Origin: Oscillospiraceae bacterium
GTDB lineage: Bacteria; Bacillota; Clostridia; Oscillospirales; Oscillospiraceae
Reading direction: 5' to 3'
Length of the DNA stretch: 64,000 bases
Assembly: GCA_017469795.1 (NCBI GenBank)
Contig: JAFUFT010000052.1
Span: 1-64,000, forward strand
The position numbers were made by a program, and so were the translations under genes. Under the pieces are notes generated by a model. It was not told the origin of the DNA. It saw nothing but the letters and a program-made list of their open reading frames with translations, and searched no databases. Positions 1 to 64,000 of the stretch are shown here, piece after piece (positions within the stretch are counted from its first letter, which is position 1; the number at the start of each line of letters is the position of its first letter).

Positions 1-20
1 ATTTACTGAGACAGAATAAT

Positions 21-49
21 TTGTCTTGGCATCTGTTCGGATATATAAA
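21..49 (+). promoter_or_regulatory. Candidate sigma-A promoter
   Basis: TTGTCT at 21-26 and TATAAA at 44-49 are separated by 17 bases. A start near 56 would place the whole inverted-repeat leader at 56-218 in the transcript. Confidence 0.45.
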
Positions 50-55
50 ATGCCC

Positions 56-218
56 TTTCCGCGCCCACTCTTTTTAGATTTGTCCGGCAAGGTTCGGCTT
101 GTATGTCCCATTGTTCTGGCGAGTCCGGCTTCCCTGGCCGCTTGCATATACAAAAGCCCTTTGCACCAAGATTGTTTCTGGAACATAGGGCAAATCTAAT
201 CTGTAAAAGAGAGGGAAA
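56..218 (+). ncRNA. Candidate structured leader or 6S-like RNA upstream of the zinc-ribbon gene
   Basis: Two distant arms can form a long closing stem. Bases 75-85 (TAGATTTGTCC) pair with 188-198 (one G-U). Bases 68-74 (CTCTTTT) pair with 205-211, leaving a six-base bulge, and CCC at 64-66 pairs with GGG at 213-215. An inner arm, 96-105, can pair with 145-158. The rod with a central bubble resembles 6S RNA in outline, but no conserved 6S sequence was recognised. The 3' arm contains the ribosome binding site of the next gene (GAGAGGG before ATG 223), so a cis-acting leader that hides the site is equally possible. No terminator lies between it and the gene. Confidence 0.4.
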
Positions 219-222
219 AACT

Positions 223-498
223 ATGTACGAAGACAAGATTTTGGTCTGCAAAGAGTGCGGCAATGAGTTTACCTTTACCGCCGGCGAGCAGGAGTTCTAT
301 GCTGAGCGCGGCTTCCAGAACGAGCCCCAGCGCTGCAAAGCCTGCCGTGACGCCCGCAAGAATGCCCTTCGTGGTCCCAGACAGTATTTCACCGCTGTCT
401 GCGCTGCCTGCGGCGGCGAGGCGAAGGTTCCTTTCGAGCCCAAGTCTGACAGACCTGTTTACTGCTCTGACTGCTTCGCGCGGATGCGTCAGGAGTAA
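223..498 (+). CDS. Small zinc-ribbon domain protein
   Basis: A 91-residue protein with two treble-clef-like knuckles. CxxC pairs are at residues 9-12 and 38-41, and further pairs (CAAC and CSDC) lie in the C-terminal half. It matches the family of small probable zinc-ribbon proteins common in Clostridia, whose cellular role is unknown to me. The start at 223 is chosen because GAGAGGG lies just upstream and the homologous part begins with MYEDKILVCKECG; the reading frame stays open to 103 but that part would overlap the leader RNA. A strong intrinsic terminator follows directly, so it is probably monocistronic. Confidence 0.75.
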   Translation: MYEDKILVCKECGNEFTFTAGEQEFYAERGFQNEPQRCKACRDARKNALRGPRQYFTAVCAACGGEAKVPFEPKSDRPVYCSDCFARMRQE

Positions 499-512
499 TA
501 ATGATAAAGCTC

Positions 513-543
513 AGCCGGTCTCTTCTGAGACCGGCTGGTTTTT
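513..543 (+). terminator. Intrinsic terminator after the zinc-ribbon gene
   Basis: A perfect 10-bp stem (AGCCGGTCTC at 513-522 with 527-536) and a TTCT loop are followed by GG and a run of T. It ends only about 10 bases before the next start codon, so the next gene depends on read-through or on a promoter I do not see. Confidence 0.9.
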
Positions 544-553
544 TGAGGTGCAC

Positions 554-1078
554 ATGGTTTCTTTATACATTGGTTCATTCCCGAGCGGAAAGGCCGGGTC
601 CAGAGTTCTGCTGGATCACGCCTGCCGGGATCATAACATTGGCAATATGCTGACCCACGATTCACTCGGGAAACCTATTCTCCCGGATGGTCCTGAAGTA
701 AGTATCAGCCATACGGCCGGAGCTGCTGCAGTTGCGGTTTCTGCGCGTCCTGTGGGGGTTGACATCGAACAGATCCGACCAGTTCGGAAAAATCTGCCGG
801 TTCGGGTGTTGAGTCCGGAGGAATACCGGTTTTATCAGGAAGCAGGGGAGCCTCCCGAATTGTTCTTTACGTTCTGGACGCTGAAGGAGGCATACTATAA
901 ATATTTAGGAACCGGACTGCCAGGTTTTCCAAATGAAACGGAGTTTTTCCCTGTTAACGGACGCTGGACGCTGAAGGGCAGCCCGCTGCATTTTGAGGTG
1001 TATCAGGAAAACCTCCTGATCTGCACACTATGCTGTGTAGATCAGGAGGTCAGAGTCATTCATCTGGAAAAAAGCTGA
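554..1078 (+). CDS. 4'-phosphopantetheinyl transferase family protein (Sfp type)
   Basis: This 174-residue protein is expected to transfer the phosphopantetheine arm of coenzyme A onto a serine of a carrier protein. The family signatures are visible: GVDIEQI near residue 75 (metal-binding Asp and Glu) and WTLKEAYYKYLGTG near residue 118. SISHT precedes the first motif, as is usual. It is shorter than Sfp itself (about 224 residues), mainly at the C-terminus. ATG 554 follows GAGGTG and lies just after the upstream terminator; the frame is open further upstream but would then overlap the zinc-ribbon gene. Its last 23 bases overlap the convergent GH25 gene. The carrier protein served cannot be told from the neighbours. 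Confidence 0.85.
   Translation: MVSLYIGSFPSGKAGSRVLLDHACRDHNIGNMLTHDSLGKPILPDGPEVSISHTAGAAAVAVSARPVGVDIEQIRPVRKNLPVRVLSPEEYRFYQEAGEPPELFFTFWTLKEAYYKYLGTGLPGFPNETEFFPVNGRWTLKGSPLHFEVYQENLLICTLCCVDQEVRVIHLEKS
1011..1050 (-). terminator. Hairpin serving as likely terminator of the GH25 gene
   Basis: Bases 1011-1022 and 1039-1050 form a perfect 12-bp stem, with four further pairs inside it. On the minus strand it lies six bases after the GH25 stop and is followed by TTTCC, a weak U-tract. It is embedded in the coding sequence of the opposing transferase gene. Confidence 0.55.
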
Positions 1079-1919
1079 GATTCATGTCAACGATCGTGTT
1101 GATTCCCGGGACGTCTCCCTGATTTGTGTACTGCCACATGTCAAAGGCGTAGGGAAATGAAGGGATATCCTGATATTCCGCCAGCCAGAAGGAATAGTCC
1201 GACAGATCTTTGAGATGATAGTAATGGGATGCAAGATCCAGATTGAAGTAAATCCCGGCCCTGTATCCCGCCGATTCGATGGTGTAGCAGAACGCCCTCG
1301 CACACCGCGTGAGTTCCGTTGAACTGATGGATGCAGTTCTCGCTTCGCCGTCAGAGACAGGTTCCCAGTCGAAGTAAATAGGATATTTGATCTCATATCC
1401 CTGGATCAGCTTCAAAACCTCCAGCGCTTCGTTTCTGGCCTCTTCTTCCGTCAACGCCTGAGAGAAGAAATAGATCCCAAGATCCATACCGCAGGCGGAG
1501 GCTTGTTCCAGATTAGATGTAAAATACTCGTCCACGCCGGTTTCACCGTCTTCATAGCCGCGATACCCGGCCCGAAGAATGGCGAAGTCCACATCGCTTT
1601 GGGCAACTGCTTCCCAATCGATGTCTCCCTGGTATACTGAGACGTCAATGCCGAGCTTGGCTTTCAACTCATCGGACTGATAGGTTTTATAACCGTTTTC
1701 AGATCCAAAGCATGCAGCGTCCAGGAGAGACGGCGGCAGTGTTTTTTCCGGGATTGCAGTAACATTTCCGGCTGACTCCCGATCAGATCCGAGCCCATGC
1801 AGCAGTGTTCGAGTCAGGAGAAACAGCACGGCAAGCAGCGCAATGCCGATTATAATGATTGCCGCAGTGCCGGTGTTTTTTCTTTTTTTCCTGCGGCCTT
1901 TTTTTCTGGTATTTCCCAT
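1056..1919 (-). CDS. GH25 family lysozyme (N-acetylmuramidase), membrane anchored
   Basis: A 287-residue protein. A basic N-terminus (residues 2-14) is followed by one transmembrane segment (about 20-40) and a linker, then a GH25 domain from about residue 88 to the end. The signature GIDVSVYQGDIDW, the Asp/Glu pair in YPIYFDWEP and the terminal DMWQYT are all present, so muramidase activity on peptidoglycan outside the cell is expected. ATG 1919 is chosen because AAAGGAA lies just upstream; the frame extends 18 codons further without a better site. It is transcribed alone and convergently with the transferase gene. It could act in wall remodelling or division; nothing adjacent decides this. 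Confidence 0.88.
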   Translation of the reverse strand: MGNTRKKGRRKKRKNTGTAAIIIIGIALLAVLFLLTRTLLHGLGSDRESAGNVTAIPEKTLPPSLLDAACFGSENGYKTYQSDELKAKLGIDVSVYQGDIDWEAVAQSDVDFAILRAGYRGYEDGETGVDEYFTSNLEQASACGMDLGIYFFSQALTEEEARNEALEVLKLIQGYEIKYPIYFDWEPVSDGEARTASISSTELTRCARAFCYTIESAGYRAGIYFNLDLASHYYHLKDLSDYSFWLAEYQDIPSFPYAFDMWQYTNQGDVPGINTIVDMNLSFFPDE

Positions 1920-1963
1920 TTTGGTTCCTTTCTGATACGTATGATTCCTAAGGAATTGACTAT

Positions 1964-1992
1964 TTGATACCATATCAGACGCGAATTGGCAA
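1964..1992 (-). promoter_or_regulatory. Candidate promoter of the GH25 gene
   Basis: On the minus strand TTGCCA and TATCAA are 17 bases apart. A perfect odd palindrome, ATTCCTAAGGAAT (1944-1956), lies between this promoter and the start codon and could be an operator. Confidence 0.35.
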
Positions 1993-2022
1993 GCTTATTT
2001 TCGATAATTCAAAAATTATTCA

Positions 2023-2051
2023 TTGTTTTCCCGTGTAGAATGGTGTAAAAT
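2023..2051 (+). promoter_or_regulatory. Candidate promoter of the capA-like gene
   Basis: TTGTTT at 2023-2028 and TAAAAT at 2046-2051 are 17 bases apart, 35 bases upstream of the start codon. Confidence 0.5.
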
Positions 2052-2085
2052 ATGATATCGCATTTTTCCAGAGAGGAGCCAGATT

Positions 2086-3798
2086 ATGGCACAGCAGTAT
2101 GGCGGGACCCAACCGCCGAATGCAAATCAGAATGATCCCCGGGATCCATTTCAGCAGGATGCTCAAAGGTTCCGCCGGGTGGAATACATTGATAACAGCG
2201 CCCAGATCGAAGCGCAGCAGCGGGCTCAGAGAAAAAGACAGATCCAGGCCAGAAAGCTTCAGCAGAAGCGGCGCCGTCAGCAAAGACGCCACCGCGCGCT
2301 GATCGGCATAGGCTTTCTTCTGCTTCTGGTGATCGCGTTTGTCCTGATCACTATTTTTAATGGATCCTATGGTCAGCCCACGGATCAGGGCCTTGATGAG
2401 TTGGATATGAATCTGGAGGAGCTCGATGACGAGGCTGAAGAGAAGCTCTATGACGGGCCTCCTGTCGCAACTATTGCCTTTGTGGGGGATATTTCCGCTT
2501 CTGCCGATCAGGTCCGTGCTGTAACCAAAGCGGACGGAACCTTTGATTTCAATGCGCCATTCGCGGATATTGTTGACTATTTCTCCGCCGATAACATCGC
2601 CTATGCGGTCGGTGATTTTGAGACCACAATGGTTGACAATCAGCCTTTTGGCGGTGAACCCTACTATAACGCTCCCATCGAGCTTGCAGGCTCCCTCAGA
2701 GGTCTCGGCTTCCGGCTCATGTCCACGGCCAACACTTATGCGCTCAACAACGGCATCGAAGGTCTGGTGTCCACGAAGAACTACCTGACCATTGCCAAGC
2801 TCCGTTCCGTGGGGACCTATCTTTCCCAGGCGGACCGGGATGAAAACGGCGGCGCCTATATCCGCAGTATCCACAAGATCAAATTTGCGTTTCTTTCCTA
2901 CACCAAGGGGACCGATTCCGTCACGATGCCGGAAGGGTGCGAATACGCCCTGAACACACTGTATACGGACTATTCGGACTACTGGTCGGATCTTCGGAGC
3001 AGCCGCATTCGAAGCGATGTGCAGGCAGCGAAGGACGCAGGCGCGGAAGTGATCATAGCGCTGGTCCACTGGGGAAGCGAGTACAGCCGTACGGTTTCCG
3101 AACCGCAGAAAGAGGTGGCAGATCTGCTTCTGAGCAACGGCGTGGATGTGATCATAGGAACCCATTCTCATCTGGTGAGCAAGATGGGCTTTGAATCGGT
3201 GGAAACCAATGACGGTACGCTGAAAAACTGTTTTGTCGCCTATGGTCTTGGAGATTTTTACACTGATCCGGAGCAGCCGACAGCTCAGCAGTCCATGATC
3301 CTCAATCTGACCTTCGCCAGAGGCGATGACGGAAACGTCACCATCACGGATGCCAATTATGTCCCGATCTACAATTATATCCACATGAAAAACGGAGTTC
3401 GGACATTTGAGCTGTTGGATGTCTACCGCAACATGGCTGAGCTGAAGCGGGTGGACATGACCTCTGAACAGGCGGAACTGTTCAATCAGCTTCTCGATAC
3501 TGTAGATACCATGCACAACTACGGCGGCGAGGAACTGGATATCGGACCCGTGGATCAGGATCGGCGGATCGTTGAAAAAGCGATTGCGGAAGGGGAAGTG
3601 TCTTCTGCGGATATCCGAGCCAAGAAGCGGGAAGAGGCAGATGCAGCGGAAAAAGCCGCGCAGGAGGCAGCCGAAGAAACTGAGGACGACTACGATCCCT
3701 ACGCAGAAGTTCAGGAATTGAACCCGGAAGCGGATGAAGAGCAACAGGAAACTGAGGAAGGGGAGACATCCCCGGAAGAGCCTGATACAGACGAATAA
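2086..3798 (+). CDS. CapA family membrane protein
   Basis: A 570-residue protein of the CapA/PgsA fold, related to metallophosphoesterases and named for poly-gamma-glutamate capsule synthesis. A Gln/Arg-rich cytoplasmic N-terminus of about 68 residues, one membrane segment (about 70-92), an extracellular CapA domain (about 125-400) and a highly acidic Glu-rich tail (about 510-570) are seen. Motifs include AFVGDIS, ALVHWGSEY and IIGTHSHLVSKM. No capB or capC partner is nearby, so polyglutamate synthesis is not supported; a cell-surface phosphoesterase-like role is the safer reading. The start has GAGAGGAG upstream. A strong terminator follows. Confidence 0.85.
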   Translation: MAQQYGGTQPPNANQNDPRDPFQQDAQRFRRVEYIDNSAQIEAQQRAQRKRQIQARKLQQKRRRQQRRHRALIGIGFLLLLVIAFVLITIFNGSYGQPTDQGLDELDMNLEELDDEAEEKLYDGPPVATIAFVGDISASADQVRAVTKADGTFDFNAPFADIVDYFSADNIAYAVGDFETTMVDNQPFGGEPYYNAPIELAGSLRGLGFRLMSTANTYALNNGIEGLVSTKNYLTIAKLRSVGTYLSQADRDENGGAYIRSIHKIKFAFLSYTKGTDSVTMPEGCEYALNTLYTDYSDYWSDLRSSRIRSDVQAAKDAGAEVIIALVHWGSEYSRTVSEPQKEVADLLLSNGVDVIIGTHSHLVSKMGFESVETNDGTLKNCFVAYGLGDFYTDPEQPTAQQSMILNLTFARGDDGNVTITDANYVPIYNYIHMKNGVRTFELLDVYRNMAELKRVDMTSEQAELFNQLLDTVDTMHNYGGEELDIGPVDQDRRIVEKAIAEGEVSSADIRAKKREEADAAEKAAQEAAEETEDDYDPYAEVQELNPEADEEQQETEEGETSPEEPDTDE

Positions 3799-3842
3799 AA
3801 ACACATGCGCGTCCATTTTGAAGTGGACGCGCATGTGTTTTT
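3797..3842. terminator. Bidirectional terminator between capA-like and glnS
   Basis: An 18- to 19-bp stem (3797-3815 with 3824-3842) is flanked by A-run and T-run, so it can end the converging transcripts from both sides. Confidence 0.92.
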
Positions 3843-3848
3843 ATGCTT

Positions 3849-5531
3849 TTATTTCTTAACCTTGAAACTGTCCTTGAGACTGACAGAGCGGTTAAATACC
3901 AGATGTTCCGCCGTGGAATCCTTGTCTGCACAGAAATACCCAAGACGCATGAACTGATAGCTGTCGCCGGGTTTGGCAGACGCCAGGGAAGCCTCGACCT
4001 TTGCCCCCTCGACAACAGTCAGGGAATTGGGATTCAGGCAATCCAGGAAATTCTTGTCCGCCCCGTCCGGATCGGGATCGGAGAACAGGTTGTCATAGAG
4101 CCGAACCTCTGCGTCAACCGCAGTATCCGCATCCACCCAGTGGATCGTTGCGCCCTTGACCTTCCGTCCGTCAGCGGGATCGCCGCCCCGGGAATCGGGA
4201 TCATAAGTGCAAAGGATTTCGGTAATATTGCCGTCATTGTCCTTGACGCATCCCGTGCAGCGGATCAGATACGCGCCCTTCAAACGGCACTCCGGTCCGT
4301 CGGGGTACAGGCGCTTATATTTGGGAACCGGCTCCTCCAGGAAGTCATCCGCTTCCACAAAAAGATTTCTGGAGAAAGAAACCATACGCGTCCCATCCTC
4401 GGGATGTCCGGGATTGTTCTCGATCTCAAACTGTTCCGTCTGCCCCTCGGGATAATTGGTAACGGTAAGAGGGACGGGATGCGTGACAGCCATCACGCGT
4501 TTGGCCGTCTCGTTGAGGTCCTCCCGCAGGCAGTGTTCCAGGAAGGCATACTCCACCACGGAATATACCTTGGAAACTCCGATCCGCTCGCAGAAGTTCC
4601 GGATGGATTTAGGAGTATAGCCCCGGCGGCGCAGACCGCAGAGCGTGGGCATCCGGGGATCATCCCATCCGGAGACCCGGCCTTCCTCCACCAGCTGGCG
4701 AAGCTTCCGTTTGGACATGACGGTATAATTGATGTTCAGCCGCGCAAATTCGATCTGCCGGGGCTTGTGGTAGGGGATGGACACATGTTCCACGACCCAG
4801 TTGTACAGGGGACGGTGGTTTTCGTATTCCAGGGAGCAGAGAGAATGGGTGATGCCTTCCAGCGCGTCCTGAATGGGATGGGCAAAGTCATACATGGGGA
4901 AGATGCACCACTTGGTTCCCTGTCTGTGATGCTCGATATAGCGGATCCGGTAGAGTACCGGATCCCGCATGTTGATGTTTCCGGACTCCAGGTCGATCTT
5001 TGCCCGGAGCGTGTATTTTCCTTCGGGGAATTCGCCGGCACGCATACGGCGGAACAGATCCAGGCTCTCTTCCATGGGTCGATCCCGGTAGGGGGAGACG
5101 GCGGGATGGGTCAGATCGCCCCGATACTCCTTGAACTGCTCCGGGGTAAGCTCGCAGACGTAGGCCAATCCCTTTTGAATCAGCTCTTCGGCATACTGAT
5201 AGGTCTGCTCAAAATAATCCGAGCCGTAGAAGAACCGGTCGCCCCAGTCAAATCCAAGCCAATGGATATCCTCCTGAATGGCGTCCACATATTCAGTGTC
5301 CTCCTTCGCCGGGTTGGTATCATCCATACGAAGATTGCAAAGGCCGCCGAATTTGACAGCAGTGCCGAAATCAATGATCAGCGCCTTGCAGTGCCCGATG
5401 TGCAGATATCCGTTGGGTTCCGGCGGAAATCGCGTATGCACCGTCATGCCCTCATACTGACCGCCGGGGCCAATATCCTCGGTCACAAAATTGTGGATGA
5501 AATTGGAGGATTCTTCGAAAATCTCTGCCAT
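3849..5531 (-). CDS. glnS: Glutaminyl-tRNA synthetase
   Basis: A 560-residue class I aminoacyl-tRNA synthetase that charges tRNA-Gln with glutamine in the cytoplasm. The N-terminus carries RFPPEPNGYLHIGHCKAL with the HIGH signature at residues 44-47. The second signature is VMSKRK near residue 271. The C-terminal beta-barrel anticodon-binding region ends in FNRSVSLKDSF. Length and motifs fit GlnRS rather than GluRS. AAAGGA precedes ATG 5531 on the minus strand. It is a single-gene unit with its own promoter and a shared terminator. Many Firmicutes lack this enzyme and use GatCAB instead, so its presence is informative for the lineage. Confidence 0.96.
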   Translation of the reverse strand: MAEIFEESSNFIHNFVTEDIGPGGQYEGMTVHTRFPPEPNGYLHIGHCKALIIDFGTAVKFGGLCNLRMDDTNPAKEDTEYVDAIQEDIHWLGFDWGDRFFYGSDYFEQTYQYAEELIQKGLAYVCELTPEQFKEYRGDLTHPAVSPYRDRPMEESLDLFRRMRAGEFPEGKYTLRAKIDLESGNINMRDPVLYRIRYIEHHRQGTKWCIFPMYDFAHPIQDALEGITHSLCSLEYENHRPLYNWVVEHVSIPYHKPRQIEFARLNINYTVMSKRKLRQLVEEGRVSGWDDPRMPTLCGLRRRGYTPKSIRNFCERIGVSKVYSVVEYAFLEHCLREDLNETAKRVMAVTHPVPLTVTNYPEGQTEQFEIENNPGHPEDGTRMVSFSRNLFVEADDFLEEPVPKYKRLYPDGPECRLKGAYLIRCTGCVKDNDGNITEILCTYDPDSRGGDPADGRKVKGATIHWVDADTAVDAEVRLYDNLFSDPDPDGADKNFLDCLNPNSLTVVEGAKVEASLASAKPGDSYQFMRLGYFCADKDSTAEHLVFNRSVSLKDSFKVKK

Positions 5532-5577
5532 AAGCGAAACATCCTTTCTGAATGTAATATTCCATACAAGTTAATCT

Positions 5578-5606
5578 ATTATATCTGTTTTGATCCGCTT
5601 TTTCAA
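5578..5606 (-). promoter_or_regulatory. Promoter of glnS
   Basis: On the minus strand TTGAAA and TATAAT are exactly 17 bases apart, about 47 bases upstream of the start. No T-box leader fits in this short distance. Confidence 0.75.
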
Positions 5607-5671
5607 TTCCCAATCTGCGAAATATCAGATTTCTTCATTCCATTCTGGAAATGAACCGGAAAAAAATAGAA

Positions 5672-5700
5672 TTGAGCGATGGAAAAGGATTTGGTATGAT
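5672..5700 (+). promoter_or_regulatory. Promoter of the tannase-family gene
   Basis: TTGAGC at 5672-5677 and TATGAT at 5695-5700 are 17 bases apart. It overlaps upstream in-frame ATG codons (one at 5696) and therefore argues for the later TTG start. Confidence 0.6.
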
Positions 5701-5728
5701 ATCGAAAAAGAAGAAGGGGAGATGGCCA

Positions 5729-8032
5729 TTGAAACGTATCACTGCTTTAGTTCTTACGCTTTTATTGCTCTTGGGTGTTTCTGCCTGCGGCGCTGAAGAC
5801 ACTGTTTCCTCAGTTCCCGCAGACAGTGCTGCTGCTTCTGAAGATACGGAACAGGAACAGGAAGCGGGCGTTCCCGAAGCGCAAAACGTCAGCGTAAGCG
5901 ACGTCACTGGATCTGCATCAGAACCGCCGGAACCGGTGCCGGAGGAAACGGTATATGTGCCGACGGAAGAGGAATCGGCTGAACGTGCCTCGATAGAACA
6001 GGCGCTTGATCTTAGCAACATGGAGCAGGAGTGGACCTACAGTCTCAGCTATGACGCCTGGACACTCAGCGCAGTTGTGGATGTGGTGAATCCGGAACTC
6101 CCGGATCAGCAGGGTGTATCTGTCGCAGTCCCCGGAGCATACGTAATCGGGATAGACACAGATGGAGACAGCACCGCAGACGTCACCGCCGCTGACGGAG
6201 AGACTTCTGTTTCCGGCGGTCTTATCATTGATCATGATGCCTCAATCGTCAGCGCAAACGGACAGACTTACACCGCCGATACCTGCCCGGTTATTCTGAC
6301 CACCGGCGCAGCCGGTTACGGCTCCCAGTGGAACAGTGCGGCATCTGCCGGGTACTGCAGCGACGGCTATGTCTCCGTAGGATGCGGCAACCGGGGAAAG
6401 CAGGATTACGTGAGCGATGAGGCGGGCAATGTGCTCTATTATACTGGTGACGCGCCAAGCTGCCTGGTGGATCAGAAGGCGGCAACCCGTTTTGTCAAAT
6501 ACAATATGCTGCTCGGAAACCTCCCCGGATGTGTGGATTACTTTGTCTCCACCGGCGGTTCCGGCGGAGCTGCCCATGCGGCCATGTTCGCCGCCACGTC
6601 AAATCACCCGGACTTTTATGATTACCAGATTGAAGCCGGAGCTGTCGGCGTCTATCAGAATTCCGACGGAAGTTATTCCACTTGTGTAACCATAGACGGT
6701 GAACAGGTGGAGATCTCAGACGGGGTCTGGGGCGCCGTCCCATACAGCGCCATCACTTCTCTGTATGAAGCGGATATGGCACAGGCGTTCGAGTACTATT
6801 TGGATCCGACCTTCTCGTTTGGCACAGAGTTTCAGGCCAAATTGGCCGAATATCTGTCGAAAGCATATATGGACGCTATCAATGCACGGGGATATTCCGT
6901 GGAAGAAAGCGACGTGGGCTTTGACATCAATAAAGACGGGGACATGGACGACCATGTGGACCTGACCATTGAATATGACGCCGCCAGGTATCCCGATACC
7001 AACGGATACGGCGGAACCTACCTCGATCTATACCTGTGCGAATTTACCGAGAATCTGCAGTGGTATCTGGACAATCTTCCGTACGCTTCTGACTGGACCT
7101 GGTTTGATGCCGAGGGCAATGCGCTTTCTGATGAAGAAGTCGCTGCAATGACCGAAGCGGATCTGGCAACGGCGTTCCTGGAGGGACGGTACGCCAAGGC
7201 AGGCGGCGGGTTTGGCGGTCCCGGCGGTCCTCCTCCCGGCGGAATGATGGGACCTCCTCCGGATATGATGGCAATGTCCGGCGACAATGCGGCGGATCTG
7301 TTTGGAGGAGATATTCGGGACGGAGGACCTGCGGCAGGTTCCAGCAACGCCTCTGGAAGCGGATTGAATTCAAACAATTACGCGACCTTCGACGACATGG
7401 TATCCGCCTATGAAGCTGATATCACCGCGATCCAGGCCGGAGACCGGTTTGGCAGGAACATTGTCGATCTCTATAATCCGCTCAACTATATCGGCGCTGA
7501 GGGGACCGAAAATCCGGCCTGGACCAGAGTCGTGATGGGTGCAGTGGAGGGCGATATGCCCATGATGGCATCCCTCAACATGCAGATCTCCTGGCTGAAC
7601 GCCGGAACCGACGCAGTGATCGAGTGGCAGTGGGACGGCGGTCATGTGCCCAACGAAGTGCTGGGAGAGTCTCTGGCCCTCTGCGTGGATAAAATGTACG
7701 GCAAATACGTCTCCGGCGTAGAGACGGTGAAGCCCGCTCCGGAACCGATCAGTGAAAACGGTACCAGTGATACTCCTTCCGGAAATGATCTGACCGCTTG
7801 GGTCAACTTCGAGGATCTGAATTATGTGACGTTTTCTCTTGCGGATGCGCTTGCCTATCGGAATTCCGGTGCCATGAAAGCGGTTCCCGGTTTTGATGTG
7901 ATCGACTATGGGCAGGAAGACTATGTTTTCGGAAGCCCCGAGCAGGACGCAAGGCACTGGAATCCGGTCCTGCTGGAGATTTTTAAAAACCCGGAATATG
8001 CAGAGATGCTCTCTGGATTATTTGGCGAATAA
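5729..8032 (+). CDS. Tannase-family alpha/beta-hydrolase lipoprotein
   Basis: A 767-residue secreted lipoprotein: Lys-Arg, a Leu-rich core and the lipobox GVSAC with Cys20. A Ser/Thr/Glu-rich linker leads to an alpha/beta hydrolase with nucleophile elbow GGSGG (Ser near 278). The run LVDQKAATRFVKYN just before it, YNPLNYIG (about 580), the DGGHVP candidate catalytic His (about 635) and MKAVPGFDVIDY (about 715) recall bacterial tannases, which cleave galloyl esters. A Gly/Pro/Met-rich insert lies at about 490-520. The TTG start is chosen because AAGGGGAG precedes it and in-frame ATGs upstream overlap the promoter. Relative to the Lactobacillus tannase I remember, the last two motif blocks are in swapped order. 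The substrate is inferred. Confidence 0.75.
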   Translation: MKRITALVLTLLLLLGVSACGAEDTVSSVPADSAAASEDTEQEQEAGVPEAQNVSVSDVTGSASEPPEPVPEETVYVPTEEESAERASIEQALDLSNMEQEWTYSLSYDAWTLSAVVDVVNPELPDQQGVSVAVPGAYVIGIDTDGDSTADVTAADGETSVSGGLIIDHDASIVSANGQTYTADTCPVILTTGAAGYGSQWNSAASAGYCSDGYVSVGCGNRGKQDYVSDEAGNVLYYTGDAPSCLVDQKAATRFVKYNMLLGNLPGCVDYFVSTGGSGGAAHAAMFAATSNHPDFYDYQIEAGAVGVYQNSDGSYSTCVTIDGEQVEISDGVWGAVPYSAITSLYEADMAQAFEYYLDPTFSFGTEFQAKLAEYLSKAYMDAINARGYSVEESDVGFDINKDGDMDDHVDLTIEYDAARYPDTNGYGGTYLDLYLCEFTENLQWYLDNLPYASDWTWFDAEGNALSDEEVAAMTEADLATAFLEGRYAKAGGGFGGPGGPPPGGMMGPPPDMMAMSGDNAADLFGGDIRDGGPAAGSSNASGSGLNSNNYATFDDMVSAYEADITAIQAGDRFGRNIVDLYNPLNYIGAEGTENPAWTRVVMGAVEGDMPMMASLNMQISWLNAGTDAVIEWQWDGGHVPNEVLGESLALCVDKMYGKYVSGVETVKPAPEPISENGTSDTPSGNDLTAWVNFEDLNYVTFSLADALAYRNSGAMKAVPGFDVIDYGQEDYVFGSPEQDARHWNPVLLEIFKNPEYAEMLSGLFGE

Positions 8033-8042
8033 AGCGAACTGC

Positions 8043-8074
8043 GGGAGCCACCGGAATTGCGGTGGCTTCCGTTT
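8043..8074 (+). terminator. Terminator after the tannase-family gene
   Basis: GGGAGCCACCG (8043-8053) pairs with 8060-8070 (one wobble), followed by GTTTT. It lies 10 bases after the stop codon. Confidence 0.7.
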
Positions 8075-8107
8075 TATGCTAAAATGTCCCGGAGGGGAGG
8101 TGCGATT

Positions 8108-9157
8108 ATGAAGAGACTTGGAATCATGACTCTGATCGCCTGTCTGATTTTGACGGGATGCGTCTTCCTCCCGGTTCAGGATAATCCTCCTGCACAGGCA
8201 GCGCCCTGTTCAGTCGAAATGCTGGATGTTGGACAGGGCCTTTGTATTCTGGTGCAGATGGACGGGGAGTATCTTCTGTACGACGGCGGCGGCCGGGAGT
8301 CCTCCTCCTATGTGGTCCGGCGCCTCAAGGACATGGGAATCCGGGATATTAAGTATATGATTGCCTCCCATTACGACGAAGACCATATCAGCGGTCTGGT
8401 CGGAGTCCTGTCTGCCTTTGAGGTCGGGCATGTCCTCGCACCGGATTACGAAGTGGACACTAAGATCTTCCGGTCCTTTCACGATAAGATACGGGAATGC
8501 GGTCTGGAGCCGGATTCCCCCAATCCCGGAGTAAGGTATTCCCTTGGCAGCGGGGAGATCCTTGTCCTGGGACCGGAACAATACGATGATCCGGTGGAAA
8601 ACAACCGTTCGATTGCGGTGATGCTGTCATATGGCGAATTCCGATGCCTGATCACCGGAGACGCGGAACAGCAGGAGGAGGCAAACCTTGTGGTATCCAG
8701 ACAGGATCTTTCTGCGGACCTTTATGTGGCCGGCCATCACGGAAGCGCTTCCTCCAACACGCCGGCCTTTATCCGGTCCGTGTCCCCCCGGTTTGTGTTT
8801 TTCAGCTGCGGAGAGGGAAACGCCTACGGTCACCCATCGGCTAAAACGCTTCAAATTGTGCAGGATGCGGGAGCCGAGATTTTCCGAACAGACCGACAGG
8901 GAAGTGTGGGGGCGTTTTCAGACGGTACTCAGGTTTGGTTCAGTTCGGATTCGTGTCAGGACTGGACTCCCGGCAATCCGAACCAGACGGTATCTTCTTC
9001 GGGTGGGGATGTTCTCAACAAACGATCCATGCGGTTTCACCGTCCGGATTGCGACAGCGTCCGACAGATAAGCCCTTCAAACCGTGAGGATTCTGAAGCT
9101 TCCAGGGAAGAACTGATCGCGCAGGGATATCAACCCTGCGGCGCGTGCAATCCCTGA
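8108..9157 (+). CDS. ComEC-like metallo-beta-lactamase lipoprotein
   Basis: A 349-residue lipoprotein with lipobox LTGC (Cys near 17). A metallo-beta-lactamase domain covers about residues 35-290; it starts with EMLDVGQG and has the metal-binding SHYDEDHISG, TGDAE and GHHGS, as in the soluble domain of ComEC/Rec2. A short C-terminal module (about 310-349) with the pattern HRPDC and PCGACNP resembles the Cys/His tail seen on secreted nucleases and may bind metal. The channel part of ComEC is absent, so this is a surface hydrolase, possibly a nuclease or phosphodiesterase, rather than a DNA uptake channel. ATG 8108 follows GGAGGGGAGG. Confidence 0.85.
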   Translation: MKRLGIMTLIACLILTGCVFLPVQDNPPAQAAPCSVEMLDVGQGLCILVQMDGEYLLYDGGGRESSSYVVRRLKDMGIRDIKYMIASHYDEDHISGLVGVLSAFEVGHVLAPDYEVDTKIFRSFHDKIRECGLEPDSPNPGVRYSLGSGEILVLGPEQYDDPVENNRSIAVMLSYGEFRCLITGDAEQQEEANLVVSRQDLSADLYVAGHHGSASSNTPAFIRSVSPRFVFFSCGEGNAYGHPSAKTLQIVQDAGAEIFRTDRQGSVGAFSDGTQVWFSSDSCQDWTPGNPNQTVSSSGGDVLNKRSMRFHRPDCDSVRQISPSNREDSEASREELIAQGYQPCGACNP

Positions 9158-9186
9158 CACGATCCCCATATATGGTAAAGTTTTGA

Positions 9187-9214
9187 TTGACAGGACACAA
9201 GACCGTGATATAAT
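9187..9214 (+). promoter_or_regulatory. Promoter of the HerA-like ATPase gene
   Basis: TTGACA at 9187-9192 and TATAAT at 9209-9214, both perfect, are 16 bases apart. Confidence 0.8.
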
Positions 9215-9240
9215 ACAAACAGACGGGTAATGCCCGCGGA

Positions 9241-9274
9241 CGAACAGCCGTCTACCCCGGTAGACGGCTCGTTC
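9241..9274 (+). promoter_or_regulatory. Strong hairpin in the 5' leader of the HerA-like gene
   Basis: GCCGTCTACC (9247-9256) pairs with 9259-9268 and the stem extends outward through GAAC/GTTC. No T-run follows, so it is more likely an RNA-stability or translation element than a terminator. Confidence 0.45.
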
Positions 9275-9294
9275 TATACAGAGGAGGAACCGCT

Positions 9295-10926
9295 ATGTAT
9301 TTGCAGGAAGAGGGGAAGATCTGGCTGGCGACCGGCAGCGAGAGGGTATATTTAGAGCCCTCCATGTGCAACCGCCACGGGCTGATCGCTGGAGCGACCG
9401 GTACCGGAAAAACCGTCACGCTCAAGGTCATTGCGGAGTCCTTCAGCGATATGGGTGTTCCGGTGTTTCTCGCCGATATCAAGGGAGACTTGACGGGCAT
9501 GTGTGTGCCCGGCGTTGAGAATAAACATATCCGCCGGAGCATCGACACGATGCACATTGAAAACTTTGATTATACCACCTACCCGTCCCGTTTTTTCGAT
9601 GTCTACGGGAAAAAGGGACATCCGGTCCGGACAACGATTTCCGATATGGGCCCGGAGCTGCTCAGCCGGCTGCTTGGCCTCAACGATACACAGAGCGGCG
9701 TCCTGCGCATCGTGTTCAAAATTGCCGATGATCAGGGCCTTTTGCTTCTGGATCTGAAGGATCTGCGCAGCATGGTGCAGTATGTGGGTGACAACGCCAA
9801 GGAATATAAGCTGCAGTACGGCAATATTGCGGCGCAGTCCGTGGGCGCCATTCAGCGTTCCCTCCTGATGCTCGAGGATGAGGGCGGAGATCAGTTCTTC
9901 GGAGAACCGGATCTTGACATCAAAGACTGGTTTGACTGGGACGATCAGGGCCGCGGCGTTATGAATATTCTGGAGTGCCAGGAGCTGTTCCAGCATCCTT
10001 TGCTTTACGGCACCTTCCTTCTGTGGATGCTCACCGAGCTCTATGAGCTTCTGCCGGAAGTGGGCGATCTGGATAAACCCAAAATCGCGTTCTTCTTTGA
10101 TGAAGCGCACCTGCTCTTCAAGGACGCGCCGAAGGCGCTTCTGGAGAAGGTGGAACAGGTCGTGCGTCTGATCCGTTCCAAGGGCGTCAGCGTCTGGTTT
10201 ATCTCCCAGAACCCCTCGGATATTCCCGAGAGCGTTCTGAGTCAGATCGGCAACCGGGTTCAGCATGCGCTCCGGGCCTATACGCCCAACGAGCAGAAGG
10301 CGCTCCGTTATGCGGCAAAATCCTTCCGTGTAAACCCGGAATTTGACACCGAAACGGTACTTCAGCAGCTGGAAACCGGACAGGCTCTGGTTTCTGTACT
10401 GGATCCCAAGGGCGTACCTACTATTGTCGAACGCGCCGGAATTCTCCCGCCCCGCAGTTCCATGAGTATTGCAGAGGAAAGCGTTGTTGCAGAGGTGATT
10501 GCGGCCAGCCCCCTCCGGGAAAAGTACGACAAACCGGTGGACCGTATTTCCGCCTTTGAGACGCTCAACGCGCAGACCAGCGAGGAAGATAGCGGCGAAG
10601 AAGCTCAAGCCGATACGGAATCGGCGAAAGATCCGGGCCGTCCGAAGACAAAAACGGAGCTGATGGAAGAACAGCTCGCCAAAGAAAAGGCGGCCAAAGC
10701 GGATCAGACCCAGTCCAAGACGGATAAGGAAAGGGAAAAAGAGGAGAAAGAAAAGGCAAGAGCTGAGGCTAAGGCGGAAAAAGAACGGGAACGCGCCAAG
10801 GGCCGGAAAAAGCAGAGCGCCGCATCCAAAACAGCCGGTAAGGTGGTCTCCACCGCGGCCGGAACCGTGGGCCGGGAGCTTGGCAAGAGCTTTGTCCGCG
10901 GACTGCTTGGCATTCTCAAACGATGA
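9295..10926 (+). CDS. HerA-like P-loop ATPase (DUF853 family)
   Basis: A 543-residue protein of the HerA/FtsK-like hexameric ATPase superfamily. Walker A is GATGTGKT at residues 33-40. Walker B is IAFFFDEAHLL near 264, followed by the sensor-like SKGVSVWFISQNPSDIP. Matches to the DUF853/YjgR group run to about residue 420. The C-terminal 110 residues are a Glu/Lys/Ala-rich probable coiled coil ending in a small hydrophobic patch. The biological role of this group is not settled; DNA-linked translocation is plausible from the fold. The start has GAGGAGGAA. It precedes pyrH by 127 bases with no clear terminator between. Confidence 0.85.
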   Translation: MYLQEEGKIWLATGSERVYLEPSMCNRHGLIAGATGTGKTVTLKVIAESFSDMGVPVFLADIKGDLTGMCVPGVENKHIRRSIDTMHIENFDYTTYPSRFFDVYGKKGHPVRTTISDMGPELLSRLLGLNDTQSGVLRIVFKIADDQGLLLLDLKDLRSMVQYVGDNAKEYKLQYGNIAAQSVGAIQRSLLMLEDEGGDQFFGEPDLDIKDWFDWDDQGRGVMNILECQELFQHPLLYGTFLLWMLTELYELLPEVGDLDKPKIAFFFDEAHLLFKDAPKALLEKVEQVVRLIRSKGVSVWFISQNPSDIPESVLSQIGNRVQHALRAYTPNEQKALRYAAKSFRVNPEFDTETVLQQLETGQALVSVLDPKGVPTIVERAGILPPRSSMSIAEESVVAEVIAASPLREKYDKPVDRISAFETLNAQTSEEDSGEEAQADTESAKDPGRPKTKTELMEEQLAKEKAAKADQTQSKTDKEREKEEKEKARAEAKAEKERERAKGRKKQSAASKTAGKVVSTAAGTVGRELGKSFVRGLLGILKR

Positions 10927-11053
10927 ACAAAGCGTAAATAATTTTGGAAAAACCTGCTTTTGTTCTTTCCTTTTGCCTCCTGTTGGGGTAGAATAGGATC
11001 GAACATGAGACTACCCCGGATTCGGGGGCGCAATATAAAGGAGAGCGAAAATT

Positions 11054-11770
11054 ATGAGTGAGCCGCAGTATAAACGGGTACTGCTGAAAATCAGCGGAGA
11101 GGCCTTGGCGGGCGACGCCAAGCGCGGGCTTGATTTTGATGTGATCGGAAAAGTCTGTGATGTTGTCAAACAATGCGTGGAGGCCGGCGTACAGGTCGGG
11201 ATTGTTGTCGGCGGCGGCAATTTCTGGCGCGGCCTCAAGGACGGCGGCGATCGGATGCAGCGTGTCCGCGCCGACCACATGGGCATGCTTGCCACCACCA
11301 TTAATGCCCTTGCCATTGCCGACTGCCTGGAGCAGCGCGACGTGGAGGTCCGGGTACAGACCGCCATTGAGATGCGTGCTATCGCAGAGCCCTATATTCG
11401 TTCCCGTGCCTGCCGGCATTTGGAAAAGGGCAGAGTTGTGATCTTCGGCTGCGGCACCGGTAATCCTTATTTCTCCACAGACACCGGCGCTGCGCTTCGG
11501 GCGGCCGAGATCGACGCGGATGTGATCCTTCTTGCGAAAAACATCGACGGCGTATATGACTCCGATCCCGCAAAGAATCCCGACGCAAAGAAGTACGATG
11601 ACATCACTTATGCAGAGGTCCTTGCCAAGCAGCTTCAGGTGATGGACTCCACTGCTACAAGTCTCTGCATGGACAACAATATTCCGGTCTTTGTATTTGC
11701 ACTCAAGCAGCCTGAAAATATTCTCAAGGCAGCGATGGGCGAAAATATCGGCACCTATGTTCACGGATGA
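11054..11770 (+). CDS. pyrH: UMP kinase
   Basis: A 238-residue amino-acid-kinase-fold enzyme that phosphorylates UMP to UDP for pyrimidine nucleotide synthesis. It has LKISGEAL at the N-terminus, the GGGNFWRG phosphate-binding loop, [14 protein letters not shown], and [19 protein letters not shown], all typical of the bacterial hexameric enzyme. AAGGAGAG precedes ATG. It is 23 bases from frr, the usual partner. The rpsB-tsf pair that commonly precedes pyrH is absent here and is replaced by the HerA-like gene. Confidence 0.97.
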
Positions 11771-11793
11771 AATACGTTTAGGAGGCGTTTTAG

Positions 11794-12348
11794 ATGAAAG
11801 TTGATTTGTCACCCTATTCCAAGAAAATGGACAAGACCATCGAAGTGCTTCAGGGGCAGTTCGCTTCTGTCCGCGCAGGCCGGGCCAACGCCTCGGTTCT
11901 CGATCGCATCTCGGTGGAGTATTATGGCGTGGACACCCCCATTAACCAGGTGGGATCCATCACATCTCCCGATCCCAGAACGCTTTTGATTCAGCCCTGG
12001 GACAAGACTCTCCTTCGCCCCATCGAGAAAGCCATTCAGGTCAGCGATCTCGGCATCAATCCCCAGAACGACGGCCAGGTCATCCGCTTGATCTTCCCGC
12101 AGCTCACGGAGGAGCGCCGGAAAGATTTGACCAAACAGGTCAAGAAATACGGGGAAGAGAGCAAGGTCGCCATCCGCAACGTCCGTCGGGATGCTATGGA
12201 CGCCATCAAGAAAATGCAGAAGAAGTCCGAGATCACCGAGGATGACCAGAAGGAAGCAGAGAAGGATCTGCAGAAGGTCACGGATGAGTATATCAAGAAA
12301 GTGGACGAGCAGTGCGCCAAAAAGGAAAAGGAACTGATGGAGCTCTGA
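11794..12348 (+). CDS. frr: Ribosome recycling factor
   Basis: A 184-residue protein that splits post-termination ribosomes together with EF-G. The sequence has the hallmark VRAGRANASVLDRISVEYYG and PWDKTLLRPIEKAI, and the charged C-terminal helix containing RRDAMDAIKK. Length is standard. TAGGAGGCG lies upstream of ATG 11794. It is cotranscribed with pyrH; a perfect intrinsic hairpin follows before uppS. Confidence 0.97.
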   Translation: MKVDLSPYSKKMDKTIEVLQGQFASVRAGRANASVLDRISVEYYGVDTPINQVGSITSPDPRTLLIQPWDKTLLRPIEKAIQVSDLGINPQNDGQVIRLIFPQLTEERRKDLTKQVKKYGEESKVAIRNVRRDAMDAIKKMQKKSEITEDDQKEAEKDLQKVTDEYIKKVDEQCAKKEKELMEL

Positions 12349-12364
12349 TCATACGAAAAACCGC

Positions 12365-12396
12365 CTTGGGAAAGGGGAGACCCTTTCCCAAGTTTT
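12365..12396 (+). terminator. Intrinsic terminator or attenuator between frr and uppS
   Basis: A perfect 12-bp stem (12365-12376 with 12381-12392) and GAGA loop are followed by TTTT then C. It lies inside an otherwise continuous gene array, so it may only reduce downstream expression. Confidence 0.75.
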
Positions 12397-12417
12397 CACA
12401 AGAGGAGAACAAAAAGC

Positions 12418-13140
12418 ATGGCTTTACACGCAAAGCAGGATAACACGATGCCGCAGCATATTGCCATCATCATGGACGGAAACGGACGGTGGGCAAAAAA
12501 GAGACTGCTGCCCCGATCCGCAGGTCACGCAGCGGGAGCGGAGACATTTCGGAAGATTGCGCTCTACTGCAGAGAAATCGGCGTAAAATATCTTACCGTC
12601 TACGCTTTTTCCACAGAAAACTGGAAACGGCCTCAGGAAGAAGTTTCAAAGATCATGTCTCTTATGAAAGACTATCTGCTTGAAGCCATCCGGGACATGC
12701 AGAAAAACCATGTGCGGATCAATTTCTTTGGAGACCTGTCTGCGTTAAGTCCGGAACTGCAGGCGCTTGCGGCGGAAGCCGGAAAAGAATCGGAAGTCTT
12801 TGCGGATTCCCAGGTGAATATGTGCATCAATTACGGCAGCCGGGACGAAATCCTCCGGGCTGCCAGAAAATGGGCATCCCACTGCGCGCAAACCGGGGAA
12901 GATCCGAATTCGCTGACTGCCGACGGTTTTTCCAGTTTGCTGTACTCGGGAGATATACCGGATCCTGATTTGATCATCCGACCCGGCGGCGAGCTACGTA
13001 TCTCTAACTTCCTGCTCTGGCAGGCGGCCTATGCCGAGTTATATTTCACTGATGTTTTATGGCCCGACTTCGATGAGCGGGAGCTCGACAAAGCGATCGA
13101 AGCGTTCCGGACCAGGAATCGTCGGTATGGAGGAATCTGA
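12418..13140 (+). CDS. uppS: Undecaprenyl diphosphate synthase (isoprenyl transferase)
   Basis: A 240-residue cis-prenyltransferase that extends farnesyl diphosphate with isopentenyl units to make the C55 lipid carrier for peptidoglycan and other wall polymers. The motif HIAIIMDGNGRWAKKR with catalytic Asp20, the middle segment TVYAFSTENWKR and the C-terminal RPGGELRISNFLLWQ are all intact. AGAGGAGAAC precedes the start. The stop codon is immediately followed by the cdsA start, indicating translational coupling. Confidence 0.97.
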   Translation: MALHAKQDNTMPQHIAIIMDGNGRWAKKRLLPRSAGHAAGAETFRKIALYCREIGVKYLTVYAFSTENWKRPQEEVSKIMSLMKDYLLEAIRDMQKNHVRINFFGDLSALSPELQALAAEAGKESEVFADSQVNMCINYGSRDEILRAARKWASHCAQTGEDPNSLTADGFSSLLYSGDIPDPDLIIRPGGELRISNFLLWQAAYAELYFTDVLWPDFDERELDKAIEAFRTRNRRYGGI

Positions 13141-13953
13141 ATGAAATCAAGACTGCTTGTGGCCGCTGTCGGCGTTCCGCTTCTGCTGGTGATTCTTCTG
13201 GTGTGTCCGGCCATCGTAACCGCGCTGACTTTATCGTTCCTCTGTGCCGTAGGCGCCAGAGAGATGCTGAAAACCACCGGGATTCTGGACCACACCCGTA
13301 TGATCGGATACAGTATGCTTTCCGCGTTTTTGGTTCCCATCTGGAGTTACTTCGGTTCTCCGCTGCTGCCCTTTGTGATCGGAACGGTGATATTTGCGCT
13401 TCTTCTGTTCACCGAATCGTTGCTGGCATATCCGCACGTCAGGTTTGAAAGCGTGACCGGCGCGCTGTTCGCCGGGATCGTGATTCCGCTTTGCCTGAGC
13501 AGCATACTCCGCATTCTGATGCAGGATCGCGGACGGTTCCTGGTTCTGATCCCGATCATGATTCCCTTTATTGCGGACGCCGGCGCCTATTTTGCCGGAA
13601 GGTTTTTCGGAAAGAAAAAACTTGCCCCGGTTCTGTCGCCGCATAAGACCGTTGAGGGAGCCATCGGCGGCGTACTTACCGGCATCATTTCCATGATGAT
13701 CTATGGCCTTGTGATGCGCCTATGCTTTGATTTTGAGTACCAGTTCCTCGCTGCAGCGGTCTACGGACTGCTCGGATCCCTTGTGTCTATTGTCGGAGAT
13801 CTGAGCTTTTCCATGATCAAGCGGGAAACCGGCATCAAGGATTACGGAACGATTTTCCGTGCCCACGGAGGCGTTCTAGACCGGTTTGACAGCGTGATAT
13901 TTGCAGCTCCCGTGGTGGAGCTTCTGATGATCCTCCTTCCGGTGCTGTCGTAA
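13141..13953 (+). CDS. cdsA: Phosphatidate cytidylyltransferase (CDP-diglyceride synthase)
   Basis: A 270-residue polytopic membrane enzyme that makes CDP-diacylglycerol from phosphatidate and CTP, the precursor of the acidic phospholipids. About seven to eight hydrophobic segments are visible. The family signature near the C-terminus is present (SMIKRETGIKDYGT followed by AHGGVLDRFDS). It starts directly at the base after the uppS stop. Confidence 0.96.
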   Translation: MKSRLLVAAVGVPLLLVILLVCPAIVTALTLSFLCAVGAREMLKTTGILDHTRMIGYSMLSAFLVPIWSYFGSPLLPFVIGTVIFALLLFTESLLAYPHVRFESVTGALFAGIVIPLCLSSILRILMQDRGRFLVLIPIMIPFIADAGAYFAGRFFGKKKLAPVLSPHKTVEGAIGGVLTGIISMMIYGLVMRLCFDFEYQFLAAAVYGLLGSLVSIVGDLSFSMIKRETGIKDYGTIFRAHGGVLDRFDSVIFAAPVVELLMILLPVLS

Positions 13954-13956
13954 TTA

Positions 13957-13985
13957 CTCGGTGCGAAAACCGAGCCCCGGTTTTT
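13957..13985 (+). promoter_or_regulatory. Two mutually exclusive hairpins before dxr
   Basis: CTCGGT (13957-13962) pairs with ACCGAG (13969-13974). Alternatively AAAACCG (13966-13972) pairs with CGGTTTT (13978-13984), which then has a terminator-like T-run. Overlapping stems like this can form an attenuator; both are short. Confidence 0.35.
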
Positions 13986-14003
13986 GCAGAAAGTGTGCAT
14001 AAC

Positions 14004-15149
14004 ATGAAAGTTCAATCGATATCTATTTTGGGGAGCACCGGCTCCATCGGCCGCCAGACGCTGGACGTGGCGGAACACCTCGGAATGAAAATCGCTGCCC
14101 TGACGGCCAATGAAAACGTGGACCGAATGGCGGAGCAGGCAAGAAAATACCGCCCCAAGCTGTGTGTCATGGGAAGTGAGCAGGAGGCGGAGGCGCTCCG
14201 GATGCGGATCTCTGATCTTTCCATTCCGGTAAAATGCGGCATGGACGGACTTGTGGAAGCGGCGACGATTTCGGAGGCGGACGTCGTTGTCACGGCGGTA
14301 ATGGGGATGATCGGCCTTCGTCCCACTCTCGCCGCAATCCAGGCGAAGAAACGCATCGGCCTTGCGAACAAAGAGACCCTGGTATGCGCCGGCGAACTGG
14401 TGATGGATGCGGCGGACCGCTACGGAGCGGAGATCGTTCCGGTGGACTCCGAGCACAGCGCTATTTTCCAATGCCTGATGGGGTGCCGGGACCGAAGCGA
14501 AATCAAACGTCTGATCCTGACTGCCTCCGGAGGGCCTTTTTACGGAAAAAAATACGAGGAATTGGAGACAATAACAAAAGAAGACGCCCTGCGGCATCCA
14601 AATTGGACTATGGGACCGAAAATAACGGTGGATTCCGCCACCATGATGAACAAGGGGCTTGAAGTGATTGAAGCCATGCGTCTTTACCGGCTGCCGAAAT
14701 CCAAGGTGGACGTCGTCGTCCACCGGCAGAGTATTGTACATTCTCTTGTGGAATTTCGGGACGGAGCGATTATGGCGCAGCTCGGCGTGCCGGACATGCG
14801 GATCCCCATTCAGCTGGCGCTGACTTATCCGAACCGGATGGATGCGCCCTGCGATGCTCTGGATCTTCTGACCTGCGGCGAGCTGACGTTCCTGCCTCCG
14901 GATCCTGTGAATTTCCCCTGTTTGGCCTACGCTGTGGAGGCGGCACAGCGGGGCGGAACCGCATGTGCGATCATGAACGGCGCCAACGAGGCGGCGGTAG
15001 ATCTGTTCCTGCACGATCAAATCGGCTTCAATGATATCCCGCGCCGGGTGCGCCGTGCCATGGATGCGGTTGCTGTTGTGGATCGTCCCGGATTAGAGGA
15101 TATTCTGGCAGCGGACCGTCTTGCCCGGGACTCAGTTTATGCCGGATAG
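14004..15149 (+). CDS. dxr: 1-deoxy-D-xylulose 5-phosphate reductoisomerase
   Basis: A 381-residue enzyme that converts DXP to MEP with NADPH, the first committed step of the non-mevalonate isoprenoid pathway. The NADPH-binding ILGSTGSIGRQTL, NKETLV, the metal-binding VDSEHSAIFQ, GGPF and MNKGLEVIEA motifs are in order. ATG 14004 is preferred; a GTG three codons upstream is the alternative. The ribosome binding site is weak (AGAAAG). Confidence 0.96.
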   Translation: MKVQSISILGSTGSIGRQTLDVAEHLGMKIAALTANENVDRMAEQARKYRPKLCVMGSEQEAEALRMRISDLSIPVKCGMDGLVEAATISEADVVVTAVMGMIGLRPTLAAIQAKKRIGLANKETLVCAGELVMDAADRYGAEIVPVDSEHSAIFQCLMGCRDRSEIKRLILTASGGPFYGKKYEELETITKEDALRHPNWTMGPKITVDSATMMNKGLEVIEAMRLYRLPKSKVDVVVHRQSIVHSLVEFRDGAIMAQLGVPDMRIPIQLALTYPNRMDAPCDALDLLTCGELTFLPPDPVNFPCLAYAVEAAQRGGTACAIMNGANEAAVDLFLHDQIGFNDIPRRVRRAMDAVAVVDRPGLEDILAADRLARDSVYAG

Positions 15150-15182
15150 GGAAGGGCACTTTCTTTTGATTGGAGCTATTCT

Positions 15183-16244
15183 ATGTTTATCATCATAGCA
15201 ATTCTGATTTTCAGCTTTTTGATTTTTATCCACGAATTCGGACACTTTCTTGCTGCGAAGCTGTTCGATGTCAAGGTCAATGAGTTTTCGATTTTTATGG
15301 GACCGAGACTTCTGCACTGGGGCAAGGGAGAGACGGAGTATTCGATCCGGCTTCTGCCCATCGGCGGATACTGTGCCATGGAGGGAGAAGACGGGGACAG
15401 CGATGATCCCCGAGCCTTTACCGCCAAGGCGCCGTGGAAACGTATCATCATTCTGGCTGCCGGCGCGTTTATGAATTTTCTCACAGGCATTGTAATCCTG
15501 CTCGTTATTTATACCACCGCAACAGGATTCCGGACGCTGGAGATTACCGGCTTTCTGGATGGATGCCCTCTGGAGGGGGAGAACGCCCTGCAGGTGGGCG
15601 ATGTTGTGGAAGAAATCAACGGGGATAATCTCTATATCTTTTCTGATTTTTCCATGCTGACGGAACGCGCCGGAGAAGGTGCCATAGATGTCACGGTGCG
15701 GCGGGACGGACGATCTGTCGTATTGCATGACCTCAACATGGTGAAACAGGACTATACCGTTGACGGACAGACGCTTCACATCTTCGGCATCACCTTTGCC
15801 GGAGCGGAGGAAAAAACAGTCGGAACACTGCTTAAAAACACATGGCTGACTGCGATTGACTTTGGCCGGATGGTGAAGATGGGGCTTCTGGATCTGATCA
15901 CCGGACGGGCCGGACTCAAGGACATGGCGGGACCTGTCGGGATCGTGGACGCGGTCCAGGAAACCGGGAAAAGCGCTGCCAATACGATGGACGGCGTGCT
16001 TAACGTGCTGTATTTCGGCGCGTTTATTGCCGTGAACCTGTCTTTTATGAATATGCTTCCGATTCCGGCGCTGGATGGCGGACACATCTTTCTGCTGCTT
16101 GTGACCTGGATGATTGAGCTGATAACCGGTAAGAAAATCGATCCGAAGTATGAAGCTTATGTGCATGCCGCAGGATTGGTAGTGCTGCTGGGCTTTATGC
16201 TGCTCATTACGTTTAACGATATTGTACGTCTTGTGACGGGGTGA
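15183..16244 (+). CDS. rseP: RIP metalloprotease RseP (site-2 protease)
   Basis: A 353-residue intramembrane zinc protease. The catalytic HEFGH lies at residues 17-21 inside the first transmembrane segment. A PDZ domain covers about residues 115-185. The second metal-site motif MNMLPIPALDGGH is near residue 286, followed by the last membrane segment. It normally cleaves anti-sigma factors or signal-peptide remnants; the substrate is not given by the neighbours. It sits between dxr and ispG as in many Firmicutes. Confidence 0.95.
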   Translation: MFIIIAILIFSFLIFIHEFGHFLAAKLFDVKVNEFSIFMGPRLLHWGKGETEYSIRLLPIGGYCAMEGEDGDSDDPRAFTAKAPWKRIIILAAGAFMNFLTGIVILLVIYTTATGFRTLEITGFLDGCPLEGENALQVGDVVEEINGDNLYIFSDFSMLTERAGEGAIDVTVRRDGRSVVLHDLNMVKQDYTVDGQTLHIFGITFAGAEEKTVGTLLKNTWLTAIDFGRMVKMGLLDLITGRAGLKDMAGPVGIVDAVQETGKSAANTMDGVLNVLYFGAFIAVNLSFMNMLPIPALDGGHIFLLLVTWMIELITGKKIDPKYEAYVHAAGLVVLLGFMLLITFNDIVRLVTG

Positions 16245-16248
16245 TGAT

Positions 16249-17286
16249 ATGAAACGTCAGATCATGGTTGGAAATGTACCTGTGGGCGGAGACGCGCCGG
16301 TCAGTATTCAGTCCATGCTTAACACAAAGACCACGGACGTAGAAGGGTCCCTGAATCAGATCCGGGCACTTCGCGCTGCTGGTTGTCAGATTGTACGTCT
16401 GGCCGTACCGGATATGGAAGCGGCAAAGGGTTTTTCGGAGATCGCCGCGGAATCTCCGCTCCCGCTGGTGGCGGATATCCATTTTGACTATCGTCTGGCC
16501 ATTGCGGCAGCTGTAGGCGGCGCTTCCAAAATCCGCATCAACCCCGGCAATATCGGCGGTGAGGATCGGGTCAAGGCGGTCGTTGACGTCTGCAGGGAAA
16601 AGAAGATCCCGATTCGTATCGGCGTCAACGGCGGATCGCTGGAGAAAGAGATCCTGGAGAAATACGGTCATCCCACTGCGGAGGCCCTGGTAGAAAGCGC
16701 CATGGGACATATCCGCCTGCTGGAGGAACTGGATTTTCACGATATCTGTGTCTCCATGAAGTCCTCCTCCGTGCCTGTGACCATGGCAGCATACCGGCTG
16801 ATGGACCAAAAAACAGATTATCCGCTCCATTTGGGCGTGACCGAAACAGGCACCCGGCATATGGGAATCATTAAATCAGCCATGGGGATCGGCGGACTGC
16901 TTTGTTTGGGCATTGGAAACACCCTTCGGGTCAGCCTGACAGCCGATCCGGTCGAGGAGATCCTTGCGGCAAAAGACATCCTGCAGGCCTCCGGCCTTCG
17001 ACAAAACGGTCCGGAACTGATCGCCTGTCCCACCTGCGGACGGACTCAGATCGACCTGATCGGCCTTGCGGAAGAAGTGGAACGTCGGATGAAACAGGTC
17101 AACAAACCCATTACCGTTGCGGTCATGGGATGTATTGTCAACGGACCGGGAGAAGCCCGGGAAGCAGACGTGGGAATTGCCGGCGGCAAGGACTGCGGCG
17201 TATTGTTTGCAAAGGGCAAAAAGCTGAAAACTCTGCCCTATGATCAGTTGGCAGACGCATTGATGGAGTATATCGAAACACTGTAA
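16249..17286 (+). CDS. ispG: 4-hydroxy-3-methylbut-2-en-1-yl diphosphate synthase
   Basis: A 345-residue [4Fe-4S] enzyme that converts MEcPP to HMBPP late in the MEP pathway. The N-terminal TIM-barrel part has GGDAPVSIQSMLNT and RINPGNIG. The cluster ligands are visible in ACPTCGR and VMGCIVNGPGEA. It begins four bases after the rseP stop, so it is translationally linked, and is followed by polC after 29 bases. Whether electrons come from flavodoxin or ferredoxin cannot be told. Confidence 0.96.
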   Translation: MKRQIMVGNVPVGGDAPVSIQSMLNTKTTDVEGSLNQIRALRAAGCQIVRLAVPDMEAAKGFSEIAAESPLPLVADIHFDYRLAIAAAVGGASKIRINPGNIGGEDRVKAVVDVCREKKIPIRIGVNGGSLEKEILEKYGHPTAEALVESAMGHIRLLEELDFHDICVSMKSSSVPVTMAAYRLMDQKTDYPLHLGVTETGTRHMGIIKSAMGIGGLLCLGIGNTLRVSLTADPVEEILAAKDILQASGLRQNGPELIACPTCGRTQIDLIGLAEEVERRMKQVNKPITVAVMGCIVNGPGEAREADVGIAGGKDCGVLFAKGKKLKTLPYDQLADALMEYIETL

Positions 17287-17315
17287 TCGGTTTACATAAC
17301 AAGAGAGGAACCACG

Positions 17316-20300
17316 ATGGACGAAAATACCGTAAGGCTGTTGGATCTTTTCGGCGCATTTCAGCCTGACGAAGAAATCAAAAAGCGTCTGGATGACGTTC
17401 GGGTCTTCGGCGCGGAAATCGACATGGAAAACAGGCGGGCCGTTGTAACGGTTCACCTGCAGGAGTATCTGCCGCTCCGGATGGTCAGAAAAACGGAGCA
17501 GGGGATTTCTGCCGCCTACGCCATCCGGCAAATGGAGCTGCGGACTATCTACGGTCCGGAGCTTCTTCCTGCATTTCCATGTTCGGAGATCGGGGTTTAC
17601 CTCAGCGAACTGTTCGCCCCCAGCATGTCCATTCTTGCGGGGTGCAAATACACCCTGCAGAATCAGACCGTAACCGTTTCTCTCAAGGGAAACGGGAAGG
17701 AAATGCTCAAACCCTATCTGGGGAAGGTTGAGCGCTGGCTGTCCGATTTGTTCGGTATTCCGGTTGAGATTCTTGTGGAATCCAATCCCGAGGTGGACGG
17801 GGAGGCGCTCTTTGCCGCCACGGAGCAGATGCGGCTTCGCGCCATGGAAAAGATGCCCTTGCCGCAGCCCGGAGCGGTGGCCGCAAAACGCAAGGTTGCG
17901 GCTCCGGCGTCGGAACTGATTTACGGAAAGTCGCTCAAGGGCAATGTGATCCCCATGAAAGAACTGGGCCTTGACTCCGGTTCTGTGACCGTGGAGGGCG
18001 AAGTATTCGCCGTCGAGCACCGGGAACTCAGGTCCGGCGCCAGCGTTGCCTGCTTTGATATGACGGATTATACCGGTTCTGTACGAGTCAATCTGTATGT
18101 TGAGAAGGAAAAGACAAAAAACCACCCGCTTCTGGAGAAGATCTCCAAGGGCATGTGGGTCAGGATCCAGGGAAAGATCACATTCAACCGGTATGAAAAT
18201 GACATCGTTCTGACCCCTTACGCGGTCAAGGGAGGTACAAAACCGCAGCGCCAGGATACAGCCGATGAAAAGCGTGTGGAGCTGCACCTCCATACAAAAA
18301 TGTCCACCATGGATGCAATCACGGATACGGCGGAAGTCGTGAATCTGGCGGCCAAATGGGGCCATCGTGCCATCGGCATCACCGATCACGGCGTAGCGCA
18401 GGCGTTCCCTGACGCCATGAAGGCAGGCAAGGGAAAGATCAAGATCCTCTATGGCTGCGAGGGATACTTTGTCAACGATGTGGACGCGAAAATCGCGGTT
18501 AAAGGTCATGAGGACGTTGATTTCCATCAGGAATATGTGGTCTTTGATTTGGAGACCACGGGCCTGAGCTTCACCGATGACCATATTACGGAGATCGGCG
18601 CCGCGATTTATAAAGACGGAAAAATGACCGAAAAGTTCCAGACCTTTGTCGATCCTGAGCGGAAACTGCCACCCAAAATCGTGGAACTGACCGGTATCAC
18701 CGATGAGATGCTTAAGGGTGCGCCTAAGCTCTCCGAAGCCATTCCCGAATTCCTTGAATTCTGCGGAGGAAGGCCGTTGGCGGCCCACAACGCAGATTTT
18801 GACGTGAGTTTTGTAAAAGCAGCCTGTCAAAAACTGGGCCTTCCCTTTGAACCGACCTATCTCGACACGCTGGTCATGGCGCAGGGACTGCTGCCCGGCC
18901 TGAATAAGTACAAGCTCAATATCGTAGCCGACGCACTGAGCCTTCCGGATTTCAACCACCACCGCGCCGTGGACGACGCCATGACGGTGGGCTATATGCT
19001 GGAGCGGTTCTTTGCCATGCTGGAGGAGCAGGGGATCACTCGGGTTTCCCAGATCAACGAGGCCATGAGTGAACGCAAAGCTGGAAACAAGATTTCCTCC
19101 CTTCAGGTACGGCATATCATCCTCTATGCCAAGAACAACACCGGCCTTCGAAATCTCTACCGTCTGATTTCCTATGGCCACGTAAAATACTACAAGCGAG
19201 TGCCCAGAATCCCGAAAAGCGAACTGATGGAATGGCGGGAGGGCCTGATCATCGGTTCTGCCTGTGAGGCCGGTGAGCTCTTCCAGGCAGTGGTGGAAAA
19301 CCGCAGCTGGGACGAGCTTCTGCGAATCGCGAGCTTCTATGATTTCCTGGAGATCCAGCCAATCTGCAACAACCGGTTTATGATCGCAAAGGGGACTGCC
19401 CGGGATGACGAACAGCTCAGAGACTTTAACCGTACTATCGTTCGGCTGGGTGAGGAATTGAATATTCCCGTTGTCGCTACCGGCGACGTGCATTTCCTGA
19501 ACCCGGAGGATGAGATCTTCCGGCATATTCTGCTGGCGACGAAAAAGTTCGACGATGCAGACAAGGACCTTCCTATCTACTTCAAATCCACGGACGAGAT
19601 GCTGGAAGAGTTCTCCTATCTCGGAGCGGAAAAGTGCAGAGAAGTCGTCATCACTAACACCAATCTGATTGCGGATATGTGCGATGTTCTCCGGCCGGTG
19701 CCGAAGAATCTGTTCCCGCCCTCCATTGAGAATTCCGCGGAAATCCTCTCCAAGCTAGTCTACGACAAAATGCACGAGCTCTATGGAGAGAACCCGCCAC
19801 AGATCGTTCTGGACCGGATCGAGAAGGAGCTTCCCGGTATTCTGGAGAGGCACTATGATGTGATCTATATGTCGGCCCAGATGCTGGTTGCCGATTCTCT
19901 GGAGCACGGTTATCTGGTTGGCAGCCGCGGCTCCGTCGGCTCCTCCCTTGTAGCTTTTATGTCCGGAATTACGGAGGTTAACTCCCTGCCGGCTCATTAC
20001 AGGTGTCCGAAGTGCAAACATACGGATTTTGAAGCAGGAACCGGGTACGGCTGCGGCGCTGATATGCCGGATGCCTGGTGTCCTGTCTGCGGGGAGAAAT
20101 ATGTCAAAGACGGGTTTGACATTCCCTTTGAGACGTTCCTGGGCTTTGGCGGCGATAAGGTTCCGGATATTGACCTCAACTTCTCCGGAGAGTATCAGGC
20201 CAAGGCCCATGCCCACTGCATTGAAATGTTCGGTTCCAGCCACGTGTTCCGCGCCGGCACCATTGGTACCGTGGCGGACAAGACGGCTTTCGGCTATGTG

Positions 20301-21605
20301 CTCAAATACGCCGAGGAGCGGAATCTGAATATTTCCAAGTCGGAAGAGGCACGGCTTGCAGCAGGATGTACCGGCGTCAAACGTACGACCGGCCAGCATC
20401 CCGGCGGTCTGGTTGTGATTCCCGGAGACAAGGATATCTATGACTTCTGCCCGGTGCAGCATCCGGCGGACGACCCTAACACAGATATCATTACTACCCA
20501 TTTTGAGTATCACTGCATGGAGGAAAACCTCCTGAAACTGGATATGCTGGGACATGATGATCCCACCATGATCCGAATGCTGGAGGATATGACCGGCCTC
20601 GACGCAAAGAAAATCCCGCTGGACGATCCGGAAACGATGGCGATCTTCAAGTCGCCGGAGCCTCTTGGCCTGACGGACGACGATCCGATCATTGGAAAAA
20701 CCGGATCCATCGGAATTCCTGAATTCGGTACTTCTTTCACCCGGCAGATGCTTGTAGACACCCAGCCGGACGAATTTGATATGCTGGTGCGGCTGTCCGG
20801 CTTTTCCCACGGTACAGACGTGTGGCTCGGCAACGCAAAGGATCTCATCCTTTCCGGCACCGCTTCTGTCAAGGATACGGTTGGATGCCGGGACGATATC
20901 ATGCTGTTCCTGATCTCCAAGGGAATGGAACCCAAAATGGCGTTCAAAATCATGGAGGCTGTCCGAAAGGGAAAGGTCAAGAAGGGCGGCTTCCAGGACG
21001 GATGGCTGGAAGAGATGCAGAGACTTGGGGTTCCGCAGTGGTACATCGATTCTCTGGCAAAGATTGCGTATCTTTTCCCGAAGGCTCATGCTGTGGCCTA
21101 TGTTATGATGGCCTTCCGCATCGCCTGGTTCAAGGTACATGAACCGCTTGCCTTTTACAGCGCTTATTTCTACCGGAAGAGTCAGAAGGGCGGATTCGAC
21201 GCGGAAATGATGACTCGAGGGATCGACGAGGTAAAGAAACATATCAATCGGATCAAAAACGACCCGGACGCCACAGACAAAGACGAAGATTTGATGACCA
21301 CGCTGGAAGCGGTTTATGAGTTCTATATGCGCGGATTTGAATTTGACATGATCGATATTTATAAATCGCATGCCACAAAATTCAATATCGAAAACGGGAA
21401 ACTCCTGCCTCCCTTTGTGGCGGTCTCCGGATTGGGCGAGAGCGCGGCCTGGGATATCATGGAAGGCAGAGAGGGCAAGCGTTTCATCTCTATCGAAGAA
21501 TTCAGCGCCGCCTGTCCCAAGGTCTCGAAAACACACCTGGAAATGCTGCGGAATCTGGGCGCCTTTGGCGATCTGCCGGAAACCTCTCAGATCACGCTAT
21601 TCTGA
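17316..21605 (+). CDS. polC: DNA polymerase III alpha subunit, PolC type
   Basis: A 1429-residue replicative polymerase with its own proofreading nuclease. Seen in order: an N-terminal domain; an OB fold (about 205-300); the split PHP domain beginning VELHLHTKMSTMDAI (about 325); an inserted DEDDh exonuclease beginning YVVFDLETTGLSF (about 407) with HNADFDVSF and HHRAVDDAM; a zinc-binding Cys cluster (CPKCK and CPVCG, about 893-930); and the catalytic core with GSRGSVGSS and the paired Asp residues of DIDLNF (about 952). Length is normal for PolC. AAGAGAGGAA precedes the start. It is the last gene of the array that begins at pyrH. Confidence 0.98.
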   Translation: MDENTVRLLDLFGAFQPDEEIKKRLDDVRVFGAEIDMENRRAVVTVHLQEYLPLRMVRKTEQGISAAYAIRQMELRTIYGPELLPAFPCSEIGVYLSELFAPSMSILAGCKYTLQNQTVTVSLKGNGKEMLKPYLGKVERWLSDLFGIPVEILVESNPEVDGEALFAATEQMRLRAMEKMPLPQPGAVAAKRKVAAPASELIYGKSLKGNVIPMKELGLDSGSVTVEGEVFAVEHRELRSGASVACFDMTDYTGSVRVNLYVEKEKTKNHPLLEKISKGMWVRIQGKITFNRYENDIVLTPYAVKGGTKPQRQDTADEKRVELHLHTKMSTMDAITDTAEVVNLAAKWGHRAIGITDHGVAQAFPDAMKAGKGKIKILYGCEGYFVNDVDAKIAVKGHEDVDFHQEYVVFDLETTGLSFTDDHITEIGAAIYKDGKMTEKFQTFVDPERKLPPKIVELTGITDEMLKGAPKLSEAIPEFLEFCGGRPLAAHNADFDVSFVKAACQKLGLPFEPTYLDTLVMAQGLLPGLNKYKLNIVADALSLPDFNHHRAVDDAMTVGYMLERFFAMLEEQGITRVSQINEAMSERKAGNKISSLQVRHIILYAKNNTGLRNLYRLISYGHVKYYKRVPRIPKSELMEWREGLIIGSACEAGELFQAVVENRSWDELLRIASFYDFLEIQPICNNRFMIAKGTARDDEQLRDFNRTIVRLGEELNIPVVATGDVHFLNPEDEIFRHILLATKKFDDADKDLPIYFKSTDEMLEEFSYLGAEKCREVVITNTNLIADMCDVLRPVPKNLFPPSIENSAEILSKLVYDKMHELYGENPPQIVLDRIEKELPGILERHYDVIYMSAQMLVADSLEHGYLVGSRGSVGSSLVAFMSGITEVNSLPAHYRCPKCKHTDFEAGTGYGCGADMPDAWCPVCGEKYVKDGFDIPFETFLGFGGDKVPDIDLNFSGEYQAKAHAHCIEMFGSSHVFRAGTIGTVADKTAFGYVLKYAEERNLNISKSEEARLAAGCTGVKRTTGQHPGGLVVIPGDKDIYDFCPVQHPADDPNTDIITTHFEYHCMEENLLKLDMLGHDDPTMIRMLEDMTGLDAKKIPLDDPETMAIFKSPEPLGLTDDDPIIGKTGSIGIPEFGTSFTRQMLVDTQPDEFDMLVRLSGFSHGTDVWLGNAKDLILSGTASVKDTVGCRDDIMLFLISKGMEPKMAFKIMEAVRKGKVKKGGFQDGWLEEMQRLGVPQWYIDSLAKIAYLFPKAHAVAYVMMAFRIAWFKVHEPLAFYSAYFYRKSQKGGFDAEMMTRGIDEVKKHINRIKNDPDATDKDEDLMTTLEAVYEFYMRGFEFDMIDIYKSHATKFNIENGKLLPPFVAVSGLGESAAWDIMEGREGKRFISIEEFSAACPKVSKTHLEMLRNLGAFGDLPETSQITLF

Positions 21606-21622
21606 TTTGTGACAAACGGATA

Positions 21623-21651
21623 TTGCTTTCGTTTCTTTAATATGGTAGTAT
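21623..21651 (+). promoter_or_regulatory. Promoter of the histidine operon
   Basis: TTGCTT (21623-21628) and TAGTAT (21646-21651) are 17 bases apart. Only about 25 bases separate the predicted start from the hisZ ribosome binding site, so no T-box or leader-peptide attenuator is present. Confidence 0.55.
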
Positions 21652-21683
21652 TTTAATGAACGAAAGAATAAGGAGAGAACATC

Positions 21684-22856
21684 ATGAACAAAACCATCGG
21701 TACGCCGGAGGGAACCAAGGACAGGCTTTTTTCCGAATGCGGCGCCTTCCGGCGGGTGGAGCAGTCGGTTCTTAAGGTATTTCGCTGCCAGGGCTACTGT
21801 GAAATGACGACGCCGAATGTGGAATATTACGATTTGATCTCTGCCGCCGGACATCCCATGGCGCAGGAATCCATGTTGAAGATCATTGACCGGACAGGAA
21901 AAATCCTGGTCATGCGGCCCGACTGCACCGTTGCCATGGGACGTGTCGCAGCCACTAAGTTGACTGGTCTTCCGCTGCCGCTCCGCCTTTATTATAACCA
22001 GATGGTATACCGCTCCGACGACGTCAATACGGGCGCCCGGTCAGAGATCGACCAATGCGGCGTAGAACTGATTGGTTCCTCCGGGATCCGTGCAGACCTT
22101 GAAGTGATTTCTCTTGCCATCGCATCTCTGGATGCCTGCGGCCTTCGGGATTATCACATCGAAATTGGTCACGCAGGCTATTTCGACGCACTGTTGGACG
22201 CGCTGCATCTAAATGATTCCTTTCGGGAACAGCTGAAGGAACTGGTAGAGGCGAAAGCGTTTACAGCTTTTGCCTCCTGCCTGAAACCGTTTGCCGGGGA
22301 ACCCGCTGCCGAGGCGCTTTTGCAGCTTCCAAGACTGTTCGGCGGACCGGAGGTGCTGGAGACTGCCCTCTGCCCGAATGAATCTGCGGCGGAAGTGCTT
22401 GCTTATCTGAAGAATCTATATCAGGTGCTCAAGGACGCGGGCCTGAGCAGCAGGGTGCAGTTTGATCTCGGGCTGATCCATACGATTGAGTATTATACAG
22501 GCATGGTATTTCGAGGTTACAGCGAAGGCGCTGCCAGCAATGTGCTCTCCGGCGGCAGATACGACAAACTGATCGGAAAATTCGGTCAGGACGTTCCTGC
22601 GACGGGGTTTGCACTGGATGTGGAAGCGGTGGCTTCCTGTTTGCCGCAGCCGGAACATCTGCCTCCGGAAACCGTAGTCTGGTACGATCTCCAATCTCTT
22701 GGGCCCGCGATGGAGATTGTGAAAACATATCCGGAGGGGACTGCGATGCTGTCCTGTGCCGAATCGGCAGAGGACGCGCAAAAAGAGGCAATAGGCCTCG
22801 GCGCTTCCAGACTTGTTCTTGTTTGCAACGGTGAAAAACGGGAGGTGAGCCTGTGA
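21684..22856 (+). CDS. hisZ: ATP phosphoribosyltransferase regulatory subunit
   Basis: A 390-residue protein of the class II aminoacyl-tRNA synthetase fold, resembling HisRS without charging activity. It pairs with short-form HisG to form the active, histidine-inhibited first enzyme of histidine synthesis. The HisRS-like GTPEGTKDRLF, MRPDCTVAMGRVAA and GLIHTIEYYTGMVFRGY are visible. The start has AAGGAGAG. Its stop overlaps hisG by four bases. That the adjacent hisG is the 209-residue short form supports HisZ rather than HisS. Confidence 0.93.
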   Translation: MNKTIGTPEGTKDRLFSECGAFRRVEQSVLKVFRCQGYCEMTTPNVEYYDLISAAGHPMAQESMLKIIDRTGKILVMRPDCTVAMGRVAATKLTGLPLPLRLYYNQMVYRSDDVNTGARSEIDQCGVELIGSSGIRADLEVISLAIASLDACGLRDYHIEIGHAGYFDALLDALHLNDSFREQLKELVEAKAFTAFASCLKPFAGEPAAEALLQLPRLFGGPEVLETALCPNESAAEVLAYLKNLYQVLKDAGLSSRVQFDLGLIHTIEYYTGMVFRGYSEGAASNVLSGGRYDKLIGKFGQDVPATGFALDVEAVASCLPQPEHLPPETVVWYDLQSLGPAMEIVKTYPEGTAMLSCAESAEDAQKEAIGLGASRLVLVCNGEKREVSL

Positions 22857-23482
22857 ACCGGCTGAAAATTGCGGTGACCAAGGGCCGCCTGCTGGAGGAT
22901 TCTTTGGATCTGTTTGAGCAGATGGGATTTGACTGCTCAGAAGTCCGTGCGGACACCAGAAAACTGATTCTCCCCATCAGCAATTATCCCATGGACGTAG
23001 TACTCAGCAAGGCAGCGGATGTATTAACGTATGTTTCTCACGGAGTCTGTGATCTTGGTATCGTCGGAAAAGATACCATCATGGAGCACGGCGGGAGTTT
23101 TTACGAGATGCTGGATCTCGGATTTGGCAAGTGCCGGTTTGCGCTGGCGGTTCCGGACGGAAGCGATTTTTACGGCACCTACCAGAATCGGGTCGTTGCA
23201 TCCAAGTATCCCAACGTAACCAAAGCGTATTTTGCAGAGAAGGGCATGGATGTTTCCGTGATTAAAATCGAGGGCAGCGTTGAACTTGCGCCTTTGGTGG
23301 GCCTTTCCAATGGAATTGTGGATATTGTCCAGACCGGAACTACTTTAAAAGAAAACGGCTTGACCCCCATCGAGACCGTGGCGCCGGTGAGCGCCCGGCT
23401 GATCGTCAATACAGCTTCCATGAAGCTGCATCAGGCGGAGATCTTTGACCTGATGGATCGAATTGAGGCGGTGATAAAATGA
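22853..23482 (+). CDS. hisG: ATP phosphoribosyltransferase, short form
   Basis: A 209-residue catalytic subunit that joins ATP and PRPP to start histidine synthesis. The sequence opens with LKIAVTKGRLLEDSL and contains GVCDLGIVGKDTI and the PRPP-binding region VDIVQTGTTLKENGL. The C-terminal regulatory ACT-like domain of long HisG is absent, which fits dependence on HisZ. It starts with GTG and overlaps hisZ and hisD by four bases each. Confidence 0.97.
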   Translation: MNRLKIAVTKGRLLEDSLDLFEQMGFDCSEVRADTRKLILPISNYPMDVVLSKAADVLTYVSHGVCDLGIVGKDTIMEHGGSFYEMLDLGFGKCRFALAVPDGSDFYGTYQNRVVASKYPNVTKAYFAEKGMDVSVIKIEGSVELAPLVGLSNGIVDIVQTGTTLKENGLTPIETVAPVSARLIVNTASMKLHQAEIFDLMDRIEAVIK

Positions 23483-24753
23483 TTACAATCGTACGGGCGG
23501 ACGGAACTGCCGAACAAAAACAGATTGAGGCCATGCGGCTCCGCGCGGCAGAGACCAATGCCGGAGTCAATCGCAGCGCGGCGGAAATCATGGACGCTGT
23601 ACGCCTGCGTGGATTTGAGGCGGTTCGGGAATACTCTCTGAAATTTGACCATGCCGAACCCCGTGAAATCCCTGTGGCGGAACTGAAGGCTGCTGCGGAG
23701 CGGATCGATCCGGCGCTGCTTGCCGCTCTGAAGCGCAGCGCAGAAAACATCCGGACCTATCAGCAGGAACTGCTGACGGCTTCCCGGGTTTGGGAGAGTC
23801 CCATGCCCGGAGGCAAGGTTGGTCAGATCGTCCGCGGTCTTACCAGGGTTGGCGTTTATGTACCCGGCGGACGTGCAGCCTATCCCAGTTCTGTCCTGAT
23901 GAATGTGGTTCCTGCCAAAGTGGCGGGCTGTGAGGAGATCATCATGGTCACTCCACCCACTGAAAACCTCAACGACGCAGTACTGGCAGCCGCCTGGGTT
24001 GCCGGTGTGGATCGGTGCATCGGTCTTGGCGGCGTTCAGGCGGTTGCCGCTCTGACCTATGGAGCGGACTGGATCCCGAAGGTGGACAAGCTGGTTGGTC
24101 CGGGAAATGCCTTTGTTGCTGCAGCCAAACGTATGGCCTACGGAACCCTGGATATCGATATGGTGGCCGGACCATCTGAAGTTCTGGTCATTGCGGATGA
24201 AACGGCAAACCCGGTCTATACGGCAGCGGATCTGCTTTCTCAGGCGGAGCATGACGTCATGGCGTCTGCGGTGCTACTGACCACATCCCAACGGATGGCC
24301 GAGCAGATTGCCGCTGAGATGGAACGTCAGACCGCATATCTCAGCAAAAAAGATATCATAGAACAGTCCCTGCGGGACTACGGCGCCATCATTGTCTGCG
24401 ATTCGCTGGAGCAATGCTGCGAGCTTGCCAATGAAATCGCTCCGGAGCATCTGGAAGTCATGACAGCGGAACCGCAGAAACTTGTGCCGAAACTCAATAA
24501 CGCCGGGGCCATCTTCCTGGGCCAGAACACACCGGAGCCCTTGGGGGACTATATGGCAGGTCCCTGTCATGTCCTGCCCACCTCCGGAACCGCAAGGTTT
24601 TTCTCACCCCTGTCCGTTGAGAGCTTTTTAAAGAAGACTTCGGTCATCGATTTTTCCAGAGAAGCCCTGGAAATGGTAGCCGACGACATTATCCGGATGG
24701 CGGAAAGCGAAAGCCTGACCGCTCACGCCAACTCCATTCAGGTGAGGTTTTGA
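23479..24753 (+). CDS. hisD: Histidinol dehydrogenase
   Basis: A 424-residue zinc enzyme that oxidises L-histidinol to histidine in two NAD-dependent steps, the end of the pathway. The sequence shows RVGVYVPGGRAAYPSSVLMN, GPGNAFVAAAKR, DMVAGPSEVLVIADE and DLLSQAEHD, as in the family, and the C-terminal LGDYMAGPCHVLPTSGTARF. Length is standard. It overlaps hisG by four bases. Confidence 0.97.
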   Translation: MITIVRADGTAEQKQIEAMRLRAAETNAGVNRSAAEIMDAVRLRGFEAVREYSLKFDHAEPREIPVAELKAAAERIDPALLAALKRSAENIRTYQQELLTASRVWESPMPGGKVGQIVRGLTRVGVYVPGGRAAYPSSVLMNVVPAKVAGCEEIIMVTPPTENLNDAVLAAAWVAGVDRCIGLGGVQAVAALTYGADWIPKVDKLVGPGNAFVAAAKRMAYGTLDIDMVAGPSEVLVIADETANPVYTAADLLSQAEHDVMASAVLLTTSQRMAEQIAAEMERQTAYLSKKDIIEQSLRDYGAIIVCDSLEQCCELANEIAPEHLEVMTAEPQKLVPKLNNAGAIFLGQNTPEPLGDYMAGPCHVLPTSGTARFFSPLSVESFLKKTSVIDFSREALEMVADDIIRMAESESLTAHANSIQVRF

Positions 24754-24754
24754 T

Positions 24755-25333
24755 ATGAGAGCTGTGGAATTGACTCGAACGACAAAAGAAACAGAGATCC
24801 GCATCTGTTTAAACCCGGCAGACCGGGATCTGACCATTGATACCGGCATTGGTTTCTTCGACCATATGCTGCATGCGCTGCTGTTCTATGCCGGCCTTGG
24901 CGGCACAGTGATCTGCAGGGGAGATCTGCAGGTGGACGGACATCACAGCGTAGAGGATACGGGGATCGTGCTCGGCATGGCGCTGAAGGAGGCGCTGGGT
25001 GATAAGATTGGGATTCGCCGGTTCGCCCATGCTTATGTGCCTATGGACGAGAGTCTGGAATTTTGCGCGCTGGATGTGTCCGGACGGCCATACCTTGTGA
25101 TGGACGCCCCCATGCCGCAGCCCATGATCGGGGATTATGACAGCTGCCTGACCAAAGAGTTTATGCGGGCGTTTGCCATGAACAGCGGCATTACGCTGCA
25201 CCTCAGATGTGAATACGGCGAAAATGCCCATCATATCACGGAGGGGTTATTCAAGGCTCTGGGGCTTGCTTTAAAATCCGCCTGTGAGGTTATTTCCGAT
25301 CAGGTGACATCCACCAAGGGAGCGCTGGCATGA
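24755..25333 (+). CDS. hisB: Imidazoleglycerol-phosphate dehydratase
   Basis: A 192-residue manganese enzyme that dehydrates IGP to imidazole acetol phosphate. Metal-binding motifs FFDHMLHAL, HHSVEDTGI and the C-terminal ENAHHITEGLFKALG are intact. It is the monofunctional form, with no fused histidinol-phosphatase domain. It starts one base after the hisD stop and overlaps hisH by four bases. Confidence 0.97.
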   Translation: MRAVELTRTTKETEIRICLNPADRDLTIDTGIGFFDHMLHALLFYAGLGGTVICRGDLQVDGHHSVEDTGIVLGMALKEALGDKIGIRRFAHAYVPMDESLEFCALDVSGRPYLVMDAPMPQPMIGDYDSCLTKEFMRAFAMNSGITLHLRCEYGENAHHITEGLFKALGLALKSACEVISDQVTSTKGALA

Positions 25334-25938
25334 GTATCGCGGTTATCGACTATGGCGCCGGAAACCTCAAAAGCGTCACCAAAGCACTGACGCATTTGGG
25401 TTTTTCCAATGAAATCGTATCCAATCCGGGTGAGCTGGAACGCTTCGACGCGATGATCCTTCCGGGCGTCGGCGCATTTCCTATGTGCATGGAAGCTCTG
25501 CGCCGCCACGGAATGGATTTGGCCATAAAGACGCAGTGCCAAAAGCAGAAACCGCTTCTCGGCATCTGCCTTGGTATGCAGATGCTTCTGGATATCAGCC
25601 TTGAATTGGGAGAAACAACGGGTCTTGGGATGATTCCCGGCACCGTCGACAGGATCCCGACCGTCCTGAAGCTGCCTCACATTGGTTGGAACAGCCTGCA
25701 AATCGTCCATGACAATCCCTTGACGAAGGGAATCTCAGACGGCGACTATGTTTATTTTGTCCACGGCTTCTGCGCGAAAACGGCAGATCCCGCGGATCTT
25801 GCCATGACCACAGAGTACGGAACGACCGTCGCTGCCATGGTGGCCCGCGATCATGTGTTTGGATGTCAGTTTCATCCGGAAAAAAGCGGGGATGTGGGCA
25901 TGCAGATGCTTAAGAATTTTGGGGAGCTGAACCGATGA
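25330..25938 (+). CDS. hisH: Imidazole glycerol phosphate synthase, glutaminase subunit
   Basis: A 202-residue class I glutamine amidotransferase that supplies ammonia to HisF. The catalytic Cys sits in LLGICLGMQML near residue 80, and the His/Glu of the triad in GCQFHPEKSG near residue 180. IDYGAGNLKSV marks the N-terminus. It overlaps hisB and hisA by four bases each. Confidence 0.97.
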   Translation: MSIAVIDYGAGNLKSVTKALTHLGFSNEIVSNPGELERFDAMILPGVGAFPMCMEALRRHGMDLAIKTQCQKQKPLLGICLGMQMLLDISLELGETTGLGMIPGTVDRIPTVLKLPHIGWNSLQIVHDNPLTKGISDGDYVYFVHGFCAKTADPADLAMTTEYGTTVAAMVARDHVFGCQFHPEKSGDVGMQMLKNFGELNR

Positions 25939-26657
25939 TTATTTATCCTGCAATCGATCTGAAAGACGGAAAGTGTGTCCGGCTGCTCCGAGGCGATTTT
26001 GCCACGGTCCATCAGGTGGCCGATGACCCGGTGGAGACCGCACGGGTCTTTGTGGATGCCGGAGCCCGCTATATCCATATGGTTGACCTTGACGGCGCAA
26101 AGGACGGCGTCCGAAAAAACGGGGACATTGTCAGAGCAGTCTGCGATCAGAGCGGTCTCAAAGTGGAGCTGGGCGGAGGAATCCGCTCCATGTTGGATCT
26201 GGAGGCGGTATTTGAACTGGGCGTGTATCGCGCTGTGATCGGTTCCGCTGCTGTGTCAGATCCGGAATTTGTGAAGGCGGCGGCGGAAAAATACGCAGAC
26301 CGTATCGCCGTGGGAATCGACACCCTGGATGGAAAGGTCATGACAGCCGGGTGGATCGAGGACAGCGGCCTGGATTATCTGGAATTTGCAAAACAGATGG
26401 AGGCCCTCGGCGTTCAGAATCTGATCTTCACGGATATTGCTACGGACGGCGCCCTGACCGGTCCGTCTATGGAACGACTTACTGCGCTGCGGGACGCGGT
26501 TTCCTGCCGGATTACCGCCAGCGGCGGTGTGTCCTGTAATCAGGACATCCGAGATCTTCGGGACGCCCGTATGGACGGCGCCATCATCGGAAAAGCATTC
26601 TATGCCGGCACAATTGACCTGAAACAGGCTGTGGAGGAGGCGGGGGAGCAGTGTTAG
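25935..26657 (+). CDS. hisA: ProFAR isomerase
   Basis: A 240-residue TIM-barrel enzyme that isomerises ProFAR to PRFAR. The two catalytic Asp residues are in [13 protein letters not shown] (residue 8) and [13 protein letters not shown], with GGIRS and ASGGVS as phosphate-binding loops. It overlaps hisH by four bases and hisF by seven. Confidence 0.96.
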
Positions 26658-27406
26658 CCAAACGAATCATCCCCTGCCTTGACGTCAATAACGGCCGTGT
26701 AGTCAAGGGCGTCAACTTTGTAGAGCTGCGGGACGCCGGAGACCCGGTTGAACTTGCCAAATTCTACTCTGATGAAGGCGCCGACGAAGTGGTGTTTTTA
26801 GACATTACCGCCACCTCTGATGCCAGAAAATCTGTGGTGGATGTAATCGAAAACACCGGTACAAAGGTGTTTGTTCCGCTGACAGTGGGCGGCGGCATCC
26901 GCACGGTGGAGGACTTTCAGGAGATTCTCCGGGCCGGTGCGGACAAGATCTCCGTGAATTCCGCGGCTGTAAAGGATCCTACGCTGATCACGCGGGCGGC
27001 GGAGCAGTTCGGTTCTCAATGCGTGGTGCTTGCCATAGACGGCAAGTCCCGCGGCGACGGCACCTGGGAGGTGGTCATTGCCGGAGGGCGTATTCCTACT
27101 GGGCTGGATGTGGTGGAATGGGCCAGACGGGGACAGGCCCTTGGCGCAGGGGAGATCCTCCTGACGTCCATGGATGCCGACGGCACAAAGGAAGGTTTTG
27201 ATATTCCCATGACCAAAGCTGTGGTGGATGCGGTTTCCATTCCGGTCATTGCCAGTGGCGGCGCCGGATGTCTTGAGCATTTTGCCGACGTTTTTGAGCA
27301 GACCGGCTGTGATGCAGCACTGGCGGCAAGTCTGTTTCACTATGGGGAATTGACGGTGCCGCAGGTGAAAGCATACCTCAGAAGCCGGAACATTCCCGTG
27401 CGGTAA
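26651..27406 (+). CDS. hisF: Imidazole glycerol phosphate synthase, cyclase subunit
   Basis: A 251-residue TIM barrel that forms IGP and AICAR from PRFAR with ammonia from HisH. The catalytic Asp residues are in [15 protein letters not shown] and [15 protein letters not shown]. It uses a GTG start inside the end of hisA; GGGGGAG lies just upstream. All neighbouring genes belong to the same pathway. Confidence 0.97.
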
Positions 27407-27416
27407 GGAGGAAACC

Positions 27417-27764
27417 ATGTTCCAGATTAAAGATCTTTTTTATAAGTCCGATCTCATTCCGGTTATCGTTCAGGATATTCATACCAAACAGGTCCTGATG
27501 CTCGGCTTTGCCAACCAGGAGGCCGTGGAGAAAACCTTTGAGACCAGAACAGCTTGGTTCTGGAGCCGAAGCCGCCAGGCCCTCTGGAACAAGGGCGAGA
27601 CGTCAGGCAATTACCTGTATGTCAAAGAGATCTACACCGACTGCGATACGGATACGCTGCTGCTGATGGCAGAGCCGGCGGGGCCTGCATGCCATACCGG
27701 CGCTGTGTCCTGCTTTTACCAAGATCTGACAGCCTTTCCTGAGTGCGACTGCACCCGGGCCTGA
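27417..27764 (+). CDS. hisI: Phosphoribosyl-AMP cyclohydrolase
   Basis: A 115-residue zinc/magnesium enzyme that opens the adenine ring of [22 protein letters not shown] and the metal-binding DCDTDTLLL and [11 protein letters not shown] are intact. It is separate from hisE, unlike the fused HisIE of enterobacteria. AAGGAGGAAACC precedes ATG 27417. Confidence 0.97.
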
Positions 27765-27782
27765 GGCAGAGAGGAGACTACT

Positions 27783-28112
27783 ATGAATGACCAGGTTTTA
27801 AATGAACTGTATCAGGTGGTTCTGGACCGAAAGGAACACCCAATGGAGGGCAGCTATACCTGCTATCTCTTTGAGAAGGGATTGGATAAGATCCTGAAGA
27901 AAGTGGGGGAGGAGAGCGCTGAAACGATCATCGCCGCAAAAAATAATGTTCCCTCCGATACCGTAGGGGAGATCTCTGATCTGATTTATCACCTGATGGT
28001 GATGATGGCGGAAAAAGGAATCCCGCTGGAAGACGTGCTGGAAGAACTGGACCGGCGCAGCAAAAAAATCGGAAACCTGAAAAAGATGCATGTATCCGAC
28101 CATAATACGTGA
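27783..28112 (+). CDS. hisE: Phosphoribosyl-ATP diphosphatase
   Basis: A 109-residue all-alpha pyrophosphohydrolase of the MazG-like fold that converts PR-ATP to PR-AMP. The motif KVGEESAETIIAAKN and the following EISDLIYHLMVMM are typical. It ends the operon. hisC (aminotransferase) and a histidinol phosphatase are not in the cluster and must be encoded elsewhere if the pathway is complete. No clear terminator follows. Confidence 0.96.
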   Translation: MNDQVLNELYQVVLDRKEHPMEGSYTCYLFEKGLDKILKKVGEESAETIIAAKNNVPSDTVGEISDLIYHLMVMMAEKGIPLEDVLEELDRRSKKIGNLKKMHVSDHNT

Positions 28113-28139
28113 ACAATTCGAAAATGTTTCCGGAACCGC

Positions 28140-28168
28140 TTTACTTTTTCTGAAAATTAGAGTAAGAT
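28140..28168 (+). promoter_or_regulatory. Candidate promoter of ireB
   Basis: TTTACT and TAAGAT are 17 bases apart, with the predicted start about 30 bases before the ireB start codon. Confidence 0.35.
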
Positions 28169-28204
28169 AGGTTCGATACCAGATTGAAATGGGGGTTATA
28201 CCGA

Positions 28205-28450
28205 ATGGAAGACGCGACCATCAAATTTCAACTGACAGAGGACACCAACAAGGAAATGAAGCGGATTCTAACGTCGGTGTACTGCTCGCTCAGCGAAAAA
28301 GGATACAATCCGATCAACCAGATCGTAGGTTATCTGCTCAGTGAGGATCCTACCTACATCACAAACTACAATAACGCCCGGAAAGAGATCACGATGATCG
28401 ATCGGGACGAGTTGATGCAGGCGCTGGTGAAAAATTATCTGTTCGGCTGA
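28205..28450 (+). CDS. IreB family regulatory phosphoprotein
   Basis: An 81-residue protein of the IreB (former DUF965/YrzL) family. The near-invariant core GYNPINQIVGYLLSEDPTYITNYNNARKEI is clear when read in parts (GYNPINQ, GYLLS, DPTYIT). In enterococci IreB is a substrate of the Ser/Thr kinase IreK and affects cephalosporin resistance. Thr residues near the N-terminus are candidate phosphosites by analogy. ATG 28205 is chosen because GGGGG lies upstream. It commonly sits next to ruvX in Firmicutes, but not here. Confidence 0.9.
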   Translation: MEDATIKFQLTEDTNKEMKRILTSVYCSLSEKGYNPINQIVGYLLSEDPTYITNYNNARKEITMIDRDELMQALVKNYLFG

Positions 28451-28462
28451 AATGACAAAGCC

Positions 28463-28493
28463 AAGGACGCCCTGATTACAGGGCGCCCTTTTT
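28463..28493 (+). terminator. Terminator after ireB
   Basis: AAGGACGCCCTG pairs with CAGGGCGCCCTT (one mismatch) around an ATTA loop, followed by a T-run. A second small CCCCC/GGGGG hairpin follows at 28496-28515. Confidence 0.85.
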
Positions 28494-28603
28494 GCCCCCT
28501 GATTTATTGGGGGAATCTCACAACTGAATATGGAATCTCCGATGCGCTTTGTGGCTATTTTGTTAATTTTAGATGAATTTCTTGACAGAATGGGCTGAAA
28601 AGG

Positions 28604-28632
28604 TTGACACAGAGAAAACAATGTGTTACAAT
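28604..28632 (+). promoter_or_regulatory. Strong promoter of the 96-residue protein
   Basis: A perfect TTGACA (28604-28609) and TACAAT (28627-28632) are 17 bases apart. A second TTGACA at 28582 has no matching -10. Confidence 0.85.
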
Positions 28633-28662
28633 TCGGTTACATTCGCAGAAAGGAGAAACAAT

Positions 28663-28953
28663 ATGGCTACAGATTCCAAGAAAACCCTCTTGTATAAGGG
28701 CCGTCCCCTGATGCGAAAGGACAACATCATCTATTACGGTTCCATGGCTGATCCGTATATCGTGATGATGCAGATCCTCGAGACCAAAAAGGTCGGTGAT
28801 GAGGATGTGGCGTCCAAGGTTTCCGTCCAGCTTCAGCTGACGGATCCCAACGTGAAAGCCCGTGACCGGGTGACCAAGCGTACTGAGAAAGACGGCGTCT
28901 TCTCTGCCTTGGATGTGGGCAGTGTCTGGCTGGAACGGGCACTGAGCAAATGA
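28663..28953 (+). CDS. Conserved hypothetical small protein, unrecognised
   Basis: A 96-residue soluble protein with no signal peptide or membrane segment. Charged residues alternate with hydrophobic ones as in a small beta-rich fold; a central PYIVMMQILETKKV and a Lys/Arg-rich stretch near residues 68-80 stand out. I do not recognise the family. The promoter is near consensus and AAGGAGAAAC precedes ATG 28663, so strong expression is likely. The frame is open to 28573 but this would run over the promoter. It lies between ireB and a wall hydrolase, with no terminator before the latter. Confidence 0.7.
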   Translation: MATDSKKTLLYKGRPLMRKDNIIYYGSMADPYIVMMQILETKKVGDEDVASKVSVQLQLTDPNVKARDRVTKRTEKDGVFSALDVGSVWLERALSK

Positions 28954-29006
28954 TCATTTAACCCTGGCATTCGGTCCACAAAGCAGCAAACGGAGGTTAC
29001 ATATTT

Positions 29007-30470
29007 ATGAAGTTTTATCGCAGTGCGAGACTAATGAGTTTTATTCTGGCGGCAACGATGGCATGCGGAACCACCGCCATGGCTGCGAATTCTGTCAATG
29101 AGCAGAATCTCCCGGCCAAGGTGATGAACGAATCCGATGCGCCGGTCGTTGTCAGCAGCGAGATCACCGGCACCGCCATGGGCCTTGGTTCCGTGGATGT
29201 TCTGGGCGTTTATGTCCGGGAAAACCCCACCAAGGATTCTGAGATCCTGACCATGGTCGGACAGAACGACAATGTTCTGGTGCTCTCCAAGGAAGGCGAT
29301 TGGTATCGCGTCAACTGCAACGGTGTTACAGGCTTTGTCAGCAAAGACTATATGACAGTCGCAGATTCCGGCGATGCGGATCTCGGTTACGGCCTTGTGA
29401 AAAGCGGCGCCAATATCCGTACAGAGCCCAAGGAAGACAGTGAGACCGTAGAAAGCATTGCAGAGGACGATGTGGTTACCATCACCGGCATCACAGACGG
29501 ATGGTATCAGATTGCTCTCAGCGACGGCGGCAGCGGTTATGTCCGCAGCGATCTGATCGATCCCACCGCAGAGATCCCCGCACAGAAGATTTTCAATTAC
29601 GCGGTGATTGAGTGTGCAGCAGCCAACCTCAGAAGCGCTCCGGATGCGGACGCAGAAAAGATGGACGTGCTGTTCAACGGCAGCCTCTGCACCCTGGTGG
29701 AGCAGGTAGGCGACTGGTATCAGGTAGAGTACGGTGAAACCACCGGTTATATCTACGCGCCTCTCATGAGCGCGACCAACGACGAATCTGACGGTTCCAC
29801 GGAAGTCGAAACGCTCAGCGAGGCCACCGAGCGGATCGAAGCGGAGGAAGCTGCTGCAGCTGCGGCTGCTGCCGCAGAAGAGGCTTCTCACCATCACAGT
29901 GAGCCTACTCCGCATTATGACGCTCCCGAGGATACCTACTCCGAGCCCGAGTATGATGAGCCCGAGTACGAAGAAGAGGATACCTACTCCGAGCCCGAAT
30001 ATGATGAGCCCGAGTACGAAGAAGAGGGCTCCTACGACGATTATGAGGAAGAAGACACCTATGAGGAGCCTTCCTACAATTCCTCCGTTGGAGATCAGAT
30101 CGTCAGTGTGGCCATGGATTATCTTGGTGTTCCCTATGTTTACGGCGGAACTTCTCCCTATGGCTTTGACTGCTCCGGTTTTGTCCAGTATGTCTACAGC
30201 CGCTGCGGCTACTCCATCTCCAGGACCGCGCAGCCTCAGTACTCTGACGGCTATTACGTCTCATATTCCAGCCTGCAGCCCGGTGATCTGGTGTTCTTCT
30301 CTGCCACGGACGGCTCTGCGTACAGCAGCAGCATCGACGGCATCTCCCATGTCGGCATTTACATCGGCGGTGGTCAGTTCATCCACGCCGGCGGAAGCCA
30401 GGTGAAGATCACGTCTCTGAATGACGATTGGTATTCACCCAAGTATTGGGGCGCTTGCCGGATTGTTTAA
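29007..30470 (+). CDS. SH3-domain NlpC/P60 cell-wall endopeptidase
   Basis: A 487-residue secreted enzyme expected to cut peptide bonds in peptidoglycan stems. There is a signal peptide (about 1-27), then three bacterial SH3 repeats (about 60-115, 128-185, 196-252), an Ala-rich and His-containing linker, an acidic Glu/Tyr/Pro-rich spacer with an exact repeat, and a C-terminal NlpC/P60 domain (about 365-487). Catalytic Cys is in FDCSGFVQYVY, His in SHVGIYIGG, with the third polar residue in FIHAGG. ACGGAGG precedes the start. It is followed by a strong terminator. Confidence 0.95.
   Translation: MKFYRSARLMSFILAATMACGTTAMAANSVNEQNLPAKVMNESDAPVVVSSEITGTAMGLGSVDVLGVYVRENPTKDSEILTMVGQNDNVLVLSKEGDWYRVNCNGVTGFVSKDYMTVADSGDADLGYGLVKSGANIRTEPKEDSETVESIAEDDVVTITGITDGWYQIALSDGGSGYVRSDLIDPTAEIPAQKIFNYAVIECAAANLRSAPDADAEKMDVLFNGSLCTLVEQVGDWYQVEYGETTGYIYAPLMSATNDESDGSTEVETLSEATERIEAEEAAAAAAAAAEEASHHHSEPTPHYDAPEDTYSEPEYDEPEYEEEDTYSEPEYDEPEYEEEGSYDDYEEEDTYEEPSYNSSVGDQIVSVAMDYLGVPYVYGGTSPYGFDCSGFVQYVYSRCGYSISRTAQPQYSDGYYVSYSSLQPGDLVFFSATDGSAYSSSIDGISHVGIYIGGGQFIHAGGSQVKITSLNDDWYSPKYWGACRIV
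29928..30023 (+). repeat. Two-copy 48-bp tandem repeat in the NlpC/P60 spacer
   Basis: Two in-frame 16-codon units (29928-29975 and 29976-30023) differ by one silent base. Each encodes EDTYSEPEYDEPEYEE. Such repeats can vary in number between strains by slippage. Confidence 0.95.
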
Positions 30471-30481
30471 ATGAAAACGAT

Positions 30482-30511
30482 CCTCCGCTCTCGAAAGAGG
30501 GCGGAGGTTTT
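30482..30511 (+). terminator. Terminator of the NlpC/P60 gene
   Basis: CCTCCGC-TCTC (30482-30492) pairs with 30497-30507 around a GAAA tetraloop, followed by TTTTC. Confidence 0.9.
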
Positions 30512-30520
30512 CTGTTATGA

Positions 30521-30548
30521 AAAAATCCTGCCGAAAGGCAGGATTTTT
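30521..30548. terminator. Bidirectional terminator at the 3' end of rnpB
   Basis: AAAAATCCTGCC and GGCAGGATTTTT form a perfect 12-bp stem with a GAAA loop. It starts one base past the predicted 3' end of rnpB on the minus strand. Confidence 0.92.
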
Positions 30549-30957
30549 GTGATCTGGCCTGTAAGCCGGGTTCTGTAATCGACAGCCATCTATCTAGGCC
30601 CAGCGTTGCCGCTGGGCTCCAGCCACCTGAGCGGGGACAGCCGGGCCGGCCTTGTCCCCAATGCGGTGTTGCTCCGGATAGAGTTTACAGGACTGCGCGC
30701 TTTTACACGGCAGCCGGTGAGCTCTTACCTCGCCTTTCCACCCTTACCGCCGCAGCCGCCAATTGCACGATCAGGCGAGCTCAAAGGCTCAAAAGGTTGA
30801 CATCGTGATGGCGTGAAGCGGCGGCGGTATATTTCTGTTGCACTTTTCCTATAGTCGCCTACGGCGGGCGTTACCCGTTATCCTTGCCCTATGGAGCCCG
30901 GACTTTCCTCACAGGGGGCCTTTCGGCACACCGTGCGCGGCTGTCCGGCCAGGTCAC
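30549..30957 (-). ncRNA. rnpB: RNase P RNA, bacterial type A-like
   Basis: The catalytic RNA of RNase P, which matures the 5' ends of tRNAs. Read on the minus strand it has the universal 5' block GAGGAAAGTCCGGGCTCC and the 3' block ACAGAACCCGGCTTACAGGCC, read in parts. The first helix (P1) is seen as GTGACCTGGCC at the 5' end pairing with GGCCAGATCAC at the 3' end. The length is about 409 bases. Ends are set by P1 and the adjoining terminator and may be off by a few bases. The whole 30471-31101 interval has no protein gene. Confidence 0.95.
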
Positions 30958-30964
30958 GTTTCAT

Positions 30965-30993
30965 ATCATACTGTACTTTTACCGCGTTGTCAA
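30965..30993 (-). promoter_or_regulatory. Promoter of rnpB
   Basis: On the minus strand TTGACA (30993-30988) and TATGAT (30970-30965) are 17 bases apart, with the 5' end of the RNA eight bases beyond. Confidence 0.88.
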
Positions 30994-31042
30994 ATGCATT
31001 TGAGGTTGCAATTTAGGACTATCTTTTTTTCGGAAAAGAAGG

Positions 31043-31053
31043 TATAATATAAT
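31043..31053 (+). promoter_or_regulatory. Probable -10 of the nusB promoter
   Basis: Two overlapping perfect TATAAT boxes (31043-31048 and 31048-31053) lie about 50 bases before nusB. The -35 region is only T-rich. Confidence 0.4.
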
Positions 31054-31101
31054 TTGGTATTTTATGCTGAGATTCAGCTTTGATAGACGGAGGAGAATAC
31101 T

Positions 31102-31545
31102 ATGACCAGAAGCAATGCCCGGGAAATCGCCATGCACCTGATCTTTGAGATGGAGTATCACGATGAGCTTCCCGAGGAATTGATCCAGGCTGTTTTCAGT
31201 CAGGACTACTATCCGGAACTCGCCGGGGAGAGCGAACTGTACCAGGAGAAGCCCAACGCCAAACAAATGCGTTACATCGAGCAGTGTGTATGCGGGGTTT
31301 ATGCAAATAAACCGGAAATCGACGGAATCATTGAACAGTACGCCGTGGGCTGGAAACTCAGCCGGATCTCAAAGGTGTCCCTTGCAGTGCTGCGTCTTGC
31401 GATCTTTGAAATTCTCTATGTGGAAGACGCTCCCACCGGCGTTGTAATCAACGAAGCAGTGGAGATTGCGCGCCGCTATGAAGAAGAGGAGAAGGTCTCT
31501 TTTATCAACGGGATCCTGGGATCCTTTGCGCGGGCACAGCAATGA
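31102..31545 (+). CDS. nusB: Transcription antitermination factor NusB
   Basis: A 147-residue all-helical RNA-binding protein that, with NusE, binds boxA in rRNA operons. It opens with RSNAREIAMHLIFEMEY and contains the typical KLSRISKVSLAVLRLAIFEI and VVINEAVEIARRY, read in parts. ACGGAGGAG precedes the start. It leads the nusB to recN cluster, which runs in the order usual for Firmicutes but with a TsaD-like gene in the position where folD is often found. It overlaps the next gene by four bases. Confidence 0.95.
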   Translation: MTRSNAREIAMHLIFEMEYHDELPEELIQAVFSQDYYPELAGESELYQEKPNAKQMRYIEQCVCGVYANKPEIDGIIEQYAVGWKLSRISKVSLAVLRLAIFEILYVEDAPTGVVINEAVEIARRYEEEEKVSFINGILGSFARAQQ

Positions 31546-32450
31546 TTGCGCTCGGCTTTGACACAAGCAACTATACCACATCCTGCGCCTGGTTTGATGG
31601 GACCGGCGGCGAGAATTCCGGCCGCCTGCTGGAGGTGAAGTCCGGTGAGTTGGGACTGCGTCAATCTGACGCCCTATTCCAGCATGTGAAACGGCTTCCG
31701 GAAATCCTTGCGGATCTGTCCCTGCCGAAAGACATCCGCGCCGTTGGGGCAAGCACCCGCCCCCGGGCAGTTGTCGGCTCTTATATGCCCTGTTTTCTGG
31801 CAGGAGCCTCCCAGGCTCAAGTGGTTGCGAAAGCACTTCAGGTTCCGTTTTACGCGTTTTCCCATCAGCAGGGCCATCTGGCGGCAGTGCTTTGGAGCGC
31901 CGGCCGCATGGACCTGCTGGAGCGAGACTTTCTGGCGTGGCATCTTTCCGGCGGAACTACTGAACTTCTTTTGGTGAAACCGGGATTGCAGGCGGAGAAG
32001 ATCGGCGGCACCCGGGACCTGTCGGCAGGTCAGCTCATTGACCGGACCGGACAGATGCTTGGACTGGATTTCCCGGCCGGGAAGGCCATCGACGCGCTTG
32101 CAGGAGACCTTCAGATGGGTGCTTATCCGGTCAAGGTCCATAATATGGAGTTTTCCCTGTCCGGGATGCAGAATAAAACCGAGCAGATGCACAAAAGCGG
32201 CGCCTCTGATGCGGAAACTGCGGCTTTTGCGCTGTCCTGTGTGGCGGACGCTGTGAAAAAGGCAACTGAACAGGCACTGGGGCAATACGGCGGGCTTCCG
32301 GTGGTGTTTACCGGCGGTGTAGCATCAAACTCTCAGCTCCGGCGGAATATGGCGCCCCTTGGCGCCTTATTTGGTCCCCCGCAGTTTTCCACAGATAACG
32401 CCATGGGGATCGCTGTTTTAACGTATTATGCGGAGAAGCAACATGGATGA
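31542..32450 (+). CDS. TsaD/Gcp-like protein (O-sialoglycoprotein endopeptidase family paralogue)
   Basis: A 302-residue protein with the ASKHA-like fold of TsaD. The N-terminal LGFDTSNYTTSCAW replaces the TsaD GIETSCDET signature. The usual HxxxH metal motif appears only as SHQQGHLA near residue 106. It lacks full-length TsaD features (about 335-340 residues), so it is probably a paralogue of the tRNA threonylcarbamoyl enzyme rather than TsaD itself. A second, true tsaD is expected elsewhere. It overlaps nusB by four bases and xseA by eight, indicating tight coupling. Its function is not established. Confidence 0.78.
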   Translation: MIALGFDTSNYTTSCAWFDGTGGENSGRLLEVKSGELGLRQSDALFQHVKRLPEILADLSLPKDIRAVGASTRPRAVVGSYMPCFLAGASQAQVVAKALQVPFYAFSHQQGHLAAVLWSAGRMDLLERDFLAWHLSGGTTELLLVKPGLQAEKIGGTRDLSAGQLIDRTGQMLGLDFPAGKAIDALAGDLQMGAYPVKVHNMEFSLSGMQNKTEQMHKSGASDAETAAFALSCVADAVKKATEQALGQYGGLPVVFTGGVASNSQLRRNMAPLGALFGPPQFSTDNAMGIAVLTYYAEKQHG

Positions 32451-33717
32451 ACAATTGATCTTAGAAGTTAGTCAGGTCACAAGCTATATCAAGGAGATCA
32501 TGGACAGCGACGGTCTGCTGACCGGCCTGTGCATTCGCGGCGAATTGAGCAATTATAAGACCTATCCCTCGGGACATCACTATTTCACGCTGAAGGACGG
32601 GAAAGCGGCGCTGAGCTGCGTCATGTTCCGCTCCAATGCGATGCGCCTGCGGTTCCGGCCGGAGAACGGTATGACGGTGTTGGCCGCCGGACGGATCACA
32701 GTCTATGAACGTGACGGGAAATACCAGCTTTACTGTGTTTCTATGAGTCCGGAAGGGGCAGGAGATCTCTCCGTTGCGTTTGAACAGCTGAAGAAGAAGC
32801 TCTCAGCGGAAGGTCTGTTCGATGAATCCCATAAAAAGCCCATACCGAAGTATCCGCATCGGATCGCGCTGATCACCTCTTCCGCAGGCGCTGCGCTTCA
32901 CGATATGCTCCGGATTCTGGGGCAGCGGTATCCGCTCTCGGAAGTGAAACTGCTTCCGGTTCGGGTACAGGGAGCAGAGGCGCCCGGAGAAATCGCCGCA
33001 GCTCTGGATCACGCAAATCGTTGCCGTGTGGCAGATTTGATCATAACCGGACGGGGCGGCGGCTCCATGGAAGATCTCTGGGCCTTTAACGAAGAGATCG
33101 TTGCGCGGGCCATTTACCGGTCTGAGATCCCGGTGATCTCTGCAGTGGGACACGAGCCGGACGTGACGATCTCCGATTATGTGGCGGATCTTCGGGCCGC
33201 AACGCCCTCCAACGCCGCAGAGCTGGCCACCCCGGACAAGCAGGATCTCATTGTTCGGCTGCGGCACCTGAACTCCCGTATGGCCCAGAGCCTCGGGAAG
33301 CGTCTCAAGCTCTCCCGCCAGCAGCTTTCTTTGCGGACCAGCGCCAGAGTTCTGCGATCTCCTATGGAATACCTGGAGGACAGGAGGCAGCAGCTCGACA
33401 GCGATATGGAGCGGCTGGCGCAGCTGATGACGATGCACAGCGGCAAGGCGAGAACCGATCTTCTGCGGAGGCAGGAACGGCTTCCGGCCGCCTGGCAGTC
33501 GAGCATCCTCAACCGCAGGCAGCAATCAGGCACCCTGGCTGCGAGGCTGGACGCAATGAGCCCGCTGAAGGTCCTTTCCAGGGGATACAGCATTACAGAG
33601 AAGTCCGGCGGCAGCGCGATTCGCTCCGCTTCGGAATTGAAAGCCGGTGAACAGATCCGGATCCGATTCTCAAAAGGGTCTGCGCTTGCATCGGTGGATC
33701 AGATCATGGAGGAATAA
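32443..33717 (+). CDS. xseA: Exodeoxyribonuclease VII large subunit
   Basis: A 424-residue catalytic subunit of ExoVII, which degrades single-stranded DNA from both ends. The N-terminal OB domain (LEVSQVTSYIKEI, RGELSNYKTYPSGHHYFTLKD in parts) is followed by the nuclease core (ITSSAGAALHDM, GRGGGSMEDLWAFNEE, SAVGHEPDVTISD) and a long coiled coil. ATG 32443 is chosen because GGAGAAG lies just upstream; an ATG at 32428 lies before this site. The xseB gene follows after two bases. Confidence 0.96.
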   Translation: MDEQLILEVSQVTSYIKEIMDSDGLLTGLCIRGELSNYKTYPSGHHYFTLKDGKAALSCVMFRSNAMRLRFRPENGMTVLAAGRITVYERDGKYQLYCVSMSPEGAGDLSVAFEQLKKKLSAEGLFDESHKKPIPKYPHRIALITSSAGAALHDMLRILGQRYPLSEVKLLPVRVQGAEAPGEIAAALDHANRCRVADLIITGRGGGSMEDLWAFNEEIVARAIYRSEIPVISAVGHEPDVTISDYVADLRAATPSNAAELATPDKQDLIVRLRHLNSRMAQSLGKRLKLSRQQLSLRTSARVLRSPMEYLEDRRQQLDSDMERLAQLMTMHSGKARTDLLRRQERLPAAWQSSILNRRQQSGTLAARLDAMSPLKVLSRGYSITEKSGGSAIRSASELKAGEQIRIRFSKGSALASVDQIMEE

Positions 33718-33719
33718 TC

Positions 33720-33950
33720 ATGGCTAAAAAATCACAGACCTTTGAAGCTTCTATGGAGCGGCTGGATGAGATCGTTAAGCTCCTGGAAAACGGCGATGTG
33801 AGTCTGGAGGAATCCATCCGGCTGTTTGAAGAGGGGACGAAACTGTCCGCCCAATGCAGCAAGCTGCTGGATGAAGCCGAGCTGAAGGTCACACAGCTCA
33901 TGCAGGGGCCGGATGGCACGCCCGTGGAGCAGGAGATTCCCAATGCCTGA
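33720..33950 (+). CDS. xseB: Exodeoxyribonuclease VII small subunit
   Basis: A 76-residue helical protein that binds the coiled coil of XseA and is needed for ExoVII activity. The motif FEASMERLDEIVKLLENGDVSLEESIRLFEEG (read in parts) is typical. GAGGAATA precedes ATG. Its 3' end overlaps the ispA start by eight bases. Confidence 0.96.
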   Translation: MAKKSQTFEASMERLDEIVKLLENGDVSLEESIRLFEEGTKLSAQCSKLLDEAELKVTQLMQGPDGTPVEQEIPNA

Positions 33951-34824
33951 GTTCAGTGAGGAGCTGAAGCGGCTCCAGGCAATGACAGAGTCGTATCTCG
34001 CGGAGCAATTCACGCAGCAGGCCGAATACGGCGTTCTTCTCGAAGCCATGCGATACAGCCTGATGGCGGGCGGGAAAAGGATCCGTCCCGTCCTGGTGAT
34101 GGCCTTTTGCGAGGCATGCGGAGGATCTGCAGAAACTGCGCTGCCTGCTGCCGGCGCGATTGAAATGATCCACACCTATTCGCTGATCCATGATGATCTG
34201 CCGTGCATGGACAATGACGATTACCGCCGCGGCATGCTGACCAATCACAAGGTGTACGGAGAAGACATCGCAACGCTGGCCGGAGATGCGCTCCAGCCGG
34301 CTGCGTTCCGGACGCTGTCCTTGCTTTCGGTCTCTCCGGCGCAGACGCTTCGATGCGTCAGGATCCTTGCCGAAGCGGCAGGGGAACACGGAATGGTTGC
34401 CGGTCAGATCCTGGATCTTTCCGGGGAAACACGCGCGTTGACAGAAGCGGAACTTCGGGAAGTCCATCTTCACAAAACCGGAGACCTGATTCGGGCGGCA
34501 TGTCAGATGGGAACCGTTCTCGGAGGCGGATCAGAGGAACAGATCAATGCCGCCGGAGATTTTGCGCTGCATCTGGGTATGGCTTTCCAGATCCGTGATG
34601 ATATTCTGGATTGCGTCGGCACAGCGGAAGAACTCGGGAAGCCCATTGGATCCGATGCGGAAAACGGCAAAAGCACGTTCGTGACGCTGTTTGGCCTGGA
34701 TCGTTGCCAGGAGTTGGTTGCACAGGAAACAGATCTGGCCCTTGACGCACTTCAAAACGGCGGGTTTATTCGAACCGATTTTCTTGAAAAACTGGCAAAA
34801 TCCATGGTTTCCCGCCGCAAATGA
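33943..34824 (+). CDS. ispA: Farnesyl (geranyl) diphosphate synthase
   Basis: A 293-residue trans-prenyltransferase that makes farnesyl diphosphate from isopentenyl and dimethylallyl diphosphate, the substrate of UppS. GGKRIRPVL, the first Asp-rich motif HDDLPCMDND with RRG, and the second Asp-rich motif DDILD are intact. ATG 33943 is preferred for its GGAG upstream. A promoter and the long structured RNA follow directly. Confidence 0.96.
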   Translation: MPEFSEELKRLQAMTESYLAEQFTQQAEYGVLLEAMRYSLMAGGKRIRPVLVMAFCEACGGSAETALPAAGAIEMIHTYSLIHDDLPCMDNDDYRRGMLTNHKVYGEDIATLAGDALQPAAFRTLSLLSVSPAQTLRCVRILAEAAGEHGMVAGQILDLSGETRALTEAELREVHLHKTGDLIRAACQMGTVLGGGSEEQINAAGDFALHLGMAFQIRDDILDCVGTAEELGKPIGSDAENGKSTFVTLFGLDRCQELVAQETDLALDALQNGGFIRTDFLEKLAKSMVSRRK

Positions 34825-34847
34825 TGACTCATTTCCAATAAAATACG

Positions 34848-34875
34848 TTGCAAAACTCAAGTGATATGCTATAAT
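34848..34875 (+). promoter_or_regulatory. Promoter of the OLE-type RNA
   Basis: TTGCAA (34848-34853) and a perfect TATAAT (34870-34875) are 16 bases apart. A transcript would start near 34882, right where the gene-free region begins. Confidence 0.65.
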
Positions 34876-34881
34876 ATTCAG

Positions 34882-35510
34882 CATGCATTCATTCGCTATT
34901 TTCCTTATGACGGCGCAGTATTCTAGTCAGAGCCCACGGTTCTTAGGGAGGGCCTAAAAATCCTCTGAAGGGCATATCGATGAAGTCCCTGGTGCTTGCT
35001 TGTTACGCCCAGTTTCGGGTGGGTGCTGGGGGTTAAGGATTTCGGGCGATTCTCAATGGCATGAGAACCTCGACCCGGCTTCCGTGGAGACCTGTTATTG
35101 TGCGACAGCCTGCGTATCTTGTGTACCAATGGGGACTGCGTACGAAACAGGATTAAACCTGTAAGGCGGTGCAATCGTGCTGCGTACAGTGTAGCCTGCC
35201 TTGCGTGGCTGTGGAGGAAAGAGGAGCTACGCGCACAGGTCTGCCGGCCGCAGATTTTGTGTGATATTCTCTTGAAACCTCATCTGCAAAAGAGGCTAAA
35301 GAACTGATGGGACTGTTGTGGAAAGCACCTAGACTGTCCATGTGGGGCAGACGGGGGATTACAGTGCGGACTAAGTGGCAATCGGGCATCGGCAAGGGTG
35401 ACCTGCCGGCACGGACTCCAAGGGGAAACCACCTCACCGGCAACGGGAGGCAGTCCGCGGGGAAAACCAGCCAGACCTAAGCCGTAAGATTAATCCCGTC
35501 TGCTGCCGTC
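34882..35510 (+). ncRNA. ole: OLE RNA (ornate large extremophilic RNA)
   Basis: About 630 gene-free bases between ispA and an OapA-like gene. OLE RNAs are about 600 bases and are known in exactly this position in Firmicutes, followed by oapA, dxs, tlyA, argR and recN. Independent structural signs: a 3' domain closed by 35347-35355 with 35495-35503 plus ATTA (35358-35361) with TAAT (35491-35494); a stem 35366-35372 with 35452-35458; CGGCA/TGCCG at 35390-35408; GATTCTCA/TGAGAACC near 35049-35069; and ACAGG/CCTGT at 35147-35162. No ribosome binding site with a credible frame is present. The identity rests on context and structure; I could not score it against the covariance model. In Bacillus halodurans the RNA forms a membrane complex linked to alcohol, cold and magnesium tolerance. 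Confidence 0.82.
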
Positions 35511-35537
35511 AATTTAATTGATTCCTGGAGGTTGCTC

Positions 35538-36152
35538 TTGAAATCGGACATATCTAACCGGCAGAAGAAAAAATCCAAGCCGGGTAAATCGAAAAACACC
35601 GCCTGGATCCTTATGATCTTTTTCAGCACAGTGGTTATTTCCGCCGGATTATCCATTGTTTCCGACGTACTTTTAACCACGGCGAACCTGATCGCTTCCT
35701 TTTGCATCCTTCTTGTGATCGTGCTGATCGGCATCCTGTTCGACATCATCGGAGTTGCAGTCACTGCGGCGGATTCCAAGCCTTTTCACTCCATGGCTGC
35801 ACACCGGGTCAGAGGCGCCCAGGAGGCGCTTGCCATGCTTCGAAACGCAGATAAGGTATCATCCTTCTGCAACGATGTGATCGGCGATATCTGCGGTGTG
35901 GTTTCCGGAACCGCTTCTGCAGCCATCGCAGCCGTTGTGATATCCGGTCACACCGGCGCTCCGGTCTGGTTCGGAGTTCTGATGGCTTCGTTGGTCTCCG
36001 GCGTTACGGTGGGCGGCAAAGCGGTCGGAAAATCTCTGGCCATGGCAGGATCTACAGAGATCGTCCATCTGGCTGCAAGAATCGTGTTTTATGCCAAGTA
36101 TATGCCGGACCGGATCTCCAAAGCCGTCCGCAAATGGCGGCGTACAAACTAA
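35538..36152 (+). CDS. oapA: OLE-associated membrane protein OapA
   Basis: A 204-residue basic integral membrane protein. A Lys-rich N-terminus (residues 8-20) precedes four predicted membrane segments (about 22-45, 50-75, 115-135, 142-160), and a basic Lys/Arg tail ends the chain. The polar centre carries GVAVTAADSKPFHSMAAHRV and FCNDVIGDICGVVSG, which fit the DUF21/CNNM-like core attributed to OapA. In B. halodurans OapA binds OLE RNA and places it at the membrane. Its position directly after the RNA and before dxs matches. The TTG start at 35538 is chosen for GGAGG six bases upstream; another TTG lies two codons earlier. Confidence 0.85.
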   Translation: MKSDISNRQKKKSKPGKSKNTAWILMIFFSTVVISAGLSIVSDVLLTTANLIASFCILLVIVLIGILFDIIGVAVTAADSKPFHSMAAHRVRGAQEALAMLRNADKVSSFCNDVIGDICGVVSGTASAAIAAVVISGHTGAPVWFGVLMASLVSGVTVGGKAVGKSLAMAGSTEIVHLAARIVFYAKYMPDRISKAVRKWRRTN

Positions 36153-36170
36153 TAGACGGGTCGTGTAATT

Positions 36171-38027
36171 TTGGATCTTTTGGAACGTGCGGAAAACCGT
36201 GAGGAATTTCTGGCCATGGGGCCGGAGGAAACCGCGGCGCTCTGCGGCGAAATCAGAAGTTTTTTGATAAACAGTGTGGCAAAAACGGGAGGCCATCTGT
36301 CCTCCAATCTCGGCGCAGTAGAGCTCACAGTGGCTCTTCACCGGGTCTTTGACCCCTATCGGGACCGAATCCTGTTTGACGTGGGCCACCAGAGCTATGT
36401 ACACAAGCTCCTGACCGGCCGTCGGGAGGGATTCCGGCATCTTCGAAAATTCGGCGGAATGGCCGGTTTTCCCAAGCCATCGGAATCCGATGCGGACGCA
36501 TTTGTTGCCGGGCACGCCTCCAACTCCGTTTCCGCTGCGCTGGGAATCGCCCGGGCTAGAACTCTGATGGGTGAGGATTACAGTGTGATCGCGGTGATCG
36601 GTGACGGCGCCCTCACCGGCGGACTTGCCTATGAGGGTCTGAACGATGCCGGGCAGAGCAGAGAACCGCTGATCGTAGTGCTGAACGACAATGGAATGTC
36701 CATTCAGCCAAATGTGGGCGGCATGTCCAAATTCCTCGCAAGACAGCGGCTGAAACCCTCTTACCTGAACTTTAAACGCGCTTTTCACAGTTTTGTCAAG
36801 GTTGTCCCCGGCGGCAAGCATCTTCACAATGTGGTCCATCGGGTAAAACGCTGGATGAAAAATGCGCTCATCGGCAGCAATATGTTTGACGAGATGGGGT
36901 TCACCTATCTTGGTCCTGTGGACGGCCACGACATCAAAAAAATGACGTTCCTGCTTCAGCAGGCAAGGGAACTGAACTGTCCCGTACTGCTCCATGTAAC
37001 GACAACAAAGGGCCGCGGCTACAGCTATGCCGAGGAAAGCCCGGATGAGTTCCACGGAGTCGATCGTTTCAATGTGGCGTCCGGAACCAGCAGCGGTAAG
37101 AAAACCGAATCCTTTTCCGCTGCGTTCGGAAAGAGCATGTGCGCCATGGCCAAGGAGGATCACAGGATTTGCGCAGTCACTGCCGCTATGGAGCAGGGGA
37201 CCGGCCTGAGTGAATTCGCGGCCAATTATCCCAAACGGTTCTTTGACGTGGGAATTGCGGAGGGTCACGCGGTAACCATGAGCTGCGGTCTGGCAAAACA
37301 GGGCATGCTTCCGGTTGTGGCTGTTTATTCCACTTTCCTGCAGCGTGCCTATGATATGCTGATTCATGATGCCGCGCTGGGCAATCTCCATGTGGTGTTT
37401 GCGGTGGATCGTGCGGGGCTTGTTGGGGCCGACGGAGAAACCCATCACGGAGCCTTTGATCCCTGTTTCCTTCGTACTGTGCCGAGAATGACGGTCCTTG
37501 CGCCAGCCTCCACAGACGAGCTGCGCATGACCCTGCACCATGCGGTATATGATGTATCAGGTCCTGTAGCCGTTCGATATCCGCGGGGCGGAAACGGTAC
37601 TTATACCGACTGTATTCTCTCCGACACAGTCCTCCGCTCCGGCAGTGACGTTACGATCGTCTCCTACGGTCCCATGATCTGCGAGGCGATGGATGCGGCT
37701 CGCATTCTTTCCCAGCAGGGAATTGAGGCGGAGATCATAAAGCTCTGGTCCCTGGCCCCCCTGGACACCTCTTTGGTAGAAGAATCAGTCCGAAAGACCG
37801 GACGGCTCCTTGTGCTTGAGGAGTGCGTGGAATCCGGCTGCGTCGGTCAGGAACTGATTGCAAAGCTGTCGGAGAAGAATGTTACGCCCGCTGTGCGGCT
37901 TGTAAATCTGGGATCTGATTTTGTGACTCACGGTACAGTCCCTCAGCTGCATCAGATGCTGGGAATTGACGGAAAATCTGTAGCAAATAAGGTAAAGGAG
38001 CTTTTCATTGAAGAAGCAGCGACTTGA
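36171..38027 (+). CDS. dxs: 1-deoxy-D-xylulose-5-phosphate synthase
   Basis: A 618-residue thiamine diphosphate enzyme that condenses pyruvate and glyceraldehyde 3-phosphate, the entry step of the MEP pathway; DXP also feeds thiamine and pyridoxal synthesis. GGHLSSNLG, DVGHQSYVHKLLTGR, the ThDP motif GDGALTGGLAYEGLNDAG and VDGHDI are seen, with the transketolase middle and C-terminal domains after residue 300. The start is TTG at 36171, whose frame matches the family N-terminus; its ribosome binding site is weak. The 3' end overlaps tlyA by 20 bases. Confidence 0.95.
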   Translation: MDLLERAENREEFLAMGPEETAALCGEIRSFLINSVAKTGGHLSSNLGAVELTVALHRVFDPYRDRILFDVGHQSYVHKLLTGRREGFRHLRKFGGMAGFPKPSESDADAFVAGHASNSVSAALGIARARTLMGEDYSVIAVIGDGALTGGLAYEGLNDAGQSREPLIVVLNDNGMSIQPNVGGMSKFLARQRLKPSYLNFKRAFHSFVKVVPGGKHLHNVVHRVKRWMKNALIGSNMFDEMGFTYLGPVDGHDIKKMTFLLQQARELNCPVLLHVTTTKGRGYSYAEESPDEFHGVDRFNVASGTSSGKKTESFSAAFGKSMCAMAKEDHRICAVTAAMEQGTGLSEFAANYPKRFFDVGIAEGHAVTMSCGLAKQGMLPVVAVYSTFLQRAYDMLIHDAALGNLHVVFAVDRAGLVGADGETHHGAFDPCFLRTVPRMTVLAPASTDELRMTLHHAVYDVSGPVAVRYPRGGNGTYTDCILSDTVLRSGSDVTIVSYGPMICEAMDAARILSQQGIEAEIIKLWSLAPLDTSLVEESVRKTGRLLVLEECVESGCVGQELIAKLSEKNVTPAVRLVNLGSDFVTHGTVPQLHQMLGIDGKSVANKVKELFIEEAAT

Positions 38028-38808
38028 TATTTTACTTTGCGACAAGGGCCTCTGCGAAAGCCGTTCCAAAGCACAGGCTGTCATTATGGAGGGCCTCGTG
38101 TTTGTGAATGAGCAGCGCGTGGACAAGGCAGGGACGCCCGTTGATCCTGAGGCTAAGATCGAGATTCGGGGAAACACCTGTCCCTATGTGAGCCGCGGCG
38201 GTCTGAAACTGGAGAAAGCGCTCCGGTATTTTGGCGTAGACCCGACAGGATTTGTATGCAGCGATTCCGGCGCCTCCACCGGCGGCTTTACCGACTGCCT
38301 TCTTCAGCAGGGGGCAAAAAAGGTCTTCGCCATCGACGTCGGATACGGTCAGCTTGCCTGGAGCATCCGCAGCGATCCGAGGGTGGTCGTCATGGAACGG
38401 ACCAATATCCGCAACGTGACGCCGGAGATGATCGGTGAGCCCCTGGATCTGAGCGTGGTAGATGTGTCTTTCATCTCTCTGCGGCTGGTCCTTCCTGTGA
38501 TCCGGGATCTTCTCGGCCCGGACGGACAGGTATTATGCCTGATCAAACCGCAGTTTGAGGCCGGAAAAGAAAAAGTGGGGAAAAAAGGCGTTGTTCGGGA
38601 TATTGCAACGCATATTGAAGTTTTGGATCAGTTCCTGGAAACCGCCGGGAATCTCGGCTTCACGGTGGTGGATCTGACTTATTCTCCGGTCAAAGGACCG
38701 GAGGGCAACATCGAATTTCTCGGCCACCTGTCGCGGAAACAAGTCCCGGTGAGGAAGTTTTCCCCGGAAGCGGTTGCTATGGAAGCTCACGAGAAACTGA
38801 AGGGGTGA
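38008..38808 (+). CDS. tlyA: TlyA family rRNA 2'-O-methyltransferase
   Basis: A 266-residue protein with an N-terminal S4 RNA-binding domain (RLDILLCDKGL to about residue 60) and an FtsJ-like methyltransferase domain. The SAM-binding DSGASTGGFTDCLLQ, AIDVGYGQL and VVDVSFISL segments are clear. Homologues methylate ribosomal RNA; some were named hemolysins. TTG 38008 has AAGGAG eight bases upstream and lies within the end of dxs. Confidence 0.92.
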   Translation: MKKQRLDILLCDKGLCESRSKAQAVIMEGLVFVNEQRVDKAGTPVDPEAKIEIRGNTCPYVSRGGLKLEKALRYFGVDPTGFVCSDSGASTGGFTDCLLQQGAKKVFAIDVGYGQLAWSIRSDPRVVVMERTNIRNVTPEMIGEPLDLSVVDVSFISLRLVLPVIRDLLGPDGQVLCLIKPQFEAGKEKVGKKGVVRDIATHIEVLDQFLETAGNLGFTVVDLTYSPVKGPEGNIEFLGHLSRKQVPVRKFSPEAVAMEAHEKLKG

Positions 38809-38812
38809 TAAT

Positions 38813-39673
38813 TTGAAAAAAATTGCTTTGATGCCGAACCCCTATCGGGATCGCGGGTTTCAGATCACGCAGGCTGCGGAAAAGATTCTGCAGGAACACG
38901 GAGCGAAAACCCAGATTTGTCTGCCGTTTCATGTGGAAAAAGGGCATGAGTTCCCCTCAGGGATGCGTTTTGTGACCATGGAAGAAGCATTTCGGGATTG
39001 TGATATGATGATCTGCTTCGGCGGAGACGGTACGATCCTTCATGCCGCCCGTCTTGTCGGGAATCGTGACATCCCCATGCTCGGTGTCAACACCGGGACC
39101 ATGGGGTTTATGGCCGAGCTTGAAAGTGATGAGCTGGATCTCCTGCCAAAGGTTCTCGAAGACCATGTTCCCTGCGAAGAACGCATGATGATCCACGTTG
39201 CGGTCAAACGGGACGGAAGGATCCTCTATGAGGACAATGCGCTCAATGACGCCGTGATCACCAAAGGCGCAGTGGCGCGCGTGATCCAGCTGACTTTGAC
39301 CTGCGACGGCGTGGAGGCCATGCATTTTGACGGTGACGGCATTATCATCTGCACGCCTACCGGCACGACCGCCTATTCGATGTCGGCCGGAGGACCGATT
39401 GTGGAGCCGACAGCGCGCAATATCATCGTCACCCCGATCTGCGCCCACGCCATTGGGATCCGATCTCTGGTGCTGATGCCGGACCGGGTTGTGACTGCCC
39501 ATGTAGGAAGGATCGGCACCCGCAACGCGTTTTTGTCTGTGGACGGCGGAAAGGCGATCAAGCTCTGCGCCAATGATCAGGTAGTGGTAACGGCTTCCCG
39601 CCGTTCTGTCCGGCTTGCCAAGGTCAAAAACGTCAGTTATTACAGCACCATCAACCAGAAATTTCAGAGGTAG
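38813..39673 (+). CDS. nadK: NAD kinase
   Basis: A 286-residue kinase that phosphorylates NAD to NADP. The diagnostic FGGDGTILHAAR (with the GGDG motif), NTGTMGFMAE and the NE/D-like NDAVITKG, followed by DGDGIIICTPTGTTAYS (read in parts), are present. It starts with TTG at 38813 after AGGGGTGATAA. It supplies NADPH for Dxr in the same region. Confidence 0.95.
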   Translation: MKKIALMPNPYRDRGFQITQAAEKILQEHGAKTQICLPFHVEKGHEFPSGMRFVTMEEAFRDCDMMICFGGDGTILHAARLVGNRDIPMLGVNTGTMGFMAELESDELDLLPKVLEDHVPCEERMMIHVAVKRDGRILYEDNALNDAVITKGAVARVIQLTLTCDGVEAMHFDGDGIIICTPTGTTAYSMSAGGPIVEPTARNIIVTPICAHAIGIRSLVLMPDRVVTAHVGRIGTRNAFLSVDGGKAIKLCANDQVVVTASRRSVRLAKVKNVSYYSTINQKFQR

Positions 39674-39678
39674 AGTAA

Positions 39679-40137
39679 ATGAAGAGTCAGAGACAGGCCA
39701 AGATCTTGGAATTGATCGGCCAAAAAGATATTGAAACCCAGGAGCAACTGCTGCTGGCATTGGAAGAGTCGGGATTTCGCAGTACCCAGGCCACAATATC
39801 CCGCGACATCAAAGAGCTGCGTATCGTCAAAGAACTGTCCCCGGCGGGTGCTTACCGTTATACCGTACAGCAGAACGACGCCATGAATCTGTTTTCCCGG
39901 CTCAACAATATCTTCCGGGAAAGCGTGATCAAGGTGGATTACGCGCAGAACATCGTCGTCATCAAAACGCTCCCGGGCCTTGCCAACGGCGCCTGCAGCG
40001 CTGTGGACAGCATGGACATCGCCTATGTGGTAGGGACCATAGCCGGAGACGATACCGCCCTGATCGTCATGAGGGAAACAGAATACGCCCGAGAGTTCTG
40101 CGAGGAACTCCGGGGCATCATCAATCGGACCAGATAA
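39679..40137 (+). CDS. argR: Arginine repressor
   Basis: A 152-residue hexameric regulator with an N-terminal winged helix (ATISRDIKELRIVKE) and a C-terminal arginine-binding domain with GTIAGDDTALIVMRE. In Firmicutes it represses arginine biosynthesis and activates catabolism. Its place between nadK and recN is the usual conserved position and need not reflect function. It starts five bases after nadK. Confidence 0.95.
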   Translation: MKSQRQAKILELIGQKDIETQEQLLLALEESGFRSTQATISRDIKELRIVKELSPAGAYRYTVQQNDAMNLFSRLNNIFRESVIKVDYAQNIVVIKTLPGLANGACSAVDSMDIAYVVGTIAGDDTALIVMRETEYAREFCEELRGIINRTR

Positions 40138-40149
40138 GAGGAATGCGGT

Positions 40150-41802
40150 ATGCTGGATTTGCTGCACATTGAGAATATTGCTGTTATCGAACAGGCGGAT
40201 ATTTCCTTTGAGCCGGGGTTCAATGCCCTGACCGGTGAGACAGGTGCGGGCAAATCCATTGTCATTGACGCTATTTCCGCCATCCTTGGACAGCGGGCCT
40301 ATCGGGACGCCATCCGTACCGGCGCGGCATGCGCGAAGATCTCAGCGCTGTTCCGCGGCGTGCCTGAATACTCCTGGTTTGCTGAAAACGGTGTGGAATA
40401 TAGTTCTGAGCTTCTCATTCAGCGGGTAATCTATGCCGACGGGAAAAACATCTGCCGGGTCGGCGGAACGCCTGTTTCCGTCACCATGCTCCGGGGCCTG
40501 GGTTCGCTTTTGATTCAAATCCACGGTCAGCATGACTCTGCGCAGCTTTTCGACGAGGCAAACCACCTTGTGATGCTGGATGCCTTTGCCGGCCATGAGG
40601 ACCAAATTGCCGAATACAGAGCAGCCTATCAGGAGATGGACGTGCTGAGGCGGCAGATCCGCAGTATGACCATGGACGAAGCGGAAAAGCTCCGTAAAAT
40701 CGAATCCCTGCAGCATCAGATTCAGGAAATCGAACGAGCCGAACTTCACGAGGGCGAAGATCAGGAGCTGGAACAAAAGCGCAGCATCATGCGAAGCGGC
40801 GAAAAACTGATGTCCGCTCTGAACCGTGCCTCTGAGGCTTTATACGGGGGAGAGGACAGCGACGGCGCATCTGCACTGACCGCTCAGGCAGCAAGGGATC
40901 TATCCTCGGTGGCAGATGTATCCGCTCAGATGGACCGTGTTTACAAGTTGGTAGAAGAGCTGAGCTTCAATGTTCAGGATGCGGCGGAGCAGGTACGGGA
41001 TCTTCGGGACAGCTTTGATTTTTCCCCGGGGGCGCTGGAAGAAGTGGAAGCAAGGCTTGACGTCATTCACAGGCTGAAGCGGAAATACGGATCTGACTGT
41101 GAAGAGATCCTTTCTTATCTTGCCCGGTGCAAAAAAGAACTGGACGAGATCGAAATGTCCGATGAGACCATTCTTCGCTTGAAGAAGGTCCTGCATGAAA
41201 AAAAGGTAGTCACCAGAGCTCTGGCAGATGCCCTGACGGAGGCCAGAAAACAGGCGGCAGCTGTGTTTGAGGACCGGCTGATTACCGAACTGCGGCAGCT
41301 GGATATGCCGCGGGTGCAGTTCGTTGTTGGTCTTCAGAAGAAAGCCCATCTTGATGAAACGGGCGGTGATGACTGCAGGTTCCTGATGTCCGCCAATGTT
41401 GGAGAAGATTTGCGACAGATGAGCCGGGTCGCCTCCGGCGGCGAGCTTGCGCGCATCATGCTTGCCATGAAAAACGTGCTCTCGGAAAAGGATCAGATCC
41501 CGACGATGATCTTTGACGAGGTTGACACCGGCGTATCCGGCCGGGCCGCCCAGAAGGTTGCGGAAAAGCTCCACGCAGTTTCGGTTGGGAAACAGGTTCT
41601 CTGCGTCACGCATCTGCCGCAGATTGCCGCCATGGCGGATACACATTTCCTGATTTCCAAAGCGGAGCAGGATGGACGCACCTATACCAGCGTAACGCCC
41701 CTTGATGCTGCGGGCCGCCGGGAGGAAATCGCAAGGCTCATCGGCGGTGCAAAGATCACAGATACGACTCGAAAAAGCGCCGAAGAAATGCTGCAGCGCT
41801 GA
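40150..41802 (+). CDS. recN: DNA repair protein RecN
   Basis: A 550-residue SMC-like ATPase acting early in double-strand break repair. Walker A is GETGAGKSIVIDAI near residue 32. The C-terminal signature VASGGELARIMLA and Walker B PTMIFDEVDTGVSG are intact, with a coiled coil between (about 150-370). AAGAGGAATG precedes ATG. It is the last gene of the nusB cluster; a T-rich stretch but no stable hairpin follows. Confidence 0.97.
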   Translation: MLDLLHIENIAVIEQADISFEPGFNALTGETGAGKSIVIDAISAILGQRAYRDAIRTGAACAKISALFRGVPEYSWFAENGVEYSSELLIQRVIYADGKNICRVGGTPVSVTMLRGLGSLLIQIHGQHDSAQLFDEANHLVMLDAFAGHEDQIAEYRAAYQEMDVLRRQIRSMTMDEAEKLRKIESLQHQIQEIERAELHEGEDQELEQKRSIMRSGEKLMSALNRASEALYGGEDSDGASALTAQAARDLSSVADVSAQMDRVYKLVEELSFNVQDAAEQVRDLRDSFDFSPGALEEVEARLDVIHRLKRKYGSDCEEILSYLARCKKELDEIEMSDETILRLKKVLHEKKVVTRALADALTEARKQAAAVFEDRLITELRQLDMPRVQFVVGLQKKAHLDETGGDDCRFLMSANVGEDLRQMSRVASGGELARIMLAMKNVLSEKDQIPTMIFDEVDTGVSGRAAQKVAEKLHAVSVGKQVLCVTHLPQIAAMADTHFLISKAEQDGRTYTSVTPLDAAGRREEIARLIGGAKITDTTRKSAEEMLQR

Positions 41803-41839
41803 CCGCCTTCAGATTCTTTTAAGTTTTTTATTTTTCCTG

Positions 41840-41867
41840 TTGACAATTTCAGAATATGTGATATAAT
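41840..41867 (+). promoter_or_regulatory. Promoter of the tRNA-Ala gene
   Basis: Perfect TTGACA (41840-41845) and TATAAT (41862-41867) are 16 bases apart, 20 bases before the tRNA. Confidence 0.88.
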
Positions 41868-41887
41868 GATTTTCGTCAATTGGACAT

Positions 41888-41966
<79 letters not shown>

Positions 41967-41967
41967 G

Positions 41968-42001
41968 AAGCCTTGAAACACTTGTGTTTCAAGGCTTTTT
42001 T
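41968..42001 (+). terminator. Terminator after tRNA-Ala (element side)
   Basis: AAGCCTTGAAACAC pairs with GTGTTTCAAGGCTT, followed by a T-run. It differs from the terminator after attR, so it came in with the element. Confidence 0.92.
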
Positions 42002-42014
42002 CGTACCCGGAACT

Positions 42015-43232
42015 TTAGCGGACCTCGCGCAACTTTTCCCGACCAGAATTCTGACCAGAATTACCTTTGTGCATAATATACAGATTAGACAGCGGTATGA
42101 TTTTGCAGTTTGACGAAGGATCGTCGGGCGGGATCGTACCGCTGAACGCTTTGGCAAAACGCTCGATGGCGTCCTGCCGGATCGGCTCCTGCACATGGAG
42201 ATAATGCTGCGTCATGTTCATGTCCGCGTGGCCCACGATGCTCTGAATGGTGGCCAGGTCCACACCCAGGGCCTGCATCTGGCTGACGTAGGTGTGGCGG
42301 CAGCAGTGAGGCGTCAGTACCCGGACGCTGCCCACCTCTTCCAGAGCCTTCTTGAAGTAGCTGCGGAAAGTCTTGGGATTGATGACTTGCCCGGGCTTCC
42401 CTTCCCAGAGGTATGTACCCGCCTGCTCCCGCAGGAGCCGGGCGCAGTAGCGCACGTTCTCCGGCACCGGGATGTCCCGGTAGCTGTCCCGGGATTTGGG
42501 GATGCCCACCCGGGCCGTGCCCTTGTCCATGTTGATGGCCTGGCGGATCTGGATCAGGGAGCCGTCCTCGGCCACGTGCTTCGGCTCCAGGGCCAGCAGC
42601 TCCTGGGTGCGCATGCCCGTGCCCAATAGCAGCCGGATACTCCAGCCGATCCTGTTCTCCGGCAGCTCGTTGAAGAGCGTCTGCACTTCCTCGGCGGTGA
42701 AGGCGTCCCTGGTCTGTTCCGGCCCGCGCCTGCGGAGCTTGTCCGCGAAGGCCACCGGGTTCTTGCGGATCAGGTCGTTGGCCTCGGCCTTGTGAAAGAT
42801 CTGGTAGAGCATGCCCCGGCATTGGGACAGCCGGGAATAAGACGCGCCCTCCCGCTGCTGCTTTTTGAGAAAGCCCTCAATGTCCAGAGGTTTGATCCCC
42901 CGGAGCGCCCGGTCGGTGAAATGCTCCTTGAGGATGCGCAGGGTGTACTTGTAGTTCTCCTGGGTGGTGGGCGCTATGTTGCACTTGTGCTGCTCGTACC
43001 AGAAGTCCGCCCATTCGGAGAAGCCCCAGAGTTTGTCGGTGTCCAGTCCGGCCGCCTCATCCTCCTGAAATTTGCGGAGCTTGGCGCGGACCTCCTTTTG
43101 GGTCTGCCCATAAAACGAACGATATTTTCTTTGGCCGTTGTCCCGGAAGCCCACCATCACGGTGCACTCCCACCGGCCGTCCTGTCGCTGACGGAGAGTG
43201 CCCTCTCCGTTGGATCTTCTTCTCTTTGCCAA
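42015..43232 (-). CDS. Tyrosine recombinase / phage-type integrase
   Basis: A 405-residue site-specific recombinase. An N-terminal arm-binding domain (GEGTLRQRQDGRWE), a SAM-like core-binding domain (about 75-165) and the catalytic domain follow in order. Catalytic residues are Arg in GTGMRTQELL, His-x-x-Arg in HCCRHTYVSQ, His in VGHADMNM and the nucleophile Tyr in TQHYLHV. The TTG at 43232 is chosen because AAAGGAG lies six bases upstream. Third codon positions are richer in G and C than in recN, which suggests foreign origin. It faces the tRNA end of the element. Confidence 0.93.
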   Translation of the reverse strand: MAKRRRSNGEGTLRQRQDGRWECTVMVGFRDNGQRKYRSFYGQTQKEVRAKLRKFQEDEAAGLDTDKLWGFSEWADFWYEQHKCNIAPTTQENYKYTLRILKEHFTDRALRGIKPLDIEGFLKKQQREGASYSRLSQCRGMLYQIFHKAEANDLIRKNPVAFADKLRRRGPEQTRDAFTAEEVQTLFNELPENRIGWSIRLLLGTGMRTQELLALEPKHVAEDGSLIQIRQAINMDKGTARVGIPKSRDSYRDIPVPENVRYCARLLREQAGTYLWEGKPGQVINPKTFRSYFKKALEEVGSVRVLTPHCCRHTYVSQMQALGVDLATIQSIVGHADMNMTQHYLHVQEPIRQDAIERFAKAFSGTIPPDDPSSNCKIIPLSNLYIMHKGNSGQNSGREKLREVR

Positions 43233-43331
43233 TGAATACTCCTTTCTGCTGGCAAAGGCTTCTTGCTGTGAAGCCATTATACCGCTGAATCGAACCGCGC
43301 GGAAGACTCTTTTTTCAATTATGCCTTACTT

Positions 43332-43535
43332 TCACGCACAGGCGCGATCGTTCATCCATTCGATCAGCTTGTCCCGATGCACCACCATGCGCTTGCCGAT
43401 CTGGATCGTCGGGAACCCCTTGGAATGCATCAGCGCATAGGCGTTGGCCCGGGAAATGCTGAGCACCGAGGCTACCTGGTCAGCGTTCAGCGTCAGGGGA
43501 AGCTGGCTATAGGATGTATAAACGATACTGCTCAT
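43332..43535 (-). CDS. Excisionase-like helix-turn-helix protein
   Basis: A 67-residue DNA-binding protein with the MerR/Xis-like pattern LNADQVASVLSISRANAYAL followed by FPTIQIGKRMVVHRDKLIEWM. Small proteins of this type beside an integrase act as excisionase or directionality factor. ATG 43535 has AAGGAGAG upstream; a longer frame begins nine codons earlier. It lies 99 bases upstream of the integrase and is probably cotranscribed with it. Confidence 0.85.
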   Translation of the reverse strand: MSSIVYTSYSQLPLTLNADQVASVLSISRANAYALMHSKGFPTIQIGKRMVVHRDKLIEWMNDRACA

Positions 43536-43583
43536 GTGTTCTCTCCTTGTACCAGACGTCAAATAATGAACATTTTGATAGAT

Positions 43584-43599
43584 AAAATAGACCTATTTT
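43584..43599. promoter_or_regulatory. Operator-like palindrome upstream of the excisionase gene
   Basis: AAAATAG-AC-CTATTTT is a perfect inverted repeat about 50 bases before the excisionase start, a plausible autoregulatory or Xis-binding site. Confidence 0.4.
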
Positions 43600-43644
43600 G
43601 ATGAAAAATATGCATTTTCAGAACATGGATTTTCTCGCGAGCCG

Positions 43645-43692
43645 ATGGCATTCAAGAGGTCAGCGGTTCGATCCCGCTTATCTCCACCACGA
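43645..43692 (+). repeat. attR: 48-bp direct repeat (tRNA-Ala 3' half)
   Basis: Identical to 41919-41966. It contains only the anticodon-loop-to-CCA half of tRNA-Ala and cannot form a tRNA. It marks the distal end of the element. Confidence 0.95.
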
Positions 43693-43727
43693 AAACCGTT
43701 GGAAACACTTCGTTTCTGACGGTTTTT
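43692..43727 (+). terminator. Terminator after attR, probably the original tRNA-Ala terminator
   Basis: AAAACCGT (43692-43699) pairs with ACGGTTTT (43719-43726) with further pairs inside, followed by T. It is the host-side counterpart of the terminator at 41968. Confidence 0.75.
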
Positions 43728-43756
43728 GCTATTTCATCAGAGAATGAGGTGAGAAT

Positions 43757-44641
43757 ATGTCTGTTCAGAGCAGAATGATTCGGTTTCTATTCACCAGAAG
43801 TGACAACAAACGGGATGCCGGATTGTGTACACCCGATGAAATCATACGGAGCGATGATATTTGCTATGGAGACAATACCAAATGGCAGGTATTGGATGTC
43901 TATCGTCCCAAGATGTCCGGGATCCAGCCCCTTCCGGTGATTGTCAGTGTCCACGGTGGCGGCTGGGTATACGGAGACAAAGAGCGTTATCAGTACTACT
44001 GTATGGATCTGGCCCGACGCGGATTTGCCGTGGTGAATTTCACCTATCGGCTGGCTCCCAGGCATAAGTTTCCTGCATCCCTTGAAGATACTTCGCTTGC
44101 CTTTTCCTGGGTCAGCACAAACGCAAAGCAGTATGGTCTTGACCTGGACCATGTCTTTGCTGTGGGCGACTCCGCCGGGGCGCATCTTCTTGGCTTGTAC
44201 TGCTGTATGTGCGTGAATCCGGAATACGCCCGGTCATATTCCTTCGCAGCGTCTGCCATGCTGAAGCCAAACGCCATAGCGCTGAACTGCGGGATCTATG
44301 AGATACGCACCACAGGCGGGTCCATGAACAAGTCCTTGATGAAAGATGTGTTGCCGGAAAAGGGGACAGACGATGAACTGGAACAGATCAATGTTCTCAG
44401 ACATATGAATTCAGATTTTCCTCCAGTCCTGTATATGACATGTTCCGGGGATTTCCTTCAGGATCAGGCGGCGCTGCTTGGCGAGAGACTACATAAACTG
44501 CAGATCCCGTCTGTCAGCAAGTTCTACGGGGACAAAGATCATATACTGCCCCATGTGTTTCACTGCGACATCCGTTCCCATGAGGCGGCACGATGCAATG
44601 ATGAAGAGTGCGCATTCTTCCGATCCTTTCTCAGTTTCTGA
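43757..44641 (+). CDS. Alpha/beta hydrolase, HSL-type esterase
   Basis: A 294-residue cytoplasmic esterase/lipase-like enzyme. The oxyanion motif HGGGWVYGD is near residue 72 and the nucleophile elbow GDSAG near residue 137. The remaining triad members are probably in MTCSGDFLQDQ and the His of KDHILPHVF. There is no signal peptide. GAGGTGAG precedes ATG 43757. It is transcribed toward the two-component genes from just outside attR and could deacylate plant or bacterial acyl esters; the substrate is unknown. Confidence 0.85.
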   Translation: MSVQSRMIRFLFTRSDNKRDAGLCTPDEIIRSDDICYGDNTKWQVLDVYRPKMSGIQPLPVIVSVHGGGWVYGDKERYQYYCMDLARRGFAVVNFTYRLAPRHKFPASLEDTSLAFSWVSTNAKQYGLDLDHVFAVGDSAGAHLLGLYCCMCVNPEYARSYSFAASAMLKPNAIALNCGIYEIRTTGGSMNKSLMKDVLPEKGTDDELEQINVLRHMNSDFPPVLYMTCSGDFLQDQAALLGERLHKLQIPSVSKFYGDKDHILPHVFHCDIRSHEAARCNDEECAFFRSFLSF

Positions 44642-44660
44642 ATCCAGCGTGCGGCAATGC

Positions 44661-44689
44661 TTGACTACGCAGGAAAGAGACTTTACAAT
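44661..44689 (+). promoter_or_regulatory. Promoter of the two-component operon
   Basis: TTGACT (44661-44666) and TACAAT (44684-44689) are 17 bases apart. Confidence 0.75.
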
Positions 44690-44721
44690 AGAACCAGAAT
44701 ATACAGAGAGGAGACCTTTTT

Positions 44722-45435
44722 ATGATCCGAATCGCAATCGTTGAAGATGATCCGTTATGCCGCAGTCAGCTTCAGGGGTATTTGCATCACTATGAGACGG
44801 AACAAGGGGTTGCCTTTCAGATCAGCGTGTTTGAGAACGGGCATGACATCGCATACCGGTACAGTGCGGAATACGACATCATTCTGATGGACATCGAACT
44901 GGGGGCAGTCAGCGGCATGGATGCTGCTGAGATCATCCGCAGCATGGATAAAGACGTGATGATCATCTTCATTACAAACTCACCCCACTATGCGATCCGC
45001 GGATATTCTGTGGAGGCGCTGGACTATGTCCTCAAGCCGGTTTCCTATTTTGCGTTTTCCGAACGTCTGAGCAGAGCCGTCCACCGATTGGACCGCAGGA
45101 AACGGGAATACATACGGATCCAGATCAGCAGGGGACGGGTGAAAAAAATAGAACTGTCCGATGTTTACTATATCGAAGTTCAGGAACACACGCTGATCTA
45201 TCACACGACAGACGGTGATCTGTCCGCATCCGGCTCCATGCGGGAACTGGAGGCGCAGCTCGGGGAAAAAGGGTTCTTCCGCTGCAACAAAGGATATCTT
45301 GTCAATCTGCAGCATGTGGACGGTATTCGGGGGGAGAACGCTCTGGTGCACGGAGACAGCGTGCAAATCAGCAGGGCAAAGAAAAAACCGTTTCTGGATG
45401 CAGTGAACGACTATCTCAGCGAGGTGACCAAATGA
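44722..45435 (+). CDS. LytTR-family response regulator (AgrA type)
   Basis: A 237-residue response regulator. The receiver domain (1-120) has the acidic pair in IVEDDPL, the phospho-acceptor Asp in IILMDIELG (near 57) and Lys in YVLKPVSY. The LytTR DNA-binding domain (about 135-235) has VYYIEVQEHTLIYHT and FFRCNKGYLVNLQHV. AGAGGAGACC precedes ATG. It overlaps the sensor kinase gene by four bases. Its targets may include the glycoside genes downstream, inferred only from proximity. Confidence 0.93.
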   Translation: MIRIAIVEDDPLCRSQLQGYLHHYETEQGVAFQISVFENGHDIAYRYSAEYDIILMDIELGAVSGMDAAEIIRSMDKDVMIIFITNSPHYAIRGYSVEALDYVLKPVSYFAFSERLSRAVHRLDRRKREYIRIQISRGRVKKIELSDVYYIEVQEHTLIYHTTDGDLSASGSMRELEAQLGEKGFFRCNKGYLVNLQHVDGIRGENALVHGDSVQISRAKKKPFLDAVNDYLSEVTK

Positions 45436-46748
45436 GTCACGAACTTCAAAACATCCCGTTCTACTGGACAGCCCTGGCCCACTGGGCCACCTGTGTGATC
45501 TATCTGATCCCATACCCAAAACGATTCGCACGCTGGAAATCGATTCTCATTGACGGAGCCTATCTGATCCTCCTGATGGCTTATATGGCCCTCACAGCGC
45601 CGCAGAACGGCGGGCTGTTCAATGTGCTTATGGCCGGATTCGCGATTATGACAGCTACTCAGATCGCGGTGCTTTGCCCTGTGGATTTGCGGCAATTCCT
45701 GTATTATGGGGTACGGCTGTTTATGATCAGCGGTTTTACGGTCTCCCTGGCCTGGCAGCTTTATATTTATTATAAGCAGCAGATTCCCATTTTCTCCCTT
45801 CCGGTGGTGGAAGTGCTTTTGATGCTGCTCGTCTACGGCGCCGTTTACGGGATCATGATTTCGCTGGAACACCGTCAGAGTAAAGTCAATATGGAACTCC
45901 ACATCTCGTGGCCAACGTGTCTGAGCACTCTGGTGATTGGCGTGATGCTCTATATTCTCAGCAGCCTTAGTTTTTCCCGATTTGAAACACCTTTTGACGC
46001 CAGTACTTACGCTGAGGCATTTAATATCCGGACGCTTGTTTATTTCGGCGGTGTTGCGCTGTTCTATGCAGTTCACCTGCAGCTCTGTGAGATACATATC
46101 ATTTCAGAACGGGACGCACTGGAGAACATGCTGACTGCACAGTATAAGAGTTATCAGTTGGGGCAGGAGTCCGTAGACCTCATTAATCGCAAATACCACG
46201 ATCTCAAGCACCAGATCGCCGTACTCCGAAGCGGTATCGCAGCCGGCGAGAAGCTGGTATATCTGGACCGTCTGGAGCGGGAGATCCAGGTTTACGAGAC
46301 ACAGTTTAAGACCGGAAATCAGATTCTCGATACCATCCTTACCAGCAAAAGCATCCATTGCCAGCAAAATCAGATCGTACTGAGCTGTGTGGCTGACGGC
46401 AGCCTGCTGGGATTTATGGATATCGCCGATATCAGCGTGCTGTTCGGGAATGCCCTGGACAATGCCATTGAGGCCGTCAGCTCGATTGCAGATACAGAAC
46501 AGCGGTTGATCGACCTCTCCGTCAGTGCGCAGAAAGGATTTCTTTGGATCCGGGTCATCAACCGTTTTCAGGGGAAGGTCTCCATTCGAAACGGATTTCC
46601 GGTTACGACCAAAGGCGACTCAAAAAACCACGGATACGGAGTGAAAAGCATTGCGGCCACTGCGGAAAAGTACGGCGGAACAGCTACTGTCGAAACAAAA
46701 GCGGGCTGGTTTGAGTTGCGAGTCCTGATTCCTATGGCGCAATCCTGA
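45432..46748 (+). CDS. GHKL sensor histidine kinase (AgrC type)
   Basis: A 438-residue membrane kinase. About six hydrophobic segments fill residues 1-215. A linker helix leads to the histidine box NRKYHDLKHQ near residue 255. The ATP-binding GHKL part has the N-box LFGNALDNAIEAV and G-box HGYGVKSI. The topology resembles peptide-sensing AgrC kinases, but no agrB, agrD or precursor peptide gene is seen nearby. A terminator follows. Confidence 0.92.
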   Translation: MSHELQNIPFYWTALAHWATCVIYLIPYPKRFARWKSILIDGAYLILLMAYMALTAPQNGGLFNVLMAGFAIMTATQIAVLCPVDLRQFLYYGVRLFMISGFTVSLAWQLYIYYKQQIPIFSLPVVEVLLMLLVYGAVYGIMISLEHRQSKVNMELHISWPTCLSTLVIGVMLYILSSLSFSRFETPFDASTYAEAFNIRTLVYFGGVALFYAVHLQLCEIHIISERDALENMLTAQYKSYQLGQESVDLINRKYHDLKHQIAVLRSGIAAGEKLVYLDRLEREIQVYETQFKTGNQILDTILTSKSIHCQQNQIVLSCVADGSLLGFMDIADISVLFGNALDNAIEAVSSIADTEQRLIDLSVSAQKGFLWIRVINRFQGKVSIRNGFPVTTKGDSKNHGYGVKSIAATAEKYGGTATVETKAGWFELRVLIPMAQS

Positions 46749-46760
46749 ATCAATGATCGG

Positions 46761-46796
46761 TCACCGTCCACAGCAGTTGCCGTGGACGGTGATTTT
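46761..46796 (+). terminator. Terminator after the sensor kinase gene
   Basis: TCACCGTCCAC (46761-46771) pairs perfectly with 46782-46792, followed by TTTTG. Confidence 0.88.
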
Positions 46797-46808
46797 GTAT
46801 ATAGGAAC

Positions 46809-46823
46809 TGTGCAATCTGCACA
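46809..46823. promoter_or_regulatory. Operator-like palindrome before the glycoside operon
   Basis: TGTGCA-ATC-TGCACA is a perfect 15-base inverted repeat about 50 bases upstream of the -35 box of the GH2 promoter. The binding protein is unknown. Confidence 0.4.
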
Positions 46824-46872
46824 ATGATGAATACCGATTATGAAGAATTAGAGACGGATTATGCAAAAATGA

Positions 46873-46900
46873 TTGCAAAAAATACCATGGACGATACAAT
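46873..46900 (+). promoter_or_regulatory. Promoter of the glycoside operon
   Basis: TTGCAA (46873-46878) and TACAAT (46895-46900) are 16 bases apart, about 43 bases before the GH2 start. Confidence 0.6.
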
Positions 46901-46943
46901 AAAACCAAAGATTGGAGAAAAGCGCGTTCAAGGAGGGGAGACC

Positions 46944-49352
46944 ATGCAGAAAACTCCGATTTGCGACAATTGGCGGTTTCGAAAACTGGATGACAACGGT
47001 GTATGGACTACGGTCCGCCTGCCGCATGATGCAATGATTCTCGAGGCCCGAACAGAACAAAGCGCCGGCGGGATCAACACAGGATGGTTTGAGGGGTATG
47101 ATTACGAGTATGAACGCGTGCTGGATATTCCCGATTCTCTGCGGGGATCCCCCTTAATCCTGGAGTGCGAGGGTGTTTATCACAACGCCGAGGTTTGGCT
47201 CAACGGAGAAAAGCTGGCATTCCGGCCCTACGGATACACCAACTTCTATGTGGATCTTACCCAGCACCTGCAGTATGGCTCGGAAAACGTTCTGAAGATC
47301 ATAGCCCGAAATGCAGACCAGCCCAACAGCCGCTGGTATTCCGGCGCCGGACTGTATCGCCCGGTAAATCTGTGGACGGCGAAATCATCTGCTTATTTGC
47401 CTCCGAACGCCATCAAAGTCCGAACGATATCTTTGGACCCCGCAAAAATCGAGGTGACCGTTCAGACGGTGGGGAATGGCCCTGTACAGATCTCGATTTC
47501 CCGCAGTGAAAGAGTCCTCGGTTCTGTGACAAAGGAATCCCATGGCATTATATCCGCCGTGATTGAAATTGCACACGCAAAACTTTGGAGTCCACAATCA
47601 CCGGAGTTGTATCGCTGTCAGGTCTCCTTTGCAGACGATACTGCGGAAACGGCCTTCGGAATTCGTACCCTTGCCTGGAACACGGAACAAGGGCTGACGA
47701 TTAACGGCCGCAGAGAGATTCTACGGGGCGCCTGCATCCACCATGATAACGGAATCCTCGGAGCGGCGTGTTTCCCGGAGGCGGTGGAGCGAAAAGTACG
47801 GCTTCTTCAGGCCAACGGCTACAACGCCATCCGTTCGGCGCACAACCCCTGTTCCAAGACACTGCTGGATGTCTGCGACCGGCTGGGTATGCTCGTAATG
47901 GATGAATACATCGACCACTGGTACATTCATAAAACACAGCACGATTATGTCTCCTATTTCCCGGATTGGTGGCATCAGGATCTTTCTGATATGGTAGAGA
48001 AAGACTTCAATCATCCCTCGGTGATCCTGTACTCCACAGGAAACGAAGTCAGTGAAACTGCCCAGGAGAAGGGCATTGCACTGACCAAAGAACTGACGGA
48101 TTATCTGCATCGTCTGGACCCCACCAGGCCCGTGACCTGCGGCGTCAATATTTTCTTCAATTTCCTTTCCTCGGTGGGATTCGGCGTTTACAGCGATGAA
48201 AAGTCGAAAAAGGAGGCCGCTCAGGCGGAAAAACGCCGACAGGCCGGTAAATCAGAAAAGAAGAAAAAAGCCGTAGGAAGCCAGTTCTTCAACGATCTGG
48301 CAGGCCTGATGGGCGACAACTTCATGAAGGCCGGCGCAACACTTCATGGCTGCGACGTAAAAACCCGTGGCGCCTTTGCCAATATGGATATTGCCGGATA
48401 CAATTACGGGATTTTCCGTTATCAGCATGACCTGAAAAAATACCCGGAACGACTTATCCTCGGAAGCGAAACCTTCTGTTCGGATGCGTATGCATTCTGG
48501 GAGATGGCGCAGCGGGAACCCAGACTGATCGGCGACTTTGTCTGGGCGGGGATGGATTATCTTGGCGAAGTTGGCGTGGGTTCCTGGGAATACGGGGACT
48601 ATGCGCCGGAATTTGATCACGGTCCCGGGTGGATCACAGCCGGGAGCGGCCGAATTGACCTGACCGGTCACCCTCTGGCGGAGGCATCCTATACAAAGGT
48701 CGCGTTTGGCCTTACCGACGGGCCTGTAATTGCCGTGCGCCCGGTCAATCATACCCACGACAAGCATTCTCCCTCTGCGTGGAAAATGACCAACGCCATA
48801 GAATCCTGGAGCTGGCATGGGTGCGAAGGAGAAGACGCAGATATTGAAGTCTATACCAGAGCGCCTTTTATCGAGTTGTACCTGAACGGACACTCCTGCG
48901 GAAAGAAAAAGCGCGGGAAAAACTGCATCGTCTGTTTCCGGATCAAGTATGAACCCGGAGAACTGACTGCCGTCGCACTGGATCAGCAGGGAAATGAGAC
49001 CGCAAGAACCTGCTTGACGACCGCCGGGAATGAGACCGTTCTGCGTGCGATCCCGGAACTGCAGACTGCAAAACCGGACGGACTATGTTATGTCAACCTG
49101 GTCTATTCCGATACTGCAGGACAGGTCAAGCCTCTGGAGCGACACAGGATCCGCGTTCGCGTCGAAAACGGGACGCTGCTTGCATTGGGCAATGCCTGTC
49201 CCTACAATGCCGAGGGGTACGGACGCGAATATACGGATACCTATTGGGGAAGAGCGCTGGCGGTGGTTCGGGCAGATGGCGCCGGGCCGTTGACCCTTAC
49301 GGCGGATGATGGAGTGAGAACGCATACGGCAATTGTGCCGGTTGTGAAATAG
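46944..49352 (+). CDS. Glycoside hydrolase family 2 (beta-galactosidase/glucuronidase type)
   Basis: An 802-residue cytoplasmic enzyme. It has an N-terminal sugar-binding domain, an immunoglobulin-like domain (about 185-280) and a TIM-barrel catalytic domain (about 285-600). The acid/base Glu is in YSTGNEVSE near residue 372 and the nucleophile Glu in LGSETFCSD near 512. C-terminal domains follow. A Lys/Glu/Gln-rich insert, EKSKKEAAQAEKRRQAGKSE (about 419-438), interrupts the barrel. ATG 46944 has AGGAGGGG upstream; the frame is open for 54 earlier codons but these cover the promoter. The exact beta-glycoside is unknown; the rhamnosidase downstream suggests trimming of rhamnose-bearing glycosides. 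Confidence 0.9.
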   Translation: MQKTPICDNWRFRKLDDNGVWTTVRLPHDAMILEARTEQSAGGINTGWFEGYDYEYERVLDIPDSLRGSPLILECEGVYHNAEVWLNGEKLAFRPYGYTNFYVDLTQHLQYGSENVLKIIARNADQPNSRWYSGAGLYRPVNLWTAKSSAYLPPNAIKVRTISLDPAKIEVTVQTVGNGPVQISISRSERVLGSVTKESHGIISAVIEIAHAKLWSPQSPELYRCQVSFADDTAETAFGIRTLAWNTEQGLTINGRREILRGACIHHDNGILGAACFPEAVERKVRLLQANGYNAIRSAHNPCSKTLLDVCDRLGMLVMDEYIDHWYIHKTQHDYVSYFPDWWHQDLSDMVEKDFNHPSVILYSTGNEVSETAQEKGIALTKELTDYLHRLDPTRPVTCGVNIFFNFLSSVGFGVYSDEKSKKEAAQAEKRRQAGKSEKKKKAVGSQFFNDLAGLMGDNFMKAGATLHGCDVKTRGAFANMDIAGYNYGIFRYQHDLKKYPERLILGSETFCSDAYAFWEMAQREPRLIGDFVWAGMDYLGEVGVGSWEYGDYAPEFDHGPGWITAGSGRIDLTGHPLAEASYTKVAFGLTDGPVIAVRPVNHTHDKHSPSAWKMTNAIESWSWHGCEGEDADIEVYTRAPFIELYLNGHSCGKKKRGKNCIVCFRIKYEPGELTAVALDQQGNETARTCLTTAGNETVLRAIPELQTAKPDGLCYVNLVYSDTAGQVKPLERHRIRVRVENGTLLALGNACPYNAEGYGREYTDTYWGRALAVVRADGAGPLTLTADDGVRTHTAIVPVVK

Positions 49353-49366
49353 AGAGGAGGAATCAC

Positions 49367-51922
49367 ATGCTATCTGTTTCCCGTTTTACGGTGGAAGGAC
49401 TGGAAAAAGGCTGTGTCACAGATCAGCAGCATCCTCGGTTTTCCTATGCATTGGAATCTGACCGGGAAAATGTGACGCTGAAAAAGGTTGTGCTTACAGT
49501 CAACGGATGGACCGCGGAGACGGACAGCCAGATTGCGGTTTCCTATCAGGGGCCGCCGCTGGAGCCGTTCACAGGCTATACCGCTTCTATTACAGCCTGG
49601 GACGACGCAGGCGAGACAGCGCATGCAGATGTAGATTTTGAGACGGGACGGTTGGATCAGTCTTGGATCGGCAGATGGATCACTGATCCGGGATACTCCT
49701 TCACAGAGAAAAAGGTTTCGCCGGTTCCTCTTACGTTCCGGAAAAAACTGTCTGTCCATAGGCCAGTCGCGTCGGCAATAATTTACGCCACCGCACTCGG
49801 AATCTATGACCTCTATTTAAATGGCCATCGGGTAGGGGACCGCTATTTTGCGCCCGGGTTTACTTCCTACAAAAGCTGGCTCCAGTATCAGACCTATGAT
49901 GTGACGGATGCCCTTCAGGCCGAGGATACAATTACTGCAGTCGTGGCCGGTGGATGGGCGGTAGGATCCTTTGTATTTACACGGATCAACCGGCACGACG
50001 GCGACCGGCAGGCGCTGCTGCTGGAACTTCGCATCATGTATGAAGACGGCACGGAAGAAATCATCGGAACGGACGAAACCTGGGAAGTGACTCGGAACGG
50101 CAGTGTTCGTATGGCGGATATCTATGACGGCGAGACATACGACGCAACGGTGGATTTGGACCGGATCACATGGAACAATGCCGGCCTGGAAACCCTGCGA
50201 ATTCACCCGCAGATCCTGGCTGATTACGGTTCTCCGGTAAGAGCCCACGAAGAATTGCATCCGGTCAGCGTCAACATTGTCAACGGGATTCCGATCTATG
50301 ACTTCGGTCAGAATTTTGCCGGCGTGGTGAAGCTGAAAATCCGAAGCGGAACGAGCGGACAGAAAATCACCGTCCGTCATGCGGAGATTCTGAAACCGGA
50401 CGGAAGCCTGAACCTCGACTTTTTAAGAAGCGCAAAGGCAACCTATACCTACACCTGCACAGACGGAGAACAAACGGCTTCCCCGACGCTTTCCTATATG
50501 GGGTTCCGATATATCAGCGTGGAAGGCATTGATCCTGCGGATGTGGATGTCTCCGCATTGGCGCTTTATTCCGATTTGAATGCCGCAGGCAGTTTTTCCT
50601 GCTCCAGCGAGATGCTCAATCAGCTTCAGCACAACATCATCTGGGGCGCAAAATCCAATCTGCTGGATATTCCGACGGACTGCCCTCAGCGGGACGAACG
50701 AATGGGATGGACCGGCGATATCGCCGTATTTTCCCCGACAGCCTGCTTCAACTTTGAGATGAACCGGTTCCTGGAAAAGTGGCTGAAAGACGTGAGAGCG
50801 GAACAATACCGCGGCGGCGGCATCCCAAACACGGTGCCTGCCCAGGGGTATGGGTTCCCGGCCACGATGCCGCCCATGGCGGTTGACTGGTGGGATGATG
50901 CCTGTGTTTTGGTGCCGTGGGCGGAATACCAGGCCAGGGGAGACGTGGAGCTGCTCCGCAGTATGTATCCGACCATGAAGAAGTATATTAAAGCGTGCAG
51001 ATTCTGGGCTGGACTTCTGAGCTTCGGCAAGCACCGCTACATCTGGAACACGCCTGCTGTCCTCCACTTTGGAGACTGGGTGGCTCCGGATGTTCCGAAA
51101 ATGAGTCAGTGGCAGAGCCGCGCCAAGTGGACCGCGACCGCCTCGCTCTTCAATACTTCTTCCCACGTGGCCAGGATCGCAGAAATATTGGGAGAAAAGG
51201 AAGACGCGGCCTATTATCGGAATTTGAGTGAAAAAGTGGCTGATGCATACTGCTCGGTACTCACGGACGGCAACGGCAAGCTCCTTCAGGAATTCCAGAC
51301 CGGATATGTACTTCCGATCCACCTGAATATGTTCCCCACAAACGAAATCCGCCGCAAGGCTGCGAAAAATCTGGCAGCGCTGGTTGCGCGTAATGATTAC
51401 TGCATCGGCACCGGTTTCCCGGGAACGCCTTACATTCTCTTTGCACTGGCAGATAACGGGCAGGAGGAAACTGCATTCCGCATGCTCATGAACACAAAAT
51501 GCCCGTCCTGGCTCTATGAGGTAAAGATGGGCGCAACCACCATCTGGGAAAGATGGGACGGCCTCAACGAAAACGGGGAGTGCCCGATCGGTGACGACGG
51601 GACAGATACCATGATTTCCTATAACCACTATGCCTCCGGCGCGGTGGGAGATTTCCTCTATCGCCGAGTGGCCGGAATCGAACCCCTGGAGCCGGGATAC
51701 AAGCGATTCCAGGTCAAACCGCTTGTAGGAGGCGGCCTGACTCACGCAGAGGCAAGCGTCGAAACCCCCTTCGGCAAAGCATCCGCCGCATGGGAGACCA
51801 GGGATGACGGGATCGACCTGCGTGTGACTGTACCGGTGAACACCAGCTGCCGTGTAGTTCTTCCTGACGGGACAGAACAGACCGTAGGCAGCGGAGCTCA
51901 TATATTCAGCGGAAAACTGTAA
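49367..51922 (+). CDS. GH78 alpha-L-rhamnosidase
   Basis: An 851-residue enzyme that removes terminal alpha-L-rhamnose. The bacterial rhamnosidase N-terminal and concanavalin-like domains (about 1-400) precede the (alpha/alpha)6 catalytic domain (about 410-770) with DIPTDCPQRDERMGWTGD (read in parts; catalytic Glu in DERMGW) and the second Glu in TIWERWDG. A C-terminal beta domain ends the chain. There is no signal peptide, so it acts on imported substrates. It starts 14 bases after the GH2 stop, with GAGAGGAGG upstream. It is followed by a sugar symporter. Confidence 0.93.
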   Translation: MLSVSRFTVEGLEKGCVTDQQHPRFSYALESDRENVTLKKVVLTVNGWTAETDSQIAVSYQGPPLEPFTGYTASITAWDDAGETAHADVDFETGRLDQSWIGRWITDPGYSFTEKKVSPVPLTFRKKLSVHRPVASAIIYATALGIYDLYLNGHRVGDRYFAPGFTSYKSWLQYQTYDVTDALQAEDTITAVVAGGWAVGSFVFTRINRHDGDRQALLLELRIMYEDGTEEIIGTDETWEVTRNGSVRMADIYDGETYDATVDLDRITWNNAGLETLRIHPQILADYGSPVRAHEELHPVSVNIVNGIPIYDFGQNFAGVVKLKIRSGTSGQKITVRHAEILKPDGSLNLDFLRSAKATYTYTCTDGEQTASPTLSYMGFRYISVEGIDPADVDVSALALYSDLNAAGSFSCSSEMLNQLQHNIIWGAKSNLLDIPTDCPQRDERMGWTGDIAVFSPTACFNFEMNRFLEKWLKDVRAEQYRGGGIPNTVPAQGYGFPATMPPMAVDWWDDACVLVPWAEYQARGDVELLRSMYPTMKKYIKACRFWAGLLSFGKHRYIWNTPAVLHFGDWVAPDVPKMSQWQSRAKWTATASLFNTSSHVARIAEILGEKEDAAYYRNLSEKVADAYCSVLTDGNGKLLQEFQTGYVLPIHLNMFPTNEIRRKAAKNLAALVARNDYCIGTGFPGTPYILFALADNGQEETAFRMLMNTKCPSWLYEVKMGATTIWERWDGLNENGECPIGDDGTDTMISYNHYASGAVGDFLYRRVAGIEPLEPGYKRFQVKPLVGGGLTHAEASVETPFGKASAAWETRDDGIDLRVTVPVNTSCRVVLPDGTEQTVGSGAHIFSGKL

Positions 51923-51935
51923 AGGAGGAATGTAA

Positions 51936-53756
51936 ATGAGTCAAAAGGAAAACAAACAGGGGAGTTTTTTCGACAAGCTGCCCCCCAGCCTGATTCGGAA
52001 AAACAATGTGACCCTGATCCCCGAGGGTGCCATCGGATACCTGGTGGGACCCACTCTGGCGCTTCTTGCCAACTCCGTGCTGTCGAACTACTTCAACAAG
52101 TACATGTCCGACGTGCTGCACATCAACACCTGGGCATCGGCCTTCTTCACCTGGCTGCCCGTGATCTCCGTGATCTTCGTGGTCATAGGCAACATCCTGG
52201 TTGGCCGTCTTATGGACAACATCCGCTCGAAGAACGGCAAAGCAAGACCTCTTCTGATGGTCTCTGTGCCCATCAGCCTGCTGGCCCTGCTGTTCCTGTT
52301 CGTGTTCTCGCCCTATAATTCGACAAGTACATCCTGGCATACCGGCGCCCTCGTCTGCATTGCCATCGGCTACAACCTGTGGTTCGCCTTTGCCTATCCC
52401 ATGTACTATACCCCCCATGCGTCTCTGGTGAGCCTGTCCACCCGGAACAGCAAAGACCGGAGCCTGCTGGCCACCATCTCCAACGCGACGATGCTGGCAG
52501 CCATGGGACTTTCCAGCATGATCCTGCCTTTCTTCCTGAACCTGCTCTTCGTCTATGACATGAGCGGAATCGGCACCCCCGTTACCAATGACGCTGGCAA
52601 GATCCTCTACTATGTGGACGAGGCGGGGGCCGCCATCTATGACGCCCAGGCCTCCTACTCCCACTGGAAGATCTTTGTCATCGCCCTGATCATCATCACC
52701 TTTATCGGCGTCATGATCGAGTACTTCTTCACCCGGGAACGCATTACCGAGGAATCCATGGGCTCTGAGGACACCGAGACCAAGGCGGCCCTGCCCATCG
52801 GAGAGCAGGCGAAGATCTGCTTCAAGGACCGCTATTGGGTCATCATGATGGTATTCTTCTTCCTGTACCAGTTCGGCGGCATGATCAAGAACGTGTCCCA
52901 GAACTACTTCTGCACCGCCATGTTCGCCGACTCCATGGGCAACTACACCGTGGCCTACGGCGGACAGCTCCAGGGCACCCTGGCCATCATCGGCGCCATC
53001 CCCACCGCCATCGGCATGGTAATCGCCCTGCCCCTGGCCAATATCTTGGGCAGCAAGGGCAAGGCCATCCTGTCCGGCGCCATCGTGGCGGTCATCGGCG
53101 GCCTGATCGGTATGCTGAACCCCCACAACTTCGTGATCGTCACCATTTCCTTTATCATCAAGGCTCTGGGCTCCACCCCGGCCATGTACCTGTCCCTGGC
53201 CCTGCTGGCGGACATCTTCGACCACCAGGAGGCCATCCACGGGGTCCGCACCGACGGTCTTTCCATGACCATCTACGGCGCGATCATGGCGGGTATGACG
53301 GGCCTGACCACCGGCGTTCTGAACGCGGTCCTCAGCGCCGTCAACTATGACGTCTCCACCCTCCAGACCAACGAGGCCCTCCGGGCGGCCATGCCCTGGG
53401 TGTTCATCGGCGGCGAGACGATCTGCTACGCGGGTATCTTTATCATCTTCCTGATGATGGGCGTAGAGAAGTTCTCCAAGATTGACCATCTTGCCATCGT
53501 CTCCGACCAGAAGGCCGCTGCGGAAGCGGCGGGCACCGCCTTCATCTCCGCTGAGGAGAAGATCCGCATGGAGGAAGGCGAGGAGGCTTATGAGGCGGAG
53601 CTTAAGAAGCAGGCCGACGCAGCCGCCAAGGAGGAGGCTCGGGTCAAGGCTCTGTCTCCTGAGAAGCGCAAAGCCGAGGAAGATGCCTACGCAAAGCTCC
53701 TGACCGAGTTTAACGCGCTCCGTACCGCTAACGGCCGCCCCGAAATTAAGGCCTGA
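51936..53756 (+). CDS. GPH-family glycoside:cation symporter (MFS_2 type)
   Basis: A 606-residue membrane transporter with about 12 membrane segments over residues 20-510. Conserved loops include NILVGRLMDNIRSKNGKARP and SLVSLSTRNSKDRS. It probably imports the glycoside handled by the GH2 and GH78 enzymes. A cytoplasmic tail of about 95 residues (from EKFSKIDH onward), rich in Ala, Glu and Lys, is longer than in typical members and looks coiled. Codons end in G or C far more often than in the neighbours, which creates a long open frame on the other strand. AAAGGAGGAA precedes the start. Confidence 0.88.
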   Translation: MSQKENKQGSFFDKLPPSLIRKNNVTLIPEGAIGYLVGPTLALLANSVLSNYFNKYMSDVLHINTWASAFFTWLPVISVIFVVIGNILVGRLMDNIRSKNGKARPLLMVSVPISLLALLFLFVFSPYNSTSTSWHTGALVCIAIGYNLWFAFAYPMYYTPHASLVSLSTRNSKDRSLLATISNATMLAAMGLSSMILPFFLNLLFVYDMSGIGTPVTNDAGKILYYVDEAGAAIYDAQASYSHWKIFVIALIIITFIGVMIEYFFTRERITEESMGSEDTETKAALPIGEQAKICFKDRYWVIMMVFFFLYQFGGMIKNVSQNYFCTAMFADSMGNYTVAYGGQLQGTLAIIGAIPTAIGMVIALPLANILGSKGKAILSGAIVAVIGGLIGMLNPHNFVIVTISFIIKALGSTPAMYLSLALLADIFDHQEAIHGVRTDGLSMTIYGAIMAGMTGLTTGVLNAVLSAVNYDVSTLQTNEALRAAMPWVFIGGETICYAGIFIIFLMMGVEKFSKIDHLAIVSDQKAAAEAAGTAFISAEEKIRMEEGEEAYEAELKKQADAAAKEEARVKALSPEKRKAEEDAYAKLLTEFNALRTANGRPEIKA

Positions 53757-53771
53757 GTATTATATCATCTA

Positions 53772-53794
53772 CCTCCTCCCAAATCGGGAGGAGG
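53772..53794 (+). promoter_or_regulatory. Intercistronic hairpin between symporter and GH3
   Basis: CCTCCTCCC pairs perfectly with GGGAGGAGG around AAATC. No T-run follows, so RNA stabilisation of the upstream message is more likely than termination. Confidence 0.55.
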
Positions 53795-53828
53795 CTCAGA
53801 TACCAGAATGCAATAAGGAGGAGTAATT

Positions 53829-56800
53829 TTGAAAACAGACAACAAAAGCCGACGCCGGCAGCGCCTGTGGCGTGGACTGACGACGCTGACCGCTTCGGTG
53901 CTGGCTCTTGCTGTAGCCGGTTCATCCATCGTCAATGGATTCCGCACAGACATTGACAAATTCCTCGGAACCTCCAGCTCCCGCGTTGTCACAGAAGATG
54001 CGGATCCTGCCGACATCTACACCTACGCTTCCGATTACAGCAGCACGACAGAACTCGTCAATGCGATCGCCGATGTGGGCGAGCGTATGAGCGAAGAGGG
54101 AACTGTCTTGCTGAAGAACAACGGAGCGCTTCCGCTTTCCGCTGACGAAAAGGGAAAGATCTCCCTGCTGGGATTCTCCAGCTATAATCCCTGTGTCGGC
54201 GGCGTCATGGGTTCGAGCCTGACTCCCGCCATGGGAACGGAAGCTGATACGGTTGACTTTGTCGGCGCGCTTGCCGCTCGCGGCTTTACCATCAACAGTA
54301 CCCTGGCGGATATGTATGCGGCGCTGCTGCCCACCTATCAGACCGAAGTCCAGAGCTGGGGCGGCACCATTACCTACAGCACCATCACTGCCCCTGCCAA
54401 CTCTGACGGCAGCGTCTTTACAAGCAAGGAACCCTCTCAGACCGCGCTGGACGGCGCCAACGGCGGCTGGAAAGACTCGATGAACGACTATAACGTCATG
54501 ATCGTGACCATCGCCCGCGCCGGATCTGAGAACGCCAACTATACGCCCGGACAGGCAGGCGTGGATCCCTCTCAGAACCTGAATCAGACCGATCCTCTCG
54601 GCCTCAGCGATGACGAGCGGGATCTGATCCAGACGGCGATCGATCAGAAGGCGTCCAACGGCGGCAAGGTCATCGTCCTTCTGAACAATGCCTCCGCCAT
54701 GGAGGTTCAGGAGCTTGAAGACAACGAGGGCATTGACGCCATGCTGCAGATCGGTCTGCCCGGCGGCTACGGCTTCTACGGCATCTGCGACATCCTCGAC
54801 GGTACTGTCAACCCCTCCGGCCATCTCAGCGATACTTACGCTGTGAAAAATGAGCTTTCTCCCGCCGCGCAGAACTACGGCTTCCTCATGTGGGCCAACG
54901 CGCAGCCTGACCGCAACATCAACAGCGCCATTGTGGAAGCTGAGGGCATCTACACCGGCTACAAGTACTATGAGACCCGTTACGCCGATACTGTACTTGG
55001 ACAGGGCAATGCGGACTCGGATGTCGGTTCTGTTGGCGGCGCCTGGAATTATGACAATGAAGTCACCTATCCGTTCGGCTACGGCCTGAGCTATACCACC
55101 TTTACCCAGACCCTTGACAGCGTGAATGTGGATCTTGCGGCAAAGACTGCAACGGCAACCGTTACCGTCACCAACACCGGTTCTGTTGCCGGTAAGGATG
55201 CGGTTCAGCTCTATGTTTCCGTTCCCTACACGGATTATGACCGGGAGAACGGCGTGGAGAAATCTGCGATCCAGCTGCTGGACTTTGCCAAGACCGGCGA
55301 CATCGCCCCCGGGGCCTCCGAGAGTGTGACGATCACCGCGGATCTTACCTACATGGCTTCCTGGGACTCCACGGCTCCCAATGCCGCAGGCACTGCCGGC
55401 AACTATATTCTGGATCCCGGCACCTATTATTTCTCCGTAGGCAACGCGCATGAGGCGGTGAATAACGTTCTGGCTGCCCAGGGTACGGCGGCAGAAGGCG
55501 ACGCTGCCAATGTGCAGACCTGGGAACTGGCGGAAATGGACACCACCACCTTTGCCCAGACCAAAAACGGCACCAATGTGGAAAACCAGCTTGCTGACAT
55601 GGATGTCAACTACTGGCTGCCCGGCACGGTCACCTATCTCAGCCGTTCCGACTGGGCAGGCACCTTCCCCAAGACCGTTTCCGGCCTGACCGCCACCGAC
55701 GAGATGCTCAACATCATGGGCAACGACAACTACCAGATGCAGTCTACCGGTTCCGACGTGACCTTCGGCGCCGACAACGGCCTTTCCCTTGCAGCTCTGA
55801 AGGGCGTTACCGATCTCAACGATGAGCGCTGGGGACTGCTGATGGATCAGATCAATCTGGAAGACGCCATGATCCGGACCGGCTTCGGCGGCACTTCCAC
55901 CAAAGCCATCGAGTCCATCATGAGCCCTGAAGCGATCCAGAATGATGGTCCCAACGGCATTTATTCCTACCCCCTGGGTCAGTATGCCAATACCAACAAG
56001 GAATCCGGCGACCCCTGCGCCATTGACGCGAATGATCCCAACGCCGGGTATCAGGCCGGCGTCATGGGCAATGAAACGATCATCGCTCAGACCTTCAACA
56101 AGAATCTGGTGGAGGAATACGGTGAAGTCATGGGCAACTATTCCCTGTGGTCCAATCTGACCATTTGGTGGGGAATTGGTGTGAATATCCACCGCTGCCC
56201 CTATAACGCCCGGAACCATGAGTACTATTCAGAAGACTCTGTCCTGTCCGCTTTCCTCGGCGCTAAGACCATTGAAGGCGCTCAGAAATACGGCGTGATC
56301 GCTGCGCCGAAGCACATCGCGTTCAACGATTCCGAAGTGAACCGGACCGGCGTTGCCACATTTATGACGGAGCAGAAGGCCCGTGAGGGTGAGCTCCGCG
56401 CCATGCAGGCGTCCATCGAGGATGCAAAGGCGCTGGGAGCCATGACGGCGTATAACCGCGTCGGCGTGTATACCGACAACGCGCATCCCACGCTCCTGAA
56501 GAACATCGTTCGCGGTGAGTGGGGCTTCCAGGGCCTGATGAGCGAGGACTTCATCATGGATCCCAGCTATGTGACCCTGAAGGAGGCCGTGCTGAACGGC
56601 GTCACCATGTCCTGCAATACCGGTGAGAGCACCATGGCTGCTGTGTCCGGATACTATCCCTACTGGACGGTGGAGAACGTGCAGAACGATCCGGAGCTTA
56701 CCGCCGCACTGAAGCAGGCCATGACCTGGCAGGCCTATGCCCTGGCAAACTCCAACGCCATGGACGGCTATGCATCCTCTACCCGTATCGAGAAGGTCCG

Positions 56801-56903
56801 CACCTGGTACGACAACGCTCTGACCGGCGTCGCTATCGTGTTTGCACTTTTGACGCTGCTCAACGTTGTGATGTACTTCAAAGCCCGCAAGAAAGAAGAC
56901 TAA
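53829..56903 (+). CDS. Membrane-anchored GH3 beta-glycosidase with permuted domain order
   Basis: A 1024-residue protein starting with TTG after AAGGAGGAG. A basic N-terminus and membrane segment (about 19-40) lead to the GH3 C-type domain (starting VGERMSEEGTVLLKNNGALP), which ends with YPFGYGLSYTTF near residue 425. A fibronectin-III-like domain follows (to about 525). The GH3 N-type catalytic barrel comes last (about 610-970), with KHIAFNDSEVNRTG and GFQGLMSEDF; the Asp of SED is the expected nucleophile. A second membrane segment and KARKKED tail close the chain. Both ends can anchor it in the membrane. The order is reversed relative to common GH3 enzymes but known in some rumen Clostridia. 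Confidence 0.9.
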   Translation: MKTDNKSRRRQRLWRGLTTLTASVLALAVAGSSIVNGFRTDIDKFLGTSSSRVVTEDADPADIYTYASDYSSTTELVNAIADVGERMSEEGTVLLKNNGALPLSADEKGKISLLGFSSYNPCVGGVMGSSLTPAMGTEADTVDFVGALAARGFTINSTLADMYAALLPTYQTEVQSWGGTITYSTITAPANSDGSVFTSKEPSQTALDGANGGWKDSMNDYNVMIVTIARAGSENANYTPGQAGVDPSQNLNQTDPLGLSDDERDLIQTAIDQKASNGGKVIVLLNNASAMEVQELEDNEGIDAMLQIGLPGGYGFYGICDILDGTVNPSGHLSDTYAVKNELSPAAQNYGFLMWANAQPDRNINSAIVEAEGIYTGYKYYETRYADTVLGQGNADSDVGSVGGAWNYDNEVTYPFGYGLSYTTFTQTLDSVNVDLAAKTATATVTVTNTGSVAGKDAVQLYVSVPYTDYDRENGVEKSAIQLLDFAKTGDIAPGASESVTITADLTYMASWDSTAPNAAGTAGNYILDPGTYYFSVGNAHEAVNNVLAAQGTAAEGDAANVQTWELAEMDTTTFAQTKNGTNVENQLADMDVNYWLPGTVTYLSRSDWAGTFPKTVSGLTATDEMLNIMGNDNYQMQSTGSDVTFGADNGLSLAALKGVTDLNDERWGLLMDQINLEDAMIRTGFGGTSTKAIESIMSPEAIQNDGPNGIYSYPLGQYANTNKESGDPCAIDANDPNAGYQAGVMGNETIIAQTFNKNLVEEYGEVMGNYSLWSNLTIWWGIGVNIHRCPYNARNHEYYSEDSVLSAFLGAKTIEGAQKYGVIAAPKHIAFNDSEVNRTGVATFMTEQKAREGELRAMQASIEDAKALGAMTAYNRVGVYTDNAHPTLLKNIVRGEWGFQGLMSEDFIMDPSYVTLKEAVLNGVTMSCNTGESTMAAVSGYYPYWTVENVQNDPELTAALKQAMTWQAYALANSNAMDGYASSTRIEKVRTWYDNALTGVAIVFALLTLLNVVMYFKARKKED

Positions 56904-56918
56904 GGAGGAGAAGGTATT

Positions 56919-57347
56919 ATGGATAGAAAGAAATCCGTTGGCCTCTATATTGCGGCTCTGTCCGTGATCCTGGCGCTGGTGGGCATGATCGCGTATCTGA
57001 TGAACACCAGAACCAACTATTATGCGAAGATGGGTGTGGACAGCACGGTACTGCTCTGCCTGATCGCAGCCATTGTTCTGACCGTTGTCCGCATTCTCAT
57101 CGGCCTGAAGGGAACTCCCATGATCGCGGATATCCTTCCGGTCTGTGCAGCAGCAGTGCTGACGATCGGCCTTGTGATGCTGCTCAACGTGCGGATCAAT
57201 AATCTGGCCGCTGTATTCACCTTTGAGAACAGCGCTGCCAATATGGCCGACACCACATCCTGCATCATCGCGATTGCAGGGTGCCTGTTGGCGGTGATCT
57301 TCAGCATCATCAGCGCATTCTTTGACATCACAAAGGCAAAAGCGTAA
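56919..57347 (+). CDS. Small four-helix membrane protein linked to the GH3 enzyme
   Basis: A 142-residue protein with four predicted membrane segments (about 8-28, 42-62, 70-90, 112-135) and short basic loops. I do not recognise a named family. It starts 15 bases after the GH3 stop with AAGGAGGAGAAGG upstream, so it is made together with that enzyme and may help place or stabilise it. There are no catalytic motifs. Confidence 0.75.
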   Translation: MDRKKSVGLYIAALSVILALVGMIAYLMNTRTNYYAKMGVDSTVLLCLIAAIVLTVVRILIGLKGTPMIADILPVCAAAVLTIGLVMLLNVRINNLAAVFTFENSAANMADTTSCIIAIAGCLLAVIFSIISAFFDITKAKA

Positions 57348-57356
57348 TCATTTCAA

Positions 57357-57385
57357 TTGACAGGACTGCCCGCTCCCTGTATGCT
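57357..57385 (+). promoter_or_regulatory. Promoter of the SGNH/MBOAT operon
   Basis: A perfect TTGACA (57357-57362) and TATGCT (57380-57385) are 17 bases apart. The -10 box lies in the loop of a long inverted repeat (57364-57377 with 57386-57400), which could serve as an operator or end the upstream message. Confidence 0.6.
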
Positions 57386-57432
57386 GGGGAGTGGGCAGTC
57401 ACCTGTGACAGAAGGGAAAGGAGGGACAGAAT

Positions 57433-59217
57433 ATGCGCCGTTTCACTGCGTTGATTCTGTCCCTGCTTTTGCTTTTGTCCGGATGTGCTTCTTCCGGGCA
57501 GGATCGGCCCGATTCCGTTTGCAGGGTCGTTCTCGAGGAAGGGGAGGGCTTCACGGCTCAGGCGTATGTGCAGGAAACGGAATACGGCGGAAGCATCCGT
57601 TTCGAGCTGCATGAACAAGACGGATACCGGATCGAAGGTTCGGATGCTCCGGACGCAACACTGACCCGGGACCTCAGCGGCATTCATCTCGACCTTCCTG
57701 ATGTCAAATACACAGAGGTAGTCCGGCTCGCCGTGAGAAAAAGCGATGCGGTGCTGCGTTATCATGCAGCCGGCGGGATCCGTCTCGACGGAGGCAACCC
57801 GGACGAGCCGGTGGAGGTCCCGGTTACGCCCTCGCACCTTCGCCTGAACACATCTCCTGGAACGGACCTGTTCCATCGGGATGGTTATACCCTGATCGGA
57901 TGGAATACGAAAATTGACGGAAGCGGGACGGAAATCGGCCTTGGAAGCCGCGTTGATCCAAAGGACAGGCGGATCCTCTACGCACAGTGGAGAAAATGGA
58001 CGGACGCTTCTTCTTTTGACTGGGAAGCAGAGGGGACAGGAATCTGTATAACAGGCTATCACGGATCTGTTCCATCGATCGTCATCCCTTCCATGCTGGA
58101 CGGAAAGCCGGTCTTGCGTATCGGCAACGGCGCATTCGCAAACGTCCACTGTACAGAGGTGATCCTCCCGGAAACGCTGATTACGCTGGAGGATGGAGCC
58201 ATGGAGGGATGCACGCTTCAGGCTCTTTGGCTGTTTGACAGTATACGTGAAATCAGCGACTACGGGTTCTCTGACTGTCGGGAGCTTCAGACGCTGCATA
58301 TCAACGCTGCGATTCCTCCTGTGTACAGCGGCACCTATTACGCCGCTTTCCCGGACAAGCTGGATCGTCTGATCACTTTGCGGGACAGGCAGAAAATCGT
58401 ACTGTTTTCCGGATCCTCCACACGCTTTGGATACGACAGCGGCAAGATCGACGAGGCTTTTCCGGATTACGAAGTCGTCAACATGGGCGTTTTTGCCTAC
58501 ACGAACACTTTGCCGCAGTTTGAGATCATGCTTGCCTGCATGAAGGAAGGAGATATCCTGATCCATTCACCGGAGTTCGACGCCGCTCAGCGGCAGTTCT
58601 GCACCAGCAGCAATCTGGACGCGGCGTTTTTCAATATGGTCGAGTGTAATTATGATGCAGTTTCCATGCTGGATCTCCGGAATTACGGGCAGATCTTCAC
58701 GCCCTTTCATTCATTCCTGGTTTCGAGGGACGGAATGCCGCCCACAAGCTACGGACTTTCTCCAGGAGATTTTGATGAGGACGGCAATCCGGTCAATACC
58801 AGAAGCTATAATGCGTACGGAGATTATATTCTGTACCGTCCGAATTCCCCGGAAGACACACCGATCTATGGACTTCCTGTAAAATACACACCGGAAGCCA
58901 TTCCGTCTGATTCATTTATTCAGCCGCTCAACAGCGTCTACCGGCTGTTTCTTGACCGGGGTATCCGCGTCTACATGACATATTCTCCAAGGAACAAGCT
59001 GGCCGTATCCGACGATACCACGCCTGATTCGATCCGTGCACTGGACCGCCATCTGCGCGATAATCTGTGTGTTCCCGTGATCTCAGATATCGAAGGATCT
59101 CTGGTCAGCGGCAGATACCTCTACGGCACAGACAACCATCTTTCCACAGAAGGCGTTGCCATCCGAACAAGTCAGATCATCGATGATCTGAAATCCCAGT
59201 TGTCTCAGGAGGAGTAG
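57433..59217 (+). CDS. Lipoprotein with leucine-rich repeats and SGNH-hydrolase-like domain
   Basis: A 594-residue lipoprotein with lipobox LLSGC (Cys17). The middle contains an InlB-type repeat (FHRDGYTLIGWNTKIDGSGTE in parts, ending LYAQW) near 145-190. BspA-type leucine-rich repeats follow (about 195-300), with IPSMLDGKPVLRIGNGAFA. The C-terminal part has an SGNH/AlgX-DltD-like shape: the block-I-like LFSGSSTRFGYDS (Ser near 322) and the catalytic DxxH-like TDNHLSTEG near 565. With the MBOAT gene two positions on, an envelope O-acylation role is inferred. AAAGGAGGG precedes ATG. The polymer acylated is unknown. Confidence 0.75.
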   Translation: MRRFTALILSLLLLLSGCASSGQDRPDSVCRVVLEEGEGFTAQAYVQETEYGGSIRFELHEQDGYRIEGSDAPDATLTRDLSGIHLDLPDVKYTEVVRLAVRKSDAVLRYHAAGGIRLDGGNPDEPVEVPVTPSHLRLNTSPGTDLFHRDGYTLIGWNTKIDGSGTEIGLGSRVDPKDRRILYAQWRKWTDASSFDWEAEGTGICITGYHGSVPSIVIPSMLDGKPVLRIGNGAFANVHCTEVILPETLITLEDGAMEGCTLQALWLFDSIREISDYGFSDCRELQTLHINAAIPPVYSGTYYAAFPDKLDRLITLRDRQKIVLFSGSSTRFGYDSGKIDEAFPDYEVVNMGVFAYTNTLPQFEIMLACMKEGDILIHSPEFDAAQRQFCTSSNLDAAFFNMVECNYDAVSMLDLRNYGQIFTPFHSFLVSRDGMPPTSYGLSPGDFDEDGNPVNTRSYNAYGDYILYRPNSPEDTPIYGLPVKYTPEAIPSDSFIQPLNSVYRLFLDRGIRVYMTYSPRNKLAVSDDTTPDSIRALDRHLRDNLCVPVISDIEGSLVSGRYLYGTDNHLSTEGVAIRTSQIIDDLKSQLSQEE

Positions 59218-59218
59218 C

Positions 59219-59458
59219 ATGAGAAATACCATCATATTCCTGCTGTTCGGCGCTGCATGCCTGTCCCTTGTTCTGCACATGTTCCTTCGCCGGGGAAAGA
59301 CGTTCTTGGCCATTTTCTCCGAGCTCATGACGGCGGCAGGCTTGCTCACAGGACTGGCTCTGGGATTCAGCCTGGAGAACCTGGCGGTTCCGGTTGTGCT
59401 TCTTGCGGGAATCAGCCTGCTCCCATTCCTCCGAAAGGAGGGCGGCGATGAACTTTAA
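59219..59458 (+). CDS. Small membrane protein between SGNH lipoprotein and MBOAT
   Basis: A 79-residue protein with three hydrophobic segments (about 3-20, 27-48, 54-70) separated by short charged turns such as RRGK. No named family is recognised. Its ATG lies one base after the SGNH stop and its end overlaps the MBOAT start by 11 bases, so the four genes are tightly coupled. Confidence 0.7.
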   Translation: MRNTIIFLLFGAACLSLVLHMFLRRGKTFLAIFSELMTAAGLLTGLALGFSLENLAVPVVLLAGISLLPFLRKEGGDEL

Positions 59459-60809
59459 TACACTGGAATATCTTCTGTTTCTGCCTTTGATCTGTTTGGG
59501 GTACTGGCTTCTCCCGCAGAAGGTCCGCTGGATTTGGCTTTTGCTCGGCAGCTGGCTGTTTTATTTCTGGTGGGACCCCCGGGCGGGGGCTCTACTGATC
59601 GGCACAACGGCCGTCACCTGGTTTTGCGCCGGACAGATCGGAAAGACGCAGGCGCGGGCAGGGAAGCGGCTTTGGATGCTTATTGCACTCGGGACCACCC
59701 TTGCCGTCCTTGCGGTGTTCAAGTATGCCGGATTCCTGGCCTCGCTGATCGGAGCATCCCTCACGGTCCGTATCATGCTTCCTGTCGGCATCTCCTTTTA
59801 CACGTTTCAGACACTCAGCTATGTGCTGGACGTTTACCGGGGAACGATCTCGCCGGAACCGCATTTCGGTTATTACGCGCTGTTCATCTCCTTTTTCCCG
59901 CAGCTTGTGGCCGGGCCCATTGAACGAACGGAGCATCTGCTTCCCCAGCTCAAACAGCCTGCGGCCCGGGATCCGGTGAAATTCCGTCATGGGTTCTGGC
60001 TTCTGCTGACGGGTTTTTTTAAGAAAATCGTCATTGCCGACTCTCTCGCTCCCTATGTGGATCAGGTGTTTGGCAATCCGAGCCAGGCCGCCGGTGTGGA
60101 TGTTGTTCTGGCCGTATTCCTGTTCGGTATCCAAATCTACTGCGACTTTTCGGGTTATACGGACATTGCCCGCGGAAGCGCCGCGCTTTTGGGCGTCGAC
60201 CTGATGGAGAATTTCAACCGGCCTTACTCCGCAGTATCGATCCGGGATTTCTGGAGGCGGTGGCATATCAGCCTGACCCGATGGTTCACGGATTATGTAT
60301 ATATTCCCTTGGGTGGAAACAGGAGCGGACTGCGCCGCCAGATCCTTTCCGTTATGATCGTGTTTCTGCTGAGCGGCTTGTGGCACGGTGCCGGGTGGAA
60401 TTTCGTGGCGTGGGGCGCAATTCATGGCCTTTTCCTGTGTGTCGGGCTTCTTTGGACATCCAGGCACACGACGGCACACACGACACCGGGAAGGCTGCGG
60501 AGGGTACGAACCTGCATCCTTGTCAATTTCGCATGGCTCTTTTTCCGTGCAGGTACCCTCCGGGATGCCATATTCATGTTTTCCAGATTATCAGTGCCGG
60601 GTTTTGGTTTTCAGATGCGGGATCTGGCTCAGATCGGTCTTACGGTGCTGTGCTGTGTGATGATAGATCCGGCACGGGATCGATGCAGCCGGCGTACACA
60701 GCGTACAGCCGTTTTGGCTGGGTTCTATATGCTCGCGGCCATTGCCGTCGTTTGGCTGAGGATGCTCTCGGGAGGTGATCAGAATGCGTTCATCTACTTC
60801 CAGTTCTAA
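59448..60809 (+). CDS. MBOAT family O-acyltransferase
   Basis: A 453-residue polytopic membrane acyltransferase of the DltB/AlgI/PatA type. It begins NTLEYLLFLPLICLGYWLLP and carries SFYTFQTLSYVLDVYRG, FFPQLVAGPIER, RDFWRRWHISLTRWFTDYVY and the catalytic His in GLWHGAGWNF near residue 323. Such proteins pass acyl groups across the membrane to extracellular polymers with the help of SGNH proteins. ATG 59448 is selected by GAAAGGAGG; an earlier in-frame start lacks this. It overlaps the next gene by 26 bases. Confidence 0.93.
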   Translation: MNFNTLEYLLFLPLICLGYWLLPQKVRWIWLLLGSWLFYFWWDPRAGALLIGTTAVTWFCAGQIGKTQARAGKRLWMLIALGTTLAVLAVFKYAGFLASLIGASLTVRIMLPVGISFYTFQTLSYVLDVYRGTISPEPHFGYYALFISFFPQLVAGPIERTEHLLPQLKQPAARDPVKFRHGFWLLLTGFFKKIVIADSLAPYVDQVFGNPSQAAGVDVVLAVFLFGIQIYCDFSGYTDIARGSAALLGVDLMENFNRPYSAVSIRDFWRRWHISLTRWFTDYVYIPLGGNRSGLRRQILSVMIVFLLSGLWHGAGWNFVAWGAIHGLFLCVGLLWTSRHTTAHTTPGRLRRVRTCILVNFAWLFFRAGTLRDAIFMFSRLSVPGFGFQMRDLAQIGLTVLCCVMIDPARDRCSRRTQRTAVLAGFYMLAAIAVVWLRMLSGGDQNAFIYFQF

Positions 60810-62223
60810 CGCTTCCGGAGGCAGGCTCCTGAAAGCATGGTCCATTGCCTTGATCCTCCTCGTCCCGCTTTGTCTCCTTGTCTGGGGATTTGCACTTCCG
60901 TGTCAGTATCACGATACATTTATGGGTGAACTGAAATACAAGGTTCAGCGGCTGGAGGAAACCCCGGGGCCCCGGATCGTTCTGATCGGAGGGAGCAGCG
61001 CCGCTTTCTCGGTTGACAGCGCAGCGCTGGAGCGGGAATTCCCGGAATATTCCGTGGTAAACTTCGGAATGTATGCCGCACTGGGCACCACGGTAATGCT
61101 GGATCTGGCGGAACCCAGGATCCGGGAGGGTGACATTGTCATTCTGCTTCCGGAGCAAACCGAGCAGACGCTTTCCGGCTACTTTGACGCTTCTGTCATG
61201 TGGCAGGGTCTTGACGGTGCTTTTTCCTTGATCGGAGACCTTCCCAGGGACAAACGGAAAGCCCTGTTGAGCACATTTCCCGCATTTGCTGGACAAAAGC
61301 TGTCCTATTCGATCAGCGGTTCATCTCCTGTGCCTCCCGGCGTATACGCCAGATCCTCCTTCAATGAATACGGCGATGTGGAATCGCCCCTTTGCGTCAG
61401 GAACGAGATGCCGGGCGGATATGATGAAAATACACGAATCCGATTTGATGCCGATATCATAAGTACAGACTTTATTGAGCGGATCAACCGTTTTACAGAG
61501 GCGGCACAGGAAAACGGTGCCGAATGCTGGTATATACTCTGTCCGGTCAACCGCTCTGCCGTATACGGGGAAGCAACCCCGGAGGATTTTTATCAGACAC
61601 TCCGTCAGTCCATCGCGTGTCCGCTGATTGGGAATCCGAACGACAGCGTTATGGATCCCGGCTGGTTCTTCGACACCAATTTTCATTTGAATTCCAGCGG
61701 AAAACTGCTGTATACCCGCGCTCTTGCTGATGGCATCAAGGCCATGCTCGGAGACTGCAGTCCATCGGAGATCCAGATTCCAGGCATGCCGGAACCTGCT
61801 GAAATCGAGCTATGGGAGGGAAACGACCGGGATGCCGATTGTTTCCTTTATGAACGAAACAGCGACACATGGTCCATTGTGGGCCTCACAGACCAAGGCA
61901 GAAGCAGAAGCGCTCTGATCATTCCATCCACTTGTCAGAGCCTTCCGGTACGAACCATACAGAAAGGCGCTCTTTCCGGCAGCATGGCCAAAGAAATTGT
62001 GATACAGCAGAACATACGTTCCGTGATCGACGGAGCATTTGAAGGATGTGATTTCCTCGATCGTATCGTAATGGAGCAGGAAACCCCATCCCTTTGCAGG
62101 GTGGGGCAGGACCTGCTTCTCGGAACCCGGGCGGTTGTCTATGTACCGGAGGATAGCTTTCCCGCTTACCGCAGCGATTATTTCTGGTCCATCCATGGGC
62201 AGGATATTCAGCCTGAAAGATAA
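60784..62223 (+). CDS. Membrane-anchored SGNH-like protein with C-terminal LRR-like region
   Basis: A 479-residue protein. A Ser-rich N-terminus and one membrane anchor (about 18-40) are followed by an extracellular SGNH-like domain: VLIGGSSAAFSVDSAALE (Ser near 70) and the candidate D-N-F-H motif in FFDTNFHLNSSGK near 300. The last 150 residues resemble the BspA-type repeat (SALIIPSTCQSLPVRTIQ, IRSVIDGAFEGC). It is thus a second, differently ordered combination of the same two modules as the lipoprotein upstream. ATG 60784 has GGAGG eight bases upstream, inside the MBOAT gene. A strong terminator follows. Confidence 0.75.
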   Translation: MRSSTSSSNASGGRLLKAWSIALILLVPLCLLVWGFALPCQYHDTFMGELKYKVQRLEETPGPRIVLIGGSSAAFSVDSAALEREFPEYSVVNFGMYAALGTTVMLDLAEPRIREGDIVILLPEQTEQTLSGYFDASVMWQGLDGAFSLIGDLPRDKRKALLSTFPAFAGQKLSYSISGSSPVPPGVYARSSFNEYGDVESPLCVRNEMPGGYDENTRIRFDADIISTDFIERINRFTEAAQENGAECWYILCPVNRSAVYGEATPEDFYQTLRQSIACPLIGNPNDSVMDPGWFFDTNFHLNSSGKLLYTRALADGIKAMLGDCSPSEIQIPGMPEPAEIELWEGNDRDADCFLYERNSDTWSIVGLTDQGRSRSALIIPSTCQSLPVRTIQKGALSGSMAKEIVIQQNIRSVIDGAFEGCDFLDRIVMEQETPSLCRVGQDLLLGTRAVVYVPEDSFPAYRSDYFWSIHGQDIQPER

Positions 62224-62227
62224 AGAC

Positions 62228-62258
62228 CGCCGCCGGGATTTGATCCCGGCGGCGTTTT
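62228..62258 (+). terminator. Terminator of the SGNH/MBOAT operon
   Basis: CGCCGCCGGGAT (62228-62239) pairs perfectly with 62243-62254 and is followed by TTTT. The converging MFS gene ends three bases beyond. Confidence 0.9.
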
Positions 62259-62260
62259 GA

Positions 62261-63463
62261 TCAAGGCTTCCGAATCAGGAAATTCAAGATCAATGAAATT
62301 CCACCCATAATGATGACCATGATAAAGGTCGGACCGAATGCGCCGCCGGCAGCGTCCACGAGGGCTGCGGAGATCATCGGGCCAATGATGGCTGCGGGAA
62401 TCGAAACGAGATTGCAGGTCGAAAAGTTGACCGGATAGTTTTTGCTTCCGTAGAAGGAACGGATCAGAGACGCCTGAATGGTGACGCCGCCGCCGTAGCA
62501 GATACCAGCCAGCAGCATGCCGATCAGCACGACCGGAAAAGCGCCGGCAGTATTGCCAAGCACCATCAGTACGCCGGCACCGATGATCACGCCATTGGCG
62601 ATGAACATGGTCGACTTCCATCCAAAACGGTCCATGCAGTAGCCGATGATCAGACGGCCGCCGCTGTTGAAGACGGAAACCAGGAGTCCGACCGTGGCAG
62701 CTGCGCCGAAGAAGACAGCAATGGAAGCCGCGTTGTTGATCACCAGCATTCCCGTGGCGCTCATGCAGAGGTTCCAGAAGAAATACAGCCAGAAGGTGGG
62801 ACGCCTCACCATTTCTGAGGTCTCGTAGTCCCTTCCGCCTTCCACCACCGCTTTTTTCCTGGCTGGGGGGAGCTTCGTATCAGCGGAGGGAGACTGCAGG
62901 AACAGCGCTCCGCCAATGACCACAACGCCGCAGGCAATACCCAGAATGCGGAATGTTGCGAACAGGCTCATATGCCGGAGCATCAGGTCGGCGATGTTGC
63001 CCAGAATCAGACTGCCCAGGCCGAAGCCGGTCAGGAGGATGCCGGAAACCATGCCGTCCCGGTCCGGGAACCAGCTGTTTACGCCGGCCAATACCACGTT
63101 ATAGCCGATGCCGACTCCGAATCCGGTAAATCCTCCGTAGAAAATATACATCAGCGGACGGGCAAGCCCCGGATTATCAGCCGGTAAGAACGACATGGCC
63201 AGAAAGCCGACCATCATCAATGCTCCCGAACAGATACCGAGGACCCGCCGGGAGATGCTCTTGCTGAGCTGACCGCCGAGCAGGCCGCCCAAAGCAAAGC
63301 AGATCATCATGATCGTAAACGTCAGGCTCAGCATTTTCTGATCCCACATGGGGAATACTGCGCCGATTGCCGTTTTAAAGTAGCTCCATGCATATATGGT
63401 TCCGAGGAACAGCAGCATCAGCGTGCCGATTACCACAAATCTGCCGCGTTTGAGTTTCCCCAT
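62261..63463 (-). CDS. MFS transporter, oxalate/formate antiporter (OFA)-like family
   Basis: A 400-residue transporter with 12 predicted membrane segments. RRGRFVVIG-like basic start, GTIYAWSYFKTAIG, GFGVGIGYNVVLAGVNSWFPDRDG (in parts) and GFGLGSLILGN are typical of the OFA group, which carries small carboxylates. A cytoplasmic loop near residues 195-215 joins the two halves. ATG 63463 is chosen for GGAGGG upstream; the frame extends 31 codons over the promoter. The substrate is not predictable. Confidence 0.82.
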   Translation of the reverse strand: MGKLKRGRFVVIGTLMLLFLGTIYAWSYFKTAIGAVFPMWDQKMLSLTFTIMMICFALGGLLGGQLSKSISRRVLGICSGALMMVGFLAMSFLPADNPGLARPLMYIFYGGFTGFGVGIGYNVVLAGVNSWFPDRDGMVSGILLTGFGLGSLILGNIADLMLRHMSLFATFRILGIACGVVVIGGALFLQSPSADTKLPPARKKAVVEGGRDYETSEMVRRPTFWLYFFWNLCMSATGMLVINNAASIAVFFGAAATVGLLVSVFNSGGRLIIGYCMDRFGWKSTMFIANGVIIGAGVLMVLGNTAGAFPVVLIGMLLAGICYGGGVTIQASLIRSFYGSKNYPVNFSTCNLVSIPAAIIGPMISAALVDAAGGAFGPTFIMVIIMGGISLILNFLIRKP

Positions 63464-63491
63464 ATAGATCCCTCCGATGTTGTTTTCTTGT

Positions 63492-63520
63492 ATTATACTG
63501 CATCCATTGTCGGGATGCAA
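63492..63520 (-). promoter_or_regulatory. Promoter of the MFS gene with overlapping inverted repeat
   Basis: On the minus strand TTGCAT and TATAAT are 17 bases apart. The inverted repeat TGCATCC / GGATGCA (63499-63505 and 63513-63519) covers the -35 box and spacer, as expected for an operator. Confidence 0.65.
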
Positions 63521-63545
63521 TTCTTTCCTGCCCGGGATGGAAATA

Positions 63546-63567
63546 GCTCTCCTCAAGGGAGGAGAGC
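63546..63567 (-). terminator. Terminator of the rqcH gene
   Basis: GCTCTCCTC pairs with GAGGAGAGC around AAGG; on the minus strand it is followed by TATTTCC. It lies 37 bases after the rqcH stop. Confidence 0.6.
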
Positions 63568-63603
63568 CTTACATCATCCATTCGACCCCATTGCGGATGG
63601 CTG

Positions 63604-64000
63604 TCATCCCCGAAGGGCGGCGATCAGCTTGGGATCCGGCGTTACATATACGGTATTGTAGTGATCATAGATCACCATGCCAGGTTTTGCTCCGGCCGGT
63701 TTTTTGACATATTTGATCAGCGCGTAGTCTACAGGAATGTTTTGTCCTTCTCTAGCCTGGGAGTAAAATGCAGCAAGGCAGGCCGCCTCCCGAACGGAAT
63801 CATCGTCCGGCACACCGCCTTCGCAGGAGAGGACCACATGACTCCCATGGATCTTTTGCGTATGGAACCACAGGTCGCTTTTGAACGAAGATTTCAGCGT
63901 CAAGAGATCATTCTGGCTGTTGTTGCGCCCGACTCGAATCCGGAGGCCCTTAGATGACACAAACTCCATGGGTTTGGATGGTTGTGTTTTCATGCGTTTC
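63604..64000 (-). CDS. rqcH: RqcH family ribosome-quality-control protein, C-terminal part (partial)
   Basis: About 132 codons of the C-terminus of an RqcH/Rqc2-like protein (NFACT family, also called fibronectin-binding-like); the gene continues past the window edge. The NFACT-R domain is seen in VSSKGLRIRVGRNNSQND, LWFHTQKIHGSHVVL, VDYALIKYVKKPAGAKPG and VTPDPKLIAALRG. RqcH binds obstructed 50S subunits and adds alanine tails to stalled chains. Only the end is visible, so catalytic or tRNA-binding features of the N-terminal domain cannot be judged. The frame stays open to base 64000. Confidence 0.93.
   Translation of the reverse strand, partial: KRMKTQPSKPMEFVSSKGLRIRVGRNNSQNDLLTLKSSFKSDLWFHTQKIHGSHVVLSCEGGVPDDDSVREAACLAAFYSQAREGQNIPVDYALIKYVKKPAGAKPGMVIYDHYNTVYVTPDPKLIAALRG

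Follow-up and report, generated by a model that had tools for sequence, protein, structure and literature searches.

OLE is a large, membrane-bound non-coding RNA to which, to our knowledge, no biochemical task has been assigned in any organism; among bacterial RNAs of this kind it ranks with the largest and most conserved, and nearly all of its genetics comes from one alkaliphile. Its literature covers dimerisation, membrane localisation, stress phenotypes and the binding of OapB, OapC, bS21 and ArgR, of which ArgR was found to bind OLE RNA in Halalkalibacterium halodurans (PMC10898510). Published counts put OLE in 2,822 Bacillota genomes, with uncultured gut clades among them, and an anticorrelation of OLE and MpfA across Bacillota has been published (PMC11332333). 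In OLE variants 1 and 2 (TANB77, RF39), P7-P8 is shortened or missing and OapB and OapC are largely absent (PMC11332333). The DxxxD motif is the hallmark of OapA and separates it from the CNNM proteins (PMC11332333). A further defining trait of OapA is that it binds OLE RNA at a ratio of 2:1. The A-rich loop of P4 (an A-A contact) and the GGCC of P9 (a symmetric kissing loop) are the published contacts of the OLE dimer (PMC12286853, PMC12265935), and the P3/P3.1 helix has been proposed to cross the membrane.

The window analysed here, a 64,000-nucleotide stretch of Oscillospiraceae DNA, was found to contain a locus which, judged from its sequence, is a full-length OLE RNA gene together with its partner gene oapA, and thus an ordinary, complete example of a known RNA class.

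The OLE gene, its structure and its neighbours

A comparison of the entire window with Rfam showed an end-to-end match of the OLE model RF01071 on the + strand (model 1-616; 469.8 bits, E 9.4e-135, gathering cut-off 50 bits; Table 1). The remaining Rfam matches in the 64-kb window were an RNase P RNA at 30546-30956 (-) and the tRNA at 41888, and no others. In the window ORF list, just short mechanical reading frames of 69-100 aa overlap the OLE interval. The preliminary description had called this interval an OLE RNA free of a coding frame, and the significant covariance-model match agreed with it on both points. OLE was present as a single copy in the window's genome (3.06 Mb, 101 contigs). 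The Rfam alignment contained P7, P8, P9 and P13 at full size with no deletion of these stems, and the RNA is assigned on its sequence to the full-length type and not to variant 1 or 2. The size by which OLE is recognised, about 600 nt with about 25 paired elements showing covariation, compares with 632 bases and 24 helix segments here.

Table 1. Positions of the OLE RNA, its sequence elements and the surrounding genes in the window
Feature	Position	Strand	Details
xseA, exonuclease VII large subunit	32428-33717	+	PF02601
xseB, exonuclease VII small subunit	33720-33950	+	PF02609
ispA, polyprenyl synthase	33913-34824	+	PF00348
Promoter-like site of ole	34848-34875	+	TTGCAA 34848-34853, 16 bases, extended -10 TGC-TATAAT, -10 at 34870-34875
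OLE RNA	34894-35525	+	RF01071 bounds, 632 bases, full-length type; mature ends may differ
Outermost stem (putative P1), 5' strand	34909-34914	+	partner 35505-35510; double changes at 5/6 pairs among 97 relatives
Stem with palindrome CUAG (putative P2), 5' strand	34916-34926	+	partner 35329-35336; consensus and covariation
Long helix closing domain 1, 5' strand	34928-34942	+	P3.1 34928-34930/35313-35315; P3 34936-34942/35300-35307
Hairpin with A-rich loop UAAAAA (putative P4)	34947-34966	+	loop columns invariant in 97 sequences; stem in Rfam match and in consensus
GGCC, self-complementary, loop of long P9 arm	35246-35249	+	sequence; >90% conserved
3' domain	35346-35504	+	closed by 11-pair stem 35346-35356/35494-35504; 11/11 pairs with double changes
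Shine-Dalgarno GGAGG of oapA	35527-35531	+	directly 3' of ole; 6 bases before TTG start
oapA	35538-36152	+	204-aa membrane protein, pI ~10, TTG start; family A1/A3
dxs	36171-38027	+	PF13292
tlyA-type S4/FtsJ methyltransferase	38008-38808	+	PF01728, PF01479
nadK	38813-39673	+	PF01513, PF20143
argR	39679-40137	+	PF01316, PF02863
recN	40150-41802	+	PF02463 and position
Phage-type integrase of tRNA-Ala element	42015-43277	-	
AlpA/HTH_17 excisionase-like gene of tRNA-Ala element	43332-43562	-	

The structure was examined in an alignment of 97 distinct full-length OLE sequences, taken from whole genomes and from public contigs reached via OapA. The RNAalifold consensus, obtained without the Rfam structure as input, was found to contain 24 helix segments, each with pairs changed on both sides, and among them four long-range stems that are unpaired in the Rfam model, with the 5' strands and partners given in Table 1. 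The names P1, P2, P3.1 and P3 were inferred for them from position and from the published description (PMC12265935). In these four stems and the closing stem of the 3' domain, 96.2% of cells held standard pairs, compared with 34-51% in slid controls; double-change cells numbered 566, compared with 159 +/- 12 after shuffling and 66-138 after sliding. Double changes were found in 10/10 pairs of P3/P3.1 among the 97 relatives. The several long-range stems noted earlier were thus recovered by covariation; the closing stem of the 3' domain, which had been described as a bulged helix of 13 bp, was also recovered, but with 11 pairs. RF01071 was observed to leave P1, P2 and P3/P3.1 single-stranded despite this covariation.

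The Pfam matches gave the gene order nusB, tsaD, xseA, xseB, ispA, ole, oapA, dxs, tlyA, nadK, argR and recN, which is usual for OLE and which, from xseA to recN, is the order that had been proposed. Of the companion genes named with it, GH78 and GH3 genes were present, and a GH2 gene too; the gene at 43757-44641 encodes a BD-FAE/alpha-beta hydrolase, a family whose name points to a likeness with feruloyl esterases. The GH2, GH78 and GH3 genes are found on the far side of a small element integrated at tRNA-Ala and showed no link to OLE. This element of 1.7 kb at tRNA-Ala(GGC), window 41888-43704, was observed to be flanked by 60-base direct repeats (41919-41978 and 43645-43704, 93% identical) that correspond to the 3' portion of the tRNA gene, and its predicted cargo seems limited to its own mobility genes.

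Promoter and putative operator of ole

The promoter-like site upstream of the window's ole was found to contain 10 of 12 consensus bases. Since such sites are expected by chance (3 in 1.8 kb, against 1.3 +/- 1.4 expected), this match on its own proves nothing. Among the relatives, 88 of 96 ole genes were found to contain a promoter-like site (score >=9, within 95 bases upstream) against 31 +/- 4 in shuffles, mostly 10-25 bases ahead of the first stem and with the consensus cTTGnATATTC...TnTGnTATAATat; in Oscillibacter sp. ER4 the ole promoter reads GTATATCTTGCATATTC. The window's site lies about 20 bases farther upstream than in most relatives, and no promoter-like site was found at the homologous place in the nearest relative examined (G001, locus L006). 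The promoter of its own that had been attributed to the RNA is therefore real as a sequence and common among relatives, but is missing from that place in G001. OLE would probably arise both as part of the operon transcript and from an extended -10 promoter of its own, with trimming afterwards.

In 16 of 97 ole genes the palindrome GAATATnTTGnATATTC, allowing at most 2 mismatches, was found to cover the promoter's -35, where 0.05 would be expected; this ratio overstates the evidence because the motif was derived from the same sequences. Centred on the -35, it is a possible candidate for a repressor site specific to ole. The palindrome was observed upstream of ole in L016, L046, L049, L053, L054, L056, L063, L064, L069, L079, L094 and others. 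Upstream of the window's own ole, which has the promoter-like site, no copy was found at up to two mismatches. It may tentatively be proposed, with the balance leaning against it, that ole in the Oscillospiraceae and their kin has a dedicated extended -10 promoter a short way ahead of its first stem and is more than a passenger of the operon, with the -35 in one group inside the operator GAATATnTTGnATATTC for a putative repressor, so that OLE would be made and switched apart from the isoprenoid genes.

Three further candidates were rejected. A regulon for GAATATnTTGnATATTC was not obtained, as few single-mismatch sites were found besides ole and both of the sites examined lay inside open frames. 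ARG boxes as the ole operator were without support, because the 14-base TGAATnnnnATTCA (<=2 mismatches) was found in 21 of 97 upstream regions, within the shuffle range (13.7, up to 21); ArgR keeps its interest solely through its binding of OLE RNA in H. halodurans. The motif CTTGnATATTCA was not a general promoter motif: it occurred once per genome in G121 and G129, at the ole promoter, and its additional copies in G077 and G149 lay inside open frames.

OapA, its partners and the distribution of MpfA

The product of oapA was found to match Pfam CNNM weakly (E 0.0056, under the curated cut-off), and 14 of 18 OapA homologues matched it with a best E of 4.5e-8. Sequence searches of OapA against solved structures, single and profile, gave no match; fold comparison alone gave one. 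The AlphaFold model (pLDDT 89) was found to resemble the transmembrane domains of two CNNM/CorC magnesium transporters, with rmsd 2.6-2.9 over 126-132 residues: MtCorB had Z 13.4 (rmsd 2.6, 132 residues) and TpCorC had Z 12.0. The next unrelated entry stood at Z 8.2 and rmsd 6.6. The DxxxD motif was present as D113 and D117 and was invariant in 39 proteins. The adjoining gene had been described as OapA, and its DxxxD motif, its CNNM-like fold and its occurrence in the same genomes as OLE bear this out: the protein is OapA, with a predicted fold of CNNM kind.

Compared with the MpfA proteins of the family, the CNNM signature FGExxPK was found to read GGKxxGK in OapA, with the CNNM proline lost; because the profile comparison of OapA and MpfA was weak (probability 17.5%, E 0.0014), the two signatures were set in register by the local motif and by the fold that both proteins have in common. 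A lysine in place of the conserved CNNM glutamate was observed to be invariant in the 39 aligned OapA proteins (K161 in the window's OapA; also L135, L136, L138). Ion transport by the route of MpfA is not assured for OapA because of this invariant replacement, and OapA may not move Mg2+ as CNNM proteins do.

The window's genome was found to contain an OapB gene between map and infA, encoding a KOW protein that matched the solved OapB 7k9b (E 2.3e-8), and an OapC/YbxF gene between rpoC and rpsL, encoding a protein of the L7Ae type that matched YbxF 4lck (E 2.9e-16). No NCBIfam model recognised the window's OapA or the OapB of its genome. The oapA, oapB and oapC genes were all intact, the latter two in their customary places, so that the genome has a gene for each protein with a demonstrated essential role in the particle of H. 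halodurans.

Among 150 genomes of the same family, OLE was found in 40 and OapA in 40, the sets being identical (110/110 absent in both; Fisher p ~2e-37, a statistic that ignores shared ancestry). OLE was also found in 13 of 23 sampled genomes of other families in the order. An OLE-like sequence was found just upstream of OapA in 78 of 80 public loci, the other two starting too near a contig end, and these 80 loci belonged for the most part to MAGs of the rumen, caecum, colon and faeces. Papillibacter cinnamivorans (L066), a cultured relative with OLE, falls in the window organism's family. OLE in a gut anaerobe is thus common, and therefore the earlier suggestion that the RNA works here in an unusual setting falls. 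Adjacency was observed to be broken rarely, as in G032 (L017), where a gap of about 2.5 kb between ole and oapA contains a lipoprotein-like gene; in G147, of the same genus, the gap is about 0.3 kb. Broken OapA genes in two OLE-containing genomes (G123, G094) were considered and rejected, the reported stops lying outside the gene and the frames being intact.

MpfA has the domain order CNNM-CBS-CorC_HlyC, and its CorC_HlyC domain (PF03471) was used as the marker. The marker was found in 9 of 40 genomes with OLE, in which OLE and an MpfA-like protein therefore coexist, against 99 of 110 without OLE (Fisher p ~4e-15, uncorrected for ancestry), and the search for PF03471 in the window's genome gave no match. 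The exclusion is partly a reflection of shared ancestry. Swaps between OLE/OapA and MpfA were found within genera: in g11 (G137 with OLE only, G013 with MpfA only), in g76 (G162 with OLE/OapA, G078 with an MpfA-like protein) and in g83 (G165, G085). The genus g72 breaks the pattern, as G074 carries both OLE and MpfA. The family-level data reproduce the anticorrelation known across Bacillota and strengthen the idea that OLE and MpfA replace each other. In G002, from the window's genus, neither OLE/OapA nor a CorC_HlyC protein was observed; because its assembly is fragmented and 88% complete, this double absence may be missing sequence.

Reading of the locus and comparison with known systems

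With strong though not complete confidence, the locus may be read as encoding a full-length OLE RNA that would form a particle with OapA, OapB and OapC, a helper under stress which most likely is an RNA-controlled metal-handling unit of CNNM type standing in for MpfA. This mechanism is drawn from work on H. halodurans, Clostridium acetobutylicum and C. botulinum (PMC11332333, PMC12265935, PMC12286853, PMC9723947, PMC10898510). OLE would dimerise by loop-loop contacts and by way of the A-rich loop of P4 and the GGCC in the loop of P9; dimers of OapA would hold it at the membrane, which the P3/P3.1 helix would possibly cross, and OapB and OapC would fold and switch it. The particle would aid the cell under Mg2+, alcohol, cold or poor carbon source stress, most likely acting through OapA in the place of MpfA.

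An improbable alternative is that the interval is a structured cis leader of an oapA-dxs-tlyA mRNA, acting as a riboswitch-like regulator with no separate RNA. The lack of a terminator between OLE and oapA, the oapA ribosome site directly after it and the transcription of the H. halodurans cluster as a single mRNA (PMC12265935) would all suit such a leader, but it would hardly survive the separation and intervening gene found in G032, no switch-like alternative pairing was predicted beside the oapA start, and OLE of H. halodurans is abundant, stable and works with proteins made elsewhere (PMC12265935). The chance that OLE is a remnant, a recognisable structure without a working particle in the gut lineage, appears very small: loss is evidently frequent, because OLE is absent from roughly three in four of the family genomes sampled, yet the window's RNA has a high full-model score, only 12 unusual pairs among 157 and its invariant nucleotides, the oapA, oapB and oapC genes are intact, and the genome has no MpfA to take over.

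It is equally hard to credit that the adjoining gene encodes just a small CNNM-type transporter of the common sort, with no part in what OLE does. The absence of CBS and CorC_HlyC domains, the DxxxD motif in place of the CNNM signatures and the presence of OapA in exactly the genomes with OLE stand against this, and outweigh the CNNM-kind fold and the weak Pfam matches on which it would draw. The parts worth following are the promoter pattern of ole and the MpfA swaps within genera: the conserved promoter is a handle on the timing of OLE synthesis, and the swaps provide matched species pairs for testing whether particle and exporter do the same job.

The window's RNA shares with the OLE RNAs of H. 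halodurans and C. acetobutylicum the full-length match, P7-P9, the 3' domain stems, the invariant loop nucleotides, oapA directly downstream and the usual neighbours, whereas its host is a gut-type anaerobe of the Oscillospiraceae and a promoter-like site precedes the RNA. Compared with the Rfam OLE, its stem at 35092-35150 has a loop enlarged by an insertion of 18 bases. Gut hosts are common to it and to variants 1 and 2 of the TANB77 and RF39 clades; unlike these, the window's RNA keeps P7-P8 and its genome keeps OapB and OapC. The window's OapA is likewise a small, basic membrane protein with DxxxD and a CNNM-like fold plus an extra helix, adjoining ole, and showed no notable difference from known OapA. 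With the MpfA/CorC/CNNM exporters it shares the transmembrane fold, whereas it is without their CBS and HlyC/CorC domains and has DxxxD and GGKxxGK instead.

Follow-up and report, generated by a model that had tools for sequence, protein, structure and literature searches.

A permuted GH3 glycosidase with conserved hydrophobic ends and a conserved four-TM partner gene suggests a membrane-bound unit for sugar digestion not described before

The window analysed here is a stretch of 64,000 nucleotides from an Oscillospiraceae bacterium, and the features considered in it lie on one strand: genes for a GH2 glycosidase, a GH78 rhamnosidase and a GPH-type transporter, followed by a GH3 enzyme and a small membrane protein without a known family, referred to below as the partner (Table 1).

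Table 1. Features of the locus, their positions in the window and the evidence for each.
Feature	Position	Strand	Basis
GH2 glycosidase, no signal peptide by eye	46782..49352	+	Pfam; upstream in 13/61 loci
GH78 alpha-L-rhamnosidase, no signal peptide by eye	49367..51922	+	PF17389, E 1.3e-102; upstream in 47/62 loci with enough sequence
GPH/MFS_2 sugar transporter, conserved neighbour	51936..53756	+	PF13347, E 3.6e-46; upstream in at least 40/66 loci (matches running into the GH3 frame excluded)
Permuted GH3, predicted exo-beta-glycosidase, 1024 aa	53829..56903	+	TTG start; Pfam, phmmer, AlphaFold2, structure match
N-terminal hydrophobic helix, residues 6-37, with RGL at 15-17 on the probable cytoplasmic side	53844..53939	+	Hydropathy, AlphaFold2
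Glu234, proposed acid/base	54528..54530	+	E in 104/105 relatives
Asp907, nucleophile by alignment	56547..56549	+	Aligned with Asp709 of 5k6l and Asp242 of TnBgl3B; D in 105/105 relatives
C-terminal membrane helix (predicted), residues 993-1021, Trp993 at the outer end	56805..56891	+	Hydropathy, AlphaFold2
15-base gap with Shine-Dalgarno-like GGAGGAG	56904..56918	+	Sequence
Four-TM partner, 142 aa, without known family	56919..57347	+	ATG start; hydropathy, AlphaFold2, locus pairing

The GH3 reading frame encodes a permuted member of its family. Pfam places GH3_C (residues 92-422) first, an Fn3-like domain (458-539) second and GH3_N (748-912) last, so the domains are permuted (sandwich, FnIII, barrel), as an earlier note on this DNA had claimed in setting the C-type domain ahead of the N-type barrel. 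The N and C domains score 61.6 and 69.4 bits against curated cut-offs of 27 and 31. The AlphaFold2 model, built on a 53-row alignment, has a pLDDT of 92.3 and a pTM of 0.91, and among the 50 structural matches listed only permuted GH3 crystal structures share its full-length fold: six rows at Z 34.3-34.6 with 728-741 residues aligned, 5wvp being the top one (Z 34.6, 733 aligned). The remaining 44 rows align over at most 297 residues, and the best non-permuted match reaches Z 18.0 over 285.

The catalytic residues were compared across 105 relatives, 83 followed by a partner gene and 22 not. In phmmer alignments to 2x40 and 5k6l, Asp907 pairs with Asp242 and Asp709, respectively, both named as nucleophiles (PMC11233000), and aspartate is retained in 83/83 partnered and 22/22 partnerless relatives; a missing or altered nucleophile was rejected on these grounds. 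The earlier note was right about the letters of the loop, SED (in full G-L-M-S-E-D-F), but reading them as a change at the nucleophile is not supported; by alignment the motif is a substitution of the nucleophile's neighbour (ED for SD) with the nucleophile itself unchanged. Glu906 stands where 2x40 and 5k6l have a preceding Ser or Thr; at this position partnered relatives carry E in 55 of 83 cases and T in 24, and partnerless ones T in 21 of 22. Among residues of subsite -1, K828, H829, R839 and R795 are invariant in all 105 relatives and D706 is kept in 94. We matched the proposed acid/base, Glu234, to Glu143 of GlyA1 through the motif R-x-x-x-E; phmmer, in a gap-free alignment, does not place the two opposite each other. 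Judged from these residues, the GH3 active site is intact.

The second gene is as the earlier note described it, a 142-residue four-helix protein starting 15 bases after the GH3, and both its coordinates and its four hydrophobic segments were borne out. AlphaFold2 predicts four long helices (pLDDT 93.4) with short loops, the model containing no cytoplasmic domain. Four residues are conserved in at least 90% of members (G8, Y26, N29 and R92); N29 lies at the outer end of helix 1 and R92 just past the hydrophobic stretch 71-89. For the window protein, no Pfam-A match rose above its curated cut-off (best Cap15_TM, 16.5 bits against 28.2) and NCBIfam gave no match; the best E-values for the other 67 members, taken as E-values only and without cut-offs, went down to 2.8e-5 in Pfam and 5.2e-4 in NCBIfam. 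The weak Pfam matches of the window protein (Cap15_TM 0.014, DUF996 0.38), as well as those among the 68 members (DUF7937 in 14, best 2.8e-5; TssN in 7, best 5e-4), were judged to be chance. The partner profile found nothing better than E 0.12 among PDB sequences, and fold searches returned helical-bundle matches only (best Foldseek E 0.083). Claudin/TARP-type proteins are likewise four-TM bundles (VIA Z 11.4-12.3, within the helical-bundle noise stated for the tool), but we saw no sequence relation to them, and the likeness is one of analogy only. TARPs have both ends inside the cell and act as auxiliary subunits.

The pairing on which the earlier note had built recurs widely. Within 79 loci, kept from the best 80 of 349 stretches encoding a relative, a profile made from the downstream ORFs detects a partner after the GH3 gene in 75, an arrangement that is therefore not due to chance; in the other four (L037, L051, L057 and L079) the contig stops inside the GH3 gene or less than 60 bases past it. 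As this profile was seeded from those same loci, less circular tests were added. The window partner alone (tblastn, E 1e-10) recovers 65 of the 75 loci and has matches in 8 of 200 genomes of the family, one of them its own. The 68-row partner profile has 24 places in 15 of these 200 genomes, and 21 of them adjoin a permuted GH3; the unpaired ones are G164:C27 (seen as L118/L172), an orphan gene whose 11.4-kb contig yielded no GH3, G091:C37, which is a truncated remnant, and G130, a weak match judged false. Among the 21 paired places, one GH3 is broken (G186:C62, whose contig is also that of L083, one of the 75 loci) and one is a fragment (L105).

Agreement was also close in 18 whole genomes, selected for holding such loci, where 29 of 31 partner matches lie downstream of a GH3 match and within 130 bases of its end. 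The two unpaired matches are weak and partial (E 1.9e-4 and 9.9e-4), and among partner matches new to the analysis 11 of 13 are paired. From the enzyme's side, the profile detects a partner for 28 of the 29 GH3 matches that score above 820 bits, and the remaining one (G612:C44) is followed by a diverged four-helix ORF instead; among the weaker matches, just one, at 799 bits, has a partner that the profile picks up. Across 398 genomes of the phylum, the GH3 profile at E 1e-100 found only the window's own genome, an absence that is not firm since at most two candidates were scored in the genomes listed; the partner profile found the same genome and three partial matches (E 1.3e-4 to 6.2e-4), none of them less than 1.5 kb from a GH3. 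Bifidobacterium, Alloscardovia, Enterococcus, Natronobacillus and an Anaerolineaceae MAG are among the sources of the loci. The pair is shared by distantly related bacteria from the gut and the environment.

The distribution of the partner was mapped on a tree of 108 GH3s (from 137 rows, 122 of them full length, after removal of near copies). Of these, 83 are partnered (78 by profile, 5 by hydropathy with at least three segments), 22 are partnerless (the same strand carrying no ORF of this kind within 250 bases) and 3 were not judged. Presence and absence require a single change on the FastTree topology, a quick tree with long branches; when the 22 partnerless rows were shuffled, the mean was 20.1 changes and none of 500 trials came as low as the observed value. 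The diverged proteins encoded downstream, eight in number, were compared with the partner profile in hhalign and match it at 97.7% (E 1.4e-12, 133 columns), against below 1% for all 18 control TM slices. Outside the tree, 2 of 14 downstream stretches hold a diverged four-TM-like ORF. The four-TM partner marks one large branch of these permuted GH3s.

The membrane segments that had been predicted at both ends of the enzyme were confirmed by hydropathy (residues 17-35 at 1.82 and 997-1015 at 2.37) and by the terminal helices of the AlphaFold2 model. They are conserved: the C-terminal segment, the second one looked for in homologues, scores at least 1.6 in 105 of 105 relatives, and the N-terminal one at least 1.5 in 95 of 103 (74/81 partnered, 21/22 partnerless). 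Over the 83 partnered rows the mean net charge is +5.0 before and -0.4 after the N-terminal helix, and -0.4 before and +2.6 after the C-terminal one. Since the positive flanks face the chain ends and the near-neutral ones the body, the GH3 termini are probably cytoplasmic and the catalytic body outside. Partnerless enzymes retain anchors at both ends, with two N-terminal segments in 5 of the 22 (and in L166, whose partner state was not judged). As the tree contains partnerless enzymes with the same anchors (22), the partner would not be required for anchoring as such, and double anchoring looks like a wider trait than the four-TM partner.

A simpler topology, in which the N-terminal segment serves as a signal peptide and is cut off and the partner binds the remaining C-terminal helix or aids export or insertion, appears unlikely, although parts of the evidence accommodate it. 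Anchoring by the C-terminus only is common for Gram-positive surface enzymes. The N-terminal hydrophobicity is moderate, with a median of 1.82 in the partnered branch against 2.73 in partnerless enzymes; this gap reflects one transition, so it is not independent evidence, and the lower value is compatible both with a helix packed in a bundle and with cleavage. Position 31 holds A or G in 49 of 53 sequences, and the window protein reads A-V-A-G. On the other hand, residues 36-52 are conserved (0.74) like the catalytic core (0.72), residues 10-37 (0.56) exceed residues 1-9 (0.41), and the N-terminal helices of partnerless enzymes are strongly hydrophobic and sometimes doubled. The RGL motif is also conserved: in diverged partnered relatives R15 is found in 22, G16 in 23 and L17 in 20 of 26, against K (11), I (8) and L (5) as the commonest residues at these positions in the 22 partnerless enzymes. 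Both RGL and Trp993 stand out among the diverged partnered enzymes, which is not the case in partnerless ones. A retained N-terminal anchor would be the reading more in keeping with these features.

The two anchors can be placed relative to each other through TnBgl3B, which is unpermuted. The structural match pairs GH3 residue 981, where the barrel ends, with residue 313 of TnBgl3B, and residue 80 (the start of the sandwich) falls near residue 324, by way of a weak 10.9-bit phmmer segment holding V-L-L-K-N. As these points are neighbours in a chain of the ordinary order, both anchors should emerge at one place. We infer that the permutation opened the chain at the barrel-sandwich linker, and a two-legged stalk rising from a single point is the more likely geometry; the suggestion in the earlier note that double anchoring holds the enzyme flat on the membrane is, with one exit point, unlikely.

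The neighbouring genes bear on the substrate. Neither GH78 nor GH2 has a visible signal peptide, leaving the GH3 as the sole enzyme of the operon that looks extracellular (signal peptides being judged by eye). Further neighbours are an LRR/SGNH-like protein downstream in 40 of 67 loci, a second such protein in 33 of 55, and an MBOAT in 32 of 62. The GH78 and its neighbours suggest a rhamnose-bearing glycoside as the substrate, probably of plant origin. Digestion at the cell surface before import, proposed in the earlier note, fits the charge flanks, the upstream GPH transporter and the apparently cytoplasmic GH78. Overall, the earlier interpretation stands as to the anchored ends, the partner pairing and cell-bound digestion, and gives way as to the flat placement and any reading of SED as an altered nucleophile.

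Taken together, we lean towards a membrane glycosidase unit encoded by two genes, in which an exo-glycosidase bound to the cell is docked on a membrane subunit of its own, and hold this with modest confidence. Hydropathy and charge would set the N- and C-terminal helices of the GH3 in the cytoplasmic membrane with the catalytic body outside, and the alignment would have both helices leave the body at about one point, side by side. The four-TM protein may pack on this pair of helices and serve as a dedicated docking subunit, helping the enzyme to assemble, keeping it stable or setting it in place. From its GH3 residues, the enzyme would be expected to act on a glycoside at the cell surface and release a terminal beta-linked sugar. 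At the window locus, the GPH transporter next to the pair may then import the product, leaving the last steps inside the cell to GH78 and GH2.

The contact itself was probed by covariation between the GH3 and the partner (mutual information, 88 pairs, effective depth 54, a weak test), which gave no excess for the membrane helices: among the 60 highest-ranking column pairs between the two proteins, 2 fall in the GH3 end segments against 6.1 expected. As far as a weak test goes, this counts against contact. The one orphan partner gene, G164:C27, also speaks against the unit. The physical complex is proposed from the conserved pairing and the predicted topology.

The partner might instead be a channel or permease for the sugar released by the GH3, coupling hydrolysis to import. 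Such a role would suit its four confidently predicted helices and its pairing with an outside-facing hydrolase, and several partnerless relatives are followed, by eye, by a GPH-like gene; it is nevertheless improbable, as a GPH transporter already lies upstream of the pair in the window and in many other loci (Table 1) and none of the four most conserved residues is a mid-membrane charge. That the partner senses or regulates sugar at the GH3 and signals to a nearby GHKL kinase and LytTR regulator is very improbable: these genes occur upstream in 29 and 22 of 61 loci, respectively, and more occur downstream, but the remaining loci have neither on the upstream side and the predicted four-helix protein offers no cytoplasmic domain.

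Known permuted GH3s share the enzyme part of this arrangement. GlyA1 (PDB 5k6l-5k6o), the founder of the permuted subfamily (PMC5104943), resembles the window enzyme in the order of its domains and in its fold over the full length (Z 34.3-34.6, 27% identity), and shares with it the nucleophile and most residues of subsite -1; in the parts of that paper available to us, the main text contains neither "transmembrane" nor "signal peptide" and, in contrast to the window locus, no membrane partner is mentioned. BrGH3A of the bovine rumen has the same permuted order in 814 residues, is stated to lack a signal peptide and was proposed to be intracellular (PMC11233000). The Paenibacillus barengoltzii beta-glucosidase (5wug, 5wvp), named as a permuted GH3 in the same article (PMC11233000), is the joint best structural match, the comparison being by structure and sequence only. 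As far as their accessible text goes, PMC5104943 and PMC11233000 describe permuted GH3s without membrane helices or a partner, and PMC8990778, PMC11170127 and PMC6965361 do not describe the pair; among the titles and abstract openings listed from the open-licence PMC literature, no doubly anchored permuted GH3 or partner appeared.

The pair suggests a membrane-bound unit for digesting sugars of a kind not yet described. We further propose, tentatively and with more doubt than belief, that the permutation is the structural basis of integral-membrane glycosidase complexes: the joined ends would form a two-helix stalk, and one branch would have recruited a four-TM subunit, yielding a six-helix module that hands surface sugar to import. 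A large doubly anchored GH3 branch with an obligate-looking membrane partner would suggest why the GH3 was permuted, and the partner would be a further protein family, one whose role can be tested. The pair would also give a handle on surface glycoside digestion by Gram-positive gut bacteria; at the bench, the soluble part of the GH3 expressed alone would miss the partner.

Upstream of the GH3 gene lies a strong hairpin (z -3.5). Its arm, CCTCCTCC, was found in 0 of 16 relatives when compared as a sequence string only, and a conserved structure ahead of the GH3 is possible: L018 and L074 show, by eye, different inverted repeats at the same site.

In 16 of the 22 permuted GH3s with no four-TM partner gene downstream, the C-terminal helix has an Asp at the position aligned with residue 1002 of the window enzyme; this Asp might keep the anchors of these enzymes together, substituting for the partner. 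Two N-terminal hydrophobic segments were found in the permuted GH3s of five related loci (L003, L144, L145, L168 and L171), and likewise in that of L166, whose partner status was not judged.

Some partner proteins (L017, L137 and L133, see table) have five hydrophobic segments instead of four and continue well beyond them at the C-terminus. This long extension is perhaps a sugar-binding arm; in L133 it gave no domain match. An orphan partner gene (133 aa; L118/L172) lies on contig G164:C27, where no GH3 was found, and its neighbors are a LytTR-like regulator and kinase-like and oxidoreductase-like ORFs.

Features of the window and of extended partner proteins at related loci
Feature	Locus	Positions	Remarks
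Phage-type integrase	window	42015-43277	minus strand; upstream of sugar operon
LytTR response regulator, GHKL sensor kinase	window	44722-46748	upstream of GH3 pair
Hairpin	window	53772-53794	transporter-GH3 gap; arms CCTCCTCCC/GGGAGGAGG, nine base pairs
Cluster downstream of GH3 pair	window	57433-62223	lipoprotein-like protein, MBOAT acyltransferase, second LRR/SGNH-like protein
Extended partner protein	L017	1486-3417	lipocalin-like, sub-threshold match
Extended partner protein	L137	4468-5916	Big_3 Ig-like, 39.4 bits (cut-off 21.2)
Extended partner protein	L133	4535-5530	

The downstream cluster looks like a surface O-acetylation system, and 52 to 60% of the loci with enough sequence retain it close to the GH3 pair. 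Its first gene product, the lipoprotein-like protein, contains an LRR_5 region and what read as SGNH-like motifs, for which no family match was obtained.

The hairpin preceding the GH3 gene has a z of -3.5, and this particular sequence was absent from the 16 relatives compared. The agr-like LytTR/GHKL genes flank the GH3 pair across many loci, either upstream or downstream.
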